In this document: piece after piece, positions 1-64,000 of the stretch
Layout of the letters: every line of letters begins with the position of its first letter
Position numbering within the stretch: the stretch's first letter is position 1
Assembly (NCBI RefSeq): GCF_963668385.1
Contig: NZ_OY764327.1
Coordinates: 5,712,724 to 5,776,723, forward strand
DNA length: 64,000 nucleotides
Direction of reading: 5' to 3'
From: an uncultured Carboxylicivirga sp.
Lineage (GTDB): Bacteria; Bacteroidota; Bacteroidia; Bacteroidales; Marinilabiliaceae
Position numbers and translations under genes: made by a program
Notes under the pieces: model-generated
The model's input: the letters and a program-made list of their open reading frames with translations, nothing else
What the model was told of the DNA's origin: nothing
The model's database searches: none

Positions 1-1055
1 TTAAGATATTCAGGAACTTTATTTTTAATGCTTATCTCTTTCTTTGCAGCTGCTTGCATCAGAACCTGCAGCTCTTTATCCACGGCCAACTTCGCTGATA
101 GCATTTGTGGTTCAAATACAATATTCTTACTCTGAGCTCGAGCCCAAATCAACAGATCGTCGAGCAAGTTATGAATATTTTTAATACAGCTATTGATAGT
201 TTTTAAATAGGTATGACGTTCCTTTTCTTCAATAGTCTGATCAGCCAACAATACATCTGAAAGTCCCCAAATAGCGCCAATCGGATTTTTTAAATCGTGA
301 GCGATGATCCCTAAAAAACGATCTTTTGTTGCATTGCTTTTATTGAGTTCATCGTTCTTTTTTTGGATCTCTTCTTTAATAATTAAAGCCTCATCAGCTC
401 TTTTTTTAAGCTCACTGTTACTAACTAAGCTATTTTCATAAAGCACTTTGGTTTTAGCTTCCTCGCATTTTAATAAATAATTTGCCCTAAACAACTTAAA
501 ACGAAGCTGATACTGAATACGATTTATAGCAAAGCCTACAAAAGCAATGGGGTATATATCAGCCAATACCAAAAACTCGTTCGAACTTGGTTTACCAATC
601 GTATATAGTGCAACTGAAAAAAGAATAATCGGAATAGAGTATATCAAACTGGTTGTTCTGATGCTTAGCTTTATATCTAACGATATTAAAAAGATAACTA
701 ATACGGTACCTGTAACACTAGGGGCCAAAGCAGAGTCATGCAGGTGTATCAATACCCTTGCATACATCATTAATTGTAACGAAAGATATCCTAAAATATA
801 TAAGACCTTTTTAAGTTGGCATACATTATTTCGAAAAAAAAGATGAATTAACAAAATAAGGGAAAGTATCGCTAATGAAGGAATACGTGTATATAAACCC
901 ATGATATCACGCCTTACAATCCAATCGGAATATGAGTAATATAAAAGTACAGCAATTGCTATACCAATAATTAAGGTCAGATTCTTTTTATAGATATGAC
1001 CTAAATAATCTTCAAAATCATTTTTTAGCTTACTAGCCTCAATAGTATTATTCAT
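1..1055 (-). CDS. Sensor histidine kinase, partial (3' end outside window)
   Basis: The reading frame is open from an ATG at 1055 to the window edge (351 codons), so the C-terminal ATPase domain is missing only because the window ends. The first half is hydrophobic, with about six membrane segments between residues 17 and 190 and no obvious periplasmic domain. A short coiled-coil linker follows, then a dimerisation/phosphoacceptor helix with the H-box FLGIIAHDLKNPIG, whose His is the likely phosphorylation site. The HDLKNP form is typical of Bacteroidota kinases related to the HisKA family. No response regulator is visible next to it in the window. The 5' untranslated side (1056-1263) carries the terminator of the neighbouring operon, so this gene is transcribed separately. 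The kinase class is clear; the signal is unknown. Confidence 0.88.
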   Translation of the reverse strand, partial: MNNTIEASKLKNDFEDYLGHIYKKNLTLIIGIAIAVLLYYSYSDWIVRRDIMGLYTRIPSLAILSLILLIHLFFRNNVCQLKKVLYILGYLSLQLMMYARVLIHLHDSALAPSVTGTVLVIFLISLDIKLSIRTTSLIYSIPIILFSVALYTIGKPSSNEFLVLADIYPIAFVGFAINRIQYQLRFKLFRANYLLKCEEAKTKVLYENSLVSNSELKKRADEALIIKEEIQKKNDELNKSNATKDRFLGIIAHDLKNPIGAIWGLSDVLLADQTIEEKERHTYLKTINSCIKNIHNLLDDLLIWARAQSKNIVFEPQMLSAKLAVDKELQVLMQAAAKKEISIKNKVPEYL

Positions 1056-1211
1056 TATTCATTTCCCTTTATCCCTTGGTACTTTTCTGAAAAAAGCCAA
1101 ATGATATTGCCTAAATACATTTATCTGAAGTATGGTAATTGGGCTGGACAAATATAGAAATGATATACAACTATCAAAAACAAAGCCTTCAAGTATAGTA
1201 TTTTAAATACA

Positions 1212-1242
1212 CAAAAAAAGGGAGCCCGTTATTGACTCCCTC
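1212..1242 (-). terminator. Rho-independent terminator of the M16-SusCD operon
   Basis: On the minus strand a GGGAG/CTCCC hairpin sits about 20 bases after the stop of the lipoprotein gene at 1264 and is followed by a run of seven T. This closes the five-gene operon. Confidence 0.85.
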
Positions 1243-1263
1243 CTGTTAGAATAGTGTCTAATG

Positions 1264-1971
1264 TTATTCTGTTACTTCTGTAAAGATGTATTTAGAAACG
1301 CCATAATCTTCGCTGGTTACTTCTACTGTTAGCGTACCATCTTCGTTTAAGTAAATTTTATCGCTATTACCTTCAATTAGTTTTCGTTGGGATAATACTA
1401 AATCATCATATGATAATGAAGAAAAATTACTTGCCGAAATAGATAAGATAGACTCACCTGTTGTTTCATCCACAATATCTTCAATTTCTTTATCATCTGC
1501 AGCAAATGGAGCAGCTACTACTCTACGAATAGTAGCGATATAATATTCTTGAGTGTCATATAAGAAACCTGTCTCGAAACCAGCTATTGCATCCTGAAAG
1601 GCAATTAACCTTGCTTCTAACTCTTCTTCTGGTACATTTAAAGCTACATTCACTTTATCTTCACCACCTTCTTCTGTAAACGAAACAACTAATCCAAAAT
1701 TCTTTGATTGCTCTGCTTTTACTATGGTTGTCAAAGCCAAATATCCGTTATCTGTTTGCGAAGCCGCTAGCATATCATCTGAAGGCTGAAACTCTTTATA
1801 AGACCATTCTTTTGAGGTAATCTCATCATAATTTGCCGAAATAGTAGCCAATAATTCTTCCGTTTGTTTTGCTTCTTGTTCTTCCGGAGTCAACTCATCA
1901 TCACTCGAACAAGATGTAAAAGAAATAGTAGCTCCCAAAAACAAGGCTAATAATAACTTAATGCTTTTCAT
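1264..1971 (-). CDS. Lipoprotein of unknown function in SusCD locus
   Basis: 235 residues. The N-terminus is a lipoprotein signal peptide ending in a lipobox-like FTSC, followed by an acidic SSDDE stretch of the kind that marks surface-exposed lipoproteins in Bacteroidota. The mature part is acidic and has no motif I recognise. It is the last gene of the operon, 50 bases after the previous stop and just before a strong terminator. Accessory surface lipoproteins in this position often bind the substrate of the neighbouring SusCD pair; that role is inferred from context only. Confidence 0.8.
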   Translation of the reverse strand: MKSIKLLLALFLGATISFTSCSSDDELTPEEQEAKQTEELLATISANYDEITSKEWSYKEFQPSDDMLAASQTDNGYLALTTIVKAEQSKNFGLVVSFTEEGGEDKVNVALNVPEEELEARLIAFQDAIAGFETGFLYDTQEYYIATIRRVVAAPFAADDKEIEDIVDETTGESILSISASNFSSLSYDDLVLSQRKLIEGNSDKIYLNEDGTLTVEVTSEDYGVSKYIFTEVTE

Positions 1972-2021
1972 AATTACTTTTTTAATATAGGTTAATATTC
2001 TGTGATATAAATTTTACTTTT

Positions 2022-2525
2022 CTAATTTTGAAACGAATAGGTTTTGAAACGCTTCTGGCGTTCTTCATTTTCTTTTTTGGCACCATACATACCTGCAATA
2101 ACATTATCGTTATCCACAGCAACTATGCGAATAGCCAACTTATATTCGCTAATATCTTCCAATGGTATATCGAGTGCTTCTACAGTATATGTACCGTAGT
2201 TTTTACCTGCTTCAATTACAACTGTATACTGAAAACGAAAATTCACATCCTCCTCTCCAATGGTTTCTTCATCTACAATTTCAAGCAATACTGATAAATC
2301 CTCTTGTAACACATGACTTAATACCAGACTATCTTTAAATACTCCGGCTTGCTCGGTTTGATTATTACCTGCATCAATTCCTATATTTACCGATGCTTGT
2401 TCTGAACTTAAACTAACAAATGGATTTCCGTTGTAAGTTTTATCAGCCGTAATATTTTCGTATGGATGCTCGCACGATACCAAACAACACATCATTGCTA
2501 AAACTAATACTACATTATTCTTCAT
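2022..2525 (-). CDS. Lipoprotein, DUF4843-like
   Basis: 167 residues with a lipoprotein signal (CCLVSCEHP, Cys about residue 19). The mature part looks like a single beta-sandwich, with a YTVVIEAGKNYGTYTV pattern that resembles the DUF4843 family commonly found after RagB/SusD genes in putative peptide-uptake loci. That family assignment is from memory of the pattern, not from a search. It starts 3 bases after the SusD stop, so it is co-translated with it. Probably a surface or periplasmic accessory lipoprotein of the SusCD complex. Confidence 0.75.
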   Translation of the reverse strand: MKNNVVLVLAMMCCLVSCEHPYENITADKTYNGNPFVSLSSEQASVNIGIDAGNNQTEQAGVFKDSLVLSHVLQEDLSVLLEIVDEETIGEEDVNFRFQYTVVIEAGKNYGTYTVEALDIPLEDISEYKLAIRIVAVDNDNVIAGMYGAKKENEERQKRFKTYSFQN

Positions 2526-2528
2526 CTC

Positions 2529-3881
2529 TTAATCGATATAGGGGTTAGAATTAGTTTCTTCTTTAGGCACATTCCAAATATATAATGGTGAATTGGGTGA
2601 TAGCACATTGCCATTGCTTCGTTGTACCACAATATTTAATTGACTCGACAGGCGCTTTAAATCATAAAAGCGTAATCCTTCGGTAAATAATTCTCTTCGG
2701 CGTTCTTGCTGTATCTGTGTTAAATCAGGTGCAGTCTGTAACAAACTGGCTCCTCGTTTCTGGCGCAATATATTGATCACACGCAATGCTTCCGAAGGAT
2801 TGGATTCTAATACCGATTCGGCATAAATTAAATATTGCTCGGCCAAACGGAAGTGTTTATAATTCAGATTTCGGTCAACTACACTATTGCGTTCGTTTAC
2901 CGGCACAATATATTTGTATGGCATCTGAGAAGAATTGATATAATTCTCATCCTTACGAATATCGCCTTCTTCGAAACTATCAATAAAATATTGACTTAAT
3001 CGCACACTATTATTCTCATATATCTCATGATAATCAATCAAATCGGCATCATCGGTATCGCTTAAATCATGGGTCATAAATATGACTTCCTTATTCAACG
3101 AACCAAACTGATCTTCCCAAAGCATCCAATAATTTTCTTTATCTAATAACTCAGTATTAATAAAATGACCCGAAGCCTCTCTGGCCGTTTCGTAATCTGA
3201 AATAAACAATGCTACTCTTGCTTGTAAAGCCCATATAGCTTTCGTACCAAATTCGTAATTCGATGAAGCACTATAATCACTTTCTGATAATAAACTTTCA
3301 GCCTGATTTAAATCGGAATAAATTTGCCCATATACTTTCTCTAAAGATGATTTTGGCAAATATTCCAATGTAAGGTGCAGTTTAAGAGGAATACCATCCT
3401 CATTACCATTACTACCATCATAGCGTGCTGCATACACTTGAACGGTATTAAATAAACTCCAGGCTCTTACTCCCAATGCCTGTGCGTATATCTGGTCCAT
3501 TTCATCTTGCTCTTCCTGAGTAGAAACCGGCACAGTGGTATAATTATCGATTAATACATTAGCTCGTGAAATTATCTGATACTGATAAGTCCATATATAT
3601 GGCTGAGGTTGTGTTTTATAGTCCCAATTATAAATAAGATAATTTGATTCGGCATAACCAGGAATTACACTTTCAAAATCATCGGATGCAAAGTCGGTTG
3701 TTTGCATATTCATTACTGATGATGTAAGGGTAAGATACAAGTTATTTAAAGCCATTTGATATGACTCAACATCATTAAAGGCTTGTTCTTGCGATACTAC
3801 ATCTTCAGGGGTAATATCAAGCAACGAACAAGACGAAAACAATCCTAAGCCAATCATTAAAATTGATATATTTCGTATCAT
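2529..3881 (-). CDS. RagB/SusD family nutrient-binding lipoprotein
   Basis: 450 residues from the ATG at 3881. I prefer this start to the ATG at 3905, which lies inside the SusC gene, because 3881 gives a clean lipoprotein signal (SILMIGLGLFSSC) and sits 10 bases after the SusC stop. Hallmarks of SusD are the N-terminal DITPEDVVSQEQAF, the helical repeat region, the late motif YRLAEQYLIYAESVL-like stretch, and the C-terminal NILRQKRGA, ERRRELFTEGLRFYDLKR and final YIWNVPKEE-N-NPYID. SusD proteins form the lid over a SusC channel and bind substrate at the cell surface. With an M16 peptidase in the operon, oligopeptides are a more likely substrate than glycans; this is inference. Confidence 0.93.
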   Translation of the reverse strand: MIRNISILMIGLGLFSSCSLLDITPEDVVSQEQAFNDVESYQMALNNLYLTLTSSVMNMQTTDFASDDFESVIPGYAESNYLIYNWDYKTQPQPYIWTYQYQIISRANVLIDNYTTVPVSTQEEQDEMDQIYAQALGVRAWSLFNTVQVYAARYDGSNGNEDGIPLKLHLTLEYLPKSSLEKVYGQIYSDLNQAESLLSESDYSASSNYEFGTKAIWALQARVALFISDYETAREASGHFINTELLDKENYWMLWEDQFGSLNKEVIFMTHDLSDTDDADLIDYHEIYENNSVRLSQYFIDSFEEGDIRKDENYINSSQMPYKYIVPVNERNSVVDRNLNYKHFRLAEQYLIYAESVLESNPSEALRVINILRQKRGASLLQTAPDLTQIQQERRRELFTEGLRFYDLKRLSSQLNIVVQRSNGNVLSPNSPLYIWNVPKEETNSNPYID

Positions 3882-3891
3882 AGTTATTTTA

Positions 3892-6800
3892 TTAAAAAGT
3901 AACATCTATTCCCAGGGTAAATGATTTCGGCAAAGGTTGACCTACCCCGGTAATTTCAGGATCGATACCTTCGTACCCGGTTATAGTCAATAGATTATTT
4001 GCCTGAGCTGTTATCTTTAATGATTCAACACCTTTTAGCTTCAGCTGCTCACCTAAATTGTATCTGACAATAATATTTTTCCATCGTATGTAGGATGCAT
4101 TTTCGACAAAAAGTGAATTAACGTTTGTGTCAGAAAAAAACTTCGGATAAGGCAATGATTTTTCGTCGCCAGGCTTTAACCAGATATCATCCATAAATCC
4201 GGCATATGGCACCTCACCATTTTTAACATTCCTAATCATGCGAGCTTTTAAGCTATTGTAGTTTACTCCTCCCCATGCGTATGTAAATAAGGTTGACACC
4301 TCAATATTCTGATAATTAAAAACATTAGTAAAACCTCCTGTTACCGGATGTGTATATGTACCAAAACCGGTCATCTGAGGAGCAACACCTCCTGCTACCA
4401 GGTTGTTGTTTTCATCATAATACAGCGGCATACCATTAACAGGATTAACACCAGCCCAATGTTTAACATAGGCTGAGTTGATAGCTTCGCCTACACTAAA
4501 ATATCCTTCATCCCCTACCTTAATTTCATCTTGCAAATACAAATCAGTTATTTCATTTTGGTTATAAGCAAAATTCAGGCTTGATGTCCAACGAAAATAA
4601 GCTGTACGAATAGGTACTGCACTCAATTGCAACTCAACTCCTTGATTTTGTAACTGTCCGATATTACGTAGTAACGATGAATATCCGTTTGATGCCGGTA
4701 TATCAACTGTTGCCAGCAAGTCATCGGTTTGTTTGATGTATCCTTCAATAGTACCATAGATTCGATGTTTGAGCAAACCAAAATCGAGGGCTACACTCCA
4801 TTGTTTGGCACGTTCGAATTTGAGATCTGAATTCCAGAATTCTACCAGATTGATAACTCGATTACCCATGTAGGTATTGCTATTAGTGAAATTATAGAAT
4901 GGTAATCCTAAAGTTTGACGAATACCTCCTGAATTGTAATTTACACCATATGAAGCTCTCAATTTAAACTGATCAACCAAAGTGATATTTGAAAACCATT
5001 CTTCTTTTTGAATATTCCATGCTGCACCAACACCCCAAGCTGGAACAAAACGTTTATCTTCAGGAAGAATTGATGATCCATCGTATCGGAACGAACCTGT
5101 TAAGTTGTATTTTGAGTTAAAATTATAATTACCTCTTGTATAAAATCCCAACAAAGCATCGCGATATTTAGATGTTGCAATAGTAGCCTGAGGATTAGCT
5201 CCTATTTCAGGATCGACTTTTTCAGATATACCAATACTATTAAAGCCAAAGCCCCAGCTTTTGGTATGGATATATTCCGATCCGCCACTTAAGGCAAAAG
5301 AATGATCACCAAGATGCTTATTGTAATCAAAGCTAAGGTTAACTCTAGAAATTAGCGATTTGGACTCATTTTTAGCAAAAGCACCTTCTCCTTTAATTTT
5401 GCCAGCGGCTTCAACAATACTATTCGCAAGAGTAACGCTATTGTTTTCGCCATCACTATAAGTAATACCACCTTTTGCATTTAGGTTTAAACCTTCGAAT
5501 ACCGTCCAGTTTAAATTGGTATTTAAATCCAACCTCCAGGTAGTTAACTCCGAATATCGATTATTCAATTCATCAAATGGATCTTCGAAATACTGTCCAT
5601 TAATAGATACAGGATCGCGTGCAATGAAATCAGTAGTAGCTACTGTTTCGTATGGTTGCAAAGTATAAATTAAACTTGCTGGCGAAGTGGCAGATTTGGA
5701 GCTTTTACTACGCCCGATAGAAGAGTCGAAACCTATGGCCACGTCATCGTTTAAATTATGATCAAGATTGAAACGTGTAGTAAAACGATTTGCCCACGAT
5801 CTTTCGTATCCCCCTTCTTCATCATAGTAACTCGTTGATAAATAATAACGAGTATCATCAACCCCACCAGACATGCTTAACTGTAAATCTTTTACCTGAG
5901 CAATACGAGATAGTTCTTTTAACCAATTGGTATTAACCGATTCTAATTCGCGATATCGCTTATTTTTGATGTATATCTCCTCTTCAGAGTCGGTTGATGT
6001 TGGAGAATAGATGTATCCTAACCCAGATACAATTTCTAATTCTCGCTCTAAAGCCAGCTTCTCAGCAGAGCCCATCAAACTGATTCCGCCTAATCCTGAA
6101 ATTGGTTTTACAGTATGTTGATATCGCACATTGTATTGGGTTTTTCCAACAATACCTCTTTTAGTCTTAATTTCGATTACACCATTTGCACCCCTTGTAC
6201 CGTATTCAACCGTTGATAATCCATCTTTCAACACTCGAATATCCACAATATCATCAGGATTAATGGTATTAAAAACATCTGATGAAATAGGTGATCCATT
6301 CAAAATATATAAAGGTTCGTTGGCACGGTTAGCTGATTCTAACTCAGCATCATCTTTTGCTCGAATTCCTAAGGAATTATTCCCCCTGATACGGATGGTT
6401 GATTTCTCGCCAGGCTCACCAGTTGACTGAATGGCCAAACCAGCCACTTGCCCTTGTAATAACTGATCGAACGATGCAGCAGGTGTTCCGGCTGAAAAAA
6501 CTTTAGTATCGATTTTTCCAACCGAACCAGTAATGGTTCTTACATCTTTTTGATTTTCACCAAATACAACAACTGCATCTAAATCATGCACCATTGGTTC
6601 TAATTGAACATCAATTATTGCTCTGTCCCCCACGGTAATTTCCTGAAGTTCATATCCCAAATACGAAAACTGCAAAACACTTTCGGGTACTAAACCTCCA
6701 AAGTGATAATGGCCTTCATAATCGGTTATCACACCTGATGTGGTATTTTTCAGAAAAATACTAACGCCAATTAAGCTCTCTCCTGTTGAAGCATCAGTAA

Positions 6801-6894
6801 CAATTCCCTCTATAGTTCGCCCCACTTGTCCACTAATAGAGATGCTACTAAAACCAACAATTAAGAACAATAATATTTGCTTCATTAATTTCAT
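3892..6894 (-). CDS. SusC/RagA family TonB-linked outer-membrane transporter
   Basis: About 1000 residues. The frame extends upstream to a TTG at 6912, but the ATG at 6894 (MKLMKQ) gives a normal signal peptide and is the better start. Domain order: signal peptide (1-23), carboxypeptidase-like regulatory domain (about 24-105, GIVTDASTGESLIGVSI), plug (about 115-245, with LLQGQVAGLAIQS, IRIRGNNSLG, PLYILNGSPI, ILKDGLSTVEYGTRGANGVIEI), then a 22-strand-type barrel ending in the aromatic FTLGIDVTF. All three expected parts are present, in contrast to the receptor at 18807. It imports substrate captured by the downstream SusD, with energy from TonB. Confidence 0.95.
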   Translation of the reverse strand: MKLMKQILLFLIVGFSSISISGQVGRTIEGIVTDASTGESLIGVSIFLKNTTSGVITDYEGHYHFGGLVPESVLQFSYLGYELQEITVGDRAIIDVQLEPMVHDLDAVVVFGENQKDVRTITGSVGKIDTKVFSAGTPAASFDQLLQGQVAGLAIQSTGEPGEKSTIRIRGNNSLGIRAKDDAELESANRANEPLYILNGSPISSDVFNTINPDDIVDIRVLKDGLSTVEYGTRGANGVIEIKTKRGIVGKTQYNVRYQHTVKPISGLGGISLMGSAEKLALERELEIVSGLGYIYSPTSTDSEEEIYIKNKRYRELESVNTNWLKELSRIAQVKDLQLSMSGGVDDTRYYLSTSYYDEEGGYERSWANRFTTRFNLDHNLNDDVAIGFDSSIGRSKSSKSATSPASLIYTLQPYETVATTDFIARDPVSINGQYFEDPFDELNNRYSELTTWRLDLNTNLNWTVFEGLNLNAKGGITYSDGENNSVTLANSIVEAAGKIKGEGAFAKNESKSLISRVNLSFDYNKHLGDHSFALSGGSEYIHTKSWGFGFNSIGISEKVDPEIGANPQATIATSKYRDALLGFYTRGNYNFNSKYNLTGSFRYDGSSILPEDKRFVPAWGVGAAWNIQKEEWFSNITLVDQFKLRASYGVNYNSGGIRQTLGLPFYNFTNSNTYMGNRVINLVEFWNSDLKFERAKQWSVALDFGLLKHRIYGTIEGYIKQTDDLLATVDIPASNGYSSLLRNIGQLQNQGVELQLSAVPIRTAYFRWTSSLNFAYNQNEITDLYLQDEIKVGDEGYFSVGEAINSAYVKHWAGVNPVNGMPLYYDENNNLVAGGVAPQMTGFGTYTHPVTGGFTNVFNYQNIEVSTLFTYAWGGVNYNSLKARMIRNVKNGEVPYAGFMDDIWLKPGDEKSLPYPKFFSDTNVNSLFVENASYIRWKNIIVRYNLGEQLKLKGVESLKITAQANNLLTITGYEGIDPEITGVGQPLPKSFTLGIDVTF

Positions 6895-6930
6895 TCTCTT
6901 ATTCTTCACCAATTACAATACTATCTAATT

Positions 6931-9738
6931 CTATAACTCCTCTGGACTTAGAATAAACTCAAGATGCTTTGATTTATCTAAGTATTTTCGAGCCAGTTTG
7001 CTTAATTGCTTTGCTGTAACATTGTTAATCTGCTCCTCATAGCTCTCAAGATCTTTTTCATCTTCCCCCCTTGTCCACTGATCTTCCAAAACTCTTCGCC
7101 AATAACCATTTGTATTTAACGAACCTTTCCTGTTTTTAAGCCATGCTTTCTTTACCTTGTCAAGATTAGTTTCCTCTATTTGAATTTTCATCTTATCGAT
7201 TTCGCCAAAAGTTGCTTGCAATAATGTATCAAGGTTAGCTGGAGAACACGTAAAATATATATCCATTCGATAATGCATGTACGGACGCTGCAGTACATTT
7301 GATGAGGCAAATGGAGAATAAACACCTCCAATCTCTTCGCGCAATTTTTGATTTAATCGTATTGTCAAAATATCGCTCAACAGCCCCATCTCAATTCTTG
7401 CCCTTTGTGTATCTTTATATTTCCCCGTAAAACGAATTAAGGCTTTTGCTTTTTCAACACGATTTTTAGGAAAATCATACCGATGTTCGCCTTTAGGAGG
7501 ACGTATACCGTAATCCTTATATTTAGTTACAATTTTATTACCAGGTAAACTTCCTAAATACTGGGTTAGTAGAGGCTTAATTGAATCCACATCAAAACTA
7601 CCCACAATAAAAAAGCGTGATCCGTTGGCTGAACTATAACGCGATGTATAAAAATCAAAGGCTTTATCAAGATCAATCTCATCCAATTCTTCGGGTGTTA
7701 ATAAGGTTGCTGTACGCGGGCTGTTCTGCATCATTACCTTATTAACTCCATCGGTAAAATACGAATCGGGATTATTTAAAGCATTTTTATTGTACTCTTT
7801 TTTGTTTTCTATGAAGTGATGGAATTGATCAACATCTTTACGCGGCTGTGTGTAGGTTAAATATGTTAACTGCATCAATGTCTCAAAATCAGTTTTTGAT
7901 GAAAAACCAGTTACTCCTTCAGTATATCTGTGAATATAAGGTGCAACATAAACCTGTTTGCCAGAATTAATCCGTTCGAGTTCCAAAGCACTAAAATTGG
8001 CTAATCCTCCTTGCGAAACCAATAATGCAGCCATCGAGGCATTATTAAATTGATTGGTTGAAGCCAATGAATAACCACCTTCTCGCATTGACGAGAATCT
8101 GATTTCATCGCTTTTAAAATTAGTTGGTTTTAAGGCAACGCTTACTCCGTTATCAAACTCTATGGTAGTAATTCCCATCTCCTCCGAGTACGTCTCTTGT
8201 TTAATTATTCCTGCTTCAGGAATAGTATCCATCAATGTGTCTGAAACCTCAAATTCTTTATATGGTTCAAGTTTTTCCTCTTTACTATTATTGATAACAC
8301 TTAATAACTCCTCTTGTGTTGGTGTGATACTATTTTCGGGTGCTGTAACAATAATGATTTGATTCTTCTTCGAAAAATCGATATACTCATTTACTAAATT
8401 CTGAATATCAGTTAAAGAGATTTCGTCCAACACTTGTTCAATAAATTGTGCTTTAAATGATAAGCTGGAATTTTCTTCGCCATAAATAATATGGTTTGTA
8501 ATAGCCTCCATAATATCACCCGATTGCAATTTGTCTTCTTCACTAGCCATGCGTTTATAATCGTTACCAAGAATTTCCTTCTTACGATCTAACTCCGCTT
8601 GTGTAAAACCATATTCTTTAATTCGAAGCAATTCGCGCAACAAGCCCTGAGTACCTTCAATAATCTGATCGCTCTTGGTTGTTACAATCGACATGTAACG
8701 ATCAGTATTTCCTGCTGCACTAGTAGCATACGATTGTGCATACATATAAGGAGCCTCCTTTTGCTGTGCTACATCTGTCAGCCTTTGATTCACCATATAT
8801 GTATAAATAATATTCTCCACACTTCGCTTAAGATCCTTCAGTGTTTTTTCCTCTCGATGGGGAAACTTATGAATGAGCTTTACCGATGTACTGGTTATTT
8901 CTTTATCCTTTATAATTGCAATTTTCGTTGAATCCTGAAGAGGAACGGTGTAGTATTGACGCTCTGGTGCATTCTTGGGATTTTGTATCGATCCGAATAT
9001 ATTATTAATACGTTGCTCAATATCTGCCTGATCAAAGTCGCCTACAACAACTAAGCTGGCTAAATTAGGACGATACCACGATCGATAAAACTTTCGAAGT
9101 TCTTCGTCGTTTCCTTTTTTAGTCACCACATCCATTAAACCAATAGGCATGCGCTCCAAGTAACGCGAATTATTATAAAGCAATGGATACATTGCCTCTT
9201 TTAAGCGCTGATTTAAACCAATTGTGGTACGCCATTCTTCTAAAATAATATTACGCTCATTATCTATCGCTTGTGTACTAAGCGTTAATCCAGAAAGGAT
9301 ATCGCCAAAAAATAAAAACGCATTGTCTAAAGTTTCTTTCTTGGCATTAGGTAGAGGTAACATATAAACCGTTTCGTCATATCCGGTATAAGCATTTACA
9401 TCTCCACCAAATTCAACTCCAATACTTTGTAAATAATCAATTAAGGTATATTCCGGAAAATGCTTGCTACCATTAAAAACCATGTGCTCCAGAAAATGAG
9501 CAAAACCACGTTGCTCTTCTGTTTCAAGAATAGAACCCGCTTTTATAATCATTCGCATTTGCACTTGGTTCTCAGGCAATGAATTTTTCTGTAAATAGCA
9601 TGTAAAACCATTATCCAAAGTTTTCTTAACTACTTTGGGATTCATTGGTATTGAACGATCGTAATTTACCTGTGCTTTAGTAAATATACAGAAGTGCCCA
9701 ACTAACAAAAGACTAATAAGTCGAAATGTAATATTCAT
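6931..9738 (-). CDS. M16 family zinc metallopeptidase, exported
   Basis: 935 residues from the ATG at 9738; the GTG at 9762 would add only eight residues before the signal peptide. The inverted zinc motif HxxEH is at residues 81-85 (HFLEH), followed about 75 residues later by the third ligand region ERNIILEEW. Two tandem M16 halves are present, the second lacking the zinc motif, as in pitrilysin and mitochondrial processing peptidase relatives. The product is probably periplasmic or surface-exposed and cleaves short peptides. It is the first gene of the operon, 36 bases before SusC, with a good promoter at 9790-9820. Its position suggests trimming of peptides taken up by SusCD. Confidence 0.93.
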   Translation of the reverse strand: MNITFRLISLLLVGHFCIFTKAQVNYDRSIPMNPKVVKKTLDNGFTCYLQKNSLPENQVQMRMIIKAGSILETEEQRGFAHFLEHMVFNGSKHFPEYTLIDYLQSIGVEFGGDVNAYTGYDETVYMLPLPNAKKETLDNAFLFFGDILSGLTLSTQAIDNERNIILEEWRTTIGLNQRLKEAMYPLLYNNSRYLERMPIGLMDVVTKKGNDEELRKFYRSWYRPNLASLVVVGDFDQADIEQRINNIFGSIQNPKNAPERQYYTVPLQDSTKIAIIKDKEITSTSVKLIHKFPHREEKTLKDLKRSVENIIYTYMVNQRLTDVAQQKEAPYMYAQSYATSAAGNTDRYMSIVTTKSDQIIEGTQGLLRELLRIKEYGFTQAELDRKKEILGNDYKRMASEEDKLQSGDIMEAITNHIIYGEENSSLSFKAQFIEQVLDEISLTDIQNLVNEYIDFSKKNQIIIVTAPENSITPTQEELLSVINNSKEEKLEPYKEFEVSDTLMDTIPEAGIIKQETYSEEMGITTIEFDNGVSVALKPTNFKSDEIRFSSMREGGYSLASTNQFNNASMAALLVSQGGLANFSALELERINSGKQVYVAPYIHRYTEGVTGFSSKTDFETLMQLTYLTYTQPRKDVDQFHHFIENKKEYNKNALNNPDSYFTDGVNKVMMQNSPRTATLLTPEELDEIDLDKAFDFYTSRYSSANGSRFFIVGSFDVDSIKPLLTQYLGSLPGNKIVTKYKDYGIRPPKGEHRYDFPKNRVEKAKALIRFTGKYKDTQRARIEMGLLSDILTIRLNQKLREEIGGVYSPFASSNVLQRPYMHYRMDIYFTCSPANLDTLLQATFGEIDKMKIQIEETNLDKVKKAWLKNRKGSLNTNGYWRRVLEDQWTRGEDEKDLESYEEQINNVTAKQLSKLARKYLDKSKHLEFILSPEEL

Positions 9739-9789
9739 GAACTGCAACAATTTGTAAAGCACAAGATTAGTTGCTTTTAGATGGTTTTA

Positions 9790-9820
9790 CAAAGGCATTT
9801 AAGTGAAATGAAAAAACAAG
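9790..9820 (-). promoter_or_regulatory. Bacteroidota-type promoter for M16-SusCD operon
   Basis: On the minus strand CTTG (9820-9817), a 19-base spacer and TGCCTTTG (9797-9790) match the Bacteroidota sigma consensus TTTG-N19-TAnnTTTG with one change in each box. Transcription would start near 9783, giving a leader of about 45 bases before the ATG at 9738. Confidence 0.55.
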
Positions 9821-9892
9821 GTAGTGAACTTGTAAAATAGATGAGTGAATAAAAAAGATGAAGTGTGTCTTTAAATTCTCAAACTACCTCAA

Positions 9893-9955
9893 TTGCACCC
9901 CATCAATAAAAATAACATCTTTACACTCCTGAAACACCCCTTTGCCAACACCCCT
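9893..9955 (-). repeat. Imperfect direct repeats of AGGGGTGTT upstream of M16 promoter
   Basis: On the minus strand AGGGGTGTT occurs twice exactly (9955-9947 and 9941-9933), followed by AGGAGTGTA (9930-9922) and GGGGTGCAA (9901-9893). They lie 73-135 bases upstream of the -33 box of the M16 operon promoter. The arrangement resembles a set of activator sites; the LytTR regulator encoded just upstream is a candidate, but the spacing (14, 11 and about 29 bases) is not the textbook LytTR period. Confidence 0.4.
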
Positions 9956-9985
9956 CAAGTACAATAAAGACATTCATAAAACACT

Positions 9986-11509
9986 CTATGCCTTTATTAG
10001 TGGTATTGACGCAATAAAACTTCCCCCTTGCTTTTTAAAACTGCATTCCTGCTGCGAGATAAGCATATATCGGGTATTTAAATTATTGAGCCCTTTTCCA
10101 TTTGTTTCAACCAAAGCTACTTTTGGACGTAGCTCGTTAACAACATAAATTCGATCATCTTTAATGGTAATAGTAATCAGCAGTGGATTAGCCTCTGAAG
10201 CCACATTGTGCTTAATACAGTTTTCGACTAAAAGTTGCAGTGATACCGGTAGTACTTTCGTATTTAAATAATCATCCAAATTGGTTATATCCATTTGAAT
10301 AGATGAATTCATACGGATATTTATTACATCAACATAGGTTTGCGTAAAAGTAAGTTCATCGCGTAAGGTAACCATTATCTCCCCTTCAATCCTTAACTGA
10401 TAGCGATATAGCTGCGAAAGTTTTTTCAACATCTCGCGAGCTGTTTTATCCTCATTACTAATTAGCGCCTTTACTGTACCCAAGGAATTAAACATAAAAT
10501 GAGAATTTAATCCCGAACGCAGCAGCTCCAGCTTAATAGATATTGTTTCACTCTTTTGTTTCTCATTTTTAAGCAAAAGATTTAAATTCTCTTGTTCGGC
10601 TGATGACCTAAGTAAAAACTCTCGCTTCCAATGTAAAATCCCAAACATTAGAATACCTAATAATATGCCCAAAAACAAAACAAACAGTAAAACCATGTTG
10701 CGTTCCTGCTCGGCAATCATATCCTTTATTTCAAATCCGGGAGAGACATTTATCACCACCCATTCGTTTCCCATAAACGACATTGTACGATATTCCTTAT
10801 AAACAGAAAGCTGTAAATAATCAGACTGATCGAGGTGGAGTGTATCGAACTGATGATAGTTGTAACTTCCATTCGAAAACAAATAGTTGGGTAGTGGATA
10901 ATCTTTACCAACCATCTCTATTTCGGGATGATAAATACACTGACCGCATTGATTTATCAACACCTGATAAACCGATGTATACACATTATCTTTTATAAAC
11001 TTCTGGTGCAAGCGATGCAAATCAACTAATATACCTCTTCCGTAAACTGAAGTATTCGACATTCTATCACCCACAAATAAAAACCGCTGATTGACAATAC
11101 AAGAATGTTGATTATTAATAGAATCTGACTTTAATAACAGAGATAAATCTGGTAAATTAGCAATAACACTATCATCGTAAACCGCTAATAATTCAGTTTG
11201 ATCCAATACTGCCACTGCCACAATGGTACTATCCATATCCAGGAGCGTTTTTAGAACTATCTGGTTCTTTTCTCCATCATCTGAAATCTGCCATAACTGA
11301 TCAATCTGAAATAATACTTTCCTATACGAATCGAAATAAGAATCAAGAAATTCTTGATATCCTTTTGTTGTACCATGAATAACTGATAAACTTACCAACT
11401 GATATTGCTGATGCATTTTAGCCCGAATCCAATAAGTACCAAACGTAAACATAACCACCAAAACCACCAGAGCAATTACATTTCTTTTATTAAATAGTAT
11501 TTTATACAT
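9986..11509 (-). CDS. LytS-type sensor histidine kinase (His_kinase family)
   Basis: 507 residues. One membrane segment at about 12-29, a periplasmic sensor region of about 240 residues (may be Cache-like, not certain), a second membrane segment at about 275-297, then the His_kinase domain. The phosphoacceptor is His337 in LNSHFMFNSLGTV, the pattern of LytS/YehU kinases, followed by an ATPase domain with LVENCIKHNV and GKGLNNLNTRY. The ATG overlaps the regulator stop by one base (TGATG), so the two proteins are made together. It phosphorylates the adjacent LytTR regulator. The signal is unknown; the nearby M16-SusCD operon is a plausible target. Confidence 0.93.
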   Translation of the reverse strand: MYKILFNKRNVIALVVLVVMFTFGTYWIRAKMHQQYQLVSLSVIHGTTKGYQEFLDSYFDSYRKVLFQIDQLWQISDDGEKNQIVLKTLLDMDSTIVAVAVLDQTELLAVYDDSVIANLPDLSLLLKSDSINNQHSCIVNQRFLFVGDRMSNTSVYGRGILVDLHRLHQKFIKDNVYTSVYQVLINQCGQCIYHPEIEMVGKDYPLPNYLFSNGSYNYHQFDTLHLDQSDYLQLSVYKEYRTMSFMGNEWVVINVSPGFEIKDMIAEQERNMVLLFVLFLGILLGILMFGILHWKREFLLRSSAEQENLNLLLKNEKQKSETISIKLELLRSGLNSHFMFNSLGTVKALISNEDKTAREMLKKLSQLYRYQLRIEGEIMVTLRDELTFTQTYVDVINIRMNSSIQMDITNLDDYLNTKVLPVSLQLLVENCIKHNVASEANPLLITITIKDDRIYVVNELRPKVALVETNGKGLNNLNTRYMLISQQECSFKKQGGSFIASIPLIKA

Positions 11510-12270
11510 CAGCTAATTAACCACTCTTTAAATTCCTTACTACGCGAGTAACTTACAACAATCTCTTCATCTCCCGGTTCGGTCATATCAATAATCAAAC
11601 GACTTCGGCTAATAGTTTTTATTTCATTGATATGGTTTTTATTAATGTAATAACGGCGATTGGCCCTAAAAAACAAGATGGGATCCAACTCATTCTCTAG
11701 TTGCGATAAGGTAGCATCGTAATAATACTTTTTGCCCCCTTTAGTGATGGCAAACAAATATCTGTCATCGGCCATAAAATATACAATTTCGTCGACTGAA
11801 ACAGGTTTTTGAATATTACCAATGGATAATAACAATCGGTTTAAGTAGCGCGATGTTTTCGAATCGGTCTGATTAACCGACCAATGATTCATAAACTGAT
11901 TTAAAAGCGGACTATTTAACTGGTTCTGTCTGAATTTATCCAGTACCTTCTCAAGGTCTTCGCTCTCCACTGGTTTAAGCAAATAACCAATACTATTGGT
12001 TTCAAAAGCCTTTATGGCATACTGATCGTAAGCAGTGGTGAATACAACTGGTATATTAATATGAAGGGCATTAAAGATAGAGAACGAATTACCATCAGTT
12101 AATTCAATATCAGAAAAGATTAAATCACAACTATTCTTACTCAACCAATCAATACTATCAGCTACATTAGTCAATTGCTTGATAACTCTGATTGTAGGAT
12201 CTAAAGCTATCAACTCTTTGTGCAACGCATCTGCCAGCAAAACCTCATCTTCAATAATAATTACTTCCAT
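11509..12270 (-). CDS. LytTR family response regulator
   Basis: 253 residues. The receiver domain spans about 1-120 with the acidic pair E7/D8, phosphoacceptor Asp54 (FSDIELTDG), Thr in VVFTTAYDQYAIKAF and Lys in LLKPV. The LytTR DNA-binding domain spans about 150-250, with IVYFMADDRYLFA and FRANRRYYINKNHI. LytTR domains bind direct repeats and regulate surface or transport genes in many Bacteroidota. It is the first gene of a two-gene unit with the kinase and shares a one-base overlap with it. Confidence 0.95.
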   Translation of the reverse strand: MEVIIIEDEVLLADALHKELIALDPTIRVIKQLTNVADSIDWLSKNSCDLIFSDIELTDGNSFSIFNALHINIPVVFTTAYDQYAIKAFETNSIGYLLKPVESEDLEKVLDKFRQNQLNSPLLNQFMNHWSVNQTDSKTSRYLNRLLLSIGNIQKPVSVDEIVYFMADDRYLFAITKGGKKYYYDATLSQLENELDPILFFRANRRYYINKNHINEIKTISRSRLIIDMTEPGDEEIVVSYSRSKEFKEWLIS

Positions 12271-12331
12271 CTCCCTGTTTTAATGCCTGAGCTACAAAGA
12301 TAATCAATTAATACATCCTCTTGGGCACGAA

Positions 12332-13675
12332 CTATTTATTGGACCTCCAAAGCTTTATTAATTCCTTGAAGAATTCGAAATTAGAGTAGAAGTGATTATG
12401 CGCATAGCCAGCCAGGCAATTTTTATAAAGTAAACCACATTGCCAGTCAGTCAGTTTTTCTGTTTTACTAAGCTGATAGGTTTTAATATAGTTACAATGG
12501 TTTTCATCCTCAATTAAATCGGAGTGATGAAACTCGTGACAACGTGTTGAAATTCCATTATATTCAAGTTGGGCATAACCAAAGCGTTGTAAACGTTTAG
12601 TCATTTGTACATCGGTATTATAGATGCCTGTCATCGGAAATTCCTCTCCTTCGAGACTAATAATTTTTTGGGTCAAATACATTAATCCACCACACTCAGC
12701 ATAAACTGGTAAACCTTTTTGAACCTGCTCATTAACATGTTGTAAAAGCGGAGAATTAGCAGATAACTGCGTTGCAAAAACTTCAGGATATCCACCACCT
12801 ATATACAAACAATTACAATTATTTGGTAAGCATCTATCAGATAACGGACTAAAATAATGAAGTGTAGCGCCTAGCTCCTGAAGTAGTTCCAGGTTATCGC
12901 GATAATAAAATCGAAAAGCTTTATCGTAGGCAACCCCAATATGCAAATCCGATAAATCAATATCCGGTAATTGTAAAGTAGCTGACTTAGTTGGTTCCAA
13001 TTCCGAAATCTCAAGCAAAGCATTTACATCAATGGTATCAGCCAGATGCTGGGTCAATTGTTGCACTTTAGCTTGTAAATCCTCCACTTCTTCGGCCTGT
13101 ACCAAACCTAAATGCCTACTTTCGAGCGAAAAATCCTTATTAAAAGGCACATACCCCACACACTTTACACCACATTCTTTTTCGATGATGCCTTTTAAAA
13201 AATTATAATACTCTTTACTCGAACAGTGATTGAGAATTACCCCTTTTACACTCGAATTACTTTTATAGTTGACAAAACCTTTTACAATGGCTCCTACCGA
13301 CTGATAAAGTCCTTTACAATTTACCACCAAAACAACCGGCAGATTCAATTGCTGACTTAACTCATGGGTACTTCCTTGTGATTCCTCTCCTTTACCATCG
13401 TACATACCCATTACTCCTTCTATCACAGCAATATCTTTACTTATGCAATGCTTTGAAAACAGATATTGAATAGCCTCGGAGGGCAACATATATGTATCAA
13501 GATTGTACGATGGTGTATCGAGTATTTTTTGATGAAATAATGGATCGATATAATCCGGACCAGTCTTAAATGGAGCCACTTGCAAGCCTTTACTTTTCAG
13601 CAACGACATTAATCCTATTGACACAGTGGTTTTTCCACATCCGCTATTTGTTCCAGCTAAAACAAAGCCCTTCAT
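12332..13675 (-). CDS. cobB: Cobyrinate a,c-diamide synthase
   Basis: 447 residues, close to CbiA/CobB family length. The N-terminal ATPase domain has the P-loop GTNSGCGKTT (8-17) and GPDYIDP, VIEGVMGMYDG. The C-terminal class I amidotransferase-like domain has GGGYPEVF, the nucleophile Cys328 in YAECGGLMYL and a C-terminal HEFHHS motif. The enzyme amidates cobyrinate at the a and c side chains using glutamine and ATP. It lies alone here, without other corrin genes, but directly downstream of a cobalamin riboswitch, which fits a B12 synthesis role (the riboswitch would shut it off when B12 is abundant). cbiA is the equivalent name for the anaerobic pathway. Confidence 0.93.
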   Translation of the reverse strand: MKGFVLAGTNSGCGKTTVSIGLMSLLKSKGLQVAPFKTGPDYIDPLFHQKILDTPSYNLDTYMLPSEAIQYLFSKHCISKDIAVIEGVMGMYDGKGEESQGSTHELSQQLNLPVVLVVNCKGLYQSVGAIVKGFVNYKSNSSVKGVILNHCSSKEYYNFLKGIIEKECGVKCVGYVPFNKDFSLESRHLGLVQAEEVEDLQAKVQQLTQHLADTIDVNALLEISELEPTKSATLQLPDIDLSDLHIGVAYDKAFRFYYRDNLELLQELGATLHYFSPLSDRCLPNNCNCLYIGGGYPEVFATQLSANSPLLQHVNEQVQKGLPVYAECGGLMYLTQKIISLEGEEFPMTGIYNTDVQMTKRLQRFGYAQLEYNGISTRCHEFHHSDLIEDENHCNYIKTYQLSKTEKLTDWQCGLLYKNCLAGYAHNHFYSNFEFFKELIKLWRSNK

Positions 13676-13714
13676 CTTATTTGTATTTTAATTCATATTA
13701 ATTAAGCTTTCATG

Positions 13715-13744
13715 TTTTGATAGCCAATTAATCTTCTATCAAAA
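13715..13744 (-). promoter_or_regulatory. 9-bp stem-loop between riboswitch and cobB
   Basis: TTTTGATAG and CTATCAAAA form a perfect 9-bp stem around a 12-base loop, 40 bases before the cobB ATG. It has no T-run after it, so it is not a standard terminator. It may be part of the expression platform of the riboswitch. Confidence 0.45.
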
Positions 13745-13789
13745 AACATTACCCTTTTGAAAAATGAATTCATGCAGATATCATTTTGC

Positions 13790-13969
13790 CCTTAATCCCG
13801 AAAGCTATTCTTGTTCAGGCAGGTCTTCCGGCTCATCTTATTATTGAAGTCTTCCCAACTACAAATGCAATCAGTGACTATGGTATTTCAATAATTGAAC
13901 AGACTTACGGCTGCGGGTACAGCTCCGGATTTTTCAAATCTATTGAAGCACCGGATTCCCATATTAAGG
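13790..13969 (-). ncRNA. Cobalamin (B12) riboswitch
   Basis: Read on the minus strand the order of conserved blocks is that of the cobalamin riboswitch: GGGAATCCGGTGC, then AAATCCGGAGCTGTACCCGC followed by AGCC, a B12-box variant AGTCACTG, GTTGGGAAGAC, and GCCGGAAGACCTGCCTG near the 3' end. Closing arms CCTTAAT (13969-13963) and ATTAAGG (13796-13790) pair over seven bases and set the limits given. It precedes cobB by 115 bases on the same strand. An 84-codon open frame on the opposite strand here is not a gene. Confidence 0.93.
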
Positions 13970-14076
13970 TTTCCTCTGAAAGAGAAAATCCACCAAAACG
14001 CCCCGAAAGTAATAAAATAATCAAGAATGATGCGAAATAAAACATTAAGACCCTATGGGACATTTGAAATAATGAT

Positions 14077-14117
14077 AATAATCCGCGAAGCCAGATAAGA
14101 CGACTTCGCGGATTATT
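14077..14117 (-). terminator. Terminator of the barrel/A2M operon
   Basis: A 14-bp perfect stem (AATAATCCGCGAAG with its complement) around a 13-base loop starts 4 bases after the stop of the alpha-2-macroglobulin-like gene. The T-tract is short, but position and strength make a terminator the natural reading. Confidence 0.8.
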
Positions 14118-14121
14118 CAAA

Positions 14122-17100
14122 TTACGGATTGGTTATTTTAATTTCTTCACCTTTCTGCCAGTCTTTGTACTCTTTGGTGTAATATAAATAAGCACAACTT
14201 GCCGGTGCTGTATACATACCTGACACTTCTGCTTTTAAATCAAGATTGATTGTTTTTATAGCTGAAGATGCCATTTCGCGATAATACAACACCAGGTAAT
14301 TCTGATAAATTTCGTAATAATCAAACACATGCTCCTCCTGCAGCTTTTTCAGTTGCCATGGCTGAACTGATAAGCCAGATGGTATACCAATCATTGCCAA
14401 TGTCATTGGTAAACCCGATTGGGTTTTGTTAGTCAACTGAACCGACATACGAACAAGATCATTCTTCTTACATTCCACTTTCATCAAATTTGTTTTTAAC
14501 TGCACTTTACATTTATCGGATGAAACCGGCAAAGCTTGCATCCATTTTGCATTAGCCGTAAACGACAACGGATTTCTCAAACCTTTAAACTCTAATTGAA
14601 ATGTTTGAACTCCTGATGACAAGTACTGATCAAGGCTATCCAAGACAATTAATTTATCATCAGCACTTATCTGACGAGTCAATACATCTTTATCATTAAT
14701 TTTAAGAACAAGGCTTCCATTTTCAGGCATCTTATTTACAATGCCAGCATATTGAGTAATAGCTTTCAACGATAGCACTGTTGCCTGAGTTGAGCCAAAA
14801 CCTCCATAACTTCGGGCTCCCAAAACATAATCTATTAAAGTAAGAAGTTCGGTAAAATGCTCTTCACCGTTTTTCATCAAAGCCATGGCCGATAATGCCG
14901 CTACTTCAACCTGAAGTGATTTACCCCATGACCGCACTATTGAATGATCAGCTTTTAAATTATCTGCTCCACCTTTTTGTACTTTCCTGATAATATAATC
15001 TATAAGTTGTTTTGCCTTTACTGTATCCTTTTGGTTCAAACATGCATTCGCCATTAATGCAAGTCGGTAAGCATCTTTACTCCTCAAAGCTTCATCATAG
15101 GCTTTATTAAATTCAAGTTCGTAGTCATCGGATGGTAAATCCACTTCCGAAAATGCATAAACTAAATAAGCATTGGTTACTTCCTCCGAAGCACCTGAAA
15201 AACCGTACTTCCCTTTGTTTATATTAAAACCGCCTTTACCATTTTTTCTACTTAGTAACCAATCAACTGTTCGTTTTAACATTGCGTCGTCCACGCCTTT
15301 ATAAACCTGTTTCATATCGTAAAACTCCATCAAGCCAAAAGCTGTTAATCCCTCGTGAGGAGGAGTATTACCAAACCATTCAAAACCATTTTTCTTTGTT
15401 TCGTAACCAGCCAGTTTTTTGTAACCAGCATCGATATACGACAGTGTTTTTTCACGTAATTCAGAATCAACATTTTCTGTTTCTTCCAGGTATTTTAGAA
15501 TTAACACGTTTGGATAAGTTGATGCACTAGCCTGCTCGAAACAACCATGTGGCTGACGAATAACCGACTCTATTCCATCCATAACTTCGGCGAGCACATT
15601 ATTGTAAACAGAGACACTCATATGGGCACTTTGATGTACTGATGAAGACAAATCAAAACTAAATTCGGATTGGATAGCTCTGGCCGAATAAGACATCTCG
15701 GCAGGAAATCCTTTACTCACAATATTCGTCTCGGCGACAAATTCGGTTTGATATTGCTTATCTCCAAAACTGAAAGACAAACTGTCTTTTCCTGTTTCTG
15801 ATCCTACTCTAAACTTCAACCTGACTTCTTTATATGAACCAGAATCAACATTTACTACAACTGGAGGTTGATTGATGAAAGTCCATGATTGAGGGTGCGA
15901 AATCTTCAAATCACCTTCAATAGTTTTATCTGTATTATTGGTAATCAACACAGCTACGTCCAATTCATCCTCAAAAGTAAGGTAAGGCGGTACTTTAGCC
16001 TCCATTTGTAAAGGCTTACGGGTTGAATAAAATCCTTCAACTCGGCCAACCAAACCATTATTACCAATTCCTTCCACTATGGTTCTGAAAGTAGTTACCT
16101 CATCAGAATTGAAAAACTCAACTTCAGCCTTTCCTTTATGATCTGTTGCAACCGTTGGATTCCAATAAACTGTCTCGCGCTTATCAAATCCTTTTACATC
16201 TCCACTTTGGTATCGAGGAACATAAAACTCTTTCACTTTATCAAATTGATATCCACCCGAAACATAACGCTGAGCAAGCTTTCGAGAGTACTTTCTTTGC
16301 CTGTTATAATTACTATAATTGCCTTTCTTGGTATTAATAAAAATAACTCCATTTGCACCTCGGCACCCGTAAATAGCAGTTGCAGAAGCATTTTTTAATA
16401 CTTCAATATTCTGAATTTCGCTGGCATTTATTTGATTCACATCTGCAACCGCAACTCCATCAACAATATATAAAGGATTATTATTTGCCGATATAGATGA
16501 CGTACCTCTTATCATTACTGACGAATTAGAACCAGGTGTACCCGAACTATTAATAACCTGTACGCCCGCCACCTGTCCTTGCAAGCTATAATTTACATCA
16601 TTATTTACACTTTGTATATCCTCAGAAATAACATATGCTACGGCCCCTGTTACACTTGATTTTCGTTGGGTACCATAACCAACTGTTACTACTTCTTCTA
16701 ATGCAACTGCATCATCCTCCATCGACCATGAAGCGGACATGCGATTCTGGCGAGATGGATCCAAAACAACTTCTGATTCTTCAAATATCTCCTCATCCAT
16801 TGCAATCGAATTGTTGACATCACGACTCTCAGCTATCAATGGATCTACTCTCGCTGTTCCAAATATAGTTGGTGTATTGGTTGTTCTCTGAACTTTATTA
16901 AATGATGATTGACTAATATTAATGTTAACATACTTGTTTTTACGATCCAACGACTTAGCATAAATCTGTAAATAGTTATAATTATCAAGGCCCGACACGG
17001 CAAATCGTCCTCCTTCGTTTGTTGTGATTTTTGAGAATTTTTTGTGCTCATTATCCACCACAATAACTTTTGATTTTACTCCCTGCCCATACGAATTCAC

Positions 17101-18807
17101 AACTTTGCCCGAAACCAAATCGAATCGTTCAGGCTCCATAACTTTGTTCTTTTGAAGTTCGAGTATATCATTCCAAACAAACCTTCGCCAGCCTTGGGTT
17201 AGCAACAGATAATCCATCGCTTCAGGTGCTTTCTTTTTATCAGGGTTAAAGTAAAATGAAGGCTCATAAATATCTCCATTTACTTCGGACGATAGCAATA
17301 AATACGACAGAATGTTATCCTGTTTATCGTCAGCAAAAGTCACTATCTTATCATCCACAACCGCCAATGAAAAATTACCTTCAACCGGTTGTCCGTTCTT
17401 ATCCTTTACCACAAGTGACATTTTTACTTTTTCACGAGGGGCATAAATTGTTTTATCAGTGGTAATGCCAATAGTGAGTTTATTTTCAGGAAATACATAA
17501 AACAAGCGTTCGACCAGCGGCCTTTCATAATCATCAAATACGGTAATTTGCGCCACTCCAGATAAGTCCTCATTAGCAAGCTTTATATTTTCAGTGATCT
17601 TACCCTTAGGCAGTATTCTGCTTTTAGTATATAATATTTCGCCCCTAGCCTGTACTACTATGTGAACTTTTTCCTCAACGTTAGAAAATATTGAAAATAC
17701 ATATTCATCACCCTCTCTTTTATCCAGATGAAGCACAAAACCTTCTGGTTTGGGTTTGGGCAAGAAAAAAGGTTTGCGAATTCCTGCTGGCTTCAATACT
17801 ATTGCCCGGTAAGTTTCATTCGAATCAGGAACAAAATCGAATGCTCCCATTCCCTGATGAAAACTTTTAAATGTATTGATCAGTTTATCTTTACTATCTC
17901 TAATTTCTCCTTCAACATCAGCAGGTTTCCCAAATTCATTCAGCGCTTTAAATGCCATTCGGCAAGGTAACATTTCAATAGCATCACCACCCTCGGGCAT
18001 AAATTGTAAATCGATAACATTTAACACAATAGGAATTGCTCGTGATATGGATTCGTTCCTTCCCTTATATCCGAAAACTACATTTAAAACCCCATCTGAC
18101 GAATTTAGTTTATCAGGAAGTACAAACGTAATCTTTGCTTTCCCATCATCATCAGTATTAGTATTATCCTTTTTAATCTCTGTTCCTTTTATTTGAACAG
18201 AAAAATTCAATTGCTGATTAGCGACCGACTGATTCTGTAAATCACGTATGCTAATATTGGCAATAACAGTATCACCAGCTCCGTATGCTTCTTTTTCAAA
18301 ATCAAGAGTAGATAATAAATTTGGTTTGATGATGCTTTGTATCTGTAACTTCTTTTCAAAAACTAACTTATTTCCAAAGTTTTGTATCCAACGAGTGTAA
18401 GCTTTCAACTTATATAATCCACCAGAAGCTGTTTCTGCTAATTTAAAATGAGCCTTACTCTGTCCGTTTTTTACCATAAACTTCTGACGTTGCGAAACAG
18501 ATCCTTTGGGATCAATTAATTCGACATAAAGAACCGTACTGATATTTGAAGGCTGATAAGTGATGCCATCCATTAAATATCCCGAAATCCAAATATCATC
18601 TCCCGGTTTATAAAAGGTTTTATCGGTATGTAGATAAGCTTTTTCAACCGGATAATACAGATTGTATTCCACCAATCGTTTTTTCAAAAAACCAACAAAT
18701 AACTCATCAACATTGGTAAACGAAAGTATTGTGATTAAAAGCGGTAACATAAAAAGTAAGGGTAAATATCTTTTTGTTTTCATAATATACAGGTTTAGGT
18801 TTTTCAT
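14122..18807 (-). CDS. Alpha-2-macroglobulin-like protein with embedded SusC-type plug domain
   Basis: 1561 residues; the ATG at 18807 overlaps the previous stop by one base (TAATG), and a second ATG at 18783 also precedes the signal/anchor segment (about 10-30). Order: MG2-like domain (HTDKTFYKPGDDIWISGY, 60-77), further MG domains with TDKTIYAPREKVKM, YLLLTQGWRRF, a carboxypeptidase-like insert, a complete TonB plug (about 700-830: VVTVGYGTQRK, LQGQVAGVQV, MIRGTSS, PLYIVDGVAV, IEVLKNASATAIYGCRGANG), the conserved A2M segment (about 880, YWNPTVATDHKG), and a thioester domain with GCFEQ, Cys1089. The thioester motif CxEQ is intact, so covalent trapping of proteases is possible. A C-terminal MG-type domain ends the protein. 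No barrel follows the plug. The upstream gene encodes a SusC-type barrel that lacks a plug; the two probably work together. Confidence 0.93.
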   Translation of the reverse strand: MKNLNLYIMKTKRYLPLLFMLPLLITILSFTNVDELFVGFLKKRLVEYNLYYPVEKAYLHTDKTFYKPGDDIWISGYLMDGITYQPSNISTVLYVELIDPKGSVSQRQKFMVKNGQSKAHFKLAETASGGLYKLKAYTRWIQNFGNKLVFEKKLQIQSIIKPNLLSTLDFEKEAYGAGDTVIANISIRDLQNQSVANQQLNFSVQIKGTEIKKDNTNTDDDGKAKITFVLPDKLNSSDGVLNVVFGYKGRNESISRAIPIVLNVIDLQFMPEGGDAIEMLPCRMAFKALNEFGKPADVEGEIRDSKDKLINTFKSFHQGMGAFDFVPDSNETYRAIVLKPAGIRKPFFLPKPKPEGFVLHLDKREGDEYVFSIFSNVEEKVHIVVQARGEILYTKSRILPKGKITENIKLANEDLSGVAQITVFDDYERPLVERLFYVFPENKLTIGITTDKTIYAPREKVKMSLVVKDKNGQPVEGNFSLAVVDDKIVTFADDKQDNILSYLLLSSEVNGDIYEPSFYFNPDKKKAPEAMDYLLLTQGWRRFVWNDILELQKNKVMEPERFDLVSGKVVNSYGQGVKSKVIVVDNEHKKFSKITTNEGGRFAVSGLDNYNYLQIYAKSLDRKNKYVNINISQSSFNKVQRTTNTPTIFGTARVDPLIAESRDVNNSIAMDEEIFEESEVVLDPSRQNRMSASWSMEDDAVALEEVVTVGYGTQRKSSVTGAVAYVISEDIQSVNNDVNYSLQGQVAGVQVINSSGTPGSNSSVMIRGTSSISANNNPLYIVDGVAVADVNQINASEIQNIEVLKNASATAIYGCRGANGVIFINTKKGNYSNYNRQRKYSRKLAQRYVSGGYQFDKVKEFYVPRYQSGDVKGFDKRETVYWNPTVATDHKGKAEVEFFNSDEVTTFRTIVEGIGNNGLVGRVEGFYSTRKPLQMEAKVPPYLTFEDELDVAVLITNNTDKTIEGDLKISHPQSWTFINQPPVVVNVDSGSYKEVRLKFRVGSETGKDSLSFSFGDKQYQTEFVAETNIVSKGFPAEMSYSARAIQSEFSFDLSSSVHQSAHMSVSVYNNVLAEVMDGIESVIRQPHGCFEQASASTYPNVLILKYLEETENVDSELREKTLSYIDAGYKKLAGYETKKNGFEWFGNTPPHEGLTAFGLMEFYDMKQVYKGVDDAMLKRTVDWLLSRKNGKGGFNINKGKYGFSGASEEVTNAYLVYAFSEVDLPSDDYELEFNKAYDEALRSKDAYRLALMANACLNQKDTVKAKQLIDYIIRKVQKGGADNLKADHSIVRSWGKSLQVEVAALSAMALMKNGEEHFTELLTLIDYVLGARSYGGFGSTQATVLSLKAITQYAGIVNKMPENGSLVLKINDKDVLTRQISADDKLIVLDSLDQYLSSGVQTFQLEFKGLRNPLSFTANAKWMQALPVSSDKCKVQLKTNLMKVECKKNDLVRMSVQLTNKTQSGLPMTLAMIGIPSGLSVQPWQLKKLQEEHVFDYYEIYQNYLVLYYREMASSAIKTINLDLKAEVSGMYTAPASCAYLYYTKEYKDWQKGEEIKITNP

Positions 18808-21677
18808 TAAAATGTTACTTGTAGCGTTAATCCATATCGTCTGATCTGAGGACTATTAAAATAATCGAGTCCCATGGTATTACTGTGTCCCCAAAGTGTA
18901 TTGGAGCCCAGATTTCCTTTGTATTGAGATATGGTAAACAGATTGTTAGCAACGGCAGTTAGGGATAGTTTCTGGAGACCCCAACGTCTGACAGTATTTA
19001 CATTGAAATTGTAGGTAAAAAACAACTCTTTCAAAACCAGTCGCGAACCATCCTGAATATAATCTTCAGCCACGCCTTCAACTCCGTACCTAACCCAACG
19101 GTTATCGTTAACAAATCCGTCATCAGGCGCAAAGGATACCAGTGTATTGTTTATTGATCCATCCTGCTTTACACCGTCAAAAATATAGTTACGAGTGAGT
19201 CGCTCATCTGCTGTTTTTTGCGAAACTCCGTAATAATCCAAAGCAGCCTGTGTTCCGTTCCAAAGGTCGCCACCCAACACTGCATCCAGCGTAAATCCGA
19301 ATTGAATCCCTCTTACGGAAAAAGTATTAGTAAAACCAGCTAAAAAATCAGGATTAGGATCACCCAAAACTGCAGGAGAATTATCCACCAACGGAAAGCC
19401 ATCATCTCCTATTACATTTTGCCCTTCAGAGTTTCTCAACCACATGCTTCCAGTTATAACTCCGGGGCTATAATCCTTAATAAAAGCTGTATTTACATCA
19501 GCAAAACCTGCAACCGGAACAGCCTGCTCAAAATTTGAATTCGATACTTTTAAATGGATCTGAGCCAACGTTAGATTTGCATTCCACTTGAAAGAATGAT
19601 TCAATAAACGGGCTGACAAAGTTTCTTCCCACCCTTTTATTTTAATATCTCCCAAATTTTCGAAAGTCAGTTCATCAGAATCTAAAACAGGAAATATACA
19701 GTTATTGCGCTGGTTCCAGTAAAACGAGGTTGATGACTGAAGAGCTCCATTCAAAAAACTTGCTTCAATACTAAAATCAAGTTTCGAAACAATTTCAGGC
19801 TTAATATTCTTGGCAACACCTATCTCCTGATCTTCGAAATAAGAATTAAAATCAGACACATTGTATTTTAACGAATTATTCAATCCTACATGATAATCAA
19901 ATACATACTCATTTATTTGTGTCACATAATCCAGCTTCAGCTTGAAGCTCTGAAATACATCTTGTGTATCCCAATAAAATGTTCGATCGAGCCAACTAAA
20001 CGGGGAAAAACTAATTCCAAAATTCGGACGATAATAAACTTGACCGCTCGTTGAAGATGTGTAAAGATTCATACCAGCTTTTATATGAACGATATCATCA
20101 TAATATCCCGAATAGTGAACTTCCGGACTGGCTGTAAGAATATTTCGAGTCTGATTAATTTTTTCCGAAATTGGATCATTTAGGATTAGTTCTCTGCTAT
20201 AGTCATAAAACTCTCCTCTAACAGGCATGCTAAATCGGAATTTATAACCAATTAAATAATTCTCGATATAAGCACTTGCAAAATAGTTAGTCTGTGCTTC
20301 GTCTCGAAAATTACTTACTCCACCTTCATTACCTACTGTTCCTATAGGAAAATTCAATACTCTTTTATGATTATAATATTCGCCCGAAAAGTCAGCATTA
20401 ATATGGCCACGCGACCAATATCTTGTATAATCAAACTTATAAAGAAATGATTGTTGATTATTTCTATCAATACCTTTCTGAACAAATAAATAAGGATTAT
20501 CTAAATTTCCGGGTGATGCACTTCTTATGGATCCATCCGGATGGTAAATGACGGACTGATTGCTCTGTGCATCTTTCGCTGACAACCCAAAACTGTTATC
20601 AAATGAAACTGGAGTGAGATAAGCAGCTGATATAATTCTAGACTTCATAATTCCGTCCCGAAAATTATCTTTTGAATTAAAATAGCTCAAATTAGCCTTA
20701 AAATAATCGTTTAAATCCAACTTTACATTGAAGCGATGACTTTGAGTTTCCTCTCCCGGAATTATTCCTGAACTTAATAAATAACGATAACCAACATCCA
20801 AATGGGCCGATCCTAAAGTATGATAAGTTGTAAGATTGTATGAATTAATAAAACCTGTTTGGAAAACATCTGCAGGATCATACGCATTTGCCGCCATTCC
20901 ATTACCATTTGCTTTTGGCACTAATGAACCGTTTATGTCATTTGAATTAGATATACCATCAAATTCGAGATTGTCCAGAGGAGGCCCCCAGGAAAATATT
21001 TCTCCAGTTGAAGGCCCTTGATAACTTAACTTACCATCCAAAGGCCTCCCTTGTGTATATTTTGATTGAAGTTCGGGTAAACGTGCAGCTTTTTCAAAAG
21101 CAAAATTGGTTTTTAATACAATATCGCCCAATTGGTAAAATTGATCGTTCTGTAGGTTACCATACCTTCGTATCTGCCTCTCGAGCCGATTTGAATTTAT
21201 ATCCATAGCACTCATTGTTACCCGGTTATAACTTTCAATAATACTTGAATCAGCAATATAACTACGATAATACTTAAGCCTGTTAGCAACCTTAGCCGAA
21301 TCACTTAATGCTTTCTTTTCAGCATCTCGAACAAATCTGGTATCTTCTTTCACATGATTAAACGGAATGATCATTCTGCTCCCTACAGGATTCAAGCCAG
21401 TTCGGGTAACAACAGCTTTCTTGGTTTTCATGCCTATAAAACTGAAAACAAGCGTAGATCCCAATGGAGCTTCAATCTGATACTTCCCATCAATATCTGT
21501 TATTGTACCTTTGTTAGTTCCCTCAATAGTAACAGACAGTCCAGGTATGGCTTCGCCTTGGTTGTCAGTCATGGTTCCACTGACAAGAATATTTTCTTTT
21601 TGAGCATAGATAACGCTTATAGCTAAAAGCAAGTAAATAAGTAGAAATAAAATTCGTTTGATTTGGATAAGTTGCAT
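18807..21677 (-). CDS. SusC-like TonB barrel lacking the plug domain
   Basis: 956 residues. Signal peptide (1-25), carboxypeptidase-like domain (about 31-115, GTMTDNQGEAIPGLSVTIEG), then a linker of about 90 charged residues (VKEDTRFVRDAEKKALSDSA and onward) instead of a plug: the usual RGR, PLYVVDG and YGSRGANGV signatures are absent. The barrel region begins near residue 204 (LPELQSKYTQGRP, GEIFSWGP) with the sequence that normally follows the plug in SusC proteins, and ends in YGLTLQVTF. The missing plug is found in the next gene, within an alpha-2-macroglobulin-like protein, whose ATG overlaps this stop by one base. Either the plug is supplied in trans, or the barrel is permanently open or structural. 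No SusD gene is nearby. Confidence 0.9.
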   Translation of the reverse strand: MQLIQIKRILFLLIYLLLAISVIYAQKENILVSGTMTDNQGEAIPGLSVTIEGTNKGTITDIDGKYQIEAPLGSTLVFSFIGMKTKKAVVTRTGLNPVGSRMIIPFNHVKEDTRFVRDAEKKALSDSAKVANRLKYYRSYIADSSIIESYNRVTMSAMDINSNRLERQIRRYGNLQNDQFYQLGDIVLKTNFAFEKAARLPELQSKYTQGRPLDGKLSYQGPSTGEIFSWGPPLDNLEFDGISNSNDINGSLVPKANGNGMAANAYDPADVFQTGFINSYNLTTYHTLGSAHLDVGYRYLLSSGIIPGEETQSHRFNVKLDLNDYFKANLSYFNSKDNFRDGIMKSRIISAAYLTPVSFDNSFGLSAKDAQSNQSVIYHPDGSIRSASPGNLDNPYLFVQKGIDRNNQQSFLYKFDYTRYWSRGHINADFSGEYYNHKRVLNFPIGTVGNEGGVSNFRDEAQTNYFASAYIENYLIGYKFRFSMPVRGEFYDYSRELILNDPISEKINQTRNILTASPEVHYSGYYDDIVHIKAGMNLYTSSTSGQVYYRPNFGISFSPFSWLDRTFYWDTQDVFQSFKLKLDYVTQINEYVFDYHVGLNNSLKYNVSDFNSYFEDQEIGVAKNIKPEIVSKLDFSIEASFLNGALQSSTSFYWNQRNNCIFPVLDSDELTFENLGDIKIKGWEETLSARLLNHSFKWNANLTLAQIHLKVSNSNFEQAVPVAGFADVNTAFIKDYSPGVITGSMWLRNSEGQNVIGDDGFPLVDNSPAVLGDPNPDFLAGFTNTFSVRGIQFGFTLDAVLGGDLWNGTQAALDYYGVSQKTADERLTRNYIFDGVKQDGSINNTLVSFAPDDGFVNDNRWVRYGVEGVAEDYIQDGSRLVLKELFFTYNFNVNTVRRWGLQKLSLTAVANNLFTISQYKGNLGSNTLWGHSNTMGLDYFNSPQIRRYGLTLQVTF

Positions 21678-21867
21678 ATAAATCAGGTTTTAGATTAGTT
21701 TCATTTGATTATTTACAGTAAGGATGCAACAAGCTGACTGATTCCACAAAAAAACAATAAAAAAACTTCATTCTCCTGAATATCAATAAATACAACTTAT
21801 TAACAAAACGTAACAATATTCAAACATCTGACGTTTATATGGTTTATTTTTATCTAAATAAACATTC

Positions 21868-22353
21868 ATGAAAAATTTCAAATTCATCCTGCTTACTTTG
21901 GTTACATTAGCTGTTTTTAGCTGCAATAAAGATGATGAATCGCCTAACGGTAGCTCAGTTACAATGAACGATAAAAACTTTAGTATTAATACGGCAGCCA
22001 TACTCGGAGTTTCAATAGATGATTCGGGCCATACCGGAATTACTTTTGCAAGCGGTACCGAAACACAAGGAACCATATTAAGCATTGATGTTGAATCATT
22101 CACGAAGGAAACTATTGAAGGTCATTATAGCTATCCTCAAACCAAAGACAGTAAGCTACTTGATAACTGGTTAACTAATTATGTTACCTATGATAATTCA
22201 GATATGATCTCTTCAAATTTACAATGGGGTAATTTAACCATTAAACACAATGGCGGAAATAATTATACGGTAGAGATGGATTTAACAATGGAAGATGGAG
22301 TTGTTTTTGAAGGAACTTATACTGGTGAGTTTACCGTTATGTTTATGAATTAA
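21868..22353 (+). CDS. Small lipoprotein of unknown function
   Basis: 161 residues with a clear lipoprotein signal (LAVFSCNKDDES, Cys about residue 18) and a mature part rich in Gly, Ser, Thr and Asn that alternates like a small beta-sandwich (KHNGGNNYTVEMDLTM, EGTYTGEFTV). I do not recognise the family with certainty. It is divergent from the plug-less barrel gene (190 bases between starts) and ends at a hairpin terminator shared with the convergent gene. Confidence 0.8.
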   Translation: MKNFKFILLTLVTLAVFSCNKDDESPNGSSVTMNDKNFSINTAAILGVSIDDSGHTGITFASGTETQGTILSIDVESFTKETIEGHYSYPQTKDSKLLDNWLTNYVTYDNSDMISSNLQWGNLTIKHNGGNNYTVEMDLTMEDGVVFEGTYTGEFTVMFMN

Positions 22354-22367
22354 GTAATAAATTCCAT

Positions 22368-22399
22368 AAAAAAAGGGAAGCAATTGGCTTCCCTTTTTT
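22368..22399. terminator. Bidirectional terminator
   Basis: GGGAAGC and GCTTCCC form a 7-bp stem around a 5-base loop with seven A on the left and six T on the right, so it serves both the lipoprotein gene ending at 22353 and the convergent gene ending at 22414. Confidence 0.9.
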
Positions 22400-22413
22400 G
22401 TGACAATATAAAA

Positions 22414-23109
22414 TTATTGAATTGTAACCTCGAAATACATTGGCGATTCTATCACTTCATCTCCTTGACCATATGTTGTAAATTCAACTTCCCAAATCTG
22501 ACCTTCTTCCAAATCCAACATAAATTTAGATTTAATGATGGTATTAATCTTATCAATAATTTGGTCGCGCGAATTGTATCGCAAATCAAAGTTTGGATAA
22601 CCTTCTCCAACCATAGTATAATCAGCTCCAACTAATGTATAATTATCGGTTGCATCACTAACTAGCGATTCTTCCAAAACAAAGTTGGGTACCACTTTCC
22701 AATAAGAAGAATCGGCTGGTGTTTCGCGAACAAAAGTTACAAAACAAGTCGAGTCAATAGAAGAACCTGCATAATAAACAAATTCCATTGTTACTAATTC
22801 TCCCGGATTTCCGTATAAATGGCTTATACATTCAGGCAAATATTTTTCAAAAGGTGCCGAATCTGAGAAGTTGCCATATTTAGCAACAGCCTCATTGGAA
22901 GACTTTTCATAATCTTCATCAGCTAATACATATGGAGAATTTTCTCCGTACTCTGCTTCAGTAGCCAATGTTCGGTCTGATATGTAAATAAACCAATCGT
23001 CATCTTGTTCCAAGCCATCATCCAGATCATCGCGAAAATCGGCCAACGGATCACAAGATACTACGGCAAACGCAAAAAAGATATATAATAGATTCGTAAG
23101 TAATTTCAT
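22414..23109 (-). CDS. Lipoprotein paired with TonB receptor
   Basis: 231 residues with a lipoprotein signal (FAFAVVSCDPLADF, Cys about 19) and a very acidic start of the mature part. No family is recognised. It starts 26 bases after the TonB receptor gene and is co-transcribed with it. By position it may be a surface substrate-binding partner, but it has no SusD features; function remains unknown. Confidence 0.8.
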   Translation of the reverse strand: MKLLTNLLYIFFAFAVVSCDPLADFRDDLDDGLEQDDDWFIYISDRTLATEAEYGENSPYVLADEDYEKSSNEAVAKYGNFSDSAPFEKYLPECISHLYGNPGELVTMEFVYYAGSSIDSTCFVTFVRETPADSSYWKVVPNFVLEESLVSDATDNYTLVGADYTMVGEGYPNFDLRYNSRDQIIDKINTIIKSKFMLDLEEGQIWEVEFTTYGQGDEVIESPMYFEVTIQ

Positions 23110-23135
23110 TTTTCTATTGCTTTAACTGTCTGTTA

Positions 23136-25664
23136 TTAGAAATTTAGTTTTAAACCAAACGACCAGGTACGACCTAAACCGATATACATGGTTGATGCAT
23201 CCCAGGTAGTTCCATCGTTAGCATCGGCAATGTACCATGTATCCAGAAGGTTACTAATCTGGCCAAATGCAGAAGCATTCAACTTACCCATTTTAAATCG
23301 ATAAACCGCATTTAGATCTACCAATCCAAAGTTTGGCATCTGCCAGGCTTGAACACCTTCCATATCTTCACTCGTTCTATCCTCTGGCGAGAAGTTGGCA
23401 TAGTTTTTAGCAAAGAAGTTGTAATCAGCTCCTACACTTAAACCATCCAACACTTCGTATTTAGCACCTAAAGCAGCGGTAATCTGAGCTGCATTACCCA
23501 CTTTCAAATCTTTGGTATACAAATCGTACTGCCCTAATACATTTTGATCCTGATCAACAAAAGTAGCATTCACATTATCAGCCCATCTCCAATCACCAAC
23601 AGATCCCATACCCGTAACAGTTAATTTGTTGGTCGGACGCCATTCGAAATCTACTTCAACACCCATATGCACTGCATTCAAACCAAGAATATTAGCAAAT
23701 CCTGCAACCTCACCATTATCATACATAGTGCGAACCATTGATTTATCCATCCAGTAGGTGTAATAAGCATTGGCATTGGCAGCAAATGTTTTTGTGCGCA
23801 ATCCATAACCTAACTCTGCACTGAAGATTCCTTCATTTTTAGCATCATCATTTATTTCATTGGTATGATTCATGAACACTGCATTCATTAATGGAGGACG
23901 TTGGAAATACCCAGTATTGAAAAATACATTGTTCTTCTCATCAATATTGAAGTTAACACCTGTTTTCAAGCTAATAGTTTGACTATGAACCCAAGGTGAA
24001 ATATGATCGCCATAAGCATAGTTACCATAATCGATACGACGATACGATACATTAGCAGCAGCCAGGTTAGCAAAAGCAGATAAACGCCCCTCACTGTACT
24101 CAAGCTGTCCAAAAACAGATTCCCAAAGTACTTCTCCGTCATTGTCGTATCCTACCTTATCACCTACACGAGCTACATGGTTTGTTGAAACACCATGCAC
24201 ATCACGGGTAACAACCGTATATTCACCTCCAACAAGGTCTGAAATTTCCTGGTAATGCTGTCCATAATAATAGCGTCCATCAACACCTCCAATGAATTTA
24301 AGCTTATTGTTGATATCCCAATCTAAAGTAGAAACACCTCCATACCAATTATGATGATTAGTTGATGCCACCATATAAGTAGATGACTCTCTGTTCGCAG
24401 CATTTTCGCGATACAACCGATCAAAATCAATTAAGCTACGGCTATCACCAATTCGGTAATCATTGAAGTTACGATCATCACCAAAACCTGCAATACCTCC
24501 TCCCCGTCCGAATGATGCATAAACAACCGTTTTCAGGTTTAAATCATCATTGATATTCCAAAAATGATTTAACGACAATTGAGGTTTACTATAATAGTTG
24601 GTTCTTCCATTATATTCGCTGCCATTGAGGTAACCCCAATCTGAGTTATGCTTACGTCCGTATTTGTTCCACTCATCCAAAGACATCATCGTACGTCGCT
24701 GACCATGTTCCTGATTAGCACCGAATGCATTGAATGAAACAGTATGTTTATTATTAATAATTTTTGAAACGTTAGCAAAGTAGCTCCAACCTTCAAACTG
24801 AAGACCATCGGCCCAGCCTTTACCCTCCGTATGCGAACCAGAGAAAGTAAATGCCCATCCATTATCGCTCAAACCGGTTGATGCAGTAAAAGCCATTTTT
24901 TCGTAACCATCGTTACCTATTCCGTAATAGATATTTCCACCTGCTTCGCTATCGGTTGTAGTGGTTAAAATATTGATGGTACCTCCGGCAGAAGGAACAG
25001 CTAATTTTGATGCTCCCATTCCACGCTGAACCTGCATGGTACGTGTTACATCCGACAGACCAGACCAGTTACTCCAGTATACCTTGCCATTTTCCATATC
25101 GTTAACAGGTACACCGTTAATCATCACTGCAATATTATCGGTATCAAAACCTCGTAGGGTAATACGAGAGTCTCCAAAACCACCACCATCATTGGTTGCA
25201 TACACACCGGGCGTGGCCTTTAATACTTGAGGAAATTCCTGAGCCCCCAGTTTTTCTTCAATTGTTTTTGGCTGTATAGTCGACACCGCCACAGGTGTTT
25301 TACGATCAACCGCAAAGTTGGCAATAACCTTTACCTCATCTAGGCCTACCTCATCGGCCCCCAACTTAATAACACCTAAATCGATTTCACCACCATCAAC
25401 AGTTATATTCTGCTCAAGGGTGTTATAGCCAATATAACTAAAAACAAGTACTTTTTCGCCTTCTTTAACATCTAAACTAAAAGTACCATCAAAAGAAGTT
25501 ACTGTTCCATTAGTTGTTTCTTTTTCAACTATTGAAGCTCCAATCAACTCTTCTCCTGTTGCTTTGTCAACAAGTACACCTCTAACCAAAGTTTGTGCAC
25601 TGAGGGCCAAAGGCAAAAGCCCTAAACATACAATCAAAATGAATCTGAAAAACCGGATTCTCAT
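23136..25664 (-). CDS. TonB-dependent receptor with carboxypeptidase-like domain
   Basis: 842 residues. Signal peptide (1-23), carboxypeptidase-like regulatory domain (24-110, GVLVDKATGEELIGASIV), plug (about 115-225: ITLRGFDTDNIAVMINGVPV, VQRGMGASKLAVPSAGGTINIL) and a barrel ending in the aromatic WSFGLKLNF. It is shorter than SusC proteins and has no SusD partner, so it belongs to the general TonB receptor group in Bacteroidota that handle metal chelates, vitamins or small molecules. The ligand cannot be named from sequence. Followed by a lipoprotein gene of the same operon. Confidence 0.93.
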   Translation of the reverse strand: MRIRFFRFILIVCLGLLPLALSAQTLVRGVLVDKATGEELIGASIVEKETTNGTVTSFDGTFSLDVKEGEKVLVFSYIGYNTLEQNITVDGGEIDLGVIKLGADEVGLDEVKVIANFAVDRKTPVAVSTIQPKTIEEKLGAQEFPQVLKATPGVYATNDGGGFGDSRITLRGFDTDNIAVMINGVPVNDMENGKVYWSNWSGLSDVTRTMQVQRGMGASKLAVPSAGGTINILTTTTDSEAGGNIYYGIGNDGYEKMAFTASTGLSDNGWAFTFSGSHTEGKGWADGLQFEGWSYFANVSKIINNKHTVSFNAFGANQEHGQRRTMMSLDEWNKYGRKHNSDWGYLNGSEYNGRTNYYSKPQLSLNHFWNINDDLNLKTVVYASFGRGGGIAGFGDDRNFNDYRIGDSRSLIDFDRLYRENAANRESSTYMVASTNHHNWYGGVSTLDWDINNKLKFIGGVDGRYYYGQHYQEISDLVGGEYTVVTRDVHGVSTNHVARVGDKVGYDNDGEVLWESVFGQLEYSEGRLSAFANLAAANVSYRRIDYGNYAYGDHISPWVHSQTISLKTGVNFNIDEKNNVFFNTGYFQRPPLMNAVFMNHTNEINDDAKNEGIFSAELGYGLRTKTFAANANAYYTYWMDKSMVRTMYDNGEVAGFANILGLNAVHMGVEVDFEWRPTNKLTVTGMGSVGDWRWADNVNATFVDQDQNVLGQYDLYTKDLKVGNAAQITAALGAKYEVLDGLSVGADYNFFAKNYANFSPEDRTSEDMEGVQAWQMPNFGLVDLNAVYRFKMGKLNASAFGQISNLLDTWYIADANDGTTWDASTMYIGLGRTWSFGLKLNF

Positions 25665-26147
25665 CTCTTACAAATTTTGTTTTAATTAATTTGATATCAT
25701 TAGAGACCTATATGGTCGCAAACCTCCATGCCAAGTTTATGCCAAGAATGACGTAAAAAACCTAAGTATTGTTAATTGGAATATTATTGAATTGTTTCGA
25801 TAAAGTTTTTTAAACACTCCTTATTATAATATAACGTCTATGTATTAAGTATTGATATTGTTCAGGATAGAACCATTCATCGAATCCATAAAGAAGTTAG
25901 ACGTATATAGTATTTATTTATATATTAACTTAATGTTAGCTATTAGCATTTCTTAGACTGAATAGATGAAAATATATAGACACTATTTTGTTTATATTAA
26001 CATACACTTACACATTAAGACCTAAGACAAATTTGTCCTAACACTTAGAAGTTACATGTAAAAAATCAGCATATTTAGAAGAAGATTCTAACAATTAGAC
26101 AGCTTAATCGTTACAATAAAAATCAGTAACTTATGTGAGCAAATCAG
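25665..26147. other. Intergenic region between divergent genes, 483 bases
   Basis: Strongly AT-rich, no convincing reading frame. It contains a 12-base perfect palindrome GACAAATTTGTC at 26026-26037 and a repeated TTGGCAT pair near 25730-25750 (minus strand). It must hold promoters for the TonB receptor (minus) and the sensor kinase (plus), but I could not place a consensus promoter. Confidence 0.6.
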
Positions 26148-28034
26148 ATGTTTAAATTTAGAGTGAAACATATCCGAACCAATCTGGCGATAACCATTGG
26201 TGCCTTTGTATTTGTAACCATACTTGTTTTAGGATGGGTTCAATATTACTCTGTTAGTCAATCAATAATGGACGATGCTTACACAAACCGATTAATTACA
26301 ACTCTACGTTCTCACCAAAGCTCAATTCAGTCATTATTAGAGAAAGCCATTGAAACTTCAGAAATATTAGCTGATGATCCAAGCCTTACAAATTGGTTTA
26401 CATCATCAGACAATAATGATCACATAAAACAAATTGCACTCGAGAGATTAAGTAAACTCCATAACGATTTTGGATATTACACAGTATTTGCTGTGAATAT
26501 TAAAAACCATGAATATTGGAGAGAAAATAATAATTTACTAGATGTAATCTCTGAAAATGATCCTGATGATTCATGGTTTTTTGAAACAATTAAAAAGAAG
26601 CATAAAAGCACCTTAAATTTCGATTTTAACAAAGAATTAAAAGAAACCATCTTATTTGTAAATGTTATAATGGGTGATATCGAAAATCCCATCGGCATAG
26701 CTGGTGTAGGAATTGATCCGTCTATGCTTGTAGAAGAATTTAATAAAACTAAAACCTCTCAAAACACACGTTTATGGCTTATTGATGACGAAGGTAAAAT
26801 TATCATGTCGGAAGACACAAAAGAAATCAATTATTCTTTAAACACAATTATCGATAATATATCATTAGACGCCATTATAAATTCATCTTACTCATCATAC
26901 ATTCAGCATTTAAAAATAAAAAATGAAAGATATGAACTTGCATCTCTAGTAGTTGGGAATACTAATTACAGAATGGTAATGATGATTCCTCAGAAGGAAC
27001 TGCTTTCAATTCTCGACATTATACGCCTCAATACTATATGGCTAAGCTTAATTATCCTTGCCTTGACACTTATTTTAGTTACATTCGTTTCAAACCGAAT
27101 TACAAACCCATTAATCAGGTTAAGTTCGTTCGCTAACAAACTATGGGACAATCAGCTCCATATTAAAATTGATCCAGATTTAATAGACCGAAAGGATGAA
27201 ATTGGTCATCTTGCTCATAGTTTTGAAAGTATGCAACAACAACTTACAGAAGTAATTGATCGATTAAATAAAACTAACAAGAAACTTAATATTGAACAAT
27301 CGCAACTTCGAAATACCAATCAACAATTAGAACAAGCTCTAGAAAAAGTTTCCGAAAGCGAAAGACTAACTAAATCTTTTTTAGCCAATATTAGTCACGA
27401 GGTTCGAACACCTATGAATAGTATCATGGGCTTTGGACAACTTCTGGAAGTTGAAGACTTAGGTAGTACTGTATTAAATTCATATGCCAACATTATTGTA
27501 CGAAACAGCCAGCAGTTATTATCCATACTTAATAACTTAATTGAAGTATCGAAAATGGACTCCGGCATGACTAAACCACATTTAATTTCGATATCGGCCA
27601 AACAATTGGTTAGTGATATTTATGATTTATTTACCTATGCGTCCAGTAAAGAAACCACTATTATTAACCAAAGTACTGGCATAACCGAAGATATTGTTTT
27701 TGAAAGTGATCAACTACTAATACGACAAGTATTAAATAATTTACTTTCGAATGCCATCAAATATACTCGTGCAGGGACAATTACAATTGGTTTTAAAACT
27801 AACAAAGAAAGCATTGTATTTTATGTATCCGATACTGGTATTGGCATCAGCGAAGAAGATATCAAATCAATATTTGAACCATTTTGGCAAGTGGATCAAA
27901 CAACAACCATTAATGAAGGTGCCGGTTTAGGTTTGGCCATCTCCAAACGAATAGCCGACATCCTTAATGGTCAATTATGGGCAGAGAGTAAACCCAATAA
28001 AGGTTCGACTTTTTACGTCTCTCTCCCATTGTAA
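26148..28034 (+). CDS. Sensor histidine kinase with Cache-like periplasmic domain
   Basis: 628 residues. Membrane segments at about 13-33 and 290-312 flank a periplasmic region that looks like a double Cache sensor (YYTVFAVNIKNHEYW, DDSWFFETI, GIAGVGIDPSML). A HAMP domain (315-370) and coiled coil follow, then HisKA with His417 in FLANISHEVRTPMNS and an ATPase domain with the N-box LLSNAIKYT, G1 DTGIGIS and G2 GAGLGLAI. No receiver domain is attached and no regulator gene is adjacent, so this is an orphan kinase. Its stop is 5 bases from the stop of the convergent gene. Confidence 0.94.
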   Translation: MFKFRVKHIRTNLAITIGAFVFVTILVLGWVQYYSVSQSIMDDAYTNRLITTLRSHQSSIQSLLEKAIETSEILADDPSLTNWFTSSDNNDHIKQIALERLSKLHNDFGYYTVFAVNIKNHEYWRENNNLLDVISENDPDDSWFFETIKKKHKSTLNFDFNKELKETILFVNVIMGDIENPIGIAGVGIDPSMLVEEFNKTKTSQNTRLWLIDDEGKIIMSEDTKEINYSLNTIIDNISLDAIINSSYSSYIQHLKIKNERYELASLVVGNTNYRMVMMIPQKELLSILDIIRLNTIWLSLIILALTLILVTFVSNRITNPLIRLSSFANKLWDNQLHIKIDPDLIDRKDEIGHLAHSFESMQQQLTEVIDRLNKTNKKLNIEQSQLRNTNQQLEQALEKVSESERLTKSFLANISHEVRTPMNSIMGFGQLLEVEDLGSTVLNSYANIIVRNSQQLLSILNNLIEVSKMDSGMTKPHLISISAKQLVSDIYDLFTYASSKETTIINQSTGITEDIVFESDQLLIRQVLNNLLSNAIKYTRAGTITIGFKTNKESIVFYVSDTGIGISEEDIKSIFEPFWQVDQTTTINEGAGLGLAISKRIADILNGQLWAESKPNKGSTFYVSLPL

Positions 28035-28039
28035 TATGC

Positions 28040-29989
28040 TTACTTTATACTAAATCCATCATCAATCATGCGGTTACTGTATTGCTGAAGAAATCCCTTA
28101 CAATCTCGTTCGATATCGTTTACATTAACCTGATCAACGATATTATTAGTCATCATTCGATCATCAGCTATATCGTACACAGCTTTTAATTTATTTCCAT
28201 CAAAATGTATGATAGTATCATTTTCAAGGAACTGGTAAGTTCCTGAACGATAACCTATGGCATAACGCTGTACTTTATTATCAAATATATTGTTACCAAA
28301 TGAAACAAATGGCTTATTATAACCAATATAACTCAATACTGATGGCATAATATCAATTTGTTGAGCTATTCTATTATCCATACCTTTCAAAGTACTATCA
28401 CCCGGAGCAAAGAAAATCATTGGAATCGAATACACATCAATATCGTTTCGTGACGACTCAAAGCTTGATACCGAACTATGATCAGCAGTTAATACAAACA
28501 GTGTATTATTGTACCAATCCATTGTTTTTGCTTTTTCAAAAAACTTACGAAGAGCCATATCGGTATATCCCACACACTGATGAACAGGTAAATCACCTTT
28601 GGGAAAAACCCCTTCATAAGCTTCTGGCACTTTAAATGGATGATGCGATGATAAAGAAAACAAACTCGTAAAGAATGGTTGTTTCATCTGATCCATTTCA
28701 TTGGCAAAAAACTGAAAAAACGGTTCATCCCAAATACCCCACATTCCATCATAATCATCATCATTGTCATACTCCGTTTTACCAACATACTCATCAAAAC
28801 CGGCCATTTTTGCAAATGCATCAAAACCCATTGAACCATTGGCTGCCCCATGAAAGAAAGCGGAAGTATACCCATCTTTTTTCAACAATGTTGGCAATCC
28901 ATTTATACGATTAGTTGAATATTCAGATACAATATATGGTAACTCAAGCGAAGGAAGTGATGCTATTATAGAAGGCATGGCATCGATTGATTTAAAACCA
29001 TTAGCATAAGCATGCTCAATGCAGTACGATTGACTAATTAACGAATCTAAAAATGGCGTATATCCCTTATAATTACCATTATCAAGATTTTTATTAAGAG
29101 CCCCAACATACTCCCTGTTAAAACTTTCGAGTATGAAGATTACCACATTCTTCTTCTTTTTATCAAATGACTTCGCATCATACTTATACTCTGGATTATA
29201 AATACTTAACAATTCATCCTTATCGAAATATTTTCTTCTTTCAATGCCCCTTTTTCCCCAAGTACGAATTACACAAAAAGGAGTATTTAATACCAGATTC
29301 ATTTGTTCTGCTTTCTCAACATACCTACCGGCATTATTCATTGTCATTGGGCGCGTAGAATGACGATAACCACCACGAATAGCAACAACACTAAAACCAG
29401 TAAAAATAACCAATGCAACTAAAGCTGTTGGATACACAAACCACCTACGGCTAAATTCAATTGGGCGTGGTTTTACTTTTGAATAAAACTTTGATAACAA
29501 CCAAACCGATGCAACAAACAAAACTGCTATATACCAATAATCAATCAGGAACTGCCCCCACAAACGCCCCATATTATCTTCATTTTTAAGAATATCAAAG
29601 ACATTATAAGTCGTACGTTTCAGAATAAATCGGTAATAAATAATATCAGTTGAAGCCAAAGCCAAACCAATACTATTTACAATCATAAATAACCACTTCA
29701 AGAAGCCCTGATAGCCTTTCTTAAATTTAAATGGGAAAGGGAGAATATAAAATACTACATACAAAGCATTTAAATATAAAATGGCTGCCAGATCAAAAAT
29801 CATCCCTCCTTTTAAAATCTTGAAAAAACCCGACACTGTTACCGGTGGAAAATATTCAGTATTAAATGCCCAAAATATTAATCTAAATGCAGTATAAAAC
29901 ACCATTAAATACAATAATCGCATGATCAACACCAGGTATTCGTTGCGTTCTACTGTTTTATCTAAAAAAGGTATATTCAATTTTTTCAT
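28040..29989 (-). CDS. LTA synthase family membrane sulfatase-like protein
   Basis: 649 residues. About five membrane segments in the first 220 residues, then an extracytoplasmic alkaline-phosphatase-superfamily domain: metal-binding FILESFNREYVG, the nucleophile region GFKSIDAMPSII (Ser or nearby residue in place of the Thr of Staphylococcus LtaS), GAANGSMGFDAF, FFTSLFSLSSHHPF and TADHSS. Relatives transfer phosphoglycerol or phosphoethanolamine to lipids or glycans. Gram-negatives lack lipoteichoic acid, so the acceptor is probably a periplasmic glycan or lipid; this cannot be decided here. Single gene. Confidence 0.9.
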   Translation of the reverse strand: MKKLNIPFLDKTVERNEYLVLIMRLLYLMVFYTAFRLIFWAFNTEYFPPVTVSGFFKILKGGMIFDLAAILYLNALYVVFYILPFPFKFKKGYQGFLKWLFMIVNSIGLALASTDIIYYRFILKRTTYNVFDILKNEDNMGRLWGQFLIDYWYIAVLFVASVWLLSKFYSKVKPRPIEFSRRWFVYPTALVALVIFTGFSVVAIRGGYRHSTRPMTMNNAGRYVEKAEQMNLVLNTPFCVIRTWGKRGIERRKYFDKDELLSIYNPEYKYDAKSFDKKKKNVVIFILESFNREYVGALNKNLDNGNYKGYTPFLDSLISQSYCIEHAYANGFKSIDAMPSIIASLPSLELPYIVSEYSTNRINGLPTLLKKDGYTSAFFHGAANGSMGFDAFAKMAGFDEYVGKTEYDNDDDYDGMWGIWDEPFFQFFANEMDQMKQPFFTSLFSLSSHHPFKVPEAYEGVFPKGDLPVHQCVGYTDMALRKFFEKAKTMDWYNNTLFVLTADHSSVSSFESSRNDIDVYSIPMIFFAPGDSTLKGMDNRIAQQIDIMPSVLSYIGYNKPFVSFGNNIFDNKVQRYAIGYRSGTYQFLENDTIIHFDGNKLKAVYDIADDRMMTNNIVDQVNVNDIERDCKGFLQQYSNRMIDDGFSIK

Positions 29990-30218
29990 TGGGTTGCTTC
30001 TTTATTCACAATGTAAACTCTTCGTTTATTCAGAGTTATTTATTAAAAAACATGACCAACAAAACTACAAACTTTACAATTAATTAGTTCTTAATTAAGA
30101 TTAAATAACTTTTTTTTATGTCTCAAACTTCAATTGACATGAATAAAAAACGTTTATCAAAAAACACTCTTCTTTAAACATGAATAAAGATTAAGTGTTA
30201 TGCTGTAAAAAAAAGACT

Positions 30219-30740
30219 ATGAAAAACAATTTGATTTTTGCTTTACTCCTCTTACTTACAATGTGTAAATCTAATGAAGAACTCCCTACCGTTGCTGAAG
30301 TTAATTTGGAAAGATACATGGGCACATGGTATGAGATAGCACGTCTTCCTAATAGTTTTGAGAAAGGATTAGAATGCGTCACTGCCACCTATTCCATTAA
30401 AGATGATGGCTTTATAAAAGTAGTTAATAAAGGATTCAGTGAATCTGATCATTCAAAAACAGAAGAGGCCATAGGCAAAGCAAAAATACCAGATACCAAT
30501 TACCCTGGGCAATTAAAAGTGAGTTTTTTCGGCCCCTTTTACGGAAATTATTATATCATTGATTTAGATCCCAATTACCAATATGTTTTAATTGGCGAAC
30601 CTTCGCGTAAATATCTTTGGATTTTATCACGAACTCCAGAATTAAATTCAAGTATATACAATTCTCTAATCAGTAAAGCTCAAGAATTAGGTTTCGCAAC
30701 AAATAAAATTTCCATCACTAATCAAGAATGTAATCAATAA
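30219..30740 (+). CDS. Bacterial lipocalin (Blc-like)
   Basis: 173 residues from the ATG at 30219; the GTG at 30195 gives a Cys- and Lys-rich leader and is unlikely. A hydrophobic signal ending LLLTMC suggests a lipoprotein, although Met at -1 is unusual. The lipocalin signature is plain: YMGTWYEIARLPNSFEKG near the start, then CVTATYSI, NYYIIDLDPNYQYVLIGEPSRKYLWILSRTP. Length fits the family. Outer-membrane lipocalins bind lysophospholipids or fatty acids and respond to envelope stress. Convergent with the next gene, 7 bases apart. Confidence 0.93.
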   Translation: MKNNLIFALLLLLTMCKSNEELPTVAEVNLERYMGTWYEIARLPNSFEKGLECVTATYSIKDDGFIKVVNKGFSESDHSKTEEAIGKAKIPDTNYPGQLKVSFFGPFYGNYYIIDLDPNYQYVLIGEPSRKYLWILSRTPELNSSIYNSLISKAQELGFATNKISITNQECNQ

Positions 30741-30747
30741 CTAAACA

Positions 30748-31797
30748 TTACAGATATTTATCATGCTCGAGCATACGTTTTGAGTCCTCTCCTGTACCAA
30801 TTAAAATAGATAACCAACGGGTATTCTCATTTTGCTCGAGTAATATTTTTAATGTTATTGTTAAAGGTACAGATAAAAACATTCCTACAGGACCTAAGAT
30901 AAAGCCCCATATAATTAACGACATAAATACAACGAGTGTAGAAAGTCCCAATCCTTTACCCATTACACGGGGCTCAACAACATTGCCCATTACAGTATTT
31001 ACAATTAGATATCCTACAGCAGTCCAAACCATTCCTCCAACTCCCAATTGCACCAAAGCAAGTAATATAGTAGGTACAGCAGCTATTATAGATCCTATAC
31101 TTGGAATATAATTCAACATAAAGGCAATTACTCCCCATAAAATAGCATAATCTACTCCAAAAATCCATAACCAAAACCAAATAAACAGGCCAGTTAAAAT
31201 ACTTATCACTGTTTTAATTGATAAATAATGACGGATACTGTTTCCTATTTCGTTTAAATGAGAAAGTGATGTCCCATAGTGCTTTTGAACAACAACAGCT
31301 TTATTAATAAATGATTTTGCTTCGAGCAAAATAAAAATAGTTATTAGCATGATTACAAATGAATCAGACATTAATCGACCAATTTCGCCAACTGCGTTAG
31401 TAGTAAAACTTATGATCTTGCCAGGATCAATTAAATCAATTAGTTCCGTTGAATCAATGTCAGCTCCATAGGAATTAAGACTATCTATTAGAGAGGTAAA
31501 TATTTCACGAAGATTCTCTTCGTATTTAGGTACAGCTTTCATGAAATTATTAATTGACCTACCAATAATTCCTCCAAGAAGCAACATAATCATAGCAACC
31601 GCCAACAGTACTGTGGTTATTGCTAACCCATAAGGTAGTTTTCGTTTTTCGAGCCAACTAATTGGCTGCATACAAATTACACTTATAAATACAGCTAACA
31701 CAAATGGAAGTATTACCGATTTAGCAGCCATAATACCAGCTACAATCACAATTATAGAGGCAATAATTACCGACAACGAAGTGTTGGTTTTACTCAT
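30748..31797 (-). CDS. AI-2E family transporter (PerM/UPF0118)
   Basis: 349 residues with about eight membrane segments and the family pattern: hydrophobic pairs at the N-terminus, a cytoplasmic/periplasmic helical region (YEENLREIFTSLIDSL), and the conserved C-terminal LNYIPSIGSIIAAVPTILLAL and VVEPRVMGKGLGLSTLVVFMSLIIWGFILGPVGMFLSVPLTI. Members export autoinducer-2 or act as Na+/H+ antiporters; the substrate here is unknown. Single gene, its start 88 bases from the stop of the upstream channel gene. Confidence 0.93.
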   Translation of the reverse strand: MSKTNTSLSVIIASIIVIVAGIMAAKSVILPFVLAVFISVICMQPISWLEKRKLPYGLAITTVLLAVAMIMLLLGGIIGRSINNFMKAVPKYEENLREIFTSLIDSLNSYGADIDSTELIDLIDPGKIISFTTNAVGEIGRLMSDSFVIMLITIFILLEAKSFINKAVVVQKHYGTSLSHLNEIGNSIRHYLSIKTVISILTGLFIWFWLWIFGVDYAILWGVIAFMLNYIPSIGSIIAAVPTILLALVQLGVGGMVWTAVGYLIVNTVMGNVVEPRVMGKGLGLSTLVVFMSLIIWGFILGPVGMFLSVPLTITLKILLEQNENTRWLSILIGTGEDSKRMLEHDKYL

Positions 31798-31885
31798 AGA
31801 TTCAGATTATATTAGACGCCACAATATAACCAAATATGGCTTGAAACAACACATTAGTTTTAGATTATACTTAAAGTAAAGGCTA

Positions 31886-32683
31886 TTATTTTGAAGTATT
31901 TTTCTTCATCGACTGGATTTCATCTAATAAACAATCGATTTTTGATTCAAGACTTACCACTTTTTCTTCCAAAGCATCATTATTATCACTAACCATTGAA
32001 TCAACAAAAATGGATGTTATTAAGGATAAACCAAGAATTCCGCCTAAAAAAACCATTACAACAAAATACACGTACGTAAAAAAAGATTCAACTGGTCCAT
32101 AATGCTCAATAAGTTCCTCGGGTATTTCGAACCACCCTTCAATGGTAAAAACTTTAAATGTTGAATAAAGAGATTTCATTGGACTGGAAAACATATCTGA
32201 ACCACTGGGCCCAAAAATATAATGAGACAGAATACCCGTTACAAACACAAAAATGATAAATCCTAAAAGAACAAAAACGGAGGCTTTCATCGCTCGTTTT
32301 ACATCGCTCATTAAAGTATTTACATTAGGTACAAAATGAAAGAAGCGAAATGATTTAAATACACGTAGGATACGAAACACTAATAAATAACTTACATCAA
32401 AAGATTCAACTTTAAAAATATATGTAATAAGAGCTGGCAATGATAAAAGAACCAAAATGAAGTCAAAACGGTTCCAACCCGACTTAAAATAAGTAACAAC
32501 TCCCCATTCTGATAATTTTACTGCTGCTTCAACGAGAAACAACGCTGTTATAAAATTATCGAGAAACATAAGGTACCAAATACCGTGATTATGATCTTGA
32601 TAACCTTCGGCAAAAAGAAAAAACACATTAATAATGATCAGTGTTAGAATAAACCGATCCTTAAGAAAAAGCCTTTTGAACAT
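31886..32683 (-). CDS. One-domain voltage-gated cation channel
   Basis: 265 residues, the size of NaChBac-type channels. Six membrane segments: S1-S3 within about 10-90, S4 at about 104-116 with regularly spaced basic residues (RILRVFKSFR), S5 at about 135-155, pore helix and filter at 175-187 with TIEGW (Glu182 would line the pore), S6 at about 200-230. The usual bacterial sodium-channel filter is TLESW, so here Leu and Ser are replaced by Ile and Gly. A heptad helix at 233-262 (LEEKVVSLESKIDCLLDEI) is probably the tetramer-forming coiled coil. Conducts Na+ or Ca2+; selectivity is not predictable with confidence. Confidence 0.9.
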   Translation of the reverse strand: MFKRLFLKDRFILTLIIINVFFLFAEGYQDHNHGIWYLMFLDNFITALFLVEAAVKLSEWGVVTYFKSGWNRFDFILVLLSLPALITYIFKVESFDVSYLLVFRILRVFKSFRFFHFVPNVNTLMSDVKRAMKASVFVLLGFIIFVFVTGILSHYIFGPSGSDMFSSPMKSLYSTFKVFTIEGWFEIPEELIEHYGPVESFFTYVYFVVMVFLGGILGLSLITSIFVDSMVSDNNDALEEKVVSLESKIDCLLDEIQSMKKNTSK

Positions 32684-32819
32684 CTTTACTTTATTTTAAA
32701 GCACTTCAACAAAATGAATGCCTAAATATAAATAAGATGCCCAAAAGGCTTTTTTATTATTCATAATATCTCACAGAGTACTATATCTAGTATACCCTAC
32801 GGTCTATTATACAGATACA

Positions 32820-35381
32820 TCAAACTGAGTTACGACTCGCATTAATATTACCAAACAATGAGCGAATCACCATTTTTTCGTATTTATCTTTAAAATCATC
32901 ATCTCCTTGCTGACGTTTATCATCAACCTGCATTAATGCATGTTGCTGGATAGTCAATAATGGTAAAACAATGCGCTCGCGCAAGCTAATACTCATTCGA
33001 CTACGTGCATGATCTTCTAAGAACTCGCTATAACCCGACAATTTAAGCACCAGTTTCTTGGTTAGTTCAAACTCATCGTGAATCAATTTCCAGAAACCAC
33101 CAAACTTAGGATCTTCAGACATATACTGAGTTAATGCAAAATTAGATTTACTCATACTTTGCATGCTATTTGCTACCAGAGCCTTAAAAAACACTGATGA
33201 ATGATACAAATTAGCACAAGCTTCCCAGTTTCCGGCATCGAGTTGCTCTTTTAGTGCAGTACCCAAACCATAAAATCCTGGAACATTTAACTTCAACTGA
33301 CTCCATGCCCCCACAAATGGAATGGCTCTTAAGTCTTCGAAGTTTAATTTTGTATCCTTTCCTCGTTTAGACGGACGACTTCCTATATTGGCTAGTCCAT
33401 AATATTTAAGTGTACTTCGTTCTTCGAGGAATGGCATAAACAAGTCGTGCTCTTTTAATGATTGATATTTATCAAAACTGGTTGATGACAAAGCCTCAAA
33501 TAAAGTACGTTGCTGATCATCCAACTCTGCATCTTTATGGTTAAAAAGATTGTTTTCCATACCGGCAGACAGCAAGTGACCAAGGTTATTGACAGCCGCC
33601 TGCTGAATACCATAATGCGAACTGATTGTTTGGCCTTGCACAGTCATTTGAATCTGTTTGTTCTCCACTTTTTTACCCATTGCTGAGTAAAATAAATGGG
33701 AATTACCTCCACCTCGAGCCGGAGGTCCACCTCGTCCGTCGAAGAACATTACTTCAACATCGGCATTTCGCGAAACAGCCGTAATATCTTCTTTAGCACG
33801 ATAAATCGACCAGTTAGCAGTTAGATAGCCACCATCTTTAGTACCGTCAGAGAAGCCAAGCATTACGGTTTGTTGCTTTCCTCTTCGCTTTAAATGAGCT
33901 TTATAAATTGGATGATTGTATATGGTGGTCATGGAGGTACCTGCTCCTTCCAGGTCATCAATTGTTTCGAACAATGGAACAACATCAACCGAAACTTCAT
34001 CACTCTTCCATCCACACATTTTGGCCATTGCCAATACTCGAGCCATATCAAGAGGTCCACGACAATTACTAATAATATATCGATGCGCTCCCAACTCTCC
34101 GTTTTGCTCTTGAATTGATTTCATCACACCAAATGATCGAAGTGTATCCTGAACAACCGGATCTTCCATTCCTTCTATTTCAACATTTGCATTTAACGAA
34201 AGTAGAACGTCAAGCTTTTGCTGAGGCTCCATTGCTTCAAAACCGGCAGGAAGCAATCCTGGATTCTTTTCAACCAAAGCATCAAATGCTTTATGTATAA
34301 TTCTACTGTCCTGACGCACATCGATGCTGGCAAAATAAAATCCGAATAAATTAATTTTACGACGGAACGATTTTAATTGCTCCAGAAATAAACCATCGTG
34401 TTGATCTACCAAAATAGATTCAATCTCATCTAATCGTCCAATTAAATAATTAAGATCGATATTTTTTTCTCCACTCGAGTTTGATAATTCATCGGTAAAC
34501 AGAACATCTAACTCATTCATCAATTCATAAATTCCCGGAAAACTTAAGCGACGTTTAAGTAATTTAAAATCTTCGTAATAACATCCGGTAACCGCAGCTC
34601 TTAATCGCTTAGCCACTTTAATGGTAGTATCTACTGTAACAAATGGATTGCCATCTCTATCTCCACCAGGCCAGAATCCCATGGCAATCAGCTTACCCAT
34701 TTGTTTATCATCTGCCAGCGTTTTTGAAACATTATCCATTATTTCGCCAATAGCCGGATAAAAGATATTACTCAAATACCAAATTAAAGCATGGGCTTCG
34801 TCGTAAGCTGTTGGCTTTTGCTTTCGAAAAAAAGCCGTTTTTCCCAGTTGTTGCAATAGATCGCGAACGTAAGCAACATCACCTTTTTTAATGGCCTCCA
34901 TCAAATCGGTTGAAATAGCTAAAACCTTACCCGGATAAAACTGTGTAGGGTGAGCCGTTAAAACAACCCTGATAGCGAAAGACTCGAGCACCTTCTCCAA
35001 TTGCTCTTCGAGATTTTTTCGCTGAACCTTATCTTTGATTCGCTCCCAATGTTTACCTATTCGATGTATTTTCTTATAGGCTGCTTCTTCGAGTGCATCA
35101 ATTAACACAATCTGTCGCTCTACGTACTGTATCACTTTAAACAGAAACTTAACCTGATCTTCTTCAGAAAATCCGGGTTTATGCTCTGCAAAAAAATTCT
35201 TAATAATTGTAGCGGGTGACAAACCCTCTGCCAAACCCTTTTGACATGCATCTTGCAACAAAGGCAAAAGCAGTCCGGTTTGCTGAACGGCATCTAAAGG
35301 AAGAGTCAAAAACAGACTATTATAAAGCTGATACTTCAGCTCAACTTCCTCTCGAAAGGCCTTTTCGATCTGGTCACTCAT
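32820..35381 (-). CDS. ppc: Phosphoenolpyruvate carboxylase
   Basis: 853 residues, slightly shorter than the E. coli enzyme. Catalytic His144 lies in VLTAHPTQ; other signatures are GFWPGGDRDGNPFVT (about 235-250), MLGFSDGTKDGGYLTANW with the Lys region, FFDGRGGPPARGGG with the catalytic glycine/arginine loop, and a C-terminus NINASRNSV that resembles the usual ...RNTG end. It makes oxaloacetate from PEP and bicarbonate to refill the TCA cycle. Monocistronic, with 573 non-coding bases upstream. Confidence 0.97.
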   Translation of the reverse strand: MSDQIEKAFREEVELKYQLYNSLFLTLPLDAVQQTGLLLPLLQDACQKGLAEGLSPATIIKNFFAEHKPGFSEEDQVKFLFKVIQYVERQIVLIDALEEAAYKKIHRIGKHWERIKDKVQRKNLEEQLEKVLESFAIRVVLTAHPTQFYPGKVLAISTDLMEAIKKGDVAYVRDLLQQLGKTAFFRKQKPTAYDEAHALIWYLSNIFYPAIGEIMDNVSKTLADDKQMGKLIAMGFWPGGDRDGNPFVTVDTTIKVAKRLRAAVTGCYYEDFKLLKRRLSFPGIYELMNELDVLFTDELSNSSGEKNIDLNYLIGRLDEIESILVDQHDGLFLEQLKSFRRKINLFGFYFASIDVRQDSRIIHKAFDALVEKNPGLLPAGFEAMEPQQKLDVLLSLNANVEIEGMEDPVVQDTLRSFGVMKSIQEQNGELGAHRYIISNCRGPLDMARVLAMAKMCGWKSDEVSVDVVPLFETIDDLEGAGTSMTTIYNHPIYKAHLKRRGKQQTVMLGFSDGTKDGGYLTANWSIYRAKEDITAVSRNADVEVMFFDGRGGPPARGGGNSHLFYSAMGKKVENKQIQMTVQGQTISSHYGIQQAAVNNLGHLLSAGMENNLFNHKDAELDDQQRTLFEALSSTSFDKYQSLKEHDLFMPFLEERSTLKYYGLANIGSRPSKRGKDTKLNFEDLRAIPFVGAWSQLKLNVPGFYGLGTALKEQLDAGNWEACANLYHSSVFFKALVANSMQSMSKSNFALTQYMSEDPKFGGFWKLIHDEFELTKKLVLKLSGYSEFLEDHARSRMSISLRERIVLPLLTIQQHALMQVDDKRQQGDDDFKDKYEKMVIRSLFGNINASRNSV

Positions 35382-36010
35382 AATAGTTAATTTACTTTAT
35401 TAAATTCGATGCAAAATAATAAGATGTTCGTTAGATTCCTCGATTATTGAAAAATTTCTTTATTTAAATATTAAAATTTATTCATATACTATTGTATTCT
35501 GAATTCAAAAGCCTAATTGACTTAATCTTTCATTATCAACAACTATATCCGTTACAAGTTCTATTAACCCATTCTATATAGTTTTATTAATTTAACTATA
35601 TATTTTTCTACATAACAACTTATAGCATTCCTTTACCTTAAAACCAATCCAAGTATAATACAATCATTATCAAAGTATTTTACTTCCTAACATTAATAAT
35701 ACATTTCACTTACACCCTCAATATATTAACAATAATTTAAATCGTTTTAAAAATAGATCTTAGCTATATTACAAATCAAGATGTTAAATAGAAAACTCAC
35801 TTATTTTATAGAATGATTAAAACAATAAGTTTAATTATTCAATTATTTTTTTCATCTTTACTGTGGAAACCTGCTATTTAAAAATAGAACTAAATCCAAA
35901 ACTAGAGCAATTAATATCCAATAAATGATTTTAGTCATACAGAATTACTGTATATGCTAATTAACATACGCAATTTACTTATATTTAATCAACCTAAAAA
36001 AACACTTAAA
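35382..36010. other. AT-rich intergenic region between divergent genes, about 630 bases
   Basis: No convincing reading frame. It contains an inverted repeat TATATAGTT/AACTATATA (35575-35583 and 35594-35602) with a 10-base loop and five T after the right arm, which may be a weak terminator or an operator. Promoters for ppc and for the hotdog/chemoreceptor pair must lie here. Confidence 0.6.
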
Positions 36011-36904
36011 ATGTCTAAACTGGGAAACGACTTTCATCAAACAATTGAAGAGATTAAATTCGAAGACTATTTAAAATCATTAATCGAAGTAACAGAACCT
36101 TATTATTCGCTAGAAAATTTAACAATTGAAAGTGGAGAGGTACTTAAAGCCAAAGTTAAAAAGCAGCTATTTTGCGAACATGAGGTAAAAGGAATGTCAT
36201 ACTCCGAAGCTGGACGACATTTAGCTATATTAGGATCACTTGCTTTAGCAAACTCCAATCCGGTTAAAGAAAAACACTACTACCTGGCAACAAAAGCATA
36301 TGTAGTAAGAACCCATCAGGATGCCTACAACGATGTTCAACACATTGGTTTTATGAAAACCGTTTCATTCAACAGAAAGAAAGGGGTTGCCGAAGGATAC
36401 CTCACAACTGAAGATGGCACCCAAGTCTATACCATCAAAGTAGAATACCAGGTATTAACCAATGCTCTTTTTCAACGAATGTTTAAACAACACATTCAAG
36501 AAACTACTCACACCGAAGGCTATAATCCATACAAAGAAACAATTGCTTTATATAACCTTATTACATCAAAAGAAGAGTGCTCAGCTACATTAGGCGTAAT
36601 TGATAAAAAAATATGTGTAGGCCATTTTGATGATTACCCTGCCTTACCAGTTGCTCGTATAGCTCAAGTACTAACTTCTATTGCTAATATTCAAAATCAA
36701 CAAATTAACAAATCATCACAACCAATTAAAATTAAAAGAGTTATACTTTATGCCGACTCTTTTTTGTTTGCTGGTGAAACAATGTCGGTCAAAAGTCAGT
36801 ATGAAGAACGTAATGCAGAATCATCTGATGACATAATAATAGATACTTTTGCATACAAGAATAACAATACTAATCATTCAGCCAGACTAACATGTTGGAT
36901 CTAA
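36011..36904 (+). CDS. Double-hotdog (FabZ-like) protein paired with chemoreceptor
   Basis: 297 residues from the ATG at 36011, preceded by an A-rich ribosome site; an upstream in-frame ATG at 35954 gives an unlikely leader. Two hotdog-type halves are suggested: an N-terminal helix [14 protein letters not shown] (64-76) and a C-terminal [17 protein letters not shown] (203-219) that copies the FabA/FabZ motif HFPxxPxxPGxxxxE. His205 is kept, but the catalytic acid of FabZ aligns with Gln219, so dehydratase activity is doubtful. No signal peptide. Its last 13 bases overlap the start of a chemoreceptor gene, which suggests a joint function, possibly binding an acyl thioester for sensing. The fold call is from motif reading only. 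Confidence 0.75.
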
Positions 36905-38028
36905 TTTCATTCTATGAAGGATTAAATAAATATGAACTCTATTTGATCCTATTGCTTTTAAGTTCTATTGTTTACACAATTGTAATGCATTTTATAGGAA
37001 AGGAATCTGTTATTTGGAAGATTTCAATAACCTTTATGCCACCTATTTTAATAACGGCGTACACTTCATTTGCTTTTGCATTAACATTGAATTATCTGTT
37101 ATTCATACCGGCGTTAGGAAGTATTTTTGCTGCTTTCCTCATGCTGTTAAGAATAATCAAAAAGCCGTTTGGAGAAGTTGAAGAAATTATTCATAACTTT
37201 TCGAAAGGTGACTTAAAAGTTAACATAGATGATAAATTATTGAATGATAAAACCGAATTAGGAAAAATATCCCGTAGTATTCGTGAGGTTTCAGATTCAT
37301 TAACTGCAATCATTAACGATATCCAAAATGTATCTAACGAGGTAGTATCGCAAAGTACCCAGTTACAAACTACTACCCAAACGCTTACTAATGGAACCAG
37401 TACTCAGGCAGCAGCTACAGAAGAAATAAGTAGCTCGATTGAAGAAGTTTTGGCTATTATCTCTTCAAGTGGAGAGAATGCTATAAATGCCAAACGCATT
37501 TCGAATACAGCAGTACAGCAAATTAATGATAACCTAAAAATATCGGAACAAACAAAAGAGTCGATCAATAATATTTTAACCAATGTAACCAAGATTAACT
37601 CTTTAAGTGAGCAAACAAAGATTTTATCATTAAATGCATCTGTTGAAGCTGCCAGAGCCGGTGAACACGGCAGGGGGTTTTCGGTAGTAGCCAACGAAGT
37701 ACAAAACCTGGCACAAAACAGCAAACATTTTTCTACTATAATACAAGACCTATCATCTGCTGCTTTAGAAATTGGTATCAAAGCATCAAAATCGTTACAT
37801 AACATGGCTCCTGAGATTTTAAATACAGCCAATTTGGTAGACGAAATTAATGCCGGAGCATTAGAACAAAAACATTCAATGAATCAGATTTCAATTTCGT
37901 TAACAGAGCTAAATAACGTAACACAAGAAAACAGTGCTAATAGTGAGGAAATGTCTGCCAGTGCTGATCAATTAATGAATCAGTCTAAGAAATTAAACGA
38001 ACTGATATCTTTCTTTAAAACCAACTAA
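36892..38028 (+). CDS. Methyl-accepting chemotaxis protein without periplasmic domain
   Basis: 378 residues. Three or so membrane segments (about 15-35, 42-60, 65-88) with only short loops between them, so there is no external sensor domain. A HAMP-like stretch (90-140) leads into the signalling domain, whose tip is at about 243-275 ([29 protein letters not shown]). It should signal to CheA/CheW, none of which are in the window. It starts inside the hotdog gene (13-base overlap), so the cytosolic hotdog protein may be its sensory partner. Confidence 0.93.
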
Positions 38029-38065
38029 AAAAAACAAAGAGTAGCTTGCTGCTAAATATATAATC

Positions 38066-38094
38066 AAAGGAGGTGACCATTTGGCCACCTCCTT
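38066..38094. terminator. Bidirectional terminator
   Basis: AAAGGAGGTG and CACCTCCTTT pair over ten bases, with further pairing near a short loop. It separates the chemoreceptor gene (ending 38028) from the convergent lipid operon (ending 38124). A short T-tract follows on the plus strand. Confidence 0.85.
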
Positions 38095-38123
38095 TTGTAT
38101 AAAAACATGTCTAATATCCTATA

Positions 38124-39182
38124 TTAATCTGTTACTCTACTAAATCTTAATGATTTTAAAATCCAGTTTGGAAGCGGTTTTTCCGGATCTCTTTTTTGAA
38201 GATCAAGATACCAACCAACCTTTTCGATAATAGGCAATTTATGCGTTTCAACAAACTCAATGGGCGTTCCATCCGGATCGGAAATGTAAGTAAAATGACC
38301 GGCTGCCGATCCCATATCAAAGCTATTGGCACTATTAACTGTAAATGGATATCCCAGTTTTTCGCACTCCTGCTGCAATAAATTCATGCCAACCACATCG
38401 AAACACAAATGAATATATCCCAATTCTCCCCAAATACGATTTTCAAAAATCTTTCGAGGCTCGCGTTCAAGTGTTTGTACCAGCTCAATTTGAGTAGGGC
38501 CCAATAAGCGGCTAAAAGGTCCTTTTCGGGTTTTATGTTTCAACAACACCCTTCTGCATTTTTGTGCGCCACCTGGCAAAAAATCAAAATCGCTAAACAC
38601 GTTGGTTTCATCATAAACCACCTCAGAGTACTCCAATATATTGCAATAAACCTCTTTTGCTTTATCAATATCCGAAACCCCAATTACAACACCAGCAACT
38701 CCTCCCGTCACCGACTTTTGCTTCATAAAATAATCCGACTCCTCAACTACTTCAAATATATTATTATGCGGATCTTTTAAATAATAATGTTGGTTTCCCT
38801 GTGGATCAGTCAATAATTCACTCATTGAATCGATATCCAAACTTTTATGATATGCAAAAGATCGTTTTATATCTCTTGATTTCATCTTACATATATATAT
38901 ACCAGTATCGCCCAACTGAACATCAAATACAGGAGCCTTAGGTTCTATACTTGTGTGTTGCCATATTTCAAAGCCTCCTCCGCCTTCCATATTTAAGGCA
39001 AGAGCAGCATATCTATCACAATGTTTACCATCAGTATAATGCACCATCAGTTTTGCAGTGGCTGTATCTTCGAAAAGATTAATATCCATTCCAAATACTT
39101 TTCTATACCATCTCCAGGCATGCTTGGCATCAATCAACCCAATACCAACCTGCTGAATTCCAACAATTAATTTATTTTCCAT
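38124..39182 (-). CDS. VOC superfamily protein, two-module, dioxygenase-like
   Basis: 352 residues with two vicinal-oxygen-chelate modules (about 5-145 and 158-315). Possible metal ligands are His/Gln in the module starts (VGIQQVGIGL; LGYIHLCFDV) and Glu at their ends (NNIFEVVEE; GTPIEFVET), an arrangement like 4-hydroxyphenylpyruvate dioxygenase or extradiol dioxygenases. The exact reaction is unknown. It is the last gene of the ten-gene operon, 4 bases after the SDR stop, so it probably modifies the head group or tail of the operon's lipid product. Confidence 0.85.
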   Translation of the reverse strand: MENKLIVGIQQVGIGLIDAKHAWRWYRKVFGMDINLFEDTATAKLMVHYTDGKHCDRYAALALNMEGGGGFEIWQHTSIEPKAPVFDVQLGDTGIYICKMKSRDIKRSFAYHKSLDIDSMSELLTDPQGNQHYYLKDPHNNIFEVVEESDYFMKQKSVTGGVAGVVIGVSDIDKAKEVYCNILEYSEVVYDETNVFSDFDFLPGGAQKCRRVLLKHKTRKGPFSRLLGPTQIELVQTLEREPRKIFENRIWGELGYIHLCFDVVGMNLLQQECEKLGYPFTVNSANSFDMGSAAGHFTYISDPDGTPIEFVETHKLPIIEKVGWYLDLQKRDPEKPLPNWILKSLRFSRVTD

Positions 39183-39186
39183 CCTA

Positions 39187-39981
39187 CTAGTTTTTTATTT
39201 TTGATACAATGCGGTGGTATAGAAAAGGTAGCCATCTTCTGATGTATACCATAAGTAATTCTGTTCCCCCTACCAATGCTTCTTTTTTGCGCTTTCGAAT
39301 AGCTTTAACAATTCTTCGGGCACATTTATCAGCATCCATACCATTAGCCTGGCCCGCATCTAGTTGATTATATGATGTACCATTCTCAGTTAAGGCATTT
39401 AACGAAACATTGGTATTAATTCGCCCTGGTGAAATAATAGTAACATCAATATTCGAATCATTTAACTCGGCTCTTAACGACTCGAAATACCCTTGTACCG
39501 CATGTTTAGCCGCCGAGTAAGTCGTACGCATGGTAAAACCAAATTTACCTGAGATACTACTTATAACAACAATTTGTCCGGTATTCAGATTAATCATGCG
39601 AGGCAACACCAGCTTAGTTAAAGCTACCGGACTAAAAAAGTTCAACTCCATTAAACGCCTTTCATTTTCAAAAGGAGTATTAACAGCTAACGATCGCTGA
39701 CTTTGTCCTGCATTATTAATTAAAACATCAATGCGTCCGGTTTTAGCAATTACCGAATTAACCAAATCTTTTAACTTATCAGTTTGTGATAAATCGAATG
39801 GTGCCAAATAACATTCAGATGTATATTGAATACATATATTTCGAACTTCTTGAAGCTTATCTCTATCGCGAGCTGTTAAAACCAATAATGCTCCCTCTTT
39901 AGCGAACGAAATTGCCAAGGCCCTGCCAATACCAGACGAAGCTCCGGTAATCCAGACAATATTGTTTTTAAATGATCTCAT
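39187..39981 (-). CDS. Short-chain dehydrogenase/reductase
   Basis: 264 residues, classical SDR length. NAD(P)-binding TGASSGIG (12-19), NNAG (89-92), catalytic Ser near 142, Tyr155 and Lys159 (YSAAK). A hydrophobic Trp/Phe-rich C-terminus (YIRRWLPFLYHRIV) may attach it to the membrane, as in lipid-related SDRs such as DHRS7-like proteins. Substrate unknown; the operon points to a lipid keto or hydroxyl group. Confidence 0.92.
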   Translation of the reverse strand: MRSFKNNIVWITGASSGIGRALAISFAKEGALLVLTARDRDKLQEVRNICIQYTSECYLAPFDLSQTDKLKDLVNSVIAKTGRIDVLINNAGQSQRSLAVNTPFENERRLMELNFFSPVALTKLVLPRMINLNTGQIVVISSISGKFGFTMRTTYSAAKHAVQGYFESLRAELNDSNIDVTIISPGRINTNVSLNALTENGTSYNQLDAGQANGMDADKCARRIVKAIRKRKKEALVGGTELLMVYIRRWLPFLYHRIVSKIKN

Positions 39982-39991
39982 TTCTTTCTAA

Positions 39992-42445
39992 TTAAAAACT
40001 CATTTCGGTTCTGAATCTAATACCACTCACATCGGTAAATCCCGAACCTTCATATTTGTTTGTTAATTGATGAACGTATTCAACCCTTAACACTTTAAAA
40101 ATATTAGTTACACCAAAACCAATTTCGGCATAAGGGGCGAACATATCATTTTTATAATAATCTGGCAAATCAAAAACACTTTTATAGCCACTTTCCAACT
40201 TACCGTAATGAACTTTTAACGACACTATTTCGCGAAGTTTCAAATGTTTTATTAACGGTAGGCGGTTAAGCAACACCCCTCCTCCATTTAAATGAGCATG
40301 CAAATTGGTATAAAGATTATGCGCAAACGATGCATGATGCAACAGGTTGAAACGATACTTGGCATATCCATACGACATAGAACCCACAGGCTGATCTAAC
40401 AATTCGTAAGGAGCATCTCCCCATAGATAACCAGCATTAAGCATATAATTTATAAACACTGCTCCCTGAGTAATACGTCCATATATAGCTCCATGCAAAT
40501 GCGAATACATTCCATAGGATTCTTTACTATCAGGTACACTTACCTTACCAACATCCCAACTTAAATTAATAACCGGAATTCGGTTAATATAGTAAACCCG
40601 ATCGAGAAAATACCGATCGAAATGCTGACCAAACGAAAAACGACAATTAACCAACACTCCGTAATTATAATACTTTTGATAATCTACACCATCGTTTACA
40701 AATCGAACAACCGGCGTATTCCAATTCTGCGAGAAGTAAGGAGTTGCTTCCAGGTGCGTATCTTTATCCGGAAAATTATATTCGAAACCCAAATTAACAT
40801 TCTGTTCTTCTTTTAAATACGGATTTCGTTCCCAGGTAGTAAGGGCTGCAATAAAATTACCATTTCCCTTATTGTTCGGATTATTCTTTATAAAACGATG
40901 AAACTTACTATTCGAAATCAAATTATAATCATCGGAATAGCTAGCTTTTAGCACAATTCGATCATCCTCTTTTGTTGGTTGATAACCTACATTCAATCCA
41001 TACTTTAGCTCTTTACTTTTGGTACCCATTCCAACAAAACCACCTACATAAAAACGTTCCCACATTTCCTGACTGGTACGCAAAGGTATGGTAAGCCTTG
41101 TGCCTTCGATGGTATTGGTGCTATAAATATCGAATACTGGCCCCACATCAATTTTACCCATATTCAAATAGCTCGACATAGCTGCTCCTCCAACCAAATC
41201 GATTCCCTTCACAACCTTCTGCTCTTTCAGTTTATCAACACTGGCATAGGCTTTATCGTTAATACCCGACGAAACAAATTCAGGTTGCTTATTCCAATCT
41301 TTAGGCGCTATCTGGCTTAATCTGTCTGATGTGGTATAATGAGTACTTTTATTTATCAACCAATTACCCTTTGTTACATTGTCGGCTCGCTCGGAACTAT
41401 ACACCGAAATAGAATCCTTATTCATGGACAGCGCCAAGTTAATATTCAGGTTTTGCTCATCGAAAAACAACGAACCATTGGGCATCTCTTTATAAGTTAC
41501 TTCGCCACTAAAACCATTCACAAAATTAAGGTTAGCATCCTTTGAGATATAAGCAGTTATATTAAGCAAAGCAAAAGTACTGTCAACCACAGTAAACCCA
41601 CCTGAAAACAAGGGATTAAACTTGTTTTTAGGGGCATAAGTGTAGTGATATTGTTTTACGTCATCCACAACAGTACTATCGTTCAGATAAAGATTATAGT
41701 ACAACGGTGCCAGATTACTAATGGGCGAAATAAATCCGCGATCCATAATATAGATCTGATCGTTATAGAAATCCATATCCACCACCACACTATTTAAAAT
41801 AAATGTTTCGATGGCATTATTAAGCTTGGGAAAGATACCCTGCTTATTTAAATAAACATTTTCGCCCTTACTATTTCTTACTTCATTGGCACTTTCGGCA
41901 ATATAAATGGGTGAAAACCGAAGATCCTGATCATCTATATCAAAAGTAACCTCATCGAGATTACCAATAAAGTTTTTAATATTCGATGCCGTATCAACTG
42001 CCAATAAAACAGTAGTGTTTTCAATTGTTTTATAATCGGCTATTCTGGCAATTTTATCTTTATTTTCTTTTTTATGCTCTTGTATTTTTTTGAAAATTAC
42101 TTTGGCCCTGGGAGTTTCCGGTTTAATGGTTACTTCATTTAACTCAGTAACTTTCTTTTTTAAAAGCACAGTCATATTAACATTACTCGCTTTTTTTAAA
42201 ACAACCTCTGTTGGATAATACCCAACCGACGAAACCAAAAGCGTATCGTTACCCGGTTCCGAAAACTCGTAATAGCCATTCTCATCCGTCAAAGAACCTT
42301 GTAACGTATTTTTAAAAACCACATTACAGAACATAATAGGCTCTTTGGTAGAACTATCTTTTACATAGCCCGACACCTTTTGAGCCCATATGCCCACACT
42401 TTGAAAAAGCAGAAATATGAAAATAAATACTTGCTTAATAGTCAT
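39992..42445 (-). CDS. DUF5686 outer-membrane protein with carboxypeptidase-like domain
   Basis: 817 residues. Signal peptide (1-21), carboxypeptidase-like regulatory domain (about 22-110, GYVKDSSTKEPIMFCNVVFKN), then a long beta-rich region and a C-terminal barrel ending in GIRFRTEMSF, an outer-membrane insertion signal. The layout is that of DUF5686 proteins of Bacteroidota, which are thought to be outer-membrane assembly or surface proteins of unknown function. In this operon it may be the outer-membrane end of the export route. Confidence 0.88.
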   Translation of the reverse strand: MTIKQVFIFIFLLFQSVGIWAQKVSGYVKDSSTKEPIMFCNVVFKNTLQGSLTDENGYYEFSEPGNDTLLVSSVGYYPTEVVLKKASNVNMTVLLKKKVTELNEVTIKPETPRAKVIFKKIQEHKKENKDKIARIADYKTIENTTVLLAVDTASNIKNFIGNLDEVTFDIDDQDLRFSPIYIAESANEVRNSKGENVYLNKQGIFPKLNNAIETFILNSVVVDMDFYNDQIYIMDRGFISPISNLAPLYYNLYLNDSTVVDDVKQYHYTYAPKNKFNPLFSGGFTVVDSTFALLNITAYISKDANLNFVNGFSGEVTYKEMPNGSLFFDEQNLNINLALSMNKDSISVYSSERADNVTKGNWLINKSTHYTTSDRLSQIAPKDWNKQPEFVSSGINDKAYASVDKLKEQKVVKGIDLVGGAAMSSYLNMGKIDVGPVFDIYSTNTIEGTRLTIPLRTSQEMWERFYVGGFVGMGTKSKELKYGLNVGYQPTKEDDRIVLKASYSDDYNLISNSKFHRFIKNNPNNKGNGNFIAALTTWERNPYLKEEQNVNLGFEYNFPDKDTHLEATPYFSQNWNTPVVRFVNDGVDYQKYYNYGVLVNCRFSFGQHFDRYFLDRVYYINRIPVINLSWDVGKVSVPDSKESYGMYSHLHGAIYGRITQGAVFINYMLNAGYLWGDAPYELLDQPVGSMSYGYAKYRFNLLHHASFAHNLYTNLHAHLNGGGVLLNRLPLIKHLKLREIVSLKVHYGKLESGYKSVFDLPDYYKNDMFAPYAEIGFGVTNIFKVLRVEYVHQLTNKYEGSGFTDVSGIRFRTEMSF

Positions 42446-42454
42446 CAGACGATG

Positions 42455-43033
42455 TTATTTCTTTAGTAACCAATAGAGTCCTTTCACTCCTATCTTGATA
42501 TCATCGAGCTTTAACAAAACCAATATTTTTTCGATGTATGCCAATGTTCCCCATCCTATAGCAAGAAAATAGAACCATGGAAAAAATCCCCACACAAACA
42601 ATACAAAGAAGAAAATACCTTGCATATAACCAGCCGATACTGCTGAGTATAAATGAAGTCCCGGGATCTTACCAAATCGGGCAAACGAAACAATATAGCT
42701 AATCACAAAGAAAAACAAGAACAAGAACAACAACCAGCTATATGGTTCAATGTCTTGCCATTTAAATACAAATAAACCCAATAAAGCCACTACATAAGTA
42801 CAAATATCGGCTAAGTTATCCAGTGCTGCTCCAAAATGAGATTGCAACTTAAAGAAACGAGCAATATTACCATCCAGAATATCACTTACCAAACTAATAC
42901 ATAACAACACCACATACAGACTTTCGTTATGCGTTAATGCCATATAAAGAATAACAGGTGACACAAGCAAACGATACAGGCTTAAAAAGTTGGGAACATT
43001 AATAATGTTTTCTCCCTTTATTAAATATTTCAT
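42455..43033 (-). CDS. CDP-alcohol phosphatidyltransferase family protein
   Basis: 192 residues with about five membrane segments. The full family motif D(x)2DG(x)2AR(x)8G(x)3D(x)3D is present: Asp51, Asp54, Gly55, Ala58, Arg59, Gly68, Asp72, Asp76. These enzymes swap CMP on a CDP-activated lipid for an alcohol head group, such as glycerol phosphate, inositol or serine. The acceptor is unknown. It lies 9 bases upstream of the DUF5686 gene in the same operon as a CdsA that would supply its substrate. Confidence 0.95.
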   Translation of the reverse strand: MKYLIKGENIINVPNFLSLYRLLVSPVILYMALTHNESLYVVLLCISLVSDILDGNIARFFKLQSHFGAALDNLADICTYVVALLGLFVFKWQDIEPYSWLLFLFLFFFVISYIVSFARFGKIPGLHLYSAVSAGYMQGIFFFVLFVWGFFPWFYFLAIGWGTLAYIEKILVLLKLDDIKIGVKGLYWLLKK

Positions 43034-43068
43034 GAAATTATTTTTTTGAATTAGATTGTTCTTAATAA

Positions 43069-44202
43069 CTAGCTGGCTTTTGAATGAACAGCTCTTTTAC
43101 GTTGCTCAGAAACCGAAATGAAGTAATTCATCATTTCAAAGAGGCTATCCTTATCAACCTCCTGCCCTTCTTCTTCAATTATTGAATCAAGTGCCGCAGT
43201 ACTAAAAACAAGGTTGGTATCGGTATAGCTATTGGTAAACGACATACCTATTGAGATGATTCTTTCCAAAGAAGTCATTTCTTCCTGAGCCAATTCCTGC
43301 TGAGGAATCACTTCCATCTCAAGCATTTTATTCAGAGCTTCGAGTATATACTTGTTTTTGGTCGATTGCTTGGCAACAAAATTCATAATCACAGGTAACT
43401 CAGCCTTTCCTGGTGTTTGCATTAAATAATACACAATGGTATTAATCGGAATTAAATTCTGCGACGATTCCTCATCAACTTTCACTCTGACCGTACTGTT
43501 AGGATAACGTCCGGCCAAACTATGAACCCTCTTGGTAAAATCGAAAATACCATAATCGGTAAGCGTAATGCCTTTTTGACTATCGCCAATTACCTGCGAC
43601 AACCGGATGATGTGAGCATTTAATTCACGCGTTTCGATGTATTTCTTAATCACATTTTCGGCATATCGTTTCGATTGCTCATAGTAATTACGAAATTCTT
43701 CTATCTCGGCATTATCGTAAAAACGCTCCTCAAATACACCCGAATGCTTTCCGCATGAATAAGCTGTACTAATAAAGAAAAAGCGAGAATCTTTATTGGA
43801 ATGATTTAAGAAAACATTAATTGAGTTTTCTAAACCATGAATGTTAGTATTAAATATTTCTTCGCGCGATTTGAAGTCGAACTTTAAGCTGGCAGCAAAA
43901 TGATAATAATCAACAGGCACTTCAAAAACCTCATTCAACAACTCTTTTGTCATACCAAAATCAGCATCAAGCAACGAGTAATCATATACCTTCAATCCCG
44001 ATACTTTCACAATATCTTTACCATTAATTTCGGATAAAGCACTCATCACCCTATCTTCGGCCGAGCCTTTTTTACTTCCTCGCGCCAGCGCTATTACTTC
44101 ATAATCATCTTTAATTAACTCATTAATAAAGTGCGAAGCAACATAGCCATTGGCCCCGTTTACAACAATTCTCTTTTTTGTTTTAATTTGATTTATTTTC
44201 AT
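43069..44202 (-). CDS. NAD-dependent epimerase / fatty-acyl-reductase-like SDR
   Basis: 377 residues, an extended SDR. Nucleotide-binding VVNGANGYVASHFINEL, a Ser/Thr in FFISTAYSCGK, and the YxxxK pair in YYEQSKRYAENVIKKY. The architecture resembles the thioester-reductase or male-sterility branch that reduces acyl thioesters, more than sugar epimerases, but this is not certain. It sits between the dolichol/phytol-kinase-like gene and the CDP-alcohol transferase gene (gaps 11 and 35 bases), so it probably makes or modifies an alkyl part of the lipid. Confidence 0.85.
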   Translation of the reverse strand: MKINQIKTKKRIVVNGANGYVASHFINELIKDDYEVIALARGSKKGSAEDRVMSALSEINGKDIVKVSGLKVYDYSLLDADFGMTKELLNEVFEVPVDYYHFAASLKFDFKSREEIFNTNIHGLENSINVFLNHSNKDSRFFFISTAYSCGKHSGVFEERFYDNAEIEEFRNYYEQSKRYAENVIKKYIETRELNAHIIRLSQVIGDSQKGITLTDYGIFDFTKRVHSLAGRYPNSTVRVKVDEESSQNLIPINTIVYYLMQTPGKAELPVIMNFVAKQSTKNKYILEALNKMLEMEVIPQQELAQEEMTSLERIISIGMSFTNSYTDTNLVFSTAALDSIIEEEGQEVDKDSLFEMMNYFISVSEQRKRAVHSKAS

Positions 44203-44213
44203 TTCAATGTTTT

Positions 44214-44888
44214 TTACAAGAACAGGACTAAGATTAATACTACACTTAAGGGAATTGAAAGATTATCTGATCCACGATAGCTAAACAACTCACCCAAAGT
44301 ACTTATCACTGCAATAGAAAATGCAAGTACAAACGCCTTTACATCGAACAGGTAACGATGATAATACAAGGCAATTAGGCTAATTACAAAGCTAAAAATC
44401 AGAAAGCCCAGGGAACCAACAATTGATTTATCGCTGTTGAATCCCCAATAACGGTATCGTCGGTTATATTTTTCGAAATTCATACCTAATATTGCAGCCA
44501 TAGGGTCGCAAATGGCCAAAATAAGCATAGGCAGAATATAGAGGAACTTATTATCCATTACATCTGATATCAGAAACGTAATGTAAATGGATGCTGGTAA
44601 AAGATAGCTTCCAATGGATTTACGTTGAATATCATGAATGGAATTCAATTGTTTTATATGCTGAGTGGCAAATAGAAATATAAAAAAAACAGATGCCAAA
44701 CCCAGTACATACCAATGCGAGTCAAAAATATAAGGAAGTGGAATAGTAGCTAAAGTTGCCGCAAAATGGGCAAACTTTCGCGTTATTTCTCCCTTTACTT
44801 TTAAATGTCGATAGTTAATTTCATTAAATCCTAGTAATAGGCCAATGCCTACCAGATAGGTAAAGGCCAAAGCAATTGTATTTGTCAT
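44214..44888 (-). CDS. Dolichol/phytol kinase-like integral membrane protein
   Basis: 224 residues, about seven membrane segments. Motifs GEITRKFAHFAA near the start and NSDKSIVGSLGFLIFS later match the CTP-dependent polyprenol/phytol kinase family (RKxxH, DKSxxGS), which is related to CdsA. It would phosphorylate a long-chain alcohol using CTP. It lies 20 bases after CdsA, so the operon holds two CTP-using lipid enzymes. Confidence 0.82.
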   Translation of the reverse strand: MTNTIALAFTYLVGIGLLLGFNEINYRHLKVKGEITRKFAHFAATLATIPLPYIFDSHWYVLGLASVFFIFLFATQHIKQLNSIHDIQRKSIGSYLLPASIYITFLISDVMDNKFLYILPMLILAICDPMAAILGMNFEKYNRRYRYWGFNSDKSIVGSLGFLIFSFVISLIALYYHRYLFDVKAFVLAFSIAVISTLGELFSYRGSDNLSIPLSVVLILVLFL

Positions 44889-44908
44889 TTGGGTCGATCT
44901 TTTCCTTA

Positions 44909-45637
44909 CTATAAAATAAACAGGTTGATATATATTATTACCCAGGCTCCACCGGCAATTAAGCTATCAAAACGATCGAGAAAGCCGCCGTGTCCCGGAA
45001 TCAGGTTGTTATAATCTTTAACGTGATATTTACGTTTGTAAAACGATGCCCCCAAATCGCCCCAAAACGAAAAGAATAATAAGCCAATGGTGAGTATGAT
45101 TAAATGCACCATATTATACGGAACCAATGGTTTGAGCAAAAAAGCACTACCAAAGGCAATTAATCCCCCTCCCACTACTCCTCCAAGTGTTTTATTCGGA
45201 CTGATTGTTGGCATTATTTTAGTAGCACCCCATAACTGACCGGTTATCTGACTAAAACTATCGAAGATGGAAAGTATTAAAAAGGCAAACAGAATCTCTT
45301 CTTTTGAAATGCCACTAAACTGGTAAAGGCCTACCGCCAATAAAGCATAAATAATAACCGAAGTAAAGAAAAAGCCTTTTTGCTGATAGCGACTTTTTAC
45401 AAACAAACGAATCAGCTCGATGCAACCTACACCTACTATTAAAAGTGTTAAGTACCTGAAATAGGTAGAATCAACCACAATACTAAAAAACAACAGGTTG
45501 ATAATAACAAAATACGATGCAAATTTGGTATAGCTCGCTTTTGCAACTTCAGGCTCTTTATGGCGATTGATAAAATAAAAAGCCAATGCACCTAGCACAA
45601 AATAACTGAGTATGATGATGTATATAGTCTTAATCAT
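44909..45637 (-). CDS. Phosphatidate cytidylyltransferase (CdsA family)
   Basis: 242 residues, about seven membrane segments. The C-terminal signature (SFYKRKYHVKDYNNLIPGH, then GGFLDRFDS) fits the family pattern SxxKRxxxxKDxxxxIPGHGGxxDRxD, and SPNKTLGGVVGG is the usual upstream motif. It makes the CDP-activated lipid used by the CDP-alcohol transferase in the operon. It is probably a second, pathway-specific copy rather than the housekeeping one; the window cannot show that. The start is 2 bases after the TauE gene. Confidence 0.93.
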   Translation of the reverse strand: MIKTIYIIILSYFVLGALAFYFINRHKEPEVAKASYTKFASYFVIINLLFFSIVVDSTYFRYLTLLIVGVGCIELIRLFVKSRYQQKGFFFTSVIIYALLAVGLYQFSGISKEEILFAFLILSIFDSFSQITGQLWGATKIMPTISPNKTLGGVVGGGLIAFGSAFLLKPLVPYNMVHLIILTIGLLFFSFWGDLGASFYKRKYHVKDYNNLIPGHGGFLDRFDSLIAGGAWVIIYINLFIL

Positions 45638-45639
45638 TT

Positions 45640-46410
45640 TTATTTGAGTATCATTATAAAACCTATGGCAGCAATAACTGCGGCATAGATATATTTGGTT
45701 CTTTTTTCATTTTTATCAATGCTGGATTTCTTTAGTATAAATGGGCCAACCAGCGCCCCCAGTGCCGAACCCGAGGTTAAAAAATACACCAACGTTAAAT
45801 CAATTTGGCTATAGCTGAGATGAGCTCCTATGGCAACCACTGCATTTAATAACACAATCAGTAGCGAAGTGCCAATTACCTTTTTTAAAGAGATATTCAG
45901 CGTAAATAATCCAGCTAATACCGGAGCTGTTCCACTGGTTCCGAATAATCCGGTAATCATTCCGGCCATCACTCCCAAAGCTCCACCTTTCACGCTTCTA
46001 TTTTTATCCTCCACCTGAGCTGTTTGCCGCTTGTTTTTTATCATCATATTAATGGCCATTGCCACCAAATACAATCCAAAGCCTGCTTTTATCATTTCGG
46101 AGTTTATTCTGCTGGCAATGGCTGTTCCCACTAATGCGCCGAATATTCCGGTATAAATAAAAAGACTCCCCTCTTTAAAATCGACATTGCCTTGCTTGTA
46201 ATGCACCAGCGTACCTACAAAGCAAATGGGCAATGTTGCCACCAACGAGGTAATAATTGCTGTATGTGCAGGAGTTGCATAAACCAATGTAAGCAAAGGC
46301 AAAAAGAAGAATCCACCTCCACCACCCAGCATGGTACCAAACAAACCCACAATAAATCCTACCAATGGAAGCAAATAATAAAGGGGCTCTATATCGGAAA
46401 AAACAAACAT
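45640..46410 (-). CDS. TauE/SafE family permease
   Basis: 256 residues with about eight membrane segments in two related halves: GTMLGGGGGFFFLPLLTLVY in the first and MAGMITGLFGTSGTAPVLAGL in the second, the duplicated motif of sulfite/organic-anion exporters. It is unusual in a lipid operon; it may export a sulfonated or carboxylated compound. Start is 2 bases after the LolA-like stop. Confidence 0.92.
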   Translation of the reverse strand: MFVFSDIEPLYYLLPLVGFIVGLFGTMLGGGGGFFFLPLLTLVYATPAHTAIITSLVATLPICFVGTLVHYKQGNVDFKEGSLFIYTGIFGALVGTAIASRINSEMIKAGFGLYLVAMAINMMIKNKRQTAQVEDKNRSVKGGALGVMAGMITGLFGTSGTAPVLAGLFTLNISLKKVIGTSLLIVLLNAVVAIGAHLSYSQIDLTLVYFLTSGSALGALVGPFILKKSSIDKNEKRTKYIYAAVIAAIGFIMILK

Positions 46411-46412
46411 GC

Positions 46413-47183
46413 TTATAAGGTGGCCTGAATTACAAAATCGCCTGGTTCAACATGATTTAAAACTGCCATGTCTCTTACCTTTAGTTCTGATGACTTTCCC
46501 GACTTTAAATTCTTCACTTTTATCTCTTCGGGATAATAGAATGTTTTGCTCGAATTCTCAATCTTCTTATAATCGGCAAATTCAGTTTCGATCAACAACT
46601 CATTCCTTTTATCGTATTTATCGATATGGAGAATTAATTTATCATCACTAGAGATATAAATAATTTCGTAATCGGTATCGTTGCTATTCTCAATCTTTAT
46701 TTTCTGACAAGCAACTCCATGGTAGTTATCTTTCTCTAACATGGTAAAGCTTAACTCCGATGTTACCATAGCCCTAAACTGCTCAATGGGAATTTCGCTA
46801 TCCATAATGCGCATGTTATGCTGATTGGCTCTAATCTTTTGTACTTTACCGGTTGCCGGCATGTATATCTCAATTAAGCCTCTTTTATCGGGATAATCGG
46901 TTGCCAAAATTTTGGTTCCCTTTACCTTTTCGGGTCCGGTAAATTCAACCATCACCTTTTTTAGGTTGTTAAACTTGCCATACACCACATCTAATTGTTT
47001 GCTTTTGCTTTGCCCTTTACTATTGGTGGTAAGCAAATCGACCGACATGCGTATGTTATTTAAAACCAACTTTTGCCTCGATGATTCAAATAAAGTACGC
47101 GCCTCGTTATCGTTGGCATATACACTCCCCGAGAGCCAGCAGATAACATTTATAAAGAGTAATATCTTATTCATTTTTTTCAT
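46413..47183 (-). CDS. LolA-like outer-membrane lipoprotein-sorting protein
   Basis: 256 residues with a cleavable signal peptide ending near YANDNEA. The mature part is a half-barrel pattern of the type seen in LolA-like proteins paired with RND/MMPL exporters: KGTKILATDYPDKRGLIEIYMPATGKVQKI, DSEIPIEQF, YHGVACQKIKIEN, and KNLKSGKSSELKV. Such proteins carry lipids across the periplasm. It starts 12 bases after the exporter stop, which supports a transport pair. Confidence 0.88.
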   Translation of the reverse strand: MKKMNKILLFINVICWLSGSVYANDNEARTLFESSRQKLVLNNIRMSVDLLTTNSKGQSKSKQLDVVYGKFNNLKKVMVEFTGPEKVKGTKILATDYPDKRGLIEIYMPATGKVQKIRANQHNMRIMDSEIPIEQFRAMVTSELSFTMLEKDNYHGVACQKIKIENSNDTDYEIIYISSDDKLILHIDKYDKRNELLIETEFADYKKIENSSKTFYYPEEIKVKNLKSGKSSELKVRDMAVLNHVEPGDFVIQATL

Positions 47184-47195
47184 AGAAATATTCTT

Positions 47196-49436
47196 TCACA
47201 CTTTTTTTGTGCTAATTTTTAATATGGAAGGCACCAACAACAGTGCGCTTATTAAACAAGATGATATAGAAACCACTACCAAAACACCAAAGAACCTCAA
47301 CGGACCAAAGTTGGATATCATTAGTATTGAAAAACCAATGATGACCGAAAAGGCGTTAAATACAATTCCTCGGCCTGTTGTTTCTAATGTGGTTTTTATG
47401 GCTGTTTCAACATGGTTCGATGCTGTAAATTCTTCTTTGTATCGCCAGATAAAATGAATAGTATAATCCACCCCAACCCCAATCATAATGGACGATAACA
47501 AAGCGGTAATAATATCTAAGGGAATATGCGTATATCCCATTAATCCAAACAAAAACAAACAGGATAGTATAAGCGGTAAACTACCAATCAAGCCCACTTT
47601 AACGGACTTAAAAATGATGCCCAGTAAAATAAAGATGATGATTAATGCAATTACCAACGAGGATATTTGCCCGTTAATAACCATATCGGCAATTTGTATT
47701 TTTGATAAGCCGGGGCCGGCAATGCAAACCACGTTAGCATCGTTTTGGGTTATGGTTTGCAATGCATTTAAAATGTTTTTCATGGTACGATTACTACCAT
47801 CTTTCATACTTACCAAAATGCGTGCATGCTCGTAGTTAAAATCAATTAACTGGCCCACATGCTCATCGTATCCACCAAACGATAGCAAAGTAAGAAACTG
47901 TTCAGCCTCAGCCTCGGACGACGGTAATTTATTGTATCCCTCTTCGTTGGGCATAAACAAGCCTTTGCTCAGCTCTTTTAAAAAGGTATTAGGCGATATA
48001 ATATGCCCCACATTATCCACTTTTTTTATTTCAGCTTCGTAAGTTTCCATTCGGTTTAACACTTCGGGCGAAAGAACATCACCTTCGAACAAAATGGATA
48101 TGTATTGCGATCCGCCAAACTTGTTATTGACAATATCAATGCTTTGACTAATTTTTGAATCGCCCAGAAAATAACCTTCTATATTGGTATCAACTTTAAT
48201 CAGAAATAATCCACCAACACTAATCAGACTAACGGCTATAAAAATTCCAATCACTCTGCGCGGAAACCGATTTACCCATTGCGTAAACACATGCAATACT
48301 TTATCGAGTATTGATGCTTTTGCCACAGAGCTTTGACTTTTTGATTTTTTAATGGATGAGAAAGAAAGAATGGCAGGCACAAGCAACAAGCTAAGGAATA
48401 AGGCCAACCCAATTCCGAATGACGCCAACAAACCCAACTGAGCTGCCGGTGGCATTTCGTGCGATAACAAACCCAGCATACCACCTATAGTAGTTAATGC
48501 AGTAAGTATAATGGGGCGCTTTAGCTCGAGGTATAATGCAACCACCAACTCCATTGAAGAATGATAGGTATTTTTCTTACATTTTTCCTGATATAAATTA
48601 ATGAGATGAATGCTATAATCGTTGGCAATAGCTATCATCATTATGGGTAATAAAATAGAAACAATAGATATTTGCCAGCCCAGCAACGCCATTAAACCAA
48701 AGGTAAAAACGATGGAAAGAATCACAATCAGAAACGGAAGCACCACCCCTTTCCAATCTTTAAACGACAAAAACAGCACAATCAGCATCAACAGCAAACC
48801 TCCGGGCAAGAGTAACTGCAAATCGCTTTTTATATAACCTTTTATCGATTGACGTATATACGACAAACCACCTATATATATGGTATCGGATGATTGAGAC
48901 TCATCAATCACATTTTCGATGCCCGAAATAATCACCTTATCGGCAACCTCATCGCTTTTAGAAACCACAATGGCCATCGACGAAAAATCGGAGGCCACCA
49001 GTCGTTGCCCCATTCTGTTATTGGCAATCCTTTGTTTTAACTCATCAATCCCTTGTTTCGTATCGGGTATTTCGTCTACCAAAGGCTCAAAACTGGTAAC
49101 TCCATCATCAAGCACTAATTCAAAGGCATCCATCACCGACACACAACCATCTACTCCATCTACATCTTTTAGTTTATCGCTCAAATTTTGCAGATGATCG
49201 AAACTACCCTGGTTTAAAATTCCTTTTTCGTTCTGAAGTACCACAACAATTTTTTCGCTGCCTCCAAATATGCTGTCGATCTTTTGCAAATTAGCTCTAT
49301 TGCCTACATTGCTGGGTATATAGTCTGAAAAATCGGTATTAATAGTTAATCGGGGGTATAAAGACAGCGATGCCAATGCTCCTAATGTAATGATTACGAT
49401 TAACGTAATCCTGTATCGTTCAATTATTCGTCTCAC
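47196..49436 (-). CDS. RND/MMPL-family lipid exporter
   Basis: 746 residues. The start is GTG (49436); no in-frame ATG precedes it before a stop. About 12 membrane segments in two halves, each with a large periplasmic loop (residues about 40-200 and 415-570), and the sterol-sensing/MMPL core repeated: IVSILLPIMMIAIANDYSIHLINLY and SIMIGVGVDYTIHFIWRYKEEF, the second with the GxxxDY motif for proton coupling. It is the first gene of the operon and should lift a lipid out of the inner membrane, to be passed to the LolA-like protein. A TAATTTTG box at 49508-49501 may be its -7 element. Confidence 0.92.
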   Translation of the reverse strand: MRRIIERYRITLIVIITLGALASLSLYPRLTINTDFSDYIPSNVGNRANLQKIDSIFGGSEKIVVVLQNEKGILNQGSFDHLQNLSDKLKDVDGVDGCVSVMDAFELVLDDGVTSFEPLVDEIPDTKQGIDELKQRIANNRMGQRLVASDFSSMAIVVSKSDEVADKVIISGIENVIDESQSSDTIYIGGLSYIRQSIKGYIKSDLQLLLPGGLLLMLIVLFLSFKDWKGVVLPFLIVILSIVFTFGLMALLGWQISIVSILLPIMMIAIANDYSIHLINLYQEKCKKNTYHSSMELVVALYLELKRPIILTALTTIGGMLGLLSHEMPPAAQLGLLASFGIGLALFLSLLLVPAILSFSSIKKSKSQSSVAKASILDKVLHVFTQWVNRFPRRVIGIFIAVSLISVGGLFLIKVDTNIEGYFLGDSKISQSIDIVNNKFGGSQYISILFEGDVLSPEVLNRMETYEAEIKKVDNVGHIISPNTFLKELSKGLFMPNEEGYNKLPSSEAEAEQFLTLLSFGGYDEHVGQLIDFNYEHARILVSMKDGSNRTMKNILNALQTITQNDANVVCIAGPGLSKIQIADMVINGQISSLVIALIIIFILLGIIFKSVKVGLIGSLPLILSCLFLFGLMGYTHIPLDIITALLSSIMIGVGVDYTIHFIWRYKEEFTASNHVETAIKTTLETTGRGIVFNAFSVIIGFSILMISNFGPLRFFGVLVVVSISSCLISALLLVPSILKISTKKV

Positions 49437-49862
49437 TTCTAGTCCTGCCTTTATATATTTAATTCAACGCTTGCTGTTTGTAGCATCTTTTAAGAAGACA
49501 CAAAATTATGAAGAGTACAATCAAGCGTTTCGGTTTTATGAACAAAACGGATGAAGAGGTGCGTAAATGTGTATTTTTCACGATTGAAATGTTAAGGATT
49601 TCTTAATACAGACGTAATCCTCTTTTTTAATTAGTTTCTTTAAAAACAATATATTAACCTTTGCATTGTAGTTTATTAAGCTTGGCAACAGCCAATACGC
49701 AGTATGGTAATCGAGTTAAAATAGCGCACTATTTATTGAAGAAATAACTGTTTGGTAGCAATGAGAAAAGAACGGGTATCATACCAAAGCCGGGCATTGG
49801 GGATTTTCGGTACAGTAATGGAAGAGCAGCGGATGGTTGCTTTAGTCAGTAGTGAGTAGTCA
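49437..49862. other. Non-coding lead-in to the repeat island
   Basis: About 425 bases without a convincing gene. Two 32-codon plus-strand frames (near 49508 and 49761) have no recognisable features and are probably chance. The last 30 bases contain short AGTCAGTAG/AGTGAGTAG copies that also flank the large repeats. Confidence 0.55.
49501..49508 (-). promoter_or_regulatory. Possible -7 element for the lipid operon
   Basis: TAATTTTG on the minus strand matches TAnnTTTG and lies 65-72 bases before the GTG start. A TTG is found 13 bases upstream rather than the usual 19, so only the -7 box is good. Confidence 0.3.
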
Positions 49863-50380
49863 GTAGCAAGACAATTAGGCATCAGGTAAATCGCTAACAG
49901 CTATAGGCTAACACCTCCAACACTGCCGCAGATAAAGCAGCGAATCAAACCAGTTTTGTGAGTGCGGCAGGCTTTTGATTCTTTAAATCCCCGGGTTCAT
50001 TCGCTCCTTCGACACACTTCGACAGGCTCAGTGCTGCTCAGGAAGCTCAATCACCCGGGGCTATTCATATTGAACTCCTCCGGAGTTTTTCCAACGTCTA
50101 CCAATACAAAAGTTCCAAAAAGCTATTGATTTCTGTAGGTTTCATAGCACCGATCTTAGAAACAAGAAGCAATGCCGCCTGAGCCTGTCGAAGGCGCACT
50201 ATGAACTTTTTTCGGACTCCGGACTTTGCACTTCGGACTGCCATAGTCAGTAGTCTGTAGCAAGACAATTAAGCATCATTTAAATCGCTAACAGCTAACA
50301 GCTAATAGCTATAGGCTTAACATTATGCACTCGTTTCCGTCCTCCGTCCTCCGTCTTCGGTCTCTTTTAACCAGTACAAA
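49863..50380. repeat. 518-base direct repeat, copy 1
   Basis: Starts at GTAGCAAGACAATTA. It is followed head-to-tail by copy 2 with near-identical sequence; bases about 49910-50190 are almost unchanged. Inside are several hairpins: CTGCCGCA/TGCGGCAG (49923-49930, 49963-49970), CCCCGGGT/ACCCGGGG (49989-49996, 50053-50060) and AACTCC/GGAGTT near 50075, a CTTCGACAGGCTCAG motif and its reverse complement near 50185, and short tandem words (CTAACAG/CTAATAG, CCGTCCT). No protein is supported. Confidence 0.9.
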
Positions 50381-50899
50381 GTAGCAAGACAATTAAGCAT
50401 CAGGTAAATCGCTAACAGATATAGGCTAACTCCTCCAACACTGCCGCAGATAAAGCAGCGAATCAAACCAGTTTTGTGAGTGCGGCAGGCTTTTTTTTCT
50501 TTAAATCCCCGGGTTCATTCGCTCCTTCGACACACTTCGACAGGCTCAGTGCTGCTCAGGAAGCTCAATCACCCGGGGCTATTCATATTGAACTCCTCCG
50601 GAGTTTTTCCAACGTCTACCAATACAAAAGTTCCAAAAAGCTATTGATTTCTGTAGGTTTCATAGCACCGATCTTAGAAACAAGAAGCAATGCCGCCTGA
50701 GCCTGTCAAAGGCACACTATGCACTTATTACTATGAACTTTTTTCGGACTCCAGACTTTGCACTTCGGACTGCCATAGTCAGTAGTGAGTACAAAGTATC
50801 AAGACAATTCACCCCATATAAATCGCTAATGGCTAACAGCTAATAGCTATAGGCTTAACATCATGCACTCGTTTCAGTCCTCCGTCTTCCGTCTCTTCC
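50381..50899. repeat. 518-base direct repeat, copy 2
   Basis: Second copy, offset 518 bases from the first. Differences are scattered substitutions, a T-run in place of GATT, a 14-base insertion near 50720 and a more divergent last 100 bases. The same hairpins recur (CCCCGGGT/ACCCGGGG at 50507-50514 and 50571-50578). A 74-codon frame (50476-50700) exists only because a stop present in copy 1 was lost, so I do not call it a gene. Confidence 0.9.
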
Positions 50900-50938
50900 C
50901 CCCCCTTGCACACCTGTGCAACAACAACTTTTTTTGCT

Positions 50939-50965
50939 GGCAAGGCATGCGCATTTGCGCAAGGC
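50939..50965 (+). repeat. 27-base spaced repeat GGCAAGGC-N10-GCGCAAGGC, copy 1
   Basis: GGCAAGGC, ten bases, then GCGCAAGGC. The same arrangement with the same spacing recurs at 51065-51091, while the ten internal bases differ except the last T. Confidence 0.7.
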
Positions 50966-51064
50966 TTCAAAACACTCCTAAAAGTGACGTAAACAAATCA
51001 TCAAGCCTCCAAATGAACTCGGGGGAAGGCTTGAAGGTTTGATCAAACCACTTTTTTAACTGCA

Positions 51065-51091
51065 GGCAAGGCTTAAACAAATGCGCAAGGC
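51065..51091 (+). repeat. 27-base spaced repeat GGCAAGGC-N10-GCGCAAGGC, copy 2
   Basis: Second copy of the spaced repeat, 126 bases after the first. Confidence 0.7.
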
Positions 51092-51457
51092 ACTTTTTGT
51101 TTAGAGTTGAAGCCTTGAAGCAATCTTCACGCCTTCACCTGAACAAAAGCTGAGCTTGCACAAGTGTGCGAGGCTGTAGTTTTTGCCCATCAACAGTTCA
51201 ATAAAACATGATAACATATTTAAATCACAAAAACACTTTCATTCAAATATAAAATAACGTCTTATGTGCAACATCTACCTTTACTAATTCGATCAATATC
51301 ATTTTAAACATCAATTATCATGCAAATTAAGAGCACACACCTACTTATATAACTTACAATACAATTGTATAATAATTTGCACATAATATTTTTTTAGCTA
51401 TTTTAGTAAACATATTTAATCTCTTTAATAACATTTCACACTTAAATCCTAAAAACA

Positions 51458-52177
51458 ATGGAAAAAATCCACAGCAACACCCGCACAACCGACACCGACA
51501 ATGTTTGCAGCGGTATTATTGATTTGTATCAGAAAAATCCAAAATTAAGTGAACATCCGCACATGGTAACAATTATCAAAAACCTCAATAATGTTTCAAT
51601 AAATCTGAACGAAGCCATTAAGAGAAGTAAGTCTAAATCGATTTTAGAAGAAAAAGACAACGATAGAGACACTAAGTATCGTAATTTTTACCACCTTATT
51701 TCGGGCAATACACATCACCCCGATACAGCTATCAGCGAACCGGCCTTGCAAATACAGGTTATACTCGACAAATACGGCCTTGAGATTACAAGTGAAAGTT
51801 ATGCCTCGGAGTCATCCATGTTTAACTCTTTTATCAACGATATGAAATCGGATGAAATGCAGCAAGCTCTTCAAGCCATTTCGGGAGGAGTGGCCAGTTT
51901 CGAAGCCTTTGAACAATCGCAAAATAATTTCAACACTACCTTTATCGAGCATAAAGAAGACAAAGCGAATGAAGGTACTTACGAAAATGCTTCTACCTTA
52001 AAACGCGAAGCTATTAAAATAATAAACTACCAACTTATTGGTTATTTACAGACTTTACAAGAGATTGATGAAGAAAATTTTGGTGACTTTGCCCGAAAAG
52101 TGGATCAGATTATAACGGATAGTAACAGTAAGGTTAAGCGCAGGATAAGCATTAAAAAAGACGATATCGTGGAATAA
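51458..52177 (+). CDS. DUF6261-like cytosolic protein
   Basis: 239 residues, no signal peptide, largely helical and rich in Asn, Glu and Lys. The pattern of a RSKSKSILEEKDNDRDTKYRNF segment, then LQIQVILDKYG, a helix about ten residues later and a late Leu-rich helix resembles the DUF6261 family of Bacteroidota; this is from memory of the layout, not a search. Function unknown. It stands alone, behind the repeat island, and ends at a strong hairpin. The 5' region is the longest non-coding stretch in the window, which suggests special regulation or a mobile unit, but nothing in the protein shows an enzyme. Confidence 0.75.
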   Translation: MEKIHSNTRTTDTDNVCSGIIDLYQKNPKLSEHPHMVTIIKNLNNVSINLNEAIKRSKSKSILEEKDNDRDTKYRNFYHLISGNTHHPDTAISEPALQIQVILDKYGLEITSESYASESSMFNSFINDMKSDEMQQALQAISGGVASFEAFEQSQNNFNTTFIEHKEDKANEGTYENASTLKREAIKIINYQLIGYLQTLQEIDEENFGDFARKVDQIITDSNSKVKRRISIKKDDIVE

Positions 52178-52207
52178 TTTCTTTTTCATTATTTGAAATA
52201 ATAAATC

Positions 52208-52245
52208 AAGCCTCACCCGTGCAAATCAACACACAGGTGAGGCTT
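52208..52245 (+). terminator. Terminator after DUF6261-like gene
   Basis: AAGCCTCACC and GGTGAGGCTT form a 10-bp perfect stem with an 18-base loop, followed by TTAATTT. It lies 30 bases after the stop, and also before the convergent sulfatase gene. Confidence 0.8.
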
Positions 52246-52279
52246 TTAATTTGGAAAAAGGATTTTTCTATTTTATAGC

Positions 52280-54721
52280 TTATTCAATAATGCTGTAATC
52301 AGCTGCACTTACTTCCTGATCATCCGGGTTCTTAATATCAAATACCACTTTATGCAATTGTCCTTCGGTAAACTTAAACTTACCAAGGTGTTCATATTCT
52401 TCATTCACCGGCATTCCTTCATCGCGTCCAATATCGAAAGTTTCGTGACCGGTATAAGCGCCATAAACCGTTGCGGTTATGTCCATTTCTCCTACCTTTT
52501 CATCATTTATAAAAAATTCAACAGCAGAAGGCCCGTTAAGCTTCTGCTCTTTCATGGTGTGCTTTAATGTAATCTTGATATCTCCATAAGGGATCTTTAC
52601 ATTACCATCGAAATCGTGCCAGTATAACCCGAGGGTGGAGTAGCTGTAACGAAGTTTACCATCTTTAATAAACAGCGCCTGTCCGCCAATATGTTCACCT
52701 ACTGCATATATAACCCCTTGTGTGGTTTTGTCGGCTGTTATGTAAGCATTTACCTCATAATTGGTGGATTTGATCTCAGGGCCGGCCAATTCGGGAACCC
52801 GGTAAACATTGGGTGTCAATTCCCAGTGTTTCTTAGCCGCTTGTTGCGCATTCGATTCCGGCTGAAGCATTTTGCCCAGAGAACCACCCACTGGATACAC
52901 ATTATACTTCTCTGCCTCTTCCCAGAACAGTTTTTCCAACTCTTTTACTTTTTCAGGATATTGATCGGCCACATTTACTTGCTGTATGGGGTCTTCATCG
53001 ATATTGTACAATTCCCATTCCGTATTCAGCGGATCAAAATTAGCCATCGCTGCCGGATCAACCGACCAGGGAATTCGATAAGGTTTTCCGCAAAGTGTCC
53101 AACCTTCGTGATACAAGCCTACAAATCCGAGCATTTCAAAATACTGAGTGGGATGATTGGTTTTTGCATCGGCATTGTTCCAGGCATAGGTTAGTGATTT
53201 TCCGGGATATGGTTTCTTTTTTTGACCGTTGACATAATCAGGTTCCGGCACGCCGGTCACTTCAAGTATGGTGGGTACCAGGTCGGTTATATTCTGAAAC
53301 TGACGGCGCCACTCGCCTTTGGCCTTGATTGCTTTGGGATAACGTATGGCTGTTGCCGACATGGTTCCTCCAAAATGTGAAGCCATTTGTTTGGTCCACT
53401 GGAACGGAGTTGATGACGCATAGGCCCACGCCACGGAATAGTGGTTGTTCATGTGTGGGCCTCCCCATTCTTCCAAGCCACCATATTCTTCAAGCTTTTC
53501 CAACTGTTGGTCCATGGTAAGCGGAGGAAATCCATTCTGCATTAATAGTTCGGAGAAAGTTCCTGTGGGGGTTCCTTCTGCCGTACATCCATTATCGGCG
53601 GTTAAATAAACAACAAGTGTATTATCCAGTTCGCCCATTTCTTCCAGATGGCTTATAACCCTTCCCACATGAAAATCGACATGCTCTAAAAAGGCTGCAT
53701 TTACTTCCATTTGGCGAGACAGGTATTTTTTACCTTCTTCGCTAAATGAATCCCATTCCGGAATGGTTTCGGGCCAATCAACCATTACAGCATCTTCAGG
53801 TACCATGCCCATTTTTTTCTGACGCTCCAATTGCTGCGCTCTATACACATGCCAGCCCTCATCAAACTGACCTTTGTACTTATCGCGCCATTCTTCAGGC
53901 ACCTGAATGGGGCCATGTACAGCACCGGGTGTATAATACATAAAGAAAGGATTATCTCTCAAACCTTTCCAGTTATCGAGCCACCTAATAGCCTGATCGG
54001 CCATGCCATGCGATATGTGGAATATTGATCCATCGGCATTGGTTTTTGGCGTTTCAATGGCTGTTGTATTTTCATAAAGCAAAGGATGAAACTGGTTGGT
54101 TTCACCTCCCAAAAAGCCCCAGAAATACTCAAACCCCCATACACCTGTCGGCCAACTCTCAAAGGGACCGGCCGGAGATGCTTCTTCCATAGGCGTATTG
54201 TGCCATTTACCAAAAGCTGCTGTGGCATAGCCATTTTCGGTTAAAATTTTGGCAATGGAAGGGGTTGTATAATCAATTTGTGAATTGTATCCCGGATATC
54301 CGGTGGCGAACTCGGAAATGATCCCTGTTCCTATCTGGTGGATATTATAACCGGTAAGCAGAGAGCCTCGGGTTGGAGAACAAACGGCTGCAACAGACAT
54401 GTGTGAATAGCGTATTCCTTCATCACCAATGCGGTCAAATGTTGGTGTTTTCATAACGCCTCCAAAAGATGTTGCATTGGAATAACCGGCATCATCGAGC
54501 ATAACAACCAGTACATTGGGTGCACCTTTGGGCGCTTTAGGCTGTCCAATAAAATCGGGCTTGGAGTCTGCCAGGGTTTTCCCCTGTACGCCTTTCCATT
54601 CCTTGTTTGGATAGGGAATAGCGTTGCCGGCATCTTGCATCGCGCTCTTTTGAACCTGTGTGCATGATACAATGGCGAGCATCAGTATGAATCCTGTGCC
54701 TACTAAAAATTTGTTTTTCAT
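52280..54721 (-). CDS. Arylsulfatase-type sulfatase lipoprotein
   Basis: 813 residues from the ATG at 54721; the extended start at 54763 is unlikely because only 54721 gives the lipoprotein signal (LAIVSCTQ). The formylglycine motif is complete: Cys114 in CSPTRGSLLTGYN, so a sulfatase-maturing enzyme must exist elsewhere. Metal-binding LVVMLDDAGY, FGKWHNTP and YLTADNG are present. The protein is longer than most sulfatases, with an added C-terminal beta domain of about 180 residues (from about 630). Probably periplasmic or surface sulfate-ester hydrolysis. A TetR gene lies 232 bases upstream on the same strand. Confidence 0.94.
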   Translation of the reverse strand: MKNKFLVGTGFILMLAIVSCTQVQKSAMQDAGNAIPYPNKEWKGVQGKTLADSKPDFIGQPKAPKGAPNVLVVMLDDAGYSNATSFGGVMKTPTFDRIGDEGIRYSHMSVAAVCSPTRGSLLTGYNIHQIGTGIISEFATGYPGYNSQIDYTTPSIAKILTENGYATAAFGKWHNTPMEEASPAGPFESWPTGVWGFEYFWGFLGGETNQFHPLLYENTTAIETPKTNADGSIFHISHGMADQAIRWLDNWKGLRDNPFFMYYTPGAVHGPIQVPEEWRDKYKGQFDEGWHVYRAQQLERQKKMGMVPEDAVMVDWPETIPEWDSFSEEGKKYLSRQMEVNAAFLEHVDFHVGRVISHLEEMGELDNTLVVYLTADNGCTAEGTPTGTFSELLMQNGFPPLTMDQQLEKLEEYGGLEEWGGPHMNNHYSVAWAYASSTPFQWTKQMASHFGGTMSATAIRYPKAIKAKGEWRRQFQNITDLVPTILEVTGVPEPDYVNGQKKKPYPGKSLTYAWNNADAKTNHPTQYFEMLGFVGLYHEGWTLCGKPYRIPWSVDPAAMANFDPLNTEWELYNIDEDPIQQVNVADQYPEKVKELEKLFWEEAEKYNVYPVGGSLGKMLQPESNAQQAAKKHWELTPNVYRVPELAGPEIKSTNYEVNAYITADKTTQGVIYAVGEHIGGQALFIKDGKLRYSYSTLGLYWHDFDGNVKIPYGDIKITLKHTMKEQKLNGPSAVEFFINDEKVGEMDITATVYGAYTGHETFDIGRDEGMPVNEEYEHLGKFKFTEGQLHKVVFDIKNPDDQEVSAADYSIIE

Positions 54722-54882
54722 GTTAGTTAAATTGGTTAATCTGATTTTTTCAAAGGTTAGCACTGCTATTTAAACTATAACCGAAATCACTCAATACATA
54801 CATATTGATGGACTTTATGCCTGCCAACTTGTACGATTCATTCAAATTTAACCAATACAAACCACTAAAACATGAACAACAC

Positions 54883-54893
54883 TGTCAGGTTTT
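54883..54893. promoter_or_regulatory. Shared TGTCAGGTTTT motif, copy in TetR A-sulfatase gap
   Basis: TGTCAGGTTTT in the gap between TetR paralogue A and the sulfatase, 162 bases before the sulfatase ATG. The same 11 bases occur at 59434-59444. Here the motif continues into TACA, giving TGT-N8-ACA. It may be an operator or a remnant of a terminator. Confidence 0.4.
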
Positions 54894-54953
54894 ACACCTA
54901 CATAGCTCTCTATATAAGGGATACAGAAATATTTAGGAAATTTTCAACTACCT

Positions 54954-55523
54954 TTAATTACACAGCACTTTATTACCTTGATATAATCCCAGGGTACTTT
55001 CCAGAATCTCCATTGCTAAAGCTACCATTGATTCAACCGAAAGATTATTAACATCAAGGCGTGTATACCATGCGTCGGTAAGTGTGTGGTAAAACTGTAT
55101 TATCTCTCTGTCTGATTTATCAGAATAAAACTGCTCTTTAATTAATGGAAGTAGAATAATCAAAGATCGCTCATTACTACCCCTGTACAGTTCACAAAAC
55201 TGCTTTATGTGGCAATTCTTCAATAGCTGATAATGAAACAACAATGCATCTTTATATTTAAACATCACTTTGTACAAATCAGGAATGAGCACCTTTACAT
55301 TGTTACTGATGTCGTTATGGTATACTTCTATGATACTCTTATGATGCTTAACAAGCTCCGCTAACAAATGCTCTTTATCGTCGAAATGATAATAAAGGGT
55401 TGCCCGGGGTAACTTTGCTTTAGCAGCTAATGCATTTAAACTAAAATCAGGACCGTTACAGGCAAATTCTTTATAGGCAGTAGTAAGCCATTTTTGATAT
55501 TTCTTACTTTTTGTTTTCATCAT
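54954..55523 (-). CDS. TetR family regulator, paralogue A
   Basis: 189 residues. N-terminal helix-turn-helix FSLNALAAKAKLPRATLYYHFDDKEHL (about 27-53), then a ligand domain. It is clearly a paralogue of the regulator at 59473 (shared GPDFSL-AL, FYYHF/LYYHF, LIPDLY-VMF, TLTDAWY-R, LGLY). It sits upstream of the sulfatase gene on the same strand; the gap holds a TGTCAGGTTTT motif also found downstream of paralogue B. It probably represses the sulfatase. Confidence 0.93.
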   Translation of the reverse strand: MMKTKSKKYQKWLTTAYKEFACNGPDFSLNALAAKAKLPRATLYYHFDDKEHLLAELVKHHKSIIEVYHNDISNNVKVLIPDLYKVMFKYKDALLFHYQLLKNCHIKQFCELYRGSNERSLIILLPLIKEQFYSDKSDREIIQFYHTLTDAWYTRLDVNNLSVESMVALAMEILESTLGLYQGNKVLCN

Positions 55524-56023
55524 TTAGGGGATAGATGATATAGCTTTGGTTACAAAGTCTAAAATAATTAGATTATAGTTTAAAATCATTATTTATTAGA
55601 AGTATCAAACAATTAGTTTTTATCACATCTGTCCTAGATAATAAAATAGAGTCCTACTGTAAGATGCATTTTAGATAGGCCTCAACCAGTGAACCAAAAA
55701 ACAAGGTTAGTTTGATGATTAAAAATCGTTTTTGTTTGAACGTAGTGATTTTAAACGATTTCAATCAAATAGCCGTAGTTTTTTGAGAGAAGTGGGTGCA
55801 GCCTTGATTTTCTTTGCTTCGTTTCTTGTATCAAGATAAGAAATGAAGTCGGGTTTGGGCGAAGCGCCAATAAACTCAAAATGTTTAGGACAGCTCTGAG
55901 TTTTTATATAACCATCCAGGCATAAAAGCTCCTGATATTAATATTAGTTCATAAAAAACAGATTCGCCCCACCTGATATTTTAGGAGCAAATCTGTTTTA
56001 GAGTTTAGTCTTAATGTATAAGT
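55524..56023. other. Intergenic region with coding-like remnant and terminator, 500 bases
   Basis: No complete gene. Around 55725-55842 the plus strand reads as a peptide-like stretch ending in FASFLVSR and a stop, without a start codon; the wording is like repeats seen between genes of many Bacteroidota. The 3' end holds a terminator for the gene at 56024. Confidence 0.5.
55955..55999 (-). terminator. Terminator of the DUF1254 operon
   Basis: Minus strand AAAACAGATTTGCTCC and GGGGCGAATCTGTTTT pair over 16 bases with two G-U pairs, loop 13 bases, followed by TT. It lies 24 bases after the stop at 56024. Confidence 0.85.
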
Positions 56024-56491
56024 TTATCTTTTCACTTCCGGAAATGGCAATCCACTGGCCAAAGAAACTCTAAGCTCACTTATCACATACATTTCAACCT
56101 GCTGAAACTGCAGTGCCACCACCGGACCTACCGACTTACTCACCTTTTTTACATAGCTTGCCAACAACTTATCGTTTTGCTTTATTAATGTTGCCATTTC
56201 TTTCAATAATGAGGCAGCTTTTTCATTGGTTAGGCTTGCCAACTCATCGCCATAAGACTCAAGTAACTCAAAACGCTTTTGCCCCAGCTCTTTTCTTTTC
56301 CCTTCATATTCGTCATAAATAGTCCAGAAGGCGGTTTGTTTGGCTTCGTCGGGCTTTACCACTTCGGCTATCAGGGCTTTTTTCTCCATTCCAAAAATAG
56401 ACTGGATATAATCTACTTCTGCTTTACTTGTTTGCGCTTTCAGGCCCGAAACAGCCAAAGTCAACACTAATAAAATTAATAGCTTTTTCAT
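56024..56491 (-). CDS. Small exported helical protein, unknown function
   Basis: 155 residues from the ATG at 56491; a longer frame reaching 56560 would overlap the upstream gene. Cleavable signal peptide (LVLTLAVSGLKAQ), then mostly amphipathic helix with many Lys and Glu (EYEGKRKELGQKRFELLESYGDELASL), which recalls the Spy/CpxP-like periplasmic chaperones in size and charge. That comparison is loose and no LTxxQ motif is seen. It is the last gene of the DUF1254 operon, 40 bases after the previous stop. Confidence 0.8.
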   Translation of the reverse strand: MKKLLILLVLTLAVSGLKAQTSKAEVDYIQSIFGMEKKALIAEVVKPDEAKQTAFWTIYDEYEGKRKELGQKRFELLESYGDELASLTNEKAASLLKEMATLIKQNDKLLASYVKKVSKSVGPVVALQFQQVEMYVISELRVSLASGLPFPEVKR

Positions 56492-56531
56492 TTTTCTATT
56501 GTTTAAGGTAAATAATTTAGACTGCTGTAAT

Positions 56532-57935
56532 TTATTTTTTCTGAATTGCCGGCATAGCATACAAAGGATTCAAAGCGTTGGGTTCCGGCCAGTATATTCT
56601 AGTCTGCAATGAAAATAATCCATCATTGGCAGGTAACCAATTTGATTCTTTACCCTCCCCCGGATTCTCTTTTTGAATATAAATATCCAACGACCCATCG
56701 GAATTGTATTGTAAACCTTTGGTAGCACTGCCAATTATATAGCGGTTAATTTCATTTTCAATCAACAATTGCTCAGGCAGTTTATACATGGTTAACGACC
56801 AGAAAGATTTCGCCGGCGGAAGTTCATCTTCGTCAAAATGCAGGATATAATTATGCTTTGAACCATCCAGTTCATCACCATCAGCATCAAAAGTCGATTC
56901 GGGATAAAAAGCCTCTTCCAAATCATTGCCCCACAAACCAAAGTAAGCAGCAGAGGCTCTGGTCAGATATTTACCTTCCATGGCTTTTCGAGTTCCAAAA
57001 GCTCCGGCCACCAATTGCCATTGATTTTTTCGTTCTCCCAAACTTGCTGATGCTTTCATAAACTTTTTTATTCCTGACACAATTCCCTCTTGCACCGCCT
57101 TAATAATCTCCGGATCGTAGTCTTCCGGATTATATGGTTCTCCGGGTTTAACACCAATTTTAGCAAAACGTTCAAACATATCCTTTTCTGATGGATGAAT
57201 CTTACCCATTGCCATTAAGGCATTGAAGTATCCTATAAAATTTTCGTCATTAGCCTTCTGCGGATTGTAGGGTGGAAGATTCAATAACGGTGATGCCATT
57301 ATCTGCATATCCTGCCCTATATATTGCCCCAATGATTCAACCTGATAACCATTCATCACCGCCTGCGCCTGCTCGATATCATCAGAGCCAAACACCTGTG
57401 TACGTCCTAAAGCAAGCAAATAGTTTCCTTCCGATGGTATGACCTTATCAATACCCTCAGGCACCTCTCCTTCCCAATCCGGACCGGTAAACATATATTT
57501 GCCGGCACCATTGCCCGTTTTTCGCGAGCCTACATAATCGATATTGTAAGTATACATATCAATTATCTGAAAGGAATAATATCTTCCATCGGTAATCTCG
57601 GGGACTGATAATATCTGTGGCTGCACAGACAGATCGAACCAAACAGCCGAGTAAAATGTATCGTTATTAGGCCTGACTATAATAGTATCCTGCGGACTAT
57701 TTAATGTACTGTTATTAACTAAAATATTAAAAGCAGCGTTATAAGCACCTGACTCGGGATACATAGCCATGGCAAACATCATTTTATAATGCTCCAGCAT
57801 GGGGTATGCATAAATATAGGCTTCTTCGGCTATTAGTTTGGCCTCATCAGGGGTTAAGGCTTTGGGTTTTGAATTGCACGCACTTGCAATAAAAACCGTT
57901 ACTGTCAGGATTAATGTTAGTGTTTTTTTCATCAT
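56532..57935 (-). CDS. DUF1254/DUF1214 lipoprotein, copy 2
   Basis: 467 residues. Lipoprotein signal (FIASACNSKPK), then a DUF1254 domain (about 35-170, AYIYAYPMLEHYKMM, RPNNDTFYSAVWFDLS, PEITDGRYYSFQIIDMYTYN) and a DUF1214 domain (about 340-455, FWSLTMYKLPEQLL, GEGKESNWLPANDGLFSLQTRIYWPE). The enzymatic role of the family is unknown. It follows a close paralogue by 7 bases, so this is a tandem duplication in one operon. Confidence 0.93.
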   Translation of the reverse strand: MMKKTLTLILTVTVFIASACNSKPKALTPDEAKLIAEEAYIYAYPMLEHYKMMFAMAMYPESGAYNAAFNILVNNSTLNSPQDTIIVRPNNDTFYSAVWFDLSVQPQILSVPEITDGRYYSFQIIDMYTYNIDYVGSRKTGNGAGKYMFTGPDWEGEVPEGIDKVIPSEGNYLLALGRTQVFGSDDIEQAQAVMNGYQVESLGQYIGQDMQIMASPLLNLPPYNPQKANDENFIGYFNALMAMGKIHPSEKDMFERFAKIGVKPGEPYNPEDYDPEIIKAVQEGIVSGIKKFMKASASLGERKNQWQLVAGAFGTRKAMEGKYLTRASAAYFGLWGNDLEEAFYPESTFDADGDELDGSKHNYILHFDEDELPPAKSFWSLTMYKLPEQLLIENEINRYIIGSATKGLQYNSDGSLDIYIQKENPGEGKESNWLPANDGLFSLQTRIYWPEPNALNPLYAMPAIQKK

Positions 57936-57942
57936 ATAATAA

Positions 57943-59337
57943 TTAGTTGGTTTTAATTAATGGAGGATTTACCCACTTACCAGATAAAATTTCAGGTTTA
58001 GGCAAATACAATCGCATCACAACTGAAAATGGTCCTTTGGGCGCAGGCAGCCAGTTGGATTCTTTTTCTTTGCCCGGAGATTCATTTTGAAAATAGAGGG
58101 TAAGCCCTCCGTCTTCGTCAAAAACAAAATCGTCCATCATGGGTGAATTAAGCAAATAACGATTAAGCGGATTTTCCACAAGAAGGCTCGCCGGAAGCTC
58201 ATACATAGTTAAAGACCAAAAGGCATCAACAGGAGGTAATTGTCCCGGTTCAAAACGAAGGGTGTACTTGTTGGCGCCGTTAAGGGGTTTATTTTCCGAA
58301 TCGACATAATAGCCCGGGTAAATCGCTTCTTCGGCACTCGCTCCCCATATTCCCATCACAGCAGCTGCCATTCTGTAGCTGTAGTTGTTGTTGAGATGTT
58401 GTCTGGTGCCAAATATTTCTGCCGATCCTATTTCACCAGCTTCTCCTTGAGATTTTATTACTGCAAAATCTGCCCAGGAATCTGCAATGCCTTGTTTGAT
58501 GGCTTTTTGAATCTCAGGTGAAAATTTATCCCAGTTAAATTCCTGACCAGCGCCAATACCAAGCTTGGCAAAGCGTTTCATTAATTCTTTTTCTGAAGGA
58601 TGGGTAGGACAGAATTGCAAGAGAAAGTTCAACTGCTCAAATACCTTTGGAGACTCTTTGATCTCTTCCCGTGTCAAAGGTTCTATAAAATGAATATCCG
58701 GAGCTATTTGCGGTGCGGGTAGATCAAGAAAAGTAGACAGCGGTTGAAGATTATAACCCGACTGAATTTGCTTCACATTTTCAAGATCATCAGGATTAAA
58801 AAGTTGCGTTCTGTACACTGCCAGCACCCATTCAGTTTCGGATTGAATCAGCTTATCGATGCCAGCAGGCATTTTTCCTTTCCATTCCGGACCAGCAATA
58901 AGAAAAAGGCCTCCATTATTGCCCACAGTTCGGGTGCCGATAAATGCAAAGTTATGGGTGTACAGATCAATAAGCTGCACACTAAAATAACGCCCTACTT
59001 CAATTTCAGGAACAGTAAGTACCATGGGTTCTGAACGCAGATCCAAGGAAGCAAAACTATACGGCGTATCGGAATTTGCTGTCTGCACTGCACGGTCTTC
59101 ATGGGTATATACCCTGGCCATATTGATCACCTTATTCCAGGGACCTTTGTAGTCTGTACTGTTTTCATCAACAAAGTAATTGTAAAGACCTCGATAGTGG
59201 TCAACCATTGGATTGGCATAAGTATAAGCTTCTTGGGCAATTTGTTTAGCTTCTTCGGGTGTTAATGAATCATTGCTAAACTTACACCCTGTCAACAATA
59301 CTGATACCATTAAGGTAAGTAGGAAAAGGTTTTTCAT
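57943..59337 (-). CDS. DUF1254/DUF1214 lipoprotein, copy 1
   Basis: 464 residues from the ATG at 59337, which gives the lipoprotein signal (LLTGCKFSND). Same domain order as the next gene (AYTYANPMVDHYRGL, TANSDTPYSFASLDLRS, VGRYFSVQLIDLYTHN; C-terminal FWSLTMYELPASLL, KEKESNWLPAPKGPFSVVMRLYLP). The TetR paralogue B lies 135 bases upstream on the same strand. The two copies differ enough to be an old duplication, so they may act on related but different ligands or form a heteromer. Confidence 0.93.
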   Translation of the reverse strand: MKNLFLLTLMVSVLLTGCKFSNDSLTPEEAKQIAQEAYTYANPMVDHYRGLYNYFVDENSTDYKGPWNKVINMARVYTHEDRAVQTANSDTPYSFASLDLRSEPMVLTVPEIEVGRYFSVQLIDLYTHNFAFIGTRTVGNNGGLFLIAGPEWKGKMPAGIDKLIQSETEWVLAVYRTQLFNPDDLENVKQIQSGYNLQPLSTFLDLPAPQIAPDIHFIEPLTREEIKESPKVFEQLNFLLQFCPTHPSEKELMKRFAKLGIGAGQEFNWDKFSPEIQKAIKQGIADSWADFAVIKSQGEAGEIGSAEIFGTRQHLNNNYSYRMAAAVMGIWGASAEEAIYPGYYVDSENKPLNGANKYTLRFEPGQLPPVDAFWSLTMYELPASLLVENPLNRYLLNSPMMDDFVFDEDGGLTLYFQNESPGKEKESNWLPAPKGPFSVVMRLYLPKPEILSGKWVNPPLIKTN

Positions 59338-59433
59338 TTTATAAGATTTGAATTTGATTATTGCTATCAATCACAGCATGAGCATGTACTAATCAAAAGT
59401 ACTGATAACGAAAAGAAGAAACTTAGACAGGGG

Positions 59434-59444
59434 TGTCAGGTTTT
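59434..59444. promoter_or_regulatory. Shared TGTCAGGTTTT motif, copy in TetR B-DUF1254 gap
   Basis: Same 11 bases as at 54883-54893, again in the gap between a TetR gene and its downstream same-strand target, 97 bases before the DUF1254 ATG. Confidence 0.4.
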
Positions 59445-59472
59445 GCGGAGAATACAATAGAATTTGGCTAAA

Positions 59473-60039
59473 TCAAAGACTCTTAGCTTTGGGATGATTG
59501 TATAAACCCAAGGTATGCTCCATAATTTCCGTGGCCAGATTACACATATACTCAACAGTGCAATTCTTAAAGTTAATCCTTGCATACCAGGCATCTGTTA
59601 GCGTATTAAAAAATTCAATAAGATCAACATTTGCCTTTTCCGAATTAAAATATTTACGAATAAAAGGAAGTAAAATATCGATTGAACAGGTATTTATTCT
59701 CGTATAAACATTCTGAAAAGCTTCAACATGATTATTTCGAAGCAATTGCTGGTGAAACCTGACATTTAATTCATGACGAAACATAACTTCATACAAATCA
59801 GGGATTAATTCAGATACTTCTCTTTTTAGTTCATTACTAAATTGCTCAGCAACTTTGCCATGATAAACCAATAACTCTTCTATAAGGTGCTCTTTATTAT
59901 TAAAATGATAATAAAAAGTGGCACGCGAGAGACCAGCTTTACCGGAAAGAGCTTTTAAACTAAAGTCTGGTCCATAATAAGCAAATTCGTAATAAGCTGC
60001 CTCCAACCATCTTTGTAAGGTTGGGTTATGTTTTTTCAT
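59473..60039 (-). CDS. TetR family regulator, paralogue B
   Basis: 188 residues. HTH FSLKALSGKAGLSRATFYYHFNNKEHL (about 26-52) and a TetR ligand domain with LIPDLYEVMF and TLTDAWYARINF. A close relative of the protein at 54954. It precedes the DUF1254 operon and probably represses it. An inverted repeat TTACAT-N7-ATGTAA lies 26 bases before its start (60065-60083) and could be its autoregulatory operator. Confidence 0.93.
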   Translation of the reverse strand: MKKHNPTLQRWLEAAYYEFAYYGPDFSLKALSGKAGLSRATFYYHFNNKEHLIEELLVYHGKVAEQFSNELKREVSELIPDLYEVMFRHELNVRFHQQLLRNNHVEAFQNVYTRINTCSIDILLPFIRKYFNSEKANVDLIEFFNTLTDAWYARINFKNCTVEYMCNLATEIMEHTLGLYNHPKAKSL

Positions 60040-60540
60040 ACCTAATCATCAGATATTTCAATTATTACATCAAACTAATGTAAGAAAATAAGATTAACTA
60101 CACATACACACACGGCGTTAAAGTATCTTTTATTAAAAGATTTAATTTTGGTATAATTACTCAGAATACAACACACACTAACTACTAACTTGACACATAC
60201 ACTCGTTTCACTATCTCGTCAAAAACCTTCCTTAATAATCAATACACTATTGATTTTTACAAGAAACATTCAGAACTTACTTTACAATAATGAGAGACAG
60301 GGAAACAATCTATCTTATGAGGGTTGAAAACTAAACACACATTTAACAGTAATAATTTAAAAAATATAATAATATTTAGTCATTTAAAAGTTTATTATCT
60401 GTCTAACAAAAGCAACCTTTCCTAACCAACATATGTATATTATTACATATTAAATCAACCTACCAAAACCATTTTAAAATTCATATTTAGCAACTATTAT
60501 AACTCTGATTTCATTAGTGTTATATAATAAACTTAATTAT
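60040..60540. other. AT-rich intergenic region, 501 bases
   Basis: No reading frame. Two inverted repeats share the core ATGTA/TACAT: TTACAT-N7-ATGTAA at 60065-60083 near the TetR start, and ATATGTA-N6-TACATAT at 60431-60450, about 90 bases before the next gene. Confidence 0.55.
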
Positions 60541-61257
60541 ATGAAGATGAAAAATGTTGTTTTGATATTTTTAATATCTATTATTCCTATGCACATCATA
60601 GCACAGGAAAATGCAAAAGCTGATTTATCTCTTGGTGTAGATTTATACAGTAGATATGTTTGGCGGGGCCTATTATTCTCCGATGCACCTAATATTCAGC
60701 CTTACATTTCGGTTTCTAAAAGTGGTTTTTCACTTACGGCATGGGGATCATATGCCACTTCAAAGAACTACGCCGAAGTAGATATATTTTTGTCATATAC
60801 TATCAAAGGTTTAACAATTGGGGTTAGTGATTATTACTACGAAATAGAATCAGATTTAGGCTTACATGATTATTGGGATTGGGAACAATCCACAACCTTT
60901 CATCTGGGGGAAGCCTATCTGGCCTATGGCCTTCCTGTAGAAAAATTTCCTTTACAAATTACAGCCAGCATGTTGATTTACGGATACGATTTAAATACCG
61001 AAGGAGATCAGAATTATTCCACCTATTTTGAATTAATGTATCCTTTTTCGTTTAATGATTATGACCTTTCATTTACCCTTGGAGCAACACCAAGTAAAGG
61101 ATTCTACACAAGTTATAATGGAGCGGTTATCAACCTTGCTATGGGAGCATCGAAGAACATCAACGTAACAGAAAAGTTCTCAATCCCTTTAAACATATCA
61201 TTTATATATAATCCATCCGCTGATGATATATTCTTAGTGGCAGGGTTCTCTTTTTAA
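60541..61257 (+). CDS. Small outer-membrane beta-barrel (TorF-porin-like)
   Basis: 238 residues from the ATG at 60541; a GTG at 60517 would add a leader with no support. Cleavable signal peptide (IIPMHIIAQ), then alternating strands with [28 protein letters not shown], the start pattern of TorF-like putative porins, and a final aromatic VAGFSF. Ligand unknown. It lies 26 bases upstream of a chemoreceptor gene on the same strand, so the two may be co-transcribed: a pore and the sensor of what enters through it. Confidence 0.85.
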
Positions 61258-61283
61258 AATATAAGCAAATTCATAACATTTTA

Positions 61284-63197
61284 ATGATAAATAAAATGGA
61301 ATCAAAAAACTTTGTACCACTAAGACGAAAGTTAGGAATAGCCATTGTTATTGGATTATTTGTAACAGTTGCTTCAATTATTAGCTATAGCGCATATGTT
61401 ACCCGCCAGGAAGCAATTAGCTCGGCACAAGAACAAGCTCTGGCTATAGCTAAAGATTTCTCATCAAAAACACAAATAGTGGTTGAAGAAGCCATGGATA
61501 TCTCTCGTTCGTTAGCCTATATTTACTCAGTATCGGGCGATGAAGAGATGAAAGGGAGCATTACTCGTAATCAAGCCATAGCTCTATCTGAAAAAGTTTT
61601 ATACTCAAATAAACACTTTTTGGGGCTTACCATGGCTTTTGAACCCAATGCCTTTGACGATAAAGATGATAAATATCGAAACACAGAAGGCCATGATGCT
61701 ACTGGTCGTTTTATGTCATATTTAACCAAAGGAGGAAACAACAAGGCGGTTGTGGATGTATTAATCGATTATGAAACAAAAGAAAAAGGACCATGGTATT
61801 GGGAACCTAAAGAACGCATGAAAGACTATTTAACCGAACCTGTTGTTTACCCAGTTCAGGGAGTAGATGTAACAATGGTATCCTGCATGACTCCTATCAT
61901 TAACAATGGTATTTTTCTGGGAGTAACAGGTATTGACTACCCCATTGATTTTATGCAAGAAATGGTAGGAGCAGAAAACTATTACAATGGACAATATCAG
62001 TTAAGTATTGTATCAAACGAAGGTGTTTTTGCCGCAAATAAAAACAATCCCGATTGGATAATGAAAAGTATTGAAACACTCTATCCTGACACCTATGAAA
62101 ATCAACTGAATCAGATTAAAAATGGAGAAATTGTTATAAATAGTGATGCTGATAGTTTGCATGTATATGTACCTCTTCAAATTGCTAATACGGGCATTAA
62201 CTGGCAGGTTAGGTTTTCGGTTGATCGCGATTTAATTATGAAAAGGGCTAATGAATTAATGAGAGGACAAATCATGATTGGCATCATACTTTTATTAGTA
62301 TCGCTATTTGGTACAATATGGTATGTTTCAAGGTTAATCAAACCAGTGAGTGGCATGGTAAAAATTGCTAACTCAATAGCAAAAGGCGACTTAACTGATT
62401 CTTCTCAGATGGATGCCAGCAACGATGAAATAGGTATGCTTGTTAATGCTTTCCGGGAAATGCAGGAAAATTTAAAAGAAATTGTAATGGGTACAGTAGA
62501 AAGTGCTGAACAAATTGCATCGGCAAGTGCCCAATTAAGTTCAACAAGTATTAGCCTATCCCAGGGAGCTTCAGAACAAGCCTCTTCATTGGAAGAAATA
62601 TCATCAACAATGGAAGAAATTGCCAGCAATGTTACCAACAACACCAACAATGCTTCCATAACCAATGATTACGCAAAAAAATCAGCCAAAGAAATACAAC
62701 TAGTTAATACTGCATCGAAGCAAAGTATGGATGCCGTCAATAAAATAGCCGAAAAAATTACCGTAATCAATGATATTGCAATGCAAACAAATATTTTATC
62801 ATTGAATGCTGCTGTTGAAGCTGCCAGAGCTGGAGAAGCAGGTAAAGGTTTTGCTGTTGTTGCCATTGAAGTTAGAAAGCTAGCTGAAGTATCGAAAAAA
62901 TCAGCAGATGATATTGTAAAAGAAACTGGAACTAGCGTAACTGTTACAAGCGACACCGAAAAAAGACTAACAGCAATTATACCCGAAATAGAAAAAACAG
63001 CAGAGTTAATTGAAGAAATAGCTGTTGCCAGTAAAGAACAGAACTCAGGTGTTGATCAGGTTAATTTAGCGATACAAGAATTAAATAATGTAACACAACA
63101 AAACACCTCAGTTTCAGAACAGGTTGCAGCCAGTGCCGAACAACTTAGTGCGCAAGCCAAAAATCTAAAAACAAAAATTAGCTTTTTTAAAATATAA
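61284..63197 (+). CDS. Methyl-accepting chemotaxis protein with Cache domain
   Basis: 637 residues. Membrane segments at about 18-40 and 328-350 enclose a double Cache sensor ([56 protein letters not shown]). HAMP follows (350-405), then the signalling domain with its tip at about 500-530 ([35 protein letters not shown]). It senses a small periplasmic ligand. Together with the gene at 36892 it shows that the organism has a chemotaxis-type pathway, although no che gene lies in the window. A terminator follows. Confidence 0.96.
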
Positions 63198-63214
63198 CCG
63201 ACAAATTAATAACA

Positions 63215-63250
63215 GAAGAGGCAATTCACATTTAAGTTGCCTCTTTTTTA
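63215..63250 (+). terminator. Terminator after chemoreceptor gene
   Basis: AGAGGCAA and TTGCCTCT form an 8-bp stem around a 12-base loop, then six T. Located 19 bases after the stop. Confidence 0.88.
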
Positions 63251-63273
63251 TATCACAACCCTTCATTCAAAAA

Positions 63274-64000
63274 CTATTTAAGCTTATTGGGTAATCGAAA
63301 ATTAAAGAAAGTAAGTGCACGCCAAAACCATTCCAGCGGGCCATATTTATAATTTTTAAACCATATCTGACAGAACCACATCTGAAACACCCAAAACAGT
63401 ATCGCATACAAAAAGCTAAGCGTATCGCCCAAATACTGATATAATGCTAAACCATAGCCATAAAACAAGGGGACACCAACTAATGGTTGCATCACATAAC
63501 TGGTTAAGCTCATTCGGCCATATTGCGATAATGCAGTAAAGATACCTGCAGATCGAAATCGATAATACAACAACATAAATCCACCAATCCACATTGATAA
63601 TATCGACAGATTACTAAAAATTCCAGCCAACTCGGTAATTAACGATTTCTGAGTATCATTACTCCCAATAAGCGTTGGTAAATAATGACTAATTAGTTGA
63701 AAAACAGATAAACAAGCAAAGCCAAGCCCTAATAAGCGCCAAAGCAGAGGCTTGTTATTCTCCGATTTTTCAAAAAAACCAATTCGGCCTAAAATCATTC
63801 CAATAACAAATAAACCAAACAATTGATACACTCTGGCTGATGCAATCGTCCATTTTACAATCATTATAAATGCAATGCCCGAATTATGCCGTAACACATC
63901 ACCAAACGATCCACTGCAAAAGGTTTGAAAAGCAGTACCCCAGTCGCCCCAATCACGCTGAATGATAAATTCAGGATTTACGAAACTATAAATCAATTCA
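63274..64000 (-). CDS. DUF418 family membrane protein, partial (5' end outside window)
   Basis: The frame is open to the right edge (242 codons); no true start is inside the window. The visible part has about six membrane segments and the C-terminal DUF418 block: LSQYGRMSLTSYVMQPLVGVPLFYGYGL, FWVFQMWFCQIWFKNYKYGPLEWFWRALTFF. The family usually has about 390 residues, so roughly the N-terminal 150 are missing. Function of DUF418 is unknown; it may be a transporter or acyltransferase-like membrane protein. Confidence 0.9.
   Translation of the reverse strand, partial: ELIYSFVNPEFIIQRDWGDWGTAFQTFCSGSFGDVLRHNSGIAFIMIVKWTIASARVYQLFGLFVIGMILGRIGFFEKSENNKPLLWRLLGLGFACLSVFQLISHYLPTLIGSNDTQKSLITELAGIFSNLSILSMWIGGFMLLYYRFRSAGIFTALSQYGRMSLTSYVMQPLVGVPLFYGYGLALYQYLGDTLSFLYAILFWVFQMWFCQIWFKNYKYGPLEWFWRALTFFNFRLPNKLK

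What the first reader, a model, noticed from the sequence alone, without database searches (positions are those of the whole stretch)
14122..18807. Alpha-2-macroglobulin-like protein carrying a complete SusC plug domain and an intact thioester
Seen: one 1561-residue protein holds MG-type domains, a plug with all hallmark motifs (about 700-830) and GCFEQ with Cys1089. Known: A2M proteins trap proteases through the thioester; plugs belong inside TonB barrels. A plug inside a protease trap suggests the trap docks into, or is gated by, an outer-membrane barrel. I know of no characterised system of this kind.
Basis: partly seen in the sequence, partly recalled or inferred. Interest (0 to 1): 0.88.

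Follow-up and report, generated by a model that had tools for sequence, protein, structure and literature searches.

The report
Outer-membrane pore plugged by protein trap
Many Bacteroidota carry a two-gene unit in which an outer-membrane pore has lost its built-in stopper and a matching stopper sits inside the neighbouring protease-trap-like protein, which suggests a gate that is closed by, and may fire, a covalent trap.

Summary
On NCBI's SusC model the A2M covers positions 70-209 and the barrel 213-981: one SusC split over two proteins. It is no sequencing error. Of 80 loci found by the barrel, 78 have plugless barrel then A2M (plug visible in 77); two are plug and barrel in one chain behind VIT-VWA. 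Of A2Ms found by A2M searches, 20 of 20 with plug have the barrel next door, 0 of 4 without (Fisher p 9.4e-5). A Ton box motif is on the A2M, on 0 of 86 barrels; GCFEQ is in 86 of 86. The plug occupies the bait-region/anaphylatoxin position. Most likely the A2M plugs the barrel in trans, holding, perhaps triggering, a covalent trap beneath a TonB-linked pore. Docking and triggering are inferred; plug-barrel covariation was not seen. My literature searches found no description.

The parts
14122..18807 (-). A2M-type protein with embedded SusC plug, 1561 aa
   Evidence: ORF; Pfam and NCBIfam
18807..21677 (-). Plugless SusC-lineage barrel, 956 aa; its TAA shares one base with the ATG of the A2M
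   Evidence: AF2 and Foldseek
16312..16701 (-). Plug domain in the A2M (residues 703-832)
   Evidence: PF07715, TIGR04056 70-209, TIGR04057; coordinates
16672..16701 (-). Ton box-like motif LEEVVTVGYG (residues 703-712)
   Evidence: Conserved in 86 aligned A2Ms; Bt1763 Ton box 82-88 DEVVVTG in PMC7782687 passages; TonB binding not tested
16702..16908 (-). Hypervariable linker before the plug (residues 634-702)
   Evidence: Low pLDDT in AF2, model residues 595-683; poorly conserved columns 640-700
16174..16311 (-). Segment in the place of the alpha'NT region (residues 833-878)
   Evidence: Position and conservation against PMC9352918 section 6; function inferred
15907..16173 (-). A2M domain PF00207 (residues 879-967)
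14749..15612 (-). Thioester domain TED (residues 1066-1353)
   Evidence: PF07678, E 2.9e-27
15532..15546 (-). Thioester motif GCFEQ (Cys1089)
   Evidence: present in 86 of 86 paired A2Ms
18397..18642 (-). MG2 domain (residues 56-137)
   Evidence: PF01835
21402..21584 (-). SusC-type N-terminal extension of the barrel protein (residues 32-92)
   Evidence: PF13715, E 6.2e-14
21138..21386 (-). Linker where a plug would be expected (residues 98-180)
   Evidence: No family hit; pLDDT under 50 at 108-118 and 125-179
18810..21137 (-). Barrel domain (residues 181-956)
   Evidence: TIGR04056 positions 213-981 on residues 186-956; AF2
14077..14117 (-). Terminator-like hairpin, 17 pairs, just after the A2M stop
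   Evidence: Consensus scan; overall the scan found 4 such sites against 5.3 expected, so this rests on stem length and place

Best explanation
The two genes encode one split TonB-dependent outer-membrane device. The upstream protein is a SusC-lineage barrel without a plug. The downstream protein is a thioester-bearing A2M whose bait-region/anaphylatoxin position is filled by a SusC plug with its own Ton box. The plug docks in the barrel from the periplasm, in trans, so that the A2M is both the seal and a covalent trap under the pore (docking inferred, about 0.75 likely). When a cargo or an intruding protein reaches the pore, TonB pulling on the A2M's Ton box, or a protease cutting the disordered linker, displaces the plug. 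The segment just after the plug, placed like the alpha'NT region whose retraction triggers animal A2M, would then be released, the thioester exposed and the incoming protein captured (triggering inferred, about 0.35 likely).
For: Complementary halves of one SusC model, 70-209 and 213-981. Gene pairing both ways: 78 of 80 barrel-found loci; 20 of 20 plug-bearing against 0 of 4 plugless A2Ms found by A2M searches. Spacing of 2-6 bases in 51 of 72 complete pairs. Barrel model matches SusC structures, with low confidence where the plug would be. Ton box conserved on the A2M, pattern on 0 of 86 barrels; GCFEQ in 86 of 86. Plug between upstream MG domains and PF00207, the place of bait region and ANA domain. 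In L130 and L143 the sister barrels keep plug and barrel in one chain. Lipobox-like pattern in 1 of 90 plug-A2Ms, so no lipid anchor is apparent.
Against: Plug-barrel mutual information is the lowest of seven A2M regions, and plug distances follow barrel distances less well (r 0.56) than any A2M window clear of the plug (0.756 or more). Short MG2 proteins with plug-like segments had no plugless barrel upstream in 0 of 7 cases with context. The window's protein departs from the R and F of the family's alpha'NT-like consensus. Fold confidence of the plug inside the A2M is moderate. No complex was modelled; no experiment exists.
Confidence: 0.5

Rival explanations
1. Tether only: the plug anchors a conventional protease-triggered A2M at the outer membrane. 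A protease that enters the periplasm cuts the disordered linker, which serves as the bait. TonB plays no part in triggering.
For: Hypervariable, low-confidence linker before the plug; no apparent lipid anchor; E. coli A2M is an anchored periplasmic protease trap (PMC4498604 passages).
Against: The Ton box motif is kept after the variable linker; a mere tether would not need it.
Confidence: 0.25
2. Import device: the pair takes up a protein or peptide; the A2M part is a periplasmic receiver that holds the imported cargo.
For: SusC lineage; the peptide importer RagA is among the plug's best PDB matches; Ton box.
Against: No SusD-like or other recurrent third gene: the commonest neighbour families occur in at most 15 of 84 loci and look like housekeeping synteny.
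Confidence: 0.13
3. Independent proteins: the barrel is an open pore or has another plug, and the A2M's plug serves elsewhere.
For: Lack of covariation; short MG2-plug proteins without a neighbouring barrel.
Against: Gene pairing in both directions and complementary domain content. An open SusC-size pore should be harmful (inference).
Confidence: 0.07
4. Export: the barrel releases or displays a protein, with the A2M as shuttle or gate.
For: A TonB-dependent transporter, Oar, is required for secretion of protease PopC (PMC6434023, title and start of abstract in listings).
Against: No secreted protein gene recurs next door.
Confidence: 0.05

Closest known systems
SusC/RagA TonB-dependent transporters (TIGR04056; BT2264, Bt1763, RagA)
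   Same: Barrel, N-terminal extension, plug and Ton box are all recognisable
   Different: Plug and Ton box sit on a different protein; each half scores below the family's cut-off of 368.25 bits (187.6 and 193.7); no SusD-like gene adjoins the barrel
Alpha-2-macroglobulin / complement C3-C5 family; E. coli ECAM
   Same: MG domains, PF00207, TED, thioester motif
   Different: A SusC plug fills the bait-region/ANA position; lipobox-like pattern in only 1 of 90, whereas ECAM is anchored in the inner membrane (PMC4498604 passages)
VIT-VWA-plug-barrel single chains (L130, L143)
   Same: Sister barrels in the tree; plug behind another extracytoplasmic module
   Different: Plug and barrel in one chain; VIT-VWA instead of A2M
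FhuA with plug and barrel expressed as separate parts (laboratory construct, recalled; not seen in any call)
   Same: Plug supplied in trans to an empty barrel
   Different: Artificial; here the split is natural and the plug is part of another protein

Membership tests
SusC/RagA transporter (as one protein) | Plug and barrel in one chain, whole-model score above cut-off | tested here: not met
   187.6 (A2M) and 193.7 bits (barrel) against 368.25; no plug in the barrel protein
SusC/RagA transporter (as one protein) | SusC-type barrel | tested here: met
   TIGR04056 213-981; Foldseek to BT2261-2264 SusC chains, TM 0.65-0.68
SusC/RagA transporter (as one protein) | Ton box | tested here: inconclusive
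   Motif conserved on the A2M, pattern in 59 of 86 A2Ms and 0 of 86 barrels; binding to TonB not testable here
SusC/RagA transporter (as one protein) | SusD lid gene nearby | tested here: not met
   No recurrent third gene in 84 loci, commonest family in 15; my SusD seed profile is narrow (one hit)
Alpha-2-macroglobulin | MG, PF00207 and TED domains | tested here: met
   Foldseek to C5, C3, ECAM and A2Ms
Alpha-2-macroglobulin | CXEQ thioester motif | tested here: met
   GCFEQ in 86 of 86; bond formation not testable here
Alpha-2-macroglobulin | Unstructured bait region between MG domains | tested here: inconclusive
   A plug fills the position, but a disordered linker of about 69 residues precedes it
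Alpha-2-macroglobulin | Protease-triggered covalent trapping | not testable with these tools
   Needs a bench assay

The most novel reading that the evidence does not exclude
A force-triggered covalent trap: a complement-like thioester protein whose activation domain is the plug of a separate outer-membrane pore, so that withdrawal of the plug by TonB, not proteolysis, arms the thioester and captures whatever enters. It would be a naturally split TonB-dependent transporter and an A2M-family protein under mechanical, proton-motive-force control.
Probability: 0.33. Interest if true: 0.95.

Novelty: categorically new. Interest (0 to 1): 0.87.

Why it matters
TonB-dependent transporters are treated as single chains whose plug belongs to its own barrel. 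A natural split, with the plug built into a complement/A2M-type protein at the very place that triggers its conformational change, would join two well-studied machines. It would make directly testable whether a whole plug leaves its barrel, whether A2M activation can be mechanical, and what a thioester protein does under an outer-membrane pore.

Tried and rejected
Joined genes or sequencing error: rejected, as the same order recurs in 90 distinct TED-bearing A2Ms with a plug hit.

Recent insertion of a SusC fragment: rejected for the window. Apart from itself, the best DNA matches to its plug in its own genome are 73% over 149 bases and 82% over 79 bases.

Plug hidden in the barrel protein's linker: rejected. 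No plug hit in Pfam, the SusC model starts at 213 there, and AF2 gives low confidence for most of 98-180.

Plug-barrel coevolution: tried by mutual information on 86 pairs and by distance matrices; neither supports it. Among close relatives the plug often differs more than its flanks, for example L141/L108 (94% rest, 77% plug; DNA dip at the plug); L121/L115 shows the opposite. Conversion from another plug gene was looked for only with L141's plug as query: apart from itself, the best match in L141's own genome is 78% over about 76 bases, so no recent donor was seen there. One clade for all A2M plugs is not rejected (p-AU 0.647), though the free quick trees needed 6-7 changes between A2M and SusC labels.

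Alpha'NT motif in paralogs: the W-N-P pattern of plug-A2Ms was not found in 7 of 7 TED-bearing A2Ms without a full plug; whether they have another alpha'NT was not tested.

Third partner gene: none found in 84 loci.

Literature: ten searches of the PMC library, no preprints or most subscription papers held. Aimed at this combination: searches gave 0 papers; two searches gave one paper each, neither on this; one search gave 33 papers with at least 5 of 6 terms, of which the 15 listed all lacked the word macroglobulin (the other 18 were not seen). One search matched words such as 'susceptible' and is uninformative; two searches were for background. Papers were seen as passages (PMC9352918, also its section 6; PMC4498604; PMC11658791; PMC5413942; PMC7782687) or only in listings (the rest).

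Full report
What is there. The gene runs on the minus strand, 18807 to 14122, and encodes 1561 residues. Pfam and NCBIfam find MG2, plug, A2M and TED domains, and GCFEQ holds Cys1089. The plug part's best PDB sequence matches are RagA and SusC chains; those of the TED part are CD109 and A2M.

The gene directly upstream, 21677 to 18807, ends with a TAA whose last base is the A of the A2M's ATG. Its 956-residue product has the SusC N-terminal extension and the SusC barrel, but no plug. On the NCBI SusC model TIGR04056 (981 positions) the A2M covers 70-209 and this protein covers 213-981. AF2, run on an alignment of 73 sequences, gives a barrel (pLDDT 86.2, pTM 0.76) with pLDDT under 50 at 108-118 and 125-179, where the plug would be; Foldseek's best matches are SusC chains of BT2261-2264 (TM 0.65-0.68). 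A 17-pair terminator-like hairpin follows the A2M stop (a consensus match only), so the two genes look like one transcription unit.

How general it is. In the window's family 8 of 71 genomes, the window's included, carry the barrel at E 1e-60 or better. All 8 have the A2M with plug next door; in one (L065) the barrel frame has a stop inside. A scan of GTDB genome contigs with ten barrels found 216 relatives, of which the best 80 were kept. Of these 80, 78 have a plugless barrel followed on the same strand by the A2M; the plug is visible in 77, the exception L118 having a broken A2M at a contig end. In 51 of the 72 complete pairs the spacing is 2-6 bases. The record titles name Marinilabiliaceae, Flavobacteriaceae, Chitinophaga, Cytophagales, Dysgonomonas and others. 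The remaining two (L130, L143) are single chains: extension, VIT, VWA, plug, barrel.

The reverse test starts from the A2M (loci read). Plug-bearing A2Ms with upstream sequence: 20 of 20 have the barrel next door (window, L038, L039, L040, L158 and L159-L173; in L173 the barrel is cut by the contig end, so its lack of a plug is seen in 19). TED-bearing A2Ms without a plug and with at least 1.5 kb upstream: 0 of 4 (L044, L045, L046, L157). Fisher p = 9.4e-5. Several of these species also occur among the 80, so the two tests overlap. Left out for want of sequence: L009 and L041 (plug), L043 and L047 (no plug). L042 was also left out: it carries the extension and the first half of a plug (SusC model 2-137), and no barrel shows in its 594 upstream bases; it may be a relic or an independent insertion. 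Over all loci together, 86 of 87 plug-A2Ms with context have the barrel; the 87th, L099, is an A2M broken into two frames whose first piece abuts the barrel. The unit is uncommon: 5 of 395 genomes in an even phylum sample, the window's included, have the A2M C-terminal part at E 1e-40 (one of them, G398, has no plug), and 15 of 397 in the family of G491 have the A2M at E 1e-120.

Anatomy of the A2M. After a hypervariable linker (residues 634-702) comes a Ton box-like motif at 703-712, conserved at 97% (L703), 91% (E705, V706) and 79-81% (G710, Y711, G712) in 86 aligned sequences; as a pattern it was found in 59 of 86 A2Ms and 0 of 86 barrels. In Bt1763 the corresponding DEVVVTG is the Ton box, and its deletion or replacement gave growth defects on levan like those of a SusD deletion (PMC7782687, passages). 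GCFEQ is present in 86 of 86. The plug lies between upstream MG domains and PF00207; the bait-region domain PF07703 is recognised upstream of the plug in relatives L139 (above cut-off) and L138 (below it). That is the place of the bait region (residues 690-728 in human A2M) and of the ANA domain in complement (PMC9352918, passages and section 6). Between plug and PF00207 a conserved segment (FYxPxY, then R or K, F, R) takes the place of the alpha'NT region, in which R732 and F735 are the better conserved residues of the family; the window's own protein departs from that R and F. Section 6 supports alpha'NT retraction from a channel as the trigger of the conformational change. AF2 of residues 40-1085 (pLDDT 80.0, pTM 0.72) matches complement C5/C3 and A2Ms, ECAM included, in Foldseek; query-normalised TM scores in the 50 listed are low (0.13-0.44), as expected for a flexible multidomain chain, and the plug is only moderately confident. 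A lipobox-like pattern occurs in 1 of 90 plug-A2Ms; no signal-peptide predictor was run.

Origin. In a tree of barrels the 43 split barrels used (every second of 86) form one clade (SH-aLRT 97), next to the two VIT-VWA chains, and then to two plug-bearing SusC proteins of the window's own genome, L036 and L037 (only 9 SusC rows, and the program warns of long branches). This fits one loss of the plug from a SusC ancestor. A2M plugs cluster, and a single clade is not rejected.

Results against or unexplained. Plug-barrel mutual information is the lowest of seven A2M regions (28 pairs per 100,000 above z 4, against 132-231). Barrel distances correlate with the rest of the A2M at r 0.965 but with the plug at 0.56; windows clear of the plug give 0.756 or more. 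In close relatives the plug often differs more than its flanks, in DNA too, though not always. This might reflect exchange of plugs or selection on an exposed part; I could not decide. Short MG2 proteins without a TED also hold plug-like segments, often partial, and 0 of 7 with context had a plugless barrel upstream.

Mechanism. Both ends of a plug face the periplasm in known transporters (established knowledge), so an A2M in the periplasm could insert its plug into the barrel from below. The authors of PMC7782687 propose that TonB may remove a whole SusC plug from its barrel (passages), and TonB force can unfold part of a plug (PMC5413942, passages). If the plug is drawn out, the alpha'NT-like segment could be pulled too and the trap fired. 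Gene pairing, complementary domains, and conservation of Ton box motif and thioester motif are shown; docking, triggering, cellular location and cargo are inferred.

Novelty. My aimed searches of the PMC open library gave nothing on this combination (and the 15 listed papers). Each half belongs to a known lineage; the unit fits neither family whole, since the barrel lacks the plug that belongs to the one and the A2M carries a plug at the bait position of the other.

Noticed in passing
L143:5283-10241 (+), L130:5382-10361 (+): Single chains of about 1650 aa with SusC extension, VIT, VWA, plug and barrel: an inter-alpha-trypsin-inhibitor-like module built into a SusC, whose barrels are sisters of the split ones.
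   Followed up: partly
L049, L053, L054, L055, L056 (two), L176: Short MG2 proteins (about 810-900 aa, no TED) with a plug-like segment, often partial, in the same place and no plugless barrel upstream (0 of 7).
   Followed up: partly
L042:595-5076 (+): A TED-bearing A2M that holds the SusC extension plus the first half of a plug (TIGR04056 2-137) at the plug site.
   Followed up: partly
window 16312-16701 and homologous plugs: Among close relatives the plug often diverges more than its flanks, with a DNA dip at its borders in some pairs; cause unknown.
   Followed up: partly
window 13801-14012 (-): Cobalamin riboswitch (86.5 bits) between the A2M and the downstream gene 12332-13675, which by my reading resembles cobyrinate diamide synthase (not searched).
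   Followed up: no
window 49437-51457: About 2 kb without an ORF of 100 aa; a stretch near 49962-50129 recurs near 50480-50647 almost letter for letter in translation.
   Followed up: no
window 2529-9762 (-): An ordinary SusC gene (3892-6912, full TIGR04056 match) with a downstream gene that by my reading is SusD-like, and an M16 peptidase gene upstream (6931-9762).
   Followed up: no
L048:8826-12167 (+), window's own genome: An 1113-aa protein with an MG2 domain and no plug hit, in a locus with a GH28 and a DUF4450 gene.
   Followed up: no
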